The notes under the pieces: generated by a model
Told to the model about the DNA's origin: nothing
The model's input: the letters and a program-made list of their open reading frames with translations, nothing else
Database searches by the model: none
Shown: one piece after another, positions 1 to 25,203 of the stretch
Layout of the letters: each line of letters starts with the position of its first letter
Position numbering within the stretch: the stretch's first letter is position 1
Source of the DNA: Betaproteobacteria bacterium
GTDB lineage: Bacteria; Pseudomonadota; Gammaproteobacteria; Burkholderiales; SG8-41
Direction of reading: 5' to 3'
Assembly (NCBI GenBank): GCA_025356695.1
Contig: JANXSE010000132.1
Coordinates: forward strand, 1 to 25,203
DNA: 25,203 bases
Position numbers and translations under genes: made by a program

Positions 1-1
1 G

Positions 2-1489
2 ACCTGGACATGGGGCGAGTTTGCCGATGCGATCGAACGCACGGCGCGCGTGCTGGCCGGCCGCGGCGTGAAAAAAGGCGACCGCGTGGCGATCATGGCG
101 ACTAACACCTACGCGCACGTGATGCTGATGTTCGCACTGGCACGCCTGCGCGCCATCATGGTACCGGTCAATCCGGAGTTCGGCGTTGAAGAGGCCAAGT
201 ACGTGATGTCGCACGCCGGTGTCAGCGCCGTCGCCTGCTCGACCGATACGCTCGCCATCGCCAAGCAGGCCGCTGCCGAGATCAAACCGGCGCCGTGGTT
301 CATGATGGTCGATGAAGCGGCCGAGGGCCTGCCGCTCTTGACCGAACTCATCAAGAACCCGGGCGACGCGAAGCTGCCCGACGATGTGTCGGCCGACGAC
401 ACCTTCGCCATCATTTATTCCTCGGGCACCACCGGTTTCCCGAAGGGCGTCATGCACGCGCAGAAGAATTTCGTGCTCTCGGGCGAACGCCACGTCGCGC
501 GCGTCGAAACACAGGCCGACGACCGCGTGTTGTGCATTCTGCCGATGTTCCACATCAACGCCCTGTTCTATTCGGTGGCCAGCGCCGTCACCGCCGGCGC
601 CACGCTGATCATCGTGCCACGATTTTCCGCGACGACGTTCTGGCGCACCGCTGCTGATTCGGGCGCGACCCAGGTCAACGTCATCATGGCGGTCAGTACG
701 ATTCTGGCGCGGCGCTCGCGCGACGAATTCGTGCGGACGCACAAGCTGCGCGTGGTCAACGGCGCGCCGTTCACGCAGGAAGCGATGGACGTCTTCAAGA
801 ACGAATTCAAAGTGCCGACCGTAATCGAGGGCTTCGGCATGACCGAAATCCCCGGCGCCTTCAGCAACCCGTTCAAGGGCCCGCACAAGGTTGCCTGCAT
901 GGGCAAGCTCGGCATCCACGCCGACCCGCAGGTGACGTGGACGCAGGTGCGTATCCTCGACGATGACGGGCGCGACGTGCCCGAGGGCGAGACCGGCGAG
1001 CTGGCGGTGAAGATCCCGACGCTGATGCAGGGCTACTACAAAGACCCGGAACAGACCGCAGCATCGTTCCGCGACGGCTGGTTTCTCTCCGGCGACCTGA
1101 TCAAACGCGATGCCGACGGCTATTACTGGTTTGTCGCGCGCAAAAAAGACATCATCCGCCGCCGCGGCGAAAACGTTGCCGGCGCCGAGATCGACCGCAT
1201 CGTCAATCTGCATCCGGCAGTCTCGGAATCGGCGGCCATCGCCATGCCCTCGGAACTCGGCGAAGACGAAATCATGTCGGTAGTGGTGAAAAAGCCCGAC
1301 GGCAAGGTCAGCGAACAGGAAATCCGTGACTGGTGCGCGGAGAAACTCGCCGCGCACAAAGTGCCGCGCTTTGTTGTCTTCAATGAATCGATCCCGCACA
1401 CGCCGACGCACAAGGTCGCCAAGCACATTCTGAAAAAAGACACGACGCTGCGCGCGCGCGCAGTGGATTTCCAGCCGCCGAAAAAATAA
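2..1489 (+). CDS. Acyl-CoA synthetase (AMP-binding, CaiC-like), 5' end missing
   Basis: ATP-dependent CoA ligase of the ANL superfamily, which activates a carboxylic acid through an acyl-adenylate to a CoA thioester in the cytoplasm. The frame is open to the left edge, with TWTWGEFADAIERTARVLAG before the first in-window GTG at 50, so the true start lies outside and 495 residues are visible. The adenylate-forming signature YSSGTTGFPKGVMH is encoded near 415-457. It is followed by the GFGMTE motif, the GDL.....DGYYWFVARKKD hinge region, and a C-terminal PHTPTHKVAKHIL segment carrying the expected catalytic lysine region. The protein ends at a normal C-terminus. The next gene starts 25 bases downstream, so they probably share an mRNA. 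The sequence resembles crotonobetaine/carnitine-CoA ligase-type enzymes, but the substrate cannot be read from it. A CoA ligase beside a Bug receptor fits uptake and activation of an organic acid. Confidence 0.9.
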   Translation, partial: TWTWGEFADAIERTARVLAGRGVKKGDRVAIMATNTYAHVMLMFALARLRAIMVPVNPEFGVEEAKYVMSHAGVSAVACSTDTLAIAKQAAAEIKPAPWFMMVDEAAEGLPLLTELIKNPGDAKLPDDVSADDTFAIIYSSGTTGFPKGVMHAQKNFVLSGERHVARVETQADDRVLCILPMFHINALFYSVASAVTAGATLIIVPRFSATTFWRTAADSGATQVNVIMAVSTILARRSRDEFVRTHKLRVVNGAPFTQEAMDVFKNEFKVPTVIEGFGMTEIPGAFSNPFKGPHKVACMGKLGIHADPQVTWTQVRILDDDGRDVPEGETGELAVKIPTLMQGYYKDPEQTAASFRDGWFLSGDLIKRDADGYYWFVARKKDIIRRRGENVAGAEIDRIVNLHPAVSESAAIAMPSELGEDEIMSVVVKKPDGKVSEQEIRDWCAEKLAAHKVPRFVVFNESIPHTPTHKVAKHILKKDTTLRARAVDFQPPKK

Positions 1490-1514
1490 ACGCGTCCCGA
1501 CGGAGGAGCCTGAG

Positions 1515-2372
1515 ATGAAAAGTGGAGTCACGACCTGGCCTAATGGCAGCCGTATTGCCGTTGCTCTGACGGTGATGTTCGAAACCTGGCCCGAGGGCAA
1601 ATGGCCGCCCTACGCGGCGCAGCGCTGGCAGCCGAAGCCCGGCGCGCTCGACCACCAGTCGATCACCTTCGCCCAGTACGGCGGCAAGGCCGGCATCTGG
1701 CGCATCCTGAACATTCTCGACAAGGCCGGCATGCCGGCGACTTTCTGCACCAACGCGCACAGTGTCGAGGTCTATCCGGAGGCCGCCGCGCAGGTGGTGA
1801 AGTGCGGGCATGATTTCGCCGCGCACGGTTACACGCAGGACGCGCATCTGGCCGACATGACGCCCGAGCAGGAGCAGGCGACGATCCGCCGCTGCATTGA
1901 GGTGCTGGAAAAAAACACCGGGCAACGCCCGCAGGGCTGGTTGTCGCCGATCCTCGCGTGGACGGCCAACACCGACGGCTTTCTGGCGCAGGAAAAAATG
2001 CTCTGGCACGGCGACGCCAATTTCACCGACCTGCCGTGCCGCATCCACACGCCGCACGGCCCGCTCGCGCACGTGCCGCACAGCGATTACACCGACAACC
2101 GCGTGCTATGGCTCTCGCCGCAGGATTATTTCAACGTCTACAAAGACACCTTCGACTATCTTTACGAAAACGAACCGTTGTCGCTGATGGTGATGACGCT
2201 GCACTGCCATTTCGGCGGACGGCCGCTGATGTCGGCGCAGATGCACAAACTGCTGCGGTATTTTTCGAGTTTCCCCGGCGTCTGGTTCGCGCGTCACCGC
2301 GAACTCGCGCAGTGGGCGCTCGAGGGTGACGCCGACGAGATCAGCAACGCGCAACGTTTTTTCCCCAAGTAA
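1515..2372 (+). CDS. PuuE-like polysaccharide deacetylase superfamily protein (possible cyclic amide/imide hydrolase)
   Basis: A 285-residue protein with the NodB/CE4 fold and no signal peptide, so probably cytoplasmic. The start ATG follows a strong GGAGGAG ribosome binding site at 1502-1508. Landmarks are ATFCTNAHSVE (about 75-85), HDFAAHGYTQDAHL (99-112, with H104 and H111), and TGQRPQGW (about 135-142) followed by an ANTDG segment. The usual N-terminal catalytic Asp-Asp pair of CE4 deacetylases is replaced by a segment reading VMFETWPEG (20-28). The spacing between the two histidines is also longer than in the H-x-x-x-H form. The closest family picture is the PuuE/HpPgdA-like branch, which includes metal-independent allantoinase and cyclic imidases. 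Hydrolysis of a cyclic amide or imide is therefore more likely than sugar deacetylation. The neighbours (CoA ligase and Bug receptor) support a catabolic role. The exact reaction is not known. Confidence 0.85.
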   Translation: MKSGVTTWPNGSRIAVALTVMFETWPEGKWPPYAAQRWQPKPGALDHQSITFAQYGGKAGIWRILNILDKAGMPATFCTNAHSVEVYPEAAAQVVKCGHDFAAHGYTQDAHLADMTPEQEQATIRRCIEVLEKNTGQRPQGWLSPILAWTANTDGFLAQEKMLWHGDANFTDLPCRIHTPHGPLAHVPHSDYTDNRVLWLSPQDYFNVYKDTFDYLYENEPLSLMVMTLHCHFGGRPLMSAQMHKLLRYFSSFPGVWFARHRELAQWALEGDADEISNAQRFFPK

Positions 2373-2394
2373 TTCGCAGCATTCAGGAGGACAC

Positions 2395-3357
2395 ATGAAA
2401 ACCACTACTGTAGTGCTCACCACATTGACAGCGCTCGCCGCATTACCTGCATCGGCGCAAAATTATCCGAACCGCACCATCCGCCTGGTGGTGCCGTCGT
2501 CGCCCGGCGGCGGCACCGACATCACCGGTCGCATCATCGCGAACAAACTCTCCGAAGCGCTCGGCCAGCAGGTGGTAGTCGACAACCGCGCCGGCGCCGG
2601 CACCATCATCGGCATTGAAATCGCAGCGAAGGCGCCGCCCGACGGTTACACGTTGTTGATGGGTCTGTCGACGCTGGCCATCAACCCGAGTATGTATACC
2701 AAACTGCCGTACGACGCGATCAAGGACCTCGCACCGATCTCGCTGGCCGTGCTGTCGCCGAACATCCTCACCGTGCACCCGTCGCTACCGGCAAAGACCG
2801 TCAGGGAATTCATCGCGCTGGCGAAGGCCAGGCCCGGCACCATCACCTTCGGCTCGGCCGGTCAGGCCACCAGCCCGCATCTGTCCGGTGAGTTGTTGAA
2901 AGTGCTGGCGAAAATCGACATCGTGCACGTGCCATTCAAAGGCTCGGGACAAAGTGTCATCAGCTCTCTCGCCGGTGAAATCGCCGCGAATTTCCCCAGC
3001 GTGCCGACGGCGATCCCGTACATCAAGGCCGGCAAGTTGCGCGGCCTTGGCGTCACCACCGCGAAGCGCTCGCAGGCGTTGCCCGAGGTGCCGTCGATTG
3101 CCGAAGCCGGTGTGCCCGGTTATGAAGCGACGCAGTGGTTCGGCGTGCTGGCGCCGGCTGGAACACCGCGTCCGATCATCGATAGGCTTAATCAGGAAAT
3201 CGTCAAGCTGCTGAAATCGCCCGACGTGCGCGACCGTTTGATTGCCGATGGCACCGACCCGGCGCCGACGACGCCGGAAGAATTTGCGGCGTACATCAAG
3301 TCTGAAACAGAAAAGTGGACGAAGGTCATTCGCGCGGCGGGGATCAAGCCTCAGTAA
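2395..3357 (+). CDS. Bug family tripartite tricarboxylate transporter receptor (TctC-like)
   Basis: Periplasmic solute-binding protein of 320 residues that captures an organic acid or related small molecule, normally for a TctA/TctB permease. The start chosen is the ATG behind AGGAGG at 2385-2390. A longer in-frame start at 2326 would overlap the preceding gene and spoil the signal peptide. A Sec signal peptide (MKTTTVVLTTLTALAALPASA) is followed by a predicted cleavage before QNYP. The mature protein shows the family pattern IRLVVPSSPGGGTDITGR, the PPDGYTLLMG loop, and the VHVPFKGSGQ segment in the second lobe. The last gene of this operon, it is followed by a terminator. No TctA or TctB gene is in the window, so it is either an orphan receptor or served by a permease elsewhere. 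The ligand is unknown. Confidence 0.93.
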   Translation: MKTTTVVLTTLTALAALPASAQNYPNRTIRLVVPSSPGGGTDITGRIIANKLSEALGQQVVVDNRAGAGTIIGIEIAAKAPPDGYTLLMGLSTLAINPSMYTKLPYDAIKDLAPISLAVLSPNILTVHPSLPAKTVREFIALAKARPGTITFGSAGQATSPHLSGELLKVLAKIDIVHVPFKGSGQSVISSLAGEIAANFPSVPTAIPYIKAGKLRGLGVTTAKRSQALPEVPSIAEAGVPGYEATQWFGVLAPAGTPRPIIDRLNQEIVKLLKSPDVRDRLIADGTDPAPTTPEEFAAYIKSETEKWTKVIRAAGIKPQ

Positions 3358-3388
3358 ATTCCCCGGGGTTTGGTTTTGTCGTTTCGAC

Positions 3389-3407
3389 GATGATGCGAAG
3401 CATCATC
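3389..3407. repeat. Perfect inverted repeat in the convergent intergenic region
   Basis: Two 8-base arms, GATGATGC and GCATCATC, flank a GAA loop. It lies between the two convergent transcription units, 15 bases before the strong terminator hairpin. No T-run follows on either strand, so it is not a terminator by itself. It may stabilise the 3' end of the Bug mRNA or be part of a dispersed intergenic repeat. Confidence 0.6.
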
Positions 3408-3421
3408 TATTTCGGGGGATG

Positions 3422-3464
3422 CAAGGGGGCTACGCCCCCTTGTTCGGTTTTTTTTGCTTTTTTT
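3422..3464 (+). terminator. Rho-independent terminator of the plus-strand operon
   Basis: Perfect 9-bp stem CAAGGGGGC / GCCCCCTTG with a TAC loop (3422-3442), followed after TTCGG by eight T (3448-3455) and then seven more T (3458-3464). The T-runs lie only on the plus side, so it ends the Bug receptor transcript. It separates that transcript from the convergent glycosyltransferase-like gene, whose stop is at 3476. Confidence 0.85.
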
Positions 3465-3475
3465 GGTACTGCTTC

Positions 3476-5380
3476 TTAGACGCAGAAGGCCTGCGGCGGC
3501 TCGCCGCGCAGATGGCGCTGCCAGATGACTGCGTAGGCGGCTTCGAGCGCATGACAATGCTTCGCCGTGTCGAACAATGCGCAACCGGCACGATTGCGTT
3601 CGATACGACTGCGGATTTCAGCGAGCTTTGCCGGCGACGACGCCAGTTCGAGCGCGCGCGCTGCGTATTCGGCCGGCGTAGTCGTGATCAGTTCCGCCAC
3701 ACCCGCCGCGCTCAGCACGCTGGCGGCAACACGACCGGTAAAGGTTGCGCCCAGACAGGTCAGCAACGGCAATCCGGCCCACAGCGCATCGCTGGCGGTG
3801 GTGTGCGCGCTGCACGGCAGGGTATCAAGAAAGAGATCGGCGCAGCGCTGCCGCGCGAGATGCTGTTCCAGCGCCGTGCGCGGGGCGAACACCAGGCGTG
3901 ACGCTTCGACACCGCGCGCAACGGCTTCGCGGCGCAAATTCGCGGCGGCGTCTGCATTGTCTTCCAGCAACCACAGCACGCTGCCCTCGACCTGCTTGAG
4001 CAGGCGCATCCAGAGGTCGAAGACCGGCGGCGTAATTTTGTAGTTGTTATTGAAGCAGCAGAAGACGAACGCATCGCCGGGCAGGCCGCAGGCGGCGCGC
4101 GACGGCGGCGACTGCACCGCACCGCGTTTTGCATCGTTGACCTGATAACAGTCGGGCAGATAGACGATCTGTTCGCTGTAGTGCGCGGCATGTTCCGGCG
4201 GCAGCACGATGCGGTCGGCGATAATGTAATCGAAACACGGCAGCGCCAGCGTACCGGGAAAAATCTGGTAATTGATCTGCAGTGGCGCCGGGCGCCGCAC
4301 GAAGATGCCGGGCCGTGCGGTGCCGGTAAAGCCGTTGAGATCGATCAGCAGATCGATCTGACGGTCGCGGATTTCCGCCGCCGCCGCATCGTCGCTGTGG
4401 AAGCGGATGTCGACAATCTCGTCGAAGGCGCGGTTGATGCGCTGGCGTACCGCGCTGCCGTCGTCGCCGACCTTGTCGAAGGCGATCAGCTCGAAACGGC
4501 TTTTATCGTGCAGTTCGAACAGCCCGGCCATCAGAAAGCCGGTGGCGTGATGACGGAATTCGCCGGCGATGTAGCCGATGCGAATGCGGCCACCCCCGGC
4601 GCGCCGCGGCACCGGTGGCAATGGCACTGCGGTAAAGTCGGCGCCGTAGATTTCGGCGCAGCGGCGCTGGCTTTGCGGCGACGACACCACGGCCAGATAA
4701 GCGAAGGGTTCGATGCTGCGACGGCCGGCGGCGATGCCGGCTTCGACCGCGGCGGTCAATTCGTCGTAGCGGCTCCAGTCGCAGCAGATCATCGAGGCCT
4801 GCAGCAAGCGGCCTTCTGCATACGGATAATCCGGCGCGATCGCCAGCAGATTGCGATAGGCGGCAACGCCGTCGGCCGGACGCATCAGCAACATCAGCAG
4901 CACGGCGCGGTTGTATAAAGCCTCGACATAATAGGGGCGCACGGCCAGCGCCTGCTCGTAGGCGGCCAGCGCCTCGTCGTTGCGTTGCAGTTCCTGCAGC
5001 ACGTTGCCGCGATTGTTCAGGGCTTCGGCATCGCCGGGCTTGAGGGTCAGCACGCGATCGTAGCGGTCGAGCGCTTCGTCGAAGCGACGCAGGCGCTGCA
5101 GGGCGAGGCCGCCGTTGAATGCGGCGTCGGCGAAATCGGGTTTCGCGTTCAGCGCCTGCGTGTAATCAGCCGCCGCGGCGGCAAAATCAGCCAGCGCCAT
5201 GCGCGCATTGCCGCGCTGGTAAAAAATCTCGGCGTTCCACGGATCGTATTCAAGCGCGCGCTCGATCCAGACGATGGCCTCGGCGGGGCGCTGCTGCTTC
5301 AGCAACATCCTGCCGCGCCGCATAAAATGCGCGGCGACGCCGAAGGCACGTACCAGATGACGAAACATTTCGTTAGACAT
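3476..5380 (-). CDS. TPR protein with O-GlcNAc transferase-like (SPINDLY/GT41) catalytic domain
   Basis: A 634-residue cytoplasmic protein. Residues about 15-185 form roughly five tetratricopeptide repeats, for example the units ending in ALEYDPWNAE, ALNAKPDFAD, VLTLKPGDAE and ALAVRPYYVE. Residues about 264-620 are a GT41 catalytic region. Seen motifs are GYIAGEFRHHATGFLM (H278 aligns with the active-site His of human OGT), LIDLNGFTGTARPGIF, INYQIFPGTL, FCCFNNNYKITP (K448 matches the UDP-binding lysine) and HTTASDALWAGLP (526-538). The family transfers a sugar from a nucleotide donor to Ser/Thr of proteins. In bacteria the substrates are mostly unknown, flagellins and adhesins being candidates. 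It lies 118 bases after the last Bug gene with no obvious terminator between, so it could be a read-through gene or have its own promoter. Its link to the catabolic block is uncertain. The ribosome binding site before the ATG is weak. Confidence 0.9.
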   Translation of the reverse strand: MSNEMFRHLVRAFGVAAHFMRRGRMLLKQQRPAEAIVWIERALEYDPWNAEIFYQRGNARMALADFAAAAADYTQALNAKPDFADAAFNGGLALQRLRRFDEALDRYDRVLTLKPGDAEALNNRGNVLQELQRNDEALAAYEQALAVRPYYVEALYNRAVLLMLLMRPADGVAAYRNLLAIAPDYPYAEGRLLQASMICCDWSRYDELTAAVEAGIAAGRRSIEPFAYLAVVSSPQSQRRCAEIYGADFTAVPLPPVPRRAGGGRIRIGYIAGEFRHHATGFLMAGLFELHDKSRFELIAFDKVGDDGSAVRQRINRAFDEIVDIRFHSDDAAAAEIRDRQIDLLIDLNGFTGTARPGIFVRRPAPLQINYQIFPGTLALPCFDYIIADRIVLPPEHAAHYSEQIVYLPDCYQVNDAKRGAVQSPPSRAACGLPGDAFVFCCFNNNYKITPPVFDLWMRLLKQVEGSVLWLLEDNADAAANLRREAVARGVEASRLVFAPRTALEQHLARQRCADLFLDTLPCSAHTTASDALWAGLPLLTCLGATFTGRVAASVLSAAGVAELITTTPAEYAARALELASSPAKLAEIRSRIERNRAGCALFDTAKHCHALEAAYAVIWQRHLRGEPPQAFCV

Positions 5381-5498
5381 GGAATGCGCGGGAATCCGTG
5401 ATCAAGTTTGCGCGGGCTGCATCGAAAACATCGGCGACGCACGCGGACAGCCCCGATAATACAAGTGAGCGCGGGCGCGGATCGAGGACTTTTGCCGC

Positions 5499-6530
5499 TT
5501 ATTCCTCGCGTATGCCGGCATCGCGAATCACTTTGCCCCAGCGCACGACATCGGATTTCATGGTGGCGGCAAAATCCTCGGGCGAACCGCCGAGTGTTTC
5601 GACGCCGGCGCTGAAAAATCGGTCTTTGACCTCGGTGCGCGCGAGCACGCGCAACGATTCCTGATTGATACGCGCAATGATTTCCGGCGGTGTTTTCGCC
5701 GGTGCAAACATGCCGTAGGTGGACACTGCTTCAAAGCCCGGCAGCCCCGCCGACGCCATTGTCGGCATACCGGGCGCAAGTTCCGTCGGACGTGCGCTGG
5801 TCACCGCGAGTGCTTTCAGGCGGCCCGACTTCACATGCAGCATCGCACCGCCGGCGGCCGGAAACATCAATTGCACCTGCCCGGCCATCAATGCGGTCAA
5901 GCCCGGGCTCGTGCCCTTGAAGGGCACGCGCACGATGTCGACATGCATCATCGATTTGAACAACTCGGCGCCCAGATGCATGGCCGAGCCGGCGGCACCG
6001 AAGGCGTAATTCAGTTCACCGGGTCGCGCGCGCGCCAGCGCGGCCAGCGCTTTGACGGATGCGACCGGCAATGACGGGTGGACCACTAATATGTTCGGTG
6101 CCATCGCCGCCAGGATCACCGGCGAAAAATCCTTCGCCGGGTCCCAGACCACATTCTTCATCAGCGGCAATATCCACAAGGCGCTGCTGTAGAGCAGCAG
6201 CGTGTGGCCATCGGGCGCGGCCTTGGCTACCGCCTGCGCGGCCAACGCGCCGCTGCCGCCACCTCTGGCTTCAACGATAACCTGTTGCCCGAACGCGGCG
6301 GTGAGTCCCTGCGCCAGCAGCCGCGCGGCGAGATCGTTGCCGCCGCCGGGTTCCGCGGTGACGATACGGACCGGCCTGGCTGGAAAATTTTGCGCGATGG
6401 CAACGGTGGCGCTCAACACCAAACCGGCACATAGTCCGATTGAAGTCCAAATGAAGGCGATCTGCGCTTTTTTAGCGCACCACGCCTCCAGATTGTTTTG
6501 GGGTCGCACCGCCGTTACGCCTGCGTGCAC
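5499..6530 (-). CDS. Bug family tripartite tricarboxylate transporter receptor (TctC-like)
   Basis: Periplasmic solute-binding receptor, 343 residues from the GTG at 6530. That start lies one base after the stop of the cyclodeaminase gene, which implies translational coupling. No clear Shine-Dalgarno sequence is visible, and an internal GTG at 6509 is an alternative. The hydrophobic stretch IAFIWTSIGLCAGLVLSATV followed by AIA and then QNFPARPVRIV is a Sec signal peptide with an unusually long charged N-region, which suggests a later start may be used. Family features include VRIVTAEPGGGNDLAAR, the APDGHTLLLY loop and the VRVPFKGTSPG segment. It is the third Bug gene of the window and clearly different from the other two, so a different ligand is likely. 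No membrane partner is nearby. Confidence 0.9.
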   Translation of the reverse strand: MHAGVTAVRPQNNLEAWCAKKAQIAFIWTSIGLCAGLVLSATVAIAQNFPARPVRIVTAEPGGGNDLAARLLAQGLTAAFGQQVIVEARGGGSGALAAQAVAKAAPDGHTLLLYSSALWILPLMKNVVWDPAKDFSPVILAAMAPNILVVHPSLPVASVKALAALARARPGELNYAFGAAGSAMHLGAELFKSMMHVDIVRVPFKGTSPGLTALMAGQVQLMFPAAGGAMLHVKSGRLKALAVTSARPTELAPGMPTMASAGLPGFEAVSTYGMFAPAKTPPEIIARINQESLRVLARTEVKDRFFSAGVETLGGSPEDFAATMKSDVVRWGKVIRDAGIREE

Positions 6531-6531
6531 G

Positions 6532-7500
6532 TCAGTTCGGCGGCAATTCGATCGGCAGCGCCATGCCGACTTTCTTTGCCAACGCGCGCTGGTAGACGAG
6601 ATTGGCGAGTGCGACGTCCTGACTGGCCATGCCCTGCGTGATGATCAGTACGCGCTGCGCTTCGCTGGTGCGGCCCGGATGTTTGCCGCTGACGACCTCG
6701 GCGACTGTGGCATCGACCCAGCCCGGCGCCTCGGCGCCGAACAACTCGGTGAGTTCTTTCTGCAGCTGCGCGCGGCTGTCGACGACGAAGAGATCGGACT
6801 TTTCGGCCAGATCACGCCCCGGCTCGGCACTGTCGAGCGTGGCGACCACGGTGCCGGGGCCGATCCACGATTCTTCGAGCATGGCACGCGCACTGTTGGT
6901 GGCGGTCAACACCAGATTGGCACCGCGCACGGCTTCCTCGATGCTGTCCACGGGTCGCGCGTTGACGCCGTAGCTGGCCTTCGCTTTGGCAGCGAGGGCG
7001 GCACGCGTTTCCGGGCGCCGCGAAGCGATGCGCACTTCTTTCAGCTTGAAGAGTCGCGTGAAATATTCGAGCGCGGTGGTGGCCAGACGCCCGGCGCCGA
7101 CCAGTGCCAGCGTGCCGGCGTCCTTGCGAGCGAGTTTGTGCGCGGCCATGACGATGGAGGCGACGGTGCGCTGCGCGTAAGTCCAGGTTTCATCGACGAG
7201 CGCGAGCGGGCGCGAACTCTCGACGTCGACCAGCATGATGAAGCGCGTCGCGTCCTGCGAGGTTTCATCGGTGGCGTTGTGCGAGACAAAACGGAAACCG
7301 CCGACCGAGGCCTCGTCGAGGATGCAGGCTTTCAGGTGGTAGTGGTTTTCAAAACGGTCGCGCATGTTCATGTTCGGCGGCACCGGCCAGCGCACCTTGC
7401 CGGCGGCGTCCTGCGCAACGACGCGCGAAATCTCCGCCAGCACGTCGTCCGGCGTAATCAGTTGGTGGCATTGTCTGGCGGTCAGATAGAGCAGCGGCAT
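6532..7500 (-). CDS. Ornithine cyclodeaminase / mu-crystallin family protein
   Basis: An NAD(P)-dependent cytoplasmic enzyme of 322 residues. The family includes ornithine cyclodeaminase, alanine dehydrogenase of archaea, and mu-crystallin/ketimine reductases that reduce cyclic imines. A Rossmann dinucleotide motif GAGRLA sits at 135-140, preceded by the family helix YAQRTVASIVMAAHKLAR containing R111. K57 in NHYHLKACILDEA is at the usual place of the substrate-binding lysine. A TLDSAEPGRDL segment matches the region of the catalytic aspartate. An AAGAAAG-type ribosome binding site lies just before the ATG. Lying between two Bug genes and downstream of an opine-dehydrogenase-like gene, it probably handles an imine or amino acid intermediate rather than ornithine. 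The substrate is inferred only from context. Confidence 0.9.
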   Translation of the reverse strand: MPLLYLTARQCHQLITPDDVLAEISRVVAQDAAGKVRWPVPPNMNMRDRFENHYHLKACILDEASVGGFRFVSHNATDETSQDATRFIMLVDVESSRPLALVDETWTYAQRTVASIVMAAHKLARKDAGTLALVGAGRLATTALEYFTRLFKLKEVRIASRRPETRAALAAKAKASYGVNARPVDSIEEAVRGANLVLTATNSARAMLEESWIGPGTVVATLDSAEPGRDLAEKSDLFVVDSRAQLQKELTELFGAEAPGWVDATVAEVVSGKHPGRTSEAQRVLIITQGMASQDVALANLVYQRALAKKVGMALPIELPPN

Positions 7501-7559
7501 GGGATGTCGTTCTTTCTTCAGTAGGATGCGTCGGCGCGCGCGGCGCCGACGCGGTGGAA

Positions 7560-8555
7560 TCAGGCGTCGGGTTTGATGCCGGCCTTGCGGATGATCGGAC
7601 CGATGATATCGCCCTCGAGTTTCAGCGTCGCAGCGAACTGCTCCGGCGTGTCACCGACGATATCGAAACCGATCTGCGCAAAGCGTTGCTGCACCTCCGG
7701 CAGTTTCAGCACGGTAACGATCGCATTGTGCAGTTTGGCAATGATTTCACGCGACGTGCCAGGCGGCGCGACGATGCCGTAGCGCCCGTCCATGGCGTGC
7801 ATCTTGACGCCGGCTTCGGTAATCGTCGGCAGATTCGGCGCCGCAGTCGGCCGTTTCGCACCGAGCGTGGCGAGCAAACGCAAGCGGTTGTTCTGTGCAT
7901 GCGGCATGGCGGGAATCAGGTCGGCGAACATCAAATCGATTTCGCCGGACACCACCGCCGTCAGCGCCGGCCCCGTGCCTTTGTACGGCACGTGCACCAT
8001 GCTGGCACCCGTGGCAGCCGAGAACAGTTCTGCGGCAACGTGCGAACTGGCACCACTGCCGGAAGAACCGTAGCTCAGCAGGTCTTTCTTCGACAGCGCG
8101 ATCTTGATCAGTTCTTTGACGTTCTTCGCCGGCACGCTCGGATTCACCGCAATCACGTAGGCGGTGACGGCAAGTTGCGACACAGTAGCGAGATCTTTCT
8201 GCACGTTGTAGCCGATCTTCGGATAGAGATGCGGCGCGACGACCAGATTGCCCGAGCTGCCCAGGCCCAGTGTGTAACCGTCGGGGGGCGCCTTCGCCAC
8301 CAGCTCCATGCCGATGGTGCCGCCGGCACCGCCGCGGTTTTCAATCACCACCGCCTGGCCGAGCGCTTCGCTCAACTTGGGGGCAACCACGCGGCCAGCG
8401 ATGTCGGCGGGGCCGCCCGGTGCAAAGCCGATGAAAACACGGATGGCTTTAGCCGGATAGTTGGAGGTCACCTGCGCAAAAACCGGTGTGGTGACCATCG
8501 ATGCGGCCAGCGACAAAATTGCCGCCGTGCCATTCAACGCGTCGAGTCTTTTCAT
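7560..8555 (-). CDS. Bug family tripartite tricarboxylate transporter receptor (TctC-like)
   Basis: Periplasmic solute receptor of 331 residues. I chose the ATG at 8555, preceded by a GGAAA box, because it gives a clean signal peptide: MKRLDALNG, then a hydrophobic core and VFA before QVTSNYP. The frame extends upstream to 8693, but the added residues contain cysteines and no signal features. The mature part shows IRVFIGFAPGGPADIAGR, the PPDGYTLGLG loop and the VHVPYKGTGPA segment typical of the family. The gene follows the tautomerase-VOC gene by 153 bases and is followed 59 bases later by the cyclodeaminase gene. A receptor in the middle of the enzyme genes suggests that the operon imports its own substrate, but no permease genes accompany it. 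Confidence 0.92.
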   Translation of the reverse strand: MKRLDALNGTAAILSLAASMVTTPVFAQVTSNYPAKAIRVFIGFAPGGPADIAGRVVAPKLSEALGQAVVIENRGGAGGTIGMELVAKAPPDGYTLGLGSSGNLVVAPHLYPKIGYNVQKDLATVSQLAVTAYVIAVNPSVPAKNVKELIKIALSKKDLLSYGSSGSGASSHVAAELFSAATGASMVHVPYKGTGPALTAVVSGEIDLMFADLIPAMPHAQNNRLRLLATLGAKRPTAAPNLPTITEAGVKMHAMDGRYGIVAPPGTSREIIAKLHNAIVTVLKLPEVQQRFAQIGFDIVGDTPEQFAATLKLEGDIIGPIIRKAGIKPDA

Positions 8556-8708
8556 GGTGCGTATTTCCAAGTGAATGAAGGTGCCCCGATACAAGCAAGG
8601 ATCGTGACAGCTAACACGCCGATGACCTCTGCCCGCCTGCAGCCCCTCGTAGCACCATGCCGGCCTGATGGCGCACACAGTCAGTGCAGGCACTGGATGG
8701 CAAGGGTT

Positions 8709-9293
8709 TCAGCGCGGCTCTTCGTACAGCTCGATTTTATTGCCATCCGGATCGGCGACGTAAATCGTGCGGCCGTAGATGCCGTCGTGCAGATCCTGAA
8801 AAAATTTCACGCCGGCAGCTTTCAGGCGTGCGGCCAGCGCATCGACGCCGCTGACGCGAAACGCCATGTGATCGATTTGCGGCGCGCCGCCGGGCCCGCC
8901 GGTGGTCAGCGCAATGCCCTGTTTGAACGGCACGAAGGGGCGGCCGTCGGTGAGCGGCTTGGCGTTGCGCCCGGTGAAGCCCAGGAGCTCTGCATAGAAT
9001 TTTTTCGAGGCGTCGAGATCACGCACCTGCAGCAGCATATGTGCGAAGCCGAAAACCTTAGTCGCTTTCGGTGCGGGCGCTTTGGCCGGCGCATCGGGTT
9101 CGCCGGGTTCGTTATCGATGCCGAGGCGGCCATCGCGGCCCCAGCTTTCTTTTGCCACGTCGTGAATGATGACGTGCAGATGCTCGGAACCGGCGCCGGC
9201 ATGCTCCACCATCGCCTCAGTGATCGCGGCGACCAACCGCCGCTTCTGATTGACGCTGCGCCCCGGCCATAAATCGACTGTTACTACAGGCAT
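8709..9293 (-). CDS. Two-domain fusion: 4-oxalocrotonate tautomerase-like domain plus VOC (glyoxalase-fold) domain
   Basis: A 194-residue cytoplasmic protein made of two small enzyme domains. Residues 1-58 are a 4-OT-type tautomerase. After removal of Met the catalytic Pro1 is present (MPVVTVDLWPGRS), with Arg11 and a Trp at position 50 (KESWGRDG). The position usually held by Arg39 is His. A proline/alanine-rich linker covers about 59-80. Residues about 82-191 are a vicinal oxygen chelate domain with the expected metal ligand positions: HMLLQVRDL, IDHMAFRV and GNKIELYEE (His, His, Glu). Separately these families isomerise keto/enol acids and carry out metal-dependent dioxygenase, lyase or isomerase reactions. 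The fusion suggests consecutive steps on one intermediate. It lies 33 bases after the opine-dehydrogenase-like gene, in the same direction. The actual substrate is unknown. Confidence 0.9.
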   Translation of the reverse strand: MPVVTVDLWPGRSVNQKRRLVAAITEAMVEHAGAGSEHLHVIIHDVAKESWGRDGRLGIDNEPGEPDAPAKAPAPKATKVFGFAHMLLQVRDLDASKKFYAELLGFTGRNAKPLTDGRPFVPFKQGIALTTGGPGGAPQIDHMAFRVSGVDALAARLKAAGVKFFQDLHDGIYGRTIYVADPDGNKIELYEEPR

Positions 9294-9326
9294 AAGCCGC
9301 CTCCGTTGGTTCCGTTGTTCCGCGAA

Positions 9327-10412
9327 TCAGTGACGCACACGCGCCAGCAAACCCTTCAAATCCAGCCCGAGGATGCCCATCGCCGCGGCACCGCGGCCGC
9401 CGTCGCGATAATTCTTGCCGACCAGAATCTCCGCCAGCTTGAACAGATTGTCCGCCGCCGGCACAGCAACGCCGGCGATTTTCGCGATGGCCCTGAACGG
9501 CAGCAGGCCGTGACCGAAATCTTCCAGATAATAACGGTGATTGAGCGAGCCCGGCGCCTTGATGCGGCTGTTGGCGACACCCGATGCAATCGCAGCGGCG
9601 AAATCAGTGCTATCACTGACGTGTTTCTCGACCGTGCCGATGGCCTGCATTTCTTCGATCAGGTTGGGCAGCGTGTGACCGCAAGCGCGCGCCACCGCGC
9701 GCCGCTCGTCGTCGAGCGTGCGCATGACGCGCGCCACTCCCGGCGTCATGCCCTGCGCGTAAAACGTGTAATCGCCGGCGGTGGCCTCGATCCACGCCGC
9801 GCCGAGGATCGCGCCGGGGGGATGCAACACCATGTTGACGTTGGCGAGCCCCGAGGCCAGCACATCGACGACCGGCTTCGCACAGGGAAACAGTTGCACC
9901 GCGATCTCGACCGCGCGTTCGCTGCCGGGCAGTGCGGCGACGCGCACCTGCTGCGCACGCCCGCTAATGTTGACGCGCTGCGGCTGGCTCTTGCGCGCAA
10001 CGTAGGTCAGTGTGGAAAACTCCGCCACCGGCGGCACATCGGCGCGCTGCTTTTTGAATGCGGTTTCGAATTCGAGCGCGCCGCCGGTGTGGCCCGGGTT
10101 GAGGATGACCGGCACATCGGCGCGCGCACCGGCCTGAGCCAATGCAATCGCCACCGCGGCGTGTGAAATCGTCGGCAGGGCAATCACCAGCGCAGCGCAG
10201 CCGTCGATCGCTGCGCGCAGATCGGCGGTGATCAGCAGTGGCCTGGCGAGACCTGTGCCGAATACGCCTTCGTGTTCAACGCCGCCGAGGCGCTGAAACG
10301 GTTCCAACGTGGCGGCCGAGCGGTTCCACAGCTGGACTTCGTGACCGGCCTGCGTGAGTTCGACGACCGCCGAAGCACCGCCCGCCCCTGCACCGAGAAC
10401 GGCAACGCGCAT
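9327..10412 (-). CDS. Opine dehydrogenase-like protein (NAD/NADP octopine/nopaline dehydrogenase family)
   Basis: A 361-residue cytoplasmic oxidoreductase. The ATG at 10412 was chosen because the Rossmann motif MRVAVLGAGAGG then lies at the very N-terminus, as is usual. The frame could extend to 10466, but that part runs through the end of the upstream gene. The stop of the upstream M24 gene and this ATG share one base (TGATG), indicating coupled translation. The C-terminal half carries the all-helical octopine dehydrogenase domain, seen in NMVLHPPGAILGAAWIE and the following VARVMRTLDDERRAVA. Family members join or split an amino acid and a 2-oxo acid through a secondary amine, using NAD(P)H. 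Here a role in oxidising or forming a secondary amine in a catabolic route is likely. The substrate is inferred, not shown. Confidence 0.88.
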   Translation of the reverse strand: MRVAVLGAGAGGASAVVELTQAGHEVQLWNRSAATLEPFQRLGGVEHEGVFGTGLARPLLITADLRAAIDGCAALVIALPTISHAAVAIALAQAGARADVPVILNPGHTGGALEFETAFKKQRADVPPVAEFSTLTYVARKSQPQRVNISGRAQQVRVAALPGSERAVEIAVQLFPCAKPVVDVLASGLANVNMVLHPPGAILGAAWIEATAGDYTFYAQGMTPGVARVMRTLDDERRAVARACGHTLPNLIEEMQAIGTVEKHVSDSTDFAAAIASGVANSRIKAPGSLNHRYYLEDFGHGLLPFRAIAKIAGVAVPAADNLFKLAEILVGKNYRDGGRGAAAMGILGLDLKGLLARVRH

Positions 10413-11545
10413 CAGCGTACCACCAGCAAACGATCGGTATTGGCGTAATCGGACAACAACTCGCAACCCGTTTCAGTCACCAGCATCATGTCCTTGTTCT
10501 GCATGCCGTAACCGTAACCGGTTTGATAACACAGCGGCTCGACGCCGAGCACCATGCCGGCTTCGAGTTGCGCATCACCGGTCTTGCCGATCTCCGGCGT
10601 TTTGCCGATGTAGGGGTCTTCGTGCAGATGCAGCCCGATGCCGTGGCCGACAAAGGAAATCGGCGGCAGCTTGAGCTCCGACAATTTGCGGATGAAGGCT
10701 TCGTAGATCACGCGGCAGCTGGCACCCGGCTTGATCATGTCCATCAGCAGGTATTTGCACTCGACGAGGTTCTGCCAGATTTTTTCGGCGTGCGCGGGTG
10801 CGCGCTGCACGACCGCAGTGCGGCAGACGCCGGCCTGGTAACCCGCGATCACCGAGAAAATTTCGACGCGGCAGACGTCTTCAATCTGCAGCTTGCGCTC
10901 GCTCGGCCCGACGTTGGGCAACTGGCTGCGCTCGCCGGTGGCGACGATCATAAGCTTGAAGTGTTCGGCGCCCAGTGTGTAAATGTTGCGCGTCATGTGC
11001 GCGGCGATATCCATTTCGCTGTCGCCCGTTTTGACGGCGGCCAGCGCATCGGTGATCGACTGGTCGGCGATACGCGAAAGGCGGCGCAGCAATTCAATTT
11101 CATCGGCGGTCTTGATCTGCCGGAGGCGTGCCAGAATCGCTTCATTGCCACTGAAGGTTGCCTTCGGCAACTCACGCGCGAGGCGCGCAAAATCGCCGGC
11201 CGGCAGGTAATCCATTTCGATGCCGATGCGCGCCGCTTCCAGTCCGAGTTCTTTGAGCTGCAACGCCAGCACGGCCATCGCGCTGTCGGTAAATTCGGCC
11301 CAGATGCGCGACGGCGTATCCGGCTCGCGCCGCTTGATGGTGGTCGCTTCCATATCAACACCGAAAATCGCCGCTCTGCCGTCGGCAGTGACGATCACCA
11401 TCGCATGACGGTGGCGAACCAGCGGCTGCGAGGGCACGACAAAGCCGGTCAGGTAGGCGAAATTCTCCGGCGAACAGGAGATCATGGCGTCGAGGCCTGC
11501 GGTCTGCATGGCCTTGACTTGTTTGGTGACGATTTCTGGTCTCAT
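10412..11545 (-). CDS. M24/creatinase-fold hydrolase with substituted metal ligands
   Basis: A 377-residue protein with the creatinase N-terminal domain (about 1-140) and a pita-bread C-terminal domain. M24 metallopeptidases use two Asp, one His and two Glu to bind two metals. Here the aligned positions read E228 (VEIF), G239 (in GYQAGVCRT), H301 (GHGIGLHLHEDP), E336 (GVEP) and K351 (NKDMMLVTE). Only the His and one Glu are therefore kept exactly. Creatinase shares the fold and works without metal, splitting a C-N bond of creatine, and ectoine hydrolase is another relative. A metal-free amidase or amidinohydrolase type activity is thus more likely than prolidase activity. The gene starts 2 bases after the stop of the enolase-superfamily gene and overlaps the next gene by one base, so it is firmly part of the operon. 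Confidence 0.88.
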   Translation of the reverse strand: MRPEIVTKQVKAMQTAGLDAMISCSPENFAYLTGFVVPSQPLVRHRHAMVIVTADGRAAIFGVDMEATTIKRREPDTPSRIWAEFTDSAMAVLALQLKELGLEAARIGIEMDYLPAGDFARLARELPKATFSGNEAILARLRQIKTADEIELLRRLSRIADQSITDALAAVKTGDSEMDIAAHMTRNIYTLGAEHFKLMIVATGERSQLPNVGPSERKLQIEDVCRVEIFSVIAGYQAGVCRTAVVQRAPAHAEKIWQNLVECKYLLMDMIKPGASCRVIYEAFIRKLSELKLPPISFVGHGIGLHLHEDPYIGKTPEIGKTGDAQLEAGMVLGVEPLCYQTGYGYGMQNKDMMLVTETGCELLSDYANTDRLLVVR

Positions 11546-11547
11546 GG

Positions 11548-12708
11548 CTACGCGGTCGTACGATATTTTTCGATTTTGGCCTCATCCACCGCGATGCCCA
11601 TGCCTGGCGTCATCGGCACTTCGATCGCGCCGTCCACGAACTTCATCGGTGCGACGAGCAGATCGTCCTTGTAATAAATACCGGCGATGCGGTCGTTCTG
11701 GAACTCGGCCGGCGTCGACACCGGTATCACGCAGGACAATGTGGCCGCCGGCGCCGCAGCGGCGAACTGCACGTTGGCGAGATTGCCGACACCGGTTTCA
11801 ATCGAGCCATTGACGTTGCAGACGATGCCCGCCGCGCGGCATACCGCGGCGACTTCCATTGCGCGATAGAGCCCGCCGGGTTTGGTGGTGTAAATCGAGA
11901 TGATGTCGATCGCGTGCTGTTCGGCGATCTGGATTGCATCGTGCGCATTCCACGCCGACTCGTCGGCCATCACCGGCGTATCCAGAGCGCGCGCAACTTC
12001 GGCAATGCGTTCAATCCCCATGCACGGCTGCTCGGCGTACTTGAGGCGCTGCTTTTCCATTTCGCGCAGGATCACGACTGCTTCACCCGGCGTTTTGTAG
12101 CCTTCGTTGGCATCAACGCAGATGTCGACATCGGGCCCCGCGGCATTGCGCACTGCACGCACCATGTCGATGTCGCGTTTGGCATCGACACCGATCTTGA
12201 CCTTGATAGTCCTGATGCCTTCCTTGACGACCTGTGCGACTTCCTTCTCCGCGTCGGCAATCGCAATCAAGCCGATCGAGTGCGTCACCGGCACGCGCGC
12301 GCGCGCGCAGCCGCCCAACAGCGTGTGCACCGGCACGTTGAGCGTTTTTCCGGCCAGATCGTAGGCGGCGAATTCAACCGCCGACTTCGCATACGGATAA
12401 CCCTTGATCACCGCATCCATGCGTGCGTGCAGCTCGACGATATTGCACGCATCAACGCCCTTCACCGCCGGCGCGAGATACCGCGCGATGATGAGTTCGA
12501 CGATGGCCGCCGATTCGCCGAAGTAACGGCCGAATTCGCCGCCCCAGTCTTTCAGCGCGGCCGCCTCACCCCAGCCGATGCGGCCGTCTGCGTCGGTCAT
12601 TTTGGTCAGAATGTAGCGGCCGATCGGTTCGGTCAGGCCGGTCCATTTGTGTTCGCGCCGTGTCGGCAGTTGCACGACGACGGTTTCGAGGGAAACGATG
12701 CGGCTCAC
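11548..12708 (-). CDS. Mandelate racemase / muconate lactonizing enzyme family protein (enolase superfamily)
   Basis: A 386-residue cytoplasmic enzyme that should abstract a proton next to a carboxylate with Mg2+ help. The start is a GTG at 12708, with little Shine-Dalgarno sequence. The MLE-subgroup catalytic pattern is complete: K169-V-K171 on the second strand, metal ligands D199 (VDANEGY), E226 (YAEQP) and D249 (MADES), and K276 (TTKPGGL) on the opposite side. The N-terminal capping domain covers about 1-125. Members of this subgroup include muconate cycloisomerase, dipeptide epimerases, o-succinylbenzoate synthase and N-acylamino acid racemases, so the reaction cannot be fixed. Together with the downstream opine-dehydrogenase and creatinase-like genes, an amino acid derivative is a reasonable substrate guess. 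It follows the molybdenum subunit gene after 92 bases. Confidence 0.92.
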   Translation of the reverse strand: MSRIVSLETVVVQLPTRREHKWTGLTEPIGRYILTKMTDADGRIGWGEAAALKDWGGEFGRYFGESAAIVELIIARYLAPAVKGVDACNIVELHARMDAVIKGYPYAKSAVEFAAYDLAGKTLNVPVHTLLGGCARARVPVTHSIGLIAIADAEKEVAQVVKEGIRTIKVKIGVDAKRDIDMVRAVRNAAGPDVDICVDANEGYKTPGEAVVILREMEKQRLKYAEQPCMGIERIAEVARALDTPVMADESAWNAHDAIQIAEQHAIDIISIYTTKPGGLYRAMEVAAVCRAAGIVCNVNGSIETGVGNLANVQFAAAAPAATLSCVIPVSTPAEFQNDRIAGIYYKDDLLVAPMKFVDGAIEVPMTPGMGIAVDEAKIEKYRTTA

Positions 12709-12800
12709 GTTGTGCCCGTGACAATAGTGGTTTGAAAAATGGTGGGTTGTTGCAATGGAAACTACGTCTGCAGTTTATCGGTGATGCAGTGGTGGTGCAA

Positions 12801-15098
12801 TCACGCAACCCCGGGACTGCGGGCGTTTTGGATCATCTGCCAGACGCGCGCCGGCGACAGCGGCAAGGCGTTGGGCTGCACGCCGAACGACGACAGCGCC
12901 GAGGCCACGGCATTGGCAATCACACCGCCGACCGGAATGATGCCGCCCTCGCCCGCGCCCTTGACGCCGAGCGGATTGAGCGGCGATGGATACTGTTCAA
13001 GCGCAATCGAGCGGATACGCGGAAAATCGACCGCACAGGGAATCAGATACGCCGCCAGCGAGCCGGTCTGCAACTGGCCCTCGTCGTCGTAAACCATGCC
13101 TTCGAGCAGGGTGCCGCCCAGCCCCTGCACGATGGCGCCGACGGTCTGGCCGTGCAGCGTGTTCGGGTTCAGGATGCGGCCGACATCCTCAACGGCGACG
13201 TAGTCGAGGATTTCAATCCGGCCGGTCTGTGCATCAACCGTGATATGCGCGGCGTGTGTGCCGTAGCTGTAGGTGCGTTTTGAATTGCTGAATGTTCCCG
13301 CGGCATCAAACCCGTCGGTCGAGAGCTCTGCGAGCGTCATGCGGTGCCGGCCGGCAATGACTGCGCGCAGGCCATCGACGATCGCAACTTCGTCGGCCCT
13401 GCAATCAAACCGCCGTGCAGCGGCCTCGCGGATCGTCGTTTTCAGATTTTCGGCGGCCATCAGAATAGCCGAGCCACCCATCACCGAAGCGCGCGAACCG
13501 AAAGAACCGAAACCCTCGTGGATGCCGGTGGTCGAGCCGTGATGCACGGCGGCGATGTGATCGATCGGAATTTCAAGCGCATCAGCGGCGATCTGCGCGA
13601 ATACCGTCTCCAGCCCCTGCCCGACCGCGGAGGCACCGACGGTAACGGTGACCATGCCCTGTGCGTCGAGCGCCATGCGCGCGTTCTCGCGCGGGCCGGC
13701 GGAACCGCCCTCGACATAACAGCCGAGGCCGAGACCATGGTAACGGCCGTCGATCAGCCTGCCCTGCAGCGTGGACTTTGTCTTCCAGTCAATTTCGGTC
13801 AGACAACGTTCGAGCGTAAGGACATATTCACCGCTATCGAATTCACCGCTGCCGCCATACGGCAACACCTTCGGCAGCGCGTACGGGATTTCCGCGGACG
13901 TGACGAGATTCCTGCGCCGCATCTCAACGCGGTCGATGCCGAGATCGGCGGCGGCAAGATCGATCATGCGCTCGCGGCAGAAATCGGTTTCGAAGCGGCC
14001 GGGCGCGCGATAGGTGCCGACCGGTGTTTTGTTGCTGACGTAGAGCGCGACGTCGATGTGTACATGCGGCACGCGATACGGGCCCGGCAGCAGTTGCGCC
14101 AGATTGCGCGACGGCGTCACCGCATTCGGCCGCGCATAGGCACCGAGGTTGGTCCAGGCCCGGCCGCGCAGGCCAAGGATGCTGCCATCACGACGGCAGG
14201 CAATTTCGAGTTCGCATTCGACTTCGCGCGCGTGGGTAGTCGCCATCAGATGCTCGCGCCGGTCTTCGATCCATTTCACCGGACTATTGAGGAGACGCGC
14301 GGCGAATGGCAGCAGAAAATCTTCCGGGAAGAATTCGCCACGCGCGCCGAAACCGCCGCCGATGTCGGTTTCAACCGCGTCGACCGCGTGTTCGGGCAGG
14401 CCGAGCATTTTCGCCAGCGCCGTGCGCACGAAAAACGGTACTTTGGCTGCACCGGAGAGCGTCATGCGCCCGCTTGCCGCGTCCCATTCGGCGATGAGGC
14501 CGCGCGTTTCCAGAGGCACCGCGGCGTGGCGGTGCACCTGGAAGGTTTCGCGGCGCGTGTACTCCGCCTCTTTGAAAGCCAGTTCGATGTCGCCGCGCAC
14601 GGCGCTCAGCCTTGCGGCCTGATTGCTGCCGCATTCTTCAAACAGCAACGCGGCACCGTCATCAAGGCCGCGGCGATTGGTAATGGCGGGCAAGGCATCG
14701 ATCTCGACAGCCACGAGGTTCGCGGCGTCTTCCGCGATCGCCGCGCTAACGGCAACCACCAACGCCACCGGCTCGCCAACATAACGTACTTTATCGCGCG
14801 CCATCACCGGCTGCACCACGCGATCGAGTGAAGGCTGCGATTCGGAGCGCACGGCGATGGTCGGAATGGTGTCGCCAAGATCAGCGGCGGTGATCACGGC
14901 GTGCACACCGGGCAGCGCCAACGCGGCGGCAGTGTCGAGGCTGCGGATGCGGCCGTGCGCAACTGCACTGCGCACCACCGCAGCGTGCAGCATGCCACCG
15001 CGCTTCAGGTCATCGATGTACTGGCCGCGCCCTCTGAGGAAGCGCAGATCTTCGATACGCTCGACGGGAGTCCCGATATAGGAATCCCGGCGCGTCAT
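12801..15098 (-). CDS. Molybdenum hydroxylase large subunit (xanthine dehydrogenase/CoxL family)
   Basis: A 765-residue molybdopterin-binding subunit of a heterotrimeric hydroxylase that inserts water-derived oxygen into a C-H bond of an (often N-heteroaromatic) substrate or an aldehyde. Seen are the N-terminal a/b hammerhead domain starting IGTPVERIEDLRFLRGRGQY, the cofactor motif DIGGGFGARGEFFPED (about 244-260), the loop GTYRAPGRFETDFCRERM, and near the end LGVKGAGEGGIIPVGG with the catalytic glutamate at about E717. The CO-dehydrogenase active loop with cysteine (AYRCSFR) is absent, so it is not a form I CO dehydrogenase. Its start overlaps the stop of the 2Fe-2S gene by 4 bases (ATGA), so translation is coupled. 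The order medium-small-large matches the Cox-type arrangement. The substrate is unknown. Confidence 0.95.
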   Translation of the reverse strand: MTRRDSYIGTPVERIEDLRFLRGRGQYIDDLKRGGMLHAAVVRSAVAHGRIRSLDTAAALALPGVHAVITAADLGDTIPTIAVRSESQPSLDRVVQPVMARDKVRYVGEPVALVVAVSAAIAEDAANLVAVEIDALPAITNRRGLDDGAALLFEECGSNQAARLSAVRGDIELAFKEAEYTRRETFQVHRHAAVPLETRGLIAEWDAASGRMTLSGAAKVPFFVRTALAKMLGLPEHAVDAVETDIGGGFGARGEFFPEDFLLPFAARLLNSPVKWIEDRREHLMATTHAREVECELEIACRRDGSILGLRGRAWTNLGAYARPNAVTPSRNLAQLLPGPYRVPHVHIDVALYVSNKTPVGTYRAPGRFETDFCRERMIDLAAADLGIDRVEMRRRNLVTSAEIPYALPKVLPYGGSGEFDSGEYVLTLERCLTEIDWKTKSTLQGRLIDGRYHGLGLGCYVEGGSAGPRENARMALDAQGMVTVTVGASAVGQGLETVFAQIAADALEIPIDHIAAVHHGSTTGIHEGFGSFGSRASVMGGSAILMAAENLKTTIREAAARRFDCRADEVAIVDGLRAVIAGRHRMTLAELSTDGFDAAGTFSNSKRTYSYGTHAAHITVDAQTGRIEILDYVAVEDVGRILNPNTLHGQTVGAIVQGLGGTLLEGMVYDDEGQLQTGSLAAYLIPCAVDFPRIRSIALEQYPSPLNPLGVKGAGEGGIIPVGGVIANAVASALSSFGVQPNALPLSPARVWQMIQNARSPGVA

Positions 15099-15580
15099 GG
15101 CGTGCCGCCCCGCTTCGGTGGTTTGTAGGCGGCGCGCGCTTCGAGTACCGCTTCGACAATGCCGATGTAACCAGTGCAGCGGCAGAGATTGCCGGAAAGT
15201 GCCTCACGAATGCGTGCTTCATCGCAATCAGGCTCTACGCTTAACAATGCGTGCGCAGTCATCAACATGCCCGGCGTGCAGAAGCCGCATTGCAGCGCGT
15301 GATGACGGCGGAACGAGGCCTGCAGCGGCGCGAGAATATCGCCATCGGCAAGACTTTCCACGGTTTCGATCTTGGCGCCGTCGGCCTGCACCGCCAGCAT
15401 CAAACAGGCACGTGCCGGTTTACCGTCGATGATCACAGTGCAGGCGCCGCACACGCCGTGCTCGCAGCCGACGTGCGTGCCGGTCAGGCCGAGCGTATGC
15501 CGCAGACAATCGACCAGCGTCAGACGCGGCTCGACATCGACCGCATGCGTTTTGCCGTTGACGTTGAGTTTGGTTTGCAT
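15095..15580 (-). CDS. Molybdenum hydroxylase 2Fe-2S subunit (CoxS family)
   Basis: The iron-sulfur electron-transfer subunit, 161 residues, carrying electrons from the molybdenum centre to FAD. The plant-type ferredoxin domain has cysteines C39, C44, C47 and C59 (GCEHGVCGACTV ... RAC). The C-terminal helical domain has C98 and C101 (QCGFCTPGM) and C133 and C135 (NLCRCTGY). All eight ligands for two clusters are present and the length is normal. It starts 2 bases after the stop of the FAD subunit gene and overlaps the large-subunit gene by 4 bases, so the three proteins are probably made in equal amounts. Confidence 0.96.
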   Translation of the reverse strand: MQTKLNVNGKTHAVDVEPRLTLVDCLRHTLGLTGTHVGCEHGVCGACTVIIDGKPARACLMLAVQADGAKIETVESLADGDILAPLQASFRRHHALQCGFCTPGMLMTAHALLSVEPDCDEARIREALSGNLCRCTGYIGIVEAVLEARAAYKPPKRGGTP

Positions 15581-15582
15581 GA

Positions 15583-16443
15583 TCAGCGCGGGCGCGACGC
15601 GGCGCGTTTGAGCGCGCGTCCGGTCAGTGTCTCGACCAGCGCGCGGCGGTAAACGGCAGGCGCGTCAATATCGTCGGCAGGATCGATGGCGGCGGCCGCG
15701 GCTTGTGCGGTTTGCAGGATGGCGGCGTCATCGATAGCGCGCCCGTTTAGCACGGCCTCGGCATCGGCGATGCGCTGCAACTGCGCGCTGGCACCGATCA
15801 CGCCGATATGCACATTGGCAGCGACACCGTCGTGCAAGTCGTAATAGAGCGCGATGCCGGCCAGCGCAAAAGCGCCGTGCTGGCGCGCGAATTCTTCGAA
15901 AGCCCAGCGGCGTGCCGCCGGCCACGGCGGCAGACGCAGTTCGGTGACGAGCTCATCATGCGCAAGTGAGGTCATCATCGGCCCGGTGAAAAAATCTTTT
16001 GCCGCGATGGTGCGTGCGCCGTTGCGGCCGACGGCGGTAATTTCGGCGTCGCAGGTCACCGCGATACCCGGCAGTTCGGCCGCAGTGTCGGCATGCGCAA
16101 TGCTGCCGCCGACGGTACCGCGGCTGCGGATCGGATAATGCGCGACGTAAGTGACTGCATCGGCGAGCAGTGGATGTGCGGTGACGAGGCGTTGGTCCGC
16201 CTCGATGTCGCACCACCGGACCCTGGCGCCGAGACAGATGCCGCGCTCCGAAATCGTAATCGTGTCGAGCCCGGGAATGCGGCGCAGATCGACCAGCAGC
16301 GACGGCGCGGCAAGACGAAACGCGAGGATCGGAATCAGGCTCTGCCCGCCGGAGAGCGGCAACGCATCTTCATGCGCGGCCAGCAATTCGATCGCTTCGG
16401 CGAGCGTCTGCGGCGCAGCGTAATCGAAAGCGGGCAGCTTCAA
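15583..16443 (-). CDS. Molybdenum hydroxylase FAD-binding subunit (CoxM family)
   Basis: The flavoprotein subunit (286 residues) that passes electrons to the final acceptor. Family features are the N-terminal FAD-binding stretch LPLSGGQSLIPILAFRL, the VDLRRIPGLDTI strand, and the IRSRGTVGGSIAHADTAAELP segment that binds the flavin pyrophosphate. The C-terminal CO_deh_flav_C-like domain ends in VYRRALVETLTGRAL. The only start that keeps the family N-terminus (KLPAFDYAAPQTL) is a TTG at 16443, as a stop lies a few codons upstream. A rare start codon on the first gene of the operon may limit its translation. It is the first gene of the minus-strand catabolic block, with 137 bases before it that could carry the promoter. 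Confidence 0.93.
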   Translation of the reverse strand: MKLPAFDYAAPQTLAEAIELLAAHEDALPLSGGQSLIPILAFRLAAPSLLVDLRRIPGLDTITISERGICLGARVRWCDIEADQRLVTAHPLLADAVTYVAHYPIRSRGTVGGSIAHADTAAELPGIAVTCDAEITAVGRNGARTIAAKDFFTGPMMTSLAHDELVTELRLPPWPAARRWAFEEFARQHGAFALAGIALYYDLHDGVAANVHIGVIGASAQLQRIADAEAVLNGRAIDDAAILQTAQAAAAAIDPADDIDAPAVYRRALVETLTGRALKRAASRPR

Positions 16444-16523
16444 GAACAGTGGTCTCTATTAATTTGATCAGTATGGTGGCGCAGGTCGCGCGATTGCAGG
16501 TGTGATCACGCTTGCAGTCGTTG

Positions 16524-16529
16524 AGTATA
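16524..16529 (-). promoter_or_regulatory. Possible -10 box for the catabolic operon
   Basis: On the minus strand the sequence reads TATACT, about 80 bases before the TTG start of the FAD subunit. It lies in the only sizeable gap ahead of the operon. The hexamer 17 bases upstream (AAATCG) is a poor -35, so the site would need an activator or may be chance. Confidence 0.3.
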
Positions 16530-16580
16530 GCACCGCGGATTTGCCTCGATTTCCTGCAGGGACCGGCCTCGTCAGGCCGC

Positions 16581-17606
16581 TTATTTGAAACGCAGCCCGC
16601 GGATCGAGACAAACTCGGGGTCGCCGCAATTCGCAAGAATCACGATTTTCAAATAACGGCCTTTCGCGACGGCGAGCAGGCCGAGATTCAACCACCCGTC
16701 ATCGGAATTCGGCGCGCAGGGGATTTCCGAGGCGGCCTGTGAAGTCCAGGTGTTGCTGTCATCGCTGGATTCGATGCGGACTATTTTGGGGACGCGAGTC
16801 TGGTTATCGGTTGGCATGAGCATGCCGATCATTTTGATTTCACGGCCCGTCTGAAAGTCCACCACCAGCGTCTCCGGATACGCAGGCGGACTGGCCGACT
16901 GCCACGCCTTTAACGACAGCAGTCCCTCAGGGCCCATCTGACGGGATTGCGAACTCGCGGTGACACGTGGCCCGGCTGTTGCGGACGACTTGATCGGCAG
17001 CCGGGTGTCCGGCGCCACAATCGCCGGCGGCGTCGATGCGACAGGCGCTGCGGTTTGGCGATAACGCAAGGCTGCGTTGGCCGGTTCCGCATCCTTTTGC
17101 GCGTCGATGACGAATTGCCGGAACGCGGGCGAGAGTTGCGCGAGGTCTTTGATGACGACGGGCCGCGGTTTACCGCGCGCCACGCCAGCGTAAAATTTCA
17201 CCGCGGCGGCACTGGTGTAAAACTTCGGACTGCCGGCAAAGCGCTCGAAGGTCTCGCGCCGCCACAGGCCCTGCCGCTGCCCTTTGCGCGCGCCGCCCGA
17301 GAAAAAGTATACGTACCTTTTTATCCTGCCATCGACTGTGAGCGTACCTTCCTGCCGCAACACGCCCTTGCCCTCGATCAGCCCGCGTTTGCACTGGCCG
17401 TCCCACGTGACTGTTCCCTGCGCGGCGATTTCCTGCAGGCGCTTGACCGTGGATTCATCGCTGAGGAGCTTGCAGCCGTTTGCCTCGACGAATGCGACCA
17501 GCTTCGGTGCCGCCGATGCAACCAGACTGATGGCGCTGCAAAACAAAACGACAATGATGCGGGCGAACAACATGAATGGGCCGTGTGCACGGTTGGGTTC
17601 ATGCAT
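16581..17606 (-). CDS. Secreted protein with MORN-like N-terminal region and discoidin (F5/8 type C)-like C-terminal domain
   Basis: About 341 residues from the ATG at 17606. An ATG at 17573 gives a tighter signal peptide (MLFARIIVVLFCSAISLVASAA, then PKLV) and is a good alternative. Neither has a clear ribosome binding site. The frame runs back through tRNA-Phe, which cannot be coding. After the signal peptide comes a region with a MORN-like unit (WDGQCKRGLIEGKGVLR) and a Trp/Tyr-rich stretch. A proline/alanine-rich linker follows, and then about 125 residues of a beta-rich domain resembling discoidin folds (VTASSQSRQMGPEG ... VVDFQTGREIKMIGM ... VRIESSDDSNTW ... GRYLKIVI). Such domains bind carbohydrates or surfaces. 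I do not recognise the whole protein, and a periplasmic or surface binding role is only inferred. It is transcribed in the same direction as the tRNA, 89 bases behind it. Confidence 0.7.
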   Translation of the reverse strand: MHEPNRAHGPFMLFARIIVVLFCSAISLVASAAPKLVAFVEANGCKLLSDESTVKRLQEIAAQGTVTWDGQCKRGLIEGKGVLRQEGTLTVDGRIKRYVYFFSGGARKGQRQGLWRRETFERFAGSPKFYTSAAAVKFYAGVARGKPRPVVIKDLAQLSPAFRQFVIDAQKDAEPANAALRYRQTAAPVASTPPAIVAPDTRLPIKSSATAGPRVTASSQSRQMGPEGLLSLKAWQSASPPAYPETLVVDFQTGREIKMIGMLMPTDNQTRVPKIVRIESSDDSNTWTSQAASEIPCAPNSDDGWLNLGLLAVAKGRYLKIVILANCGDPEFVSIRGLRFK

Positions 17607-17695
17607 TGTAATCACGGATGTGCGATGCCGGCGCATGAACACGATCGCGCGCCTATACAGAACGATGCGCAGCCATAAACGACGGCGGGAAAGGA

Positions 17696-17771
17696 TGGTG
17701 GCCAAGGACGGAATTGAACCGCCGACACAAGGATTTTCAATCCTCTGCTCTACCAACTGAGCTACTTGGCC
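17696..17771 (-). tRNA. tRNA-Phe (anticodon GAA)
   Basis: A 76-base cloverleaf on the minus strand. The acceptor stem GGCCAAG pairs with CTTGGCC, followed by discriminator A and an encoded CCA (17696-17698). The D arm has AGCTCAGTTGGTAGAGC. The anticodon arm GGATTGAAAATCC has GAA in the loop, and the T arm contains GGTTCAATTCC. The anticodon arm is nearly the same as in E. coli tRNA-Phe. A clear promoter lies upstream. Confidence 0.97.
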
Positions 17772-17817
17772 GTATCGGGACTGGCCGCGAACGCGGTCAG
17801 GTCGACAAAAGGGCGCT

Positions 17818-17846
17818 ATTAAAACCTTATTGCTTAAATGCGTCAA
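17818..17846 (-). promoter_or_regulatory. Sigma-70 type promoter of tRNA-Phe
   Basis: On the minus strand TTGACG (17841-17846) and TTTAAT (17818-17823) are separated by exactly 17 bases. A GC-rich stretch (AGCGCCC) follows the -10, as is common at stable-RNA promoters under stringent control. The tRNA begins about 40 bases downstream. Confidence 0.75.
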
Positions 17847-17919
17847 GCAAGCGCGGGGTTGATTTTACCTCATGCGGCGGCAATTGCCTCGCCGAGGCGC
17901 GGCGCGGCTATCAATCCGC

Positions 17920-17951
17920 AAAAAGAAAGCCCCGCTTGCGCGGGGCTTTCT
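17920..17951 (-). terminator. Rho-independent terminator of groESL
   Basis: A perfect 11-bp stem (GAAAGCCCCGC / GCGGGGCTTTC, 17925-17950) with a four-base loop, extended by an A-T pair. On the minus strand it is followed by a run of five T. It lies 57 bases after the groEL stop and protects the tRNA-Phe promoter from read-through. Confidence 0.9.
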
Positions 17952-18007
17952 CTGGAGCCTGGCCCGGGCGAACCCGGGAGATGCAGTAATTTGCGCGTAA
18001 GCGCGAA

Positions 18008-19977
<1,970 letters not shown>

Positions 19978-20028
19978 ACTTGCATCTCCTCTTTGCGTTT
20001 ACTTGGACGAACTGGAAAGGGGGTATTA

Positions 20029-20055
20029 CTAGCACTCACTATGAGCGAGTGCTAA
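20029..20055. promoter_or_regulatory. CIRCE operator (HrcA binding site) upstream of groES
   Basis: The plus strand reads CTAGCACTC, nine bases, then GAGTGCTAA. The consensus is TTAGCACTC-N9-GAGTGCTAA, so only one base of the left arm differs. The repressor HrcA should bind here and release under heat stress. The hrcA gene itself is not in the window. The element touches the -10 region of the heat-shock promoter, so it covers the start point. Confidence 0.95.
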
Positions 20056-20084
20056 TAATAGGGGCTTAGAGGGGGAATTTCAAG
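20056..20084 (-). promoter_or_regulatory. Sigma-32 (heat-shock) type promoter of groESL
   Basis: On the minus strand CTTGAAA (20078-20084) is followed after 13 bases by CCCCTATTA (20056-20064). This agrees closely with the sigma-32 consensus CTTGAAA and CCCCATnT. It ends where CIRCE begins, so the operon appears to have both positive (sigma-32) and negative (HrcA) heat-shock control. Confidence 0.85.
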
Positions 20085-20104
20085 AGCGCGTAGGGAAACG
20101 CGGC

Positions 20105-20124
20105 CCGGGTGCGCCTGCACCCGG
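20105..20124 (-). terminator. GC-rich hairpin, possible weak terminator
   Basis: An 8-bp perfect stem CCGGGTGC / GCACCCGG with a GCCT loop lies between the hypothetical gene (stop at 20201) and the groES promoter. On the minus strand only a short T-run (GTTTCCC) follows, so its terminator activity is doubtful. Confidence 0.4.
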
Positions 20125-20200
20125 CCTGCCAGACAGGACGTATATATTATTTAAAACAATGGCCTATGGAAACAACTCGCCATCGGGGCGGGCATGCCGG

Positions 20201-20845
20201 TTAATTTGCGGTAGTCAGCGGATTGGTCGCTGGAACGCCGAAACGGTAGACCGTCCGGCGGCTGCGGTCGCATTTGGCCGGAATCGGCGTGTGCGGACAT
20301 GGCCCGCTGCGGCGTCCGCTTTCGTCCAGGGTTGCATCGTCGGCATATTCGCCCCAGATGCCGCCGCGCACCGGCCGGAACAACCACATCAGGTAACCGC
20401 GCCGCGCCGCGACCTCGACCAGATCGTCGGTATCGGGCGCATCGGCAACGACCATTTGCTGATTGTGCAATCCATACGGAAACGCACCGAAGGCCTGCAG
20501 GCATTCAAATGCTTCGCGCGACTCCGCGCCCGGGCGCGAGCAGGCCGGACGTTCGGCGCGCTGCACGTCCCACGCGCCGAGTTCCCACGCCGCGTCCATC
20601 GCAGCGCGGTCTACCGTCGACAAATCGCTCCAGCGTTCGTTGAGTTGTAATGCCGAGCTTGGCACCGGTGTATAGGCGACTGCTTCCGCCGCCGGCAGGT
20701 CGGCGAGCTTTTCCTTGATGAAGGCGTGCCAGTGCAGTGTGAGGATGACCGGTGTGTCCGCGCAGGGCACAGCGGCCACGGTAATCGCGAACAACGGCAA
20801 TCCAGTTGCGTTGACCTGATCTTCGATGCGATCGATTAGTTCCAT
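20201..20845 (-). CDS. Conserved-looking hypothetical protein
   Basis: A 214-residue protein that I do not recognise. It has no signal peptide or membrane segment, so it is probably cytoplasmic. It starts MELIDRIEDQVNATGLPLFA. The middle is acidic and tryptophan-rich (LNERWSDLSTVDRAAMDAAW, RGYLMWLFRPVRGGIWGEYA). The C-terminal part is basic, with two cysteines in a CPHTPIPAKCD segment. Coding is supported by the GC-rich third positions, by an exceptional ribosome binding site directly ahead of the ATG, and by its place between a divergent gene and groES. Transcription runs toward groES. Its function is not known. Confidence 0.75.
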   Translation of the reverse strand: MELIDRIEDQVNATGLPLFAITVAAVPCADTPVILTLHWHAFIKEKLADLPAAEAVAYTPVPSSALQLNERWSDLSTVDRAAMDAAWELGAWDVQRAERPACSRPGAESREAFECLQAFGAFPYGLHNQQMVVADAPDTDDLVEVAARRGYLMWLFRPVRGGIWGEYADDATLDESGRRSGPCPHTPIPAKCDRSRRTVYRFGVPATNPLTTAN

Positions 20846-20850
20846 GGCAA

Positions 20851-20860
20851 GATCACCTCC
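20851..20860 (-). promoter_or_regulatory. Extended Shine-Dalgarno sequence for the hypothetical gene
   Basis: On the minus strand GGAGGTGATC lies 5 bases before the ATG at 20845. All ten bases pair with the usual 3' end of 16S rRNA (GATCACCTCC). This is far longer than elsewhere in the window and fixes the start of the gene. Confidence 0.85.
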
Positions 20861-20892
20861 AAAGGAATGCTACACTCAGTCGAGCACAAACT

Positions 20893-21084
20893 ATGCCACG
20901 CATATTCAACAACGCTGTGCACCAGGGCAAGGTTGACCGTCGCCTGCCACGCGCCCTTAAAAACTCTTACGACAGCGCGCGCAACAATCTTGATGTGGAG
21001 AAGACGCTGGTGCGCCCCCCATTTCGCATGATGCATGCGCCGAGCAAGACGCCGTTTCCCGTAACAACCCCGGGCAGCCAATGA
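20893..21084 (+). CDS. Possible small ORF translationally coupled to bioA
   Basis: Sixty-three codons from MPRIFNNAVHQGKVDRRLPR to a stop that overlaps the bioA ATG (ATGA at 21081-21084). The peptide is basic, with no signal or membrane segment and no known domain. No good ribosome binding site is seen before its ATG. The overlap with bioA is the main argument for it. It may instead be plain 5' leader sequence. The whole 20846-21080 gap otherwise shows only a possible promoter area. Confidence 0.3.
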   Translation: MPRIFNNAVHQGKVDRRLPRALKNSYDSARNNLDVEKTLVRPPFRMMHAPSKTPFPVTTPGSQ

Positions 21085-22409
21085 AGACCAGCGCTGCCAA
21101 TGCCGAGTGGCTTGCACGCAGCACGGGCGCGGTGTGGCACCCGTGCACGCAAATGAAGCAACACGAGACGCTGCCGCTGCTGCCGATTGCGCGCGCTCGC
21201 GGCGTCTGGCTCTATGACTACGAAGGGCGCCGTTATCTCGATGCGGTCAGTTCGTGGTGGGTCAATCTGTTCGGCCACGCCAATCCGCGCATCAACGCCG
21301 CGCTGCACGAACAACTCGACACGCTCGAGCACGTCATGCTGGCCGGGTGCACGCACGCGCCGGTGGTCGAACTGTCAGAGCGCCTCGCCGCACTGACCGG
21401 CGGTCTTCTCGGCCACTGCTTCTACGGCAGCGACGGCGCCTCCGCCGTCGAGATCGCGTTGAAGATGAGTTTTCATTACTGGCGTAACCGCAGGCGGACG
21501 ACGAAGACCGGTTTCGTCAGTCTGACGGGCAGTTATCACGGCGAAACGCTGGGTGCGCTGTCAGTCACTGATGTAGCGTTGTTCAAGGACACCTACGCGC
21601 CACTGTTGCGGCAAAGCGCGCAAGTGCCGAGCCCGGACTGGCGGCTTGCCGCGCCGGGCGAGTCGGCGCGCGACGTTGCTGTGCGCTGCGCACGCGCGCT
21701 CGAAGCGCACCTCGAACAACATCACAGCGAGACCGCCGCACTGATCGTCGAGCCGCTGGTGCAGGGCGCCACCGGCATGGCGATGTACGACGCCGAGTAT
21801 CTGCGCCTCGCGCGGGGCTTGTGCGAGCGTTATGAAGTGCACCTGATCGCCGACGAAATCATGATCGGCTTCGGTCGCAGCGGCAGCTTCTTCGCGCACG
21901 AGCAGGCCGGCATCACGCCGGATTTTTTGTGTTTGTCGAAGGGCATTACCGGCGGTTATCTGCCGCTCGCCGCGGTGATGACAACGGACAATGTATATGG
22001 CGCTTTTTACGACGATGCGACGGCGCGCGGTTTCCTGCATTCACATTCGTATACCGGCAACCCGCTCGCCTGCCGCGCAGCACTGGCAACGCTCGATATC
22101 TTCGCGACAGACAACGTCATCGAAACCAACCGCGTGAAAAGTCTGGCGATTACAGCGTCTGCTCAAGCCATCGCGCAACATCCGCGCGTGCGCCATTTCC
22201 GCAACACCGGCATGATCTGGGCGTTCGAAGCGGACACCACCGACACCGGTTTTGCACGAAAATATCACCAGGCGGCACTTGAGCACGGCGTGCTGCTGCG
22301 GCCGATCGGCAATACGGTTTATTTCATGCCGCCCTACGTCATCGATGCCGACGAAATTTCATTGCTGACAGCGGGGGCGCTCGCCGCCCTCGACGTTTGC
22401 CTGACATGA
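21081..22409 (+). CDS. bioA: Adenosylmethionine-8-amino-7-oxononanoate aminotransferase (DAPA synthase)
   Basis: A PLP-dependent enzyme of biotin synthesis that moves the amino group of S-adenosylmethionine to KAPA, giving 7,8-diaminopelargonate. The 442 residues have the typical BioA features: WHPCTQM (19-25), DAVSSWWVNLFGH (54-66), the PLP phosphate loop FYGSDGASAVEIALKM (114-129), SYHGETLGALSVTD (151-164), D258 in LIADEIMIGFGRSG, and the PLP-binding lysine K287 in CLSKGITGGYLPLA. The W-W pair and the SYHG motif separate it from general class III aminotransferases. No other bio gene is in the window, so the biotin genes are scattered or lie elsewhere. It is followed closely by the beta-CASP gene. 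Confidence 0.96.
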   Translation: MKTSAANAEWLARSTGAVWHPCTQMKQHETLPLLPIARARGVWLYDYEGRRYLDAVSSWWVNLFGHANPRINAALHEQLDTLEHVMLAGCTHAPVVELSERLAALTGGLLGHCFYGSDGASAVEIALKMSFHYWRNRRRTTKTGFVSLTGSYHGETLGALSVTDVALFKDTYAPLLRQSAQVPSPDWRLAAPGESARDVAVRCARALEAHLEQHHSETAALIVEPLVQGATGMAMYDAEYLRLARGLCERYEVHLIADEIMIGFGRSGSFFAHEQAGITPDFLCLSKGITGGYLPLAAVMTTDNVYGAFYDDATARGFLHSHSYTGNPLACRAALATLDIFATDNVIETNRVKSLAITASAQAIAQHPRVRHFRNTGMIWAFEADTTDTGFARKYHQAALEHGVLLRPIGNTVYFMPPYVIDADEISLLTAGALAALDVCLT

Positions 22410-22422
22410 GCGACAGCCGACC

Positions 22423-23826
22423 ATGAAATTGAGTTTTCTCGGCGCGGCCGGCGAAGTAACAGGATCCTGTTATCTCGTCGAAACCGAAAATCTTCGCTTT
22501 GTCATCGACTGCGGCATGTTCCAGGGCGGCCGCGATGCCGACGAAAAAAACTATGCGGAATTTTCGTTCGATCCGCGCGCGCTCGATTTTGTCCTGCTGA
22601 CGCATGCGCATATCGATCATTCGGGTTTGCTGCCGCGGCTCTGCGCGCAGGGCTTTCGCGGCGACATCTACACCACGGCGGCGACCATCGATCTGCTCGA
22701 AGTCATGCTGCTCGACTCGGCGCATATCCAGGAAAAGGAAATGGAGTGGCGCGAGCGGTCGCGCAAATCAGGGCGCCGTGTGCGGGGCGATTACGACGTA
22801 CCGCTCTACAGCGTGCCGCAAGCACATGCGAGCCTGGGTCAATTGCGCGCCGTCGCCTACGACACTGAATTCCACCCGAAGCCCGGCGTGCGCTGCCGCC
22901 TGCGCAACGCCGGCCACATCCTCGGCGCCGCCATCATTGAAGTGTGGGTGACGCAGGCGGGCCGCGAAATCAAAATCGTTTTCTCCGGTGACATCGGCCG
23001 TTCCGGCCACCCGATTGTGCGCGACGTGACGCCCATCGAGGAGGCCGACGTGCTGCTGGTCGAATCGACCTACGGTGACCGGCTGCACAAAAGTCTTGCC
23101 GACACGATGGTCGAACTGGAGGCGGCGCTTAACGAAACGCTTTTGCGCAAAAAAGGCAACGTGATCGTTCCCGCATTTGCGGTCGGCCGCACGCAGGACC
23201 TTTTATATCTGTTGAGCGACCTCTACCGGCAAAAACGCCTGCCGCCGCTGTACATCTACGTCGACTCGCCGATGGCGCTCAAAGCGACCGAAATCACCCT
23301 CAAACACACGGATCTTCTCGATGCAGAAACACGCGCCATGTTCAACTGGCTGCGCAGCAATCGCGAACGGCCGCAGATCAATTTCATTCATGACGTCGAT
23401 GAATCCATGGCGCTGGCGAACATCAAAAGCGGTGCCGTGATCATTTCGGCGAGCGGCATGTGCAACGCCGGGCGCATCAAGCATCATTTGGCGAACAATC
23501 TTGATCGCAAGGAATGCGCGGTGCTGTTTACCGGCTTCCAGGCCGCCGGCACGCTCGGCCGGCGCATCGTCGACGGCGCGAAATCGGTGCGGATTTTCAA
23601 CGAGGAAATTCGGGTGCGCGCAAAGATCCACACCATCGGCGGGCTTTCCGCCCATGCGGACCAGGCCGAGTTGCTGGCGTGGTTGCATCATTTTCGGCGT
23701 CCGCCGCGGCACACCTTTGTCGTGCATGGCGAAGCCGCTGCCGCCGCCGCGTTTCGCAATGCCATCGAGCACGCATTGACATGGGATGCAAAAGTGGCGC
23801 AGGCGCACTCAACGGTCGAGATCTGA
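22423..23826 (+). CDS. Beta-CASP metallo-beta-lactamase-fold protein (probable ribonuclease)
   Basis: A 467-residue cytoplasmic hydrolase of the CPSF/RNase J-like beta-CASP group. The zinc-binding motif LLTHAHIDHSG has H61, H63, D65 and H66. Further ligands lie in RNAGHILGAA and in FSGDIGRSGHP. The beta-CASP insert carries the segments VIVPAFAVGRTQDLLYLL, ISASGMCNAGRIKHHL and FTGFQAAGTLGRRI, then HTIGGLSAHADQAELLAWL and VHGE near the end. There is no KH domain or RNase J C-terminal domain, so it is the short single-unit type, widespread in proteobacteria and usually of unstudied function. RNA processing is inferred from the family. It starts 13 bases after bioA and its stop is one base before dacB, so the three are likely co-transcribed. 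Confidence 0.92.
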   Translation: MKLSFLGAAGEVTGSCYLVETENLRFVIDCGMFQGGRDADEKNYAEFSFDPRALDFVLLTHAHIDHSGLLPRLCAQGFRGDIYTTAATIDLLEVMLLDSAHIQEKEMEWRERSRKSGRRVRGDYDVPLYSVPQAHASLGQLRAVAYDTEFHPKPGVRCRLRNAGHILGAAIIEVWVTQAGREIKIVFSGDIGRSGHPIVRDVTPIEEADVLLVESTYGDRLHKSLADTMVELEAALNETLLRKKGNVIVPAFAVGRTQDLLYLLSDLYRQKRLPPLYIYVDSPMALKATEITLKHTDLLDAETRAMFNWLRSNRERPQINFIHDVDESMALANIKSGAVIISASGMCNAGRIKHHLANNLDRKECAVLFTGFQAAGTLGRRIVDGAKSVRIFNEEIRVRAKIHTIGGLSAHADQAELLAWLHHFRRPPRHTFVVHGEAAAAAAFRNAIEHALTWDAKVAQAHSTVEI

Positions 23827-23827
23827 A

Positions 23828-25203
23828 ATGCGCTTGATCTTTTTTATTGTGGCGCTGGTTTTTGCAGCTACCGGTTTTGCCGAGGAGCGCAACGACCGCT
23901 TGCCCGCGGGGGTTGGCCAGGCGCTTGCGCAGGCCGGCATACCCGTCTCTGCGATCGGCATCTATGTACATGATGCGGTCGCCGAACAGCCGGTGCTTGC
24001 GCTTGGTGAAACACGCGCATTCAACCCGGCCTCGACGATCAAATTGCTAACCACCTTCGCTGCGCTGGATCAACTGGGGCCGGCCTACCACTGGACGACC
24101 GAGGCCTATGCCTCCGTGCCGCTGCAGGGCGACGTCCTCGCCGGCGATCTGATGTTGCGCGGCACCGGCGACCCGCGTCTGACACTCGAGAACTTCTGGC
24201 TGATGCTGCGCAATCTGCGCGCGCGCGGACTGCGCGAAATCCGCGGCAATCTCGTGCTAGATCGCAGTTTTTTTGCTGGCGTGGACCCGGGCGATCCCGG
24301 TGGCTTCGATAACGAACCGTCGCGGCCTTACAACACGCAGCCTGACGCTTTGCTGGTGAATTTCAAATCCTTCCGTCTGGATTTTGTCGCGGACGCGGCA
24401 CAGCGTGCGGTCAATATCTCCATCGAGCCGGCGCTGCCGCAGGTGCAAATCGTCAACAATCTTTTGCTAACGGTGGATGCCTGCGGTGACTGGGTCGAGA
24501 AACTGAAGGTTGTCGCGAGCGGCGACGCGTCGTCCGCGCGCCTGATTTTCTCCGGCAATTATCCGCTTGCCTGCGGCGAGAAGGAACGCCATTACAGCCT
24601 GCTTGGACACGCACAATATGTGCACGCCCTGTTTTCGCTGCTGTGGCGCGAACTCGGCGGCAGTTTCAATGGCAGCGTGCGCGACGGCACGGTGCCTGCG
24701 GGCGCGAAGCCCCTGCTGGTCAATGCGTCGCAACCACTCGTGGATGTTGTCCGTGACATCAACAAGTTCAGCAACAACGTCATGGCACGGCAGTTGTTCC
24801 TTTCACTTGGCGCCGCAACGCTGGGCGCGCCGGCCGCCGCCGATAAATCAGCGCGCGCGATTGCGCAATGGTTGGATCTGCGACGCCTGTCGATGCCCGA
24901 ACTCGTGCTGGAAAACGGCTCTGGCCTTTCACGGATCGAACGCATCAGCGCACGCGGGCTCGGGCAGTTGTTGCTGCAGGCCGGACGCAGCGCCGTGATG
25001 CCGGAATTTGTTGCCTCGCTGCCACTGGTTGCCGTCGACGGCACAATGCGCAAGCGCCTTAACAGCGCGGACATTGCGGGACAGGCGCACATCAAGACCG
25101 GCAGCCTTGCGGGCGCGCGCGCCATTGCGGGTTATGTTCTCGATGCAAAGGGGCGCACCGTCATCGTCGTGTTTCTGGTCAATCACGCGCGTGCCGGTGA
25201 GGC
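23828..25203 (+). CDS. dacB: D-alanyl-D-alanine carboxypeptidase/endopeptidase (PBP4, S13 family), 3' end missing
   Basis: A periplasmic peptidoglycan enzyme that removes the terminal D-alanine or cuts cross-links. The frame is open to the right edge, so about 458 residues are visible and the end is missing. A signal peptide (MRLIFFIVALVFAATGFA) precedes EERND. The three active-site motifs are present: S69-T-I-K72 (PASTIKLLTTF), S315-N-N (KFSNNVMARQLF) and K423-T-G (HIKTGSLAGARAIAGYV). The LRGTGDPRLTLENFW segment and the NGSGLSR motif are typical of PBP4. Two cysteines lie in the long insert between the first two motifs (VDACGDW and PLACGEK). The start ATG lies one base after the stop of the beta-CASP gene. 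Identification is firm from the motifs. Confidence 0.93.
   Translation, partial: MRLIFFIVALVFAATGFAEERNDRLPAGVGQALAQAGIPVSAIGIYVHDAVAEQPVLALGETRAFNPASTIKLLTTFAALDQLGPAYHWTTEAYASVPLQGDVLAGDLMLRGTGDPRLTLENFWLMLRNLRARGLREIRGNLVLDRSFFAGVDPGDPGGFDNEPSRPYNTQPDALLVNFKSFRLDFVADAAQRAVNISIEPALPQVQIVNNLLLTVDACGDWVEKLKVVASGDASSARLIFSGNYPLACGEKERHYSLLGHAQYVHALFSLLWRELGGSFNGSVRDGTVPAGAKPLLVNASQPLVDVVRDINKFSNNVMARQLFLSLGAATLGAPAAADKSARAIAQWLDLRRLSMPELVLENGSGLSRIERISARGLGQLLLQAGRSAVMPEFVASLPLVAVDGTMRKRLNSADIAGQAHIKTGSLAGARAIAGYVLDAKGRTVIVVFLVNHARAGE

Follow-up and report, generated by a model that had tools for sequence, protein, structure and literature searches.

A ten-gene cluster of a Betaproteobacteria bacterium as a candidate form of an undescribed route for the breakdown of an N-heterocyclic carboxylate

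Organization of the gene run

The window (the whole analysed stretch of 25,203 nucleotides from contig JANXSE010000132.1) carries ten ORFs at positions 5499–16443, all on the minus strand. Each clears the Pfam gathering cut-off of its named family in a profile search, which confirms the co-directional run of families described in an earlier sequence-only reading of this DNA. The run starts with a Mo hydroxylase of the XDH family, all subunits of which are present: the FAD subunit (15583..16443, with an uncertain TTG start; FAD_binding_5/CO_deh_flav_C, PF00941, 144 bits, PF03450, 62.7 bits), the [2Fe-2S] subunit (15095..15580; Fer2/Fer2_2, PF01799, 102 bits, PF00111, 37.5 bits) and the molybdopterin subunit (12801..15098; Ald_Xan_dh_C/MoCoBD, PF02738, PF20256, PF01315). 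The core is formed by an MLE-subgroup enzyme of the enolase superfamily (MLE, 11548..12708; MR_MLE_N/C, PF13378/PF02746), a creatinase-fold enzyme without the peptidase metal site (M24, 10412..11545; Creatinase_N/Peptidase_M24, PF00557/PF01321) and an opine-dehydrogenase-family enzyme (ODH, 9327..10412; Octopine_DH, PF02317). Then come a 4-OT-type tautomerase fused to a VOC domain (8709..9293; Tautomerase, PF01361, 63.8 bits, and Glyoxalase, PF00903, 61.6 bits), Bug/TctC receptor 1 (7560..8693; PF03401, 235 bits), an ornithine-cyclodeaminase/mu-crystallin family protein (OCD, 6532..7500; OCD_Mu_crystall, PF02423, 151 bits) and Bug/TctC receptor 2 (5499..6530; PF03401, 186 bits).

The junctions (in bases) are +2 (FAD/FeS), −4 (FeS/Mo), +92 (Mo/MLE), +2 (MLE/M24), −1 (M24/ODH), +33 (ODH/tautomerase-VOC) and +59 (Bug1/OCD). 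The ODH start is placed at 10412 rather than at 10466, because the Met at 10412 is invariant in a 13-row alignment. The tautomerase-VOC/Bug1 junction is +15 for the longest ORF; the gene caller starts Bug1 at 8594, and the gap would then be about 114. The longest Bug2 ORF opens with GTG at 6530, giving an OCD/Bug2 junction of +1, but the alignment with the L006 orthologue (94%) begins only at 6446 and the gene caller picks 6419, so that the probable start lies at 6419–6446 or nearby. The junctions of −4, −1, +1 and +2 had been taken as a sign of co-translation; the first, second and last of them are real, and +1 is weak evidence owing to the doubtful start codon.

All ten genes are under purifying selection (NG86 dN/dS of 0.04–0.18 against L006 and L010). 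The promoter/terminator scan gave no promoter-like sites on the minus strand and 16 terminator-like sites, a number close to the 12.2 (sd 4.4) of shuffled sequence. The sole match in the RNA-family scan is a tRNA.

Catalytic residues of the core and accessory enzymes

M24 metallopeptidases (prolidase, aminopeptidase P) are marked by five metal ligands (D, D, H, E, E) together with the His of the PH motif. At these positions of prolidase the window protein carries E228, G239, H301, E336 and K351, with N211 at the position of the conserved His. Three of the five ligands and this His are thus replaced; H301 and E336 are kept. N211, E228, H301, E336 and K351 are invariant in 60/60 sequences, and G239 is invariant in a 27-row alignment. 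Judged by these residues, the protein is not a metallopeptidase. The M24 branch to which it belongs is currently annotated as Xaa-Pro peptidase family.

Ectoine hydrolase DoeA/EutD (6twk) resembles the window enzyme in its pita-bread fold, in the loss of the peptidase metal site and in a Glu at the position of Glu255, at which a covalent intermediate was reportedly described in a 2020 JBC paper. E228, constant in 60/60 sequences, aligns with the Glu of Sinorhizobium meliloti DoeA, itself aligned with Glu255 of 6twk. The two enzymes differ in that identity is 24%, His238 of DoeA corresponds to Asn211, H301 and E336 are kept in M24, and the gene partners are other ones. As a DoeA equivalog, M24 scores 84.9 bits versus the NCBIfam cut-off of 613. 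In a fold comparison of its predicted model (pLDDT 93.5), hydrolase and peptidase relatives were not separable; DoeA ranked first but tied.

The MLE subgroup is marked by a KxK motif, three acidic ligands and a second Lys. The window enzyme carries this signature: K169, K171, D199, N201, E226, D249, E250 and K276 are invariant in the 64/64 aligned sequences (two of the 66 cluster members were dropped by length). The muconate cycloisomerase/N-acylamino-acid racemase group shares the complete KxK, D, E, D, K set (best match 2p88, 158 bits), but the window MLE falls below the muconate cycloisomerase cut-off (TIGR02534; 232.4 bits versus 334.95). ODH belongs to the opine dehydrogenase family both by PF02317 (123.7 bits, cut-off 30) and by the set H197, R293 and D298, which is invariant in 85/85 sequences. 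These residues align with those of N-(1-D-carboxylethyl)-L-norvaline dehydrogenase (CENDH, 1bg6), which matches ODH over nearly its full length (154 bits); unlike CENDH, ODH sits in a conserved, catabolic-looking cluster. The tautomerase-VOC protein starts with MPVV, that is, with Pro after the initiator Met, as in 4-OT tautomerase. It passes the cut-off of NF002571 (2-hydroxymuconate tautomerase; 57.4 versus 55) and fails that of NF001966 (57.7 versus 80). Its VOC domain is single, of about 110 aa. The length filter kept M24 (60/60) and ODH (85/85) complete and left 64/66 MLE, 44/45 isochorismatase-VOC and 9/14 tautomerase-VOC sequences.

In the molybdopterin subunit E717, which we take to be the catalytic Glu of Mo hydroxylases, is invariant in 15/15 sequences. 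The best solved relatives of this subunit are 6-hydroxypseudooxynicotine dehydrogenase (484 bits) and quinoline 2-oxidoreductase (434 bits), the pathway partners of which in the nicotine and quinoline systems are absent among the ten genes. Aerobic CO dehydrogenase form I carries an AYRCSFR loop. This assignment was rejected, as the loop reads TYRAPGR and the score for TIGR02416 is 399.9 versus 991.15. Against the NCBIfam ornithine cyclodeaminase sub-families the OCD protein reaches 137.2 at best versus 409.15, and 15/15 of those listed lie below cut-off. Among the window genes scanned for the TctA and TctB partners of a tripartite tricarboxylate transporter, TctC alone appears; in L057-type relatives Bug is followed by genes of about 153 and 503 aa, which resemble TctB and TctA by size only.

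Recurrence of the core and variants of the cluster

ODH-anchored loci of many soil and water bacteria, the cultured and tractable Aminobacter, Shinella, Mesorhizobium, Bradyrhizobium and Variovorax among them, contain the MLE, M24 and ODH core again, usually along with a 4-OT-type tautomerase. In the ODH-anchored set (86 sequences) the three genes occur together in 59/86, and in 45/86 with the tautomerase; M24 immediately follows MLE in 52. The tblastn relative L085 gave no gene in the ODH cluster. A D-amino-acid dehydrogenase gene occurs in 17 loci, a malate synthase G gene in 10. Among 250 sampled genomes of one order, MLE is present in 8, M24 in the same 8 and ODH in 7, all within those 8; in 249 genomes of a second order the counts are nested as well (MLE 4, ODH 5, M24 6). 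Without correction for phylogeny, the Fisher p values of co-occurrence range from 3e-15 to 3e-8. ODH lies on a different contig from MLE-M24 in five genomes (G010, G022, G023, G024 and G037). In G021 one locus (L097) holds MLE, M24, most of a type-B cluster and, at the usual place of ODH, a 40-residue remnant, while a complete ODH adjoins a luciferase-family gene at L061.

The set of the window (type A), recognized by OCD, is found only in 8/86 sequences. The order MLE-M24-ODH-TautVOC-Bug-OCD is the same in 8/8 of them, the window included, the other seven being 63–98% identical to the window. The Mo hydroxylase is directly upstream in 6/8, its FAD subunit matching those of L006–L010 at 82–95%. 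HyuB-HyuA stands beside OCD in L006 and L010; because just these 2/8 show it, a hydantoinase was rejected as an essential type-A component.

In some other core loci there are amidohydrolases of deaminase-like and hydantoinase-like type together with a DpaA-like dehydrogenase and an isochorismatase-VOC fusion, in others a luciferase-family enzyme; Cys-amidohydrolase genes also travel with the core. The type-B cluster (Aminobacter, Shinella and Phyllobacterium plasmids) shares with the window MLE (73–75%) and M24 (74–75%), both in L001–L004, ODH (61–62% in L001–L005) and the tautomerase. In place of the Mo hydroxylase, OCD and Bug it has AH1, AH2, the DpaA-like and isochorismatase-VOC proteins and an NMT1-type ABC transporter. 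Its hydantoinase/allantoinase-like enzyme scores below curated cut-offs. An Asp/Glu racemase label for its 227-aa gene was withdrawn (no Pfam match and no PDB sequence match); the model of this protein (pLDDT 84) matches phytanoyl-CoA hydroxylase weakly (E 7e-4, TM 0.35). For type B, annotation was found but no characterization. N-nitroglycine was dropped as a candidate: the abstract opening of PMC11035981, found for Variovorax JS1663 (L018), shows no link to the cluster.

The gene run is not a chance neighborhood. The earlier claim that the genes belong together is borne out by co-occurrence beyond chance in two order samples and by conserved gene order. The check named with it, joint conservation in relatives, came out positive for the core, usually with the tautomerase; the exact eight-family order is confined to one small group. 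To judge by these sequences, the Mo hydroxylase, the OCD enzyme and the Bug receptors are swappable accessories.

Proposed pathway and its alternatives

The joint recurrence of the core suggests an uncharacterized breakdown pathway for a ring-shaped nitrogen compound. The window probably holds (we estimate about 60%) one version of a pathway, so far undescribed, by which a heterocyclic carboxylate containing nitrogen is catabolized. The DNA itself offers as grounds the gene content, a gene order kept among relatives, the conserved catalytic residues of MLE and ODH and the remodelled M24 active site; that the cluster degrades one substrate is what we infer. The families act on C–N bonds, as had been proposed, or on carboxylates, and no description of a pathway with this exact set was found in the titles and abstract openings of open-licence PMC literature.

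Most likely, a cyclic amide or amidine N-heterocycle is opened and an opine-like secondary amine arises on the way. Outside the inner membrane, the Bug receptors would bind the substrate, an anion. The Mo hydroxylase could hydroxylate the ring carbon adjoining nitrogen, by analogy with the quinoline and hydroxypseudooxynicotine enzymes. The ring could then be opened hydrolytically at the amide or amidine C–N bond by M24, acting through E228 like ectoine hydrolase; in relatives, hydantoinase-type enzymes may also open it. MLE would epimerize or isomerize the open carboxylate via K171/K276, and the tautomerase-VOC protein would shift a double bond or a keto-enol group. ODH could oxidize the opine-like secondary amine to an amino acid and a 2-oxo acid (perhaps glyoxylate) or work in the reverse, reducing direction; an imino acid may be the substrate of the OCD-family enzyme.

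An unlikely alternative is that free opines or aminopolycarboxylates (N-carboxyalkyl amino acids of soil organic matter) are salvaged, without N-heterocycle entry and with the amidohydrolases and Mo hydroxylase serving side compounds. The His, Arg and Asp shared with CENDH speak for it; opine-type substrates are carboxylates, fitting the Bug receptors, and the malate synthase G and D-amino-acid dehydrogenase genes would fit glyoxylate release. It leaves unexplained the remodelled M24 site and the Mo hydroxylase, deaminase-like, hydantoinase-like and Cys-amidohydrolase genes that travel with the core. Several unrelated short transcription units lying together by chance are quite improbable: gaps of 92, 59 and 33 bases interrupt the run and most relatives have neither Mo hydroxylase nor OCD, but the type-A order is constant and MLE, M24 and ODH co-occur even when unlinked.

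Degradation of an ectoine-like compatible solute by a divergent eut/doe pathway, with M24 and OCD as DoeA and EutC counterparts, appears very improbable. The Glu at the Glu255 position, the first, though tied, rank of DoeA by fold and an OCD-family partner, as EutC in L086, favor it. It is opposed by the low DoeA score, by the Asn in place of His238 and by the OCD score of 89.6 versus 471.65 for EutC. Moreover, none of doeA, doeB and eutBC was found among the scanned window genes (one 63-aa ORF left out; compare L086), and we know of no role of MLE, ODH, tautomerase or Mo hydroxylase in ectoine breakdown. Aromatic-ring catabolism, with MLE as muconate cycloisomerase and the tautomerase-VOC protein as ring-cleavage partner, has the slightest chance. 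It would accord with muconate/chloromuconate cycloisomerase as the best NCBIfam model of MLE, with the 2-hydroxymuconate tautomerase match and with the similarity of the VOC fold to extradiol dioxygenases. The MLE score is, however, under cut-off, the VOC domain is single and short, no ring-hydroxylating or full catechol dioxygenase gene occurs among the ten, and the partners in other loci are amidohydrolases and C–N enzymes.

For the heterocycle pathway, a bolder version is tentative and rather doubtful as a whole: a new route common to distant bacteria, in which an enzyme of creatinase fold, its metal site remodelled, uses a Glu nucleophile to open a heterocycle of the cyclic amidine or amide type, MLE and tautomerase reshape the acid, and opine dehydrogenase cleaves the resulting secondary amine, yielding an amino acid together with a 2-oxo acid such as glyoxylate. 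Because the wider cluster includes a deaminase, Mo hydroxylase, hydantoinase-like and ureido-type hydrolase, pteridine or pyrazinone rings could speculatively be named as one candidate substrate class, the opening of which would give N-carboxyalkyl amino acids. The orphan enzyme tetrahydroxypteridine cycloisomerase might, as our speculation only, be related to the cluster.

If the proposed pathway is right, it would be a catabolic pathway of the cultured bacteria named above and would provide a function for a non-peptidase branch of M24 and for a family of bacterial opine dehydrogenases. A single core would then work with alternative entry systems: Mo hydroxylase plus OCD, amidohydrolases or a luciferase-family enzyme.

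Gene set and its conservation in relatives

Ten ORFs of 5499–16443, all on the minus strand, match the families which the sequence-only reading had named. In order of transcription they encode the FAD, FeS and Moco subunits of a Mo hydroxylase, an enolase-superfamily enzyme (MLE), a creatinase-fold enzyme (M24), an opine-dehydrogenase-family enzyme (ODH), a 4-OT-type tautomerase fused to a VOC domain (tautomerase-VOC), a TctC receptor (Bug1), an ornithine-cyclodeaminase family protein (OCD) and Bug2. The +1 junction claimed between OCD and Bug2 depends on a doubtful start codon.

For the locus search, a 13-row ODH alignment was run against genome contigs, and the best 80 of 137 confirmed relatives were kept (L006–L085). 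Five plasmid neighbourhoods picked from 20 listed records (L001–L005) were added, giving 86 sequences including the window; genes were called by our own script and then clustered. Since the sample is ODH-anchored and many contigs are cut, counts of other genes are lower bounds. ODH is present in 85 sequences, MLE in at least 66, M24 in at least 60, all three in at least 59, and these with a tautomerase in at least 45. The remaining minimum counts are 57 (DpaA-like), 49 (hydantoinase-like amidohydrolase AH2), 47 (4-OT), 45 (isochorismatase-VOC), 39 (deaminase-like AH1), 14 each (tautomerase-VOC, Mo subunit) and 8 (OCD). The set is conserved, co-occurring and under purifying selection (dN/dS 0.04–0.18 vs. 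L006 and L010). The cluster picked out by the sequence-only reading is real, but what is conserved is a smaller unit with a wider spread than that reading supposed.

Co-occurrence of the core was also observed without selection for linkage, in two order samples whose centre genomes count among the positives. In the first order (250 genomes, with the L018 Variovorax genome as centre), 8 genomes carry MLE, the same 8 carry M24 and 7 of them carry ODH; five of the eight positives, including the centre, were already known from ODH loci. In the second (249 genomes, centred on the Mesorhizobium genome of L028), MLE, ODH and M24 occur in 4, 5 and 6 genomes, nested. MLE at ≥70% identity was detected in 16 of 17 genomes picked from ODH loci of several types, the exception being G008. 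ODH and MLE-M24 lie on separate contigs in five genomes.

Architectures of the loci

Type A (the window, L006–L010, L012 and L013) has the order MLE, M24, ODH, tautomerase-VOC, Bug, OCD in 8/8 loci. The Mo hydroxylase is directly upstream in six, split in L012 and past the contig end in L013. Part of this shared order reflects close kinship, because the flanks of L006, L008 and L010 match those of the window too; L012 and L013 are more distant. HyuB-HyuA, whose nearest models are caprolactamase subunits (far under cut-off), lie between OCD and Bug2 in L006 and L010, and are absent from this place in the window.

Directly upstream of the window's Mo hydroxylase is a protein of 330 aa that carries an F5/8 type C domain (16581–17573, minus; L006 copy 91% identical), followed by tRNA-Phe (17696–17771), Cpn60 (18008–19660) and Cpn10 (19690–19977), all minus; Cpn10-Cpn60 in L010 and Cpn60 in L008 are also upstream. 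A TPR and GT41 (O-GlcNAc-transferase-like) protein is downstream (3476–5308, minus), as in L006 and L010. Convergent with the operon are an AMP-dependent acyl ligase, a polysaccharide-deacetylase-family protein (nearest model allantoinase PuuE, 108.6 bits vs. a cut-off of 424.6) and a Bug receptor (2–3357, plus); this set recurs in L095 and L008 (91–98% identity) and partly in L096. The MAG titles of L006, L009 and L076 (Chitinophaga, Bordetella, Klebsiella) seem questionable; by their ODHs, L006 and L009 fall among betaproteobacteria-titled rows.

Type B combines amidohydrolases with an ABC transporter; L020, L023, L026 and L081 of this type also carry all three Mo hydroxylase subunits. On pAA03, an Aminobacter plasmid (L005), a portion of the type-B cluster lies between two same-orientation TniQ/TniB/transposase copies (3171–6526 and 21478–24833), resembling a composite transposon. 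In a further 12 loci ODH is followed by a luciferase-family gene; that of L057, the one scanned, has F420-type best models, below cut-off. F420-biosynthesis-type genes (radical SAM/CofH, CofD, F420 ligase) and the luciferase-family gene are near ODH in this betaproteobacterial MAG (1566–6488, 11110–12105), and two such biosynthesis clusters from its vicinity recur in five loci.

In genome G021, the complete ODH adjoins a luciferase-family gene (L061), and MLE, M24, AH1, AH2, DpaA-like, 4-OT, the type-B 227-aa gene and isochorismatase-VOC are together elsewhere (L097). There, only a 40-residue ODH remnant (5867–5986, minus; 62.5% identity) is retained beside the DpaA-like gene, the usual ODH place. 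As a link between the architectures and a single pathway, this arrangement is stronger than adjacency alone. The ODH tree places the eight type-A rows together with type-B L011 in one group of nine (100/94), which adjoins 44 rows, 36 of them type B; from this place, with the root undefined, type A was probably derived by exchange of accessory enzymes.

Type-B enzymes were sought in the seven type-A genomes (G001–G007). No close AH2 was found there: full-length matches of 30–32% occur in G001, G006 and G007, fragments in G002–G004 and none in G005, and two type-B genomes in the same run gave 77 and 81%. The DpaA-like protein had no match in a search without positive control. For isochorismatase-VOC, the closest were the VOC part at 56–59% or isochorismatases at ≤37%.

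Active sites and the possible pathway

The MLE acid-base set is complete and invariant in 64/64 aligned sequences, and the ODH residues aligned with N-(1-D-carboxylethyl)-L-norvaline dehydrogenase in 85/85. An alignment of M24 with prolidases and S. meliloti DoeA shows E228, G239, H301, E336 and K351 at the ligand positions, and N211 in place of the conserved His. Judged by this active site, M24 is not a metallopeptidase. E228 coincides with residue 255 of ectoine hydrolase (6twk), a Glu which reportedly forms a covalent intermediate; the predicted M24 fold is a tie between DoeA, creatinase and dipeptidases. The type-B isochorismatase-VOC retains D17, K118 and C151 (isochorismatase) and H218, H275 and E321 (VOC part) in 44/44 aligned sequences. 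For the ~227-aa type-B protein (L028, 13316–14020), sequence searches of Pfam and PDB with the L002 copy gave no match; the model of the L028 copy bears only a weak resemblance to PhyH-type oxygenases. Among solved structures, those nearest to the Mo subunit come from N-heterocycle enzymes.

In PMC13188858, ectoine catabolism is described with eutD as essential; unlike the system set out there, the window is without ectoine partner genes. In the open-licence literature searched, no description of the gene combination or the M24 site was found; the enzyme families are all known already, and the cluster in the window is real and interesting. The pathway could include import of an anionic compound, hydroxylation of a ring, hydrolysis that opens a cyclic amide or amidine, an isomerisation step, and opine-type oxidation or imine reduction. 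Glyoxylate is hinted at by malate synthase G and D-amino-acid dehydrogenase, present in at least 10 and at least 17 of the fetched loci, respectively.
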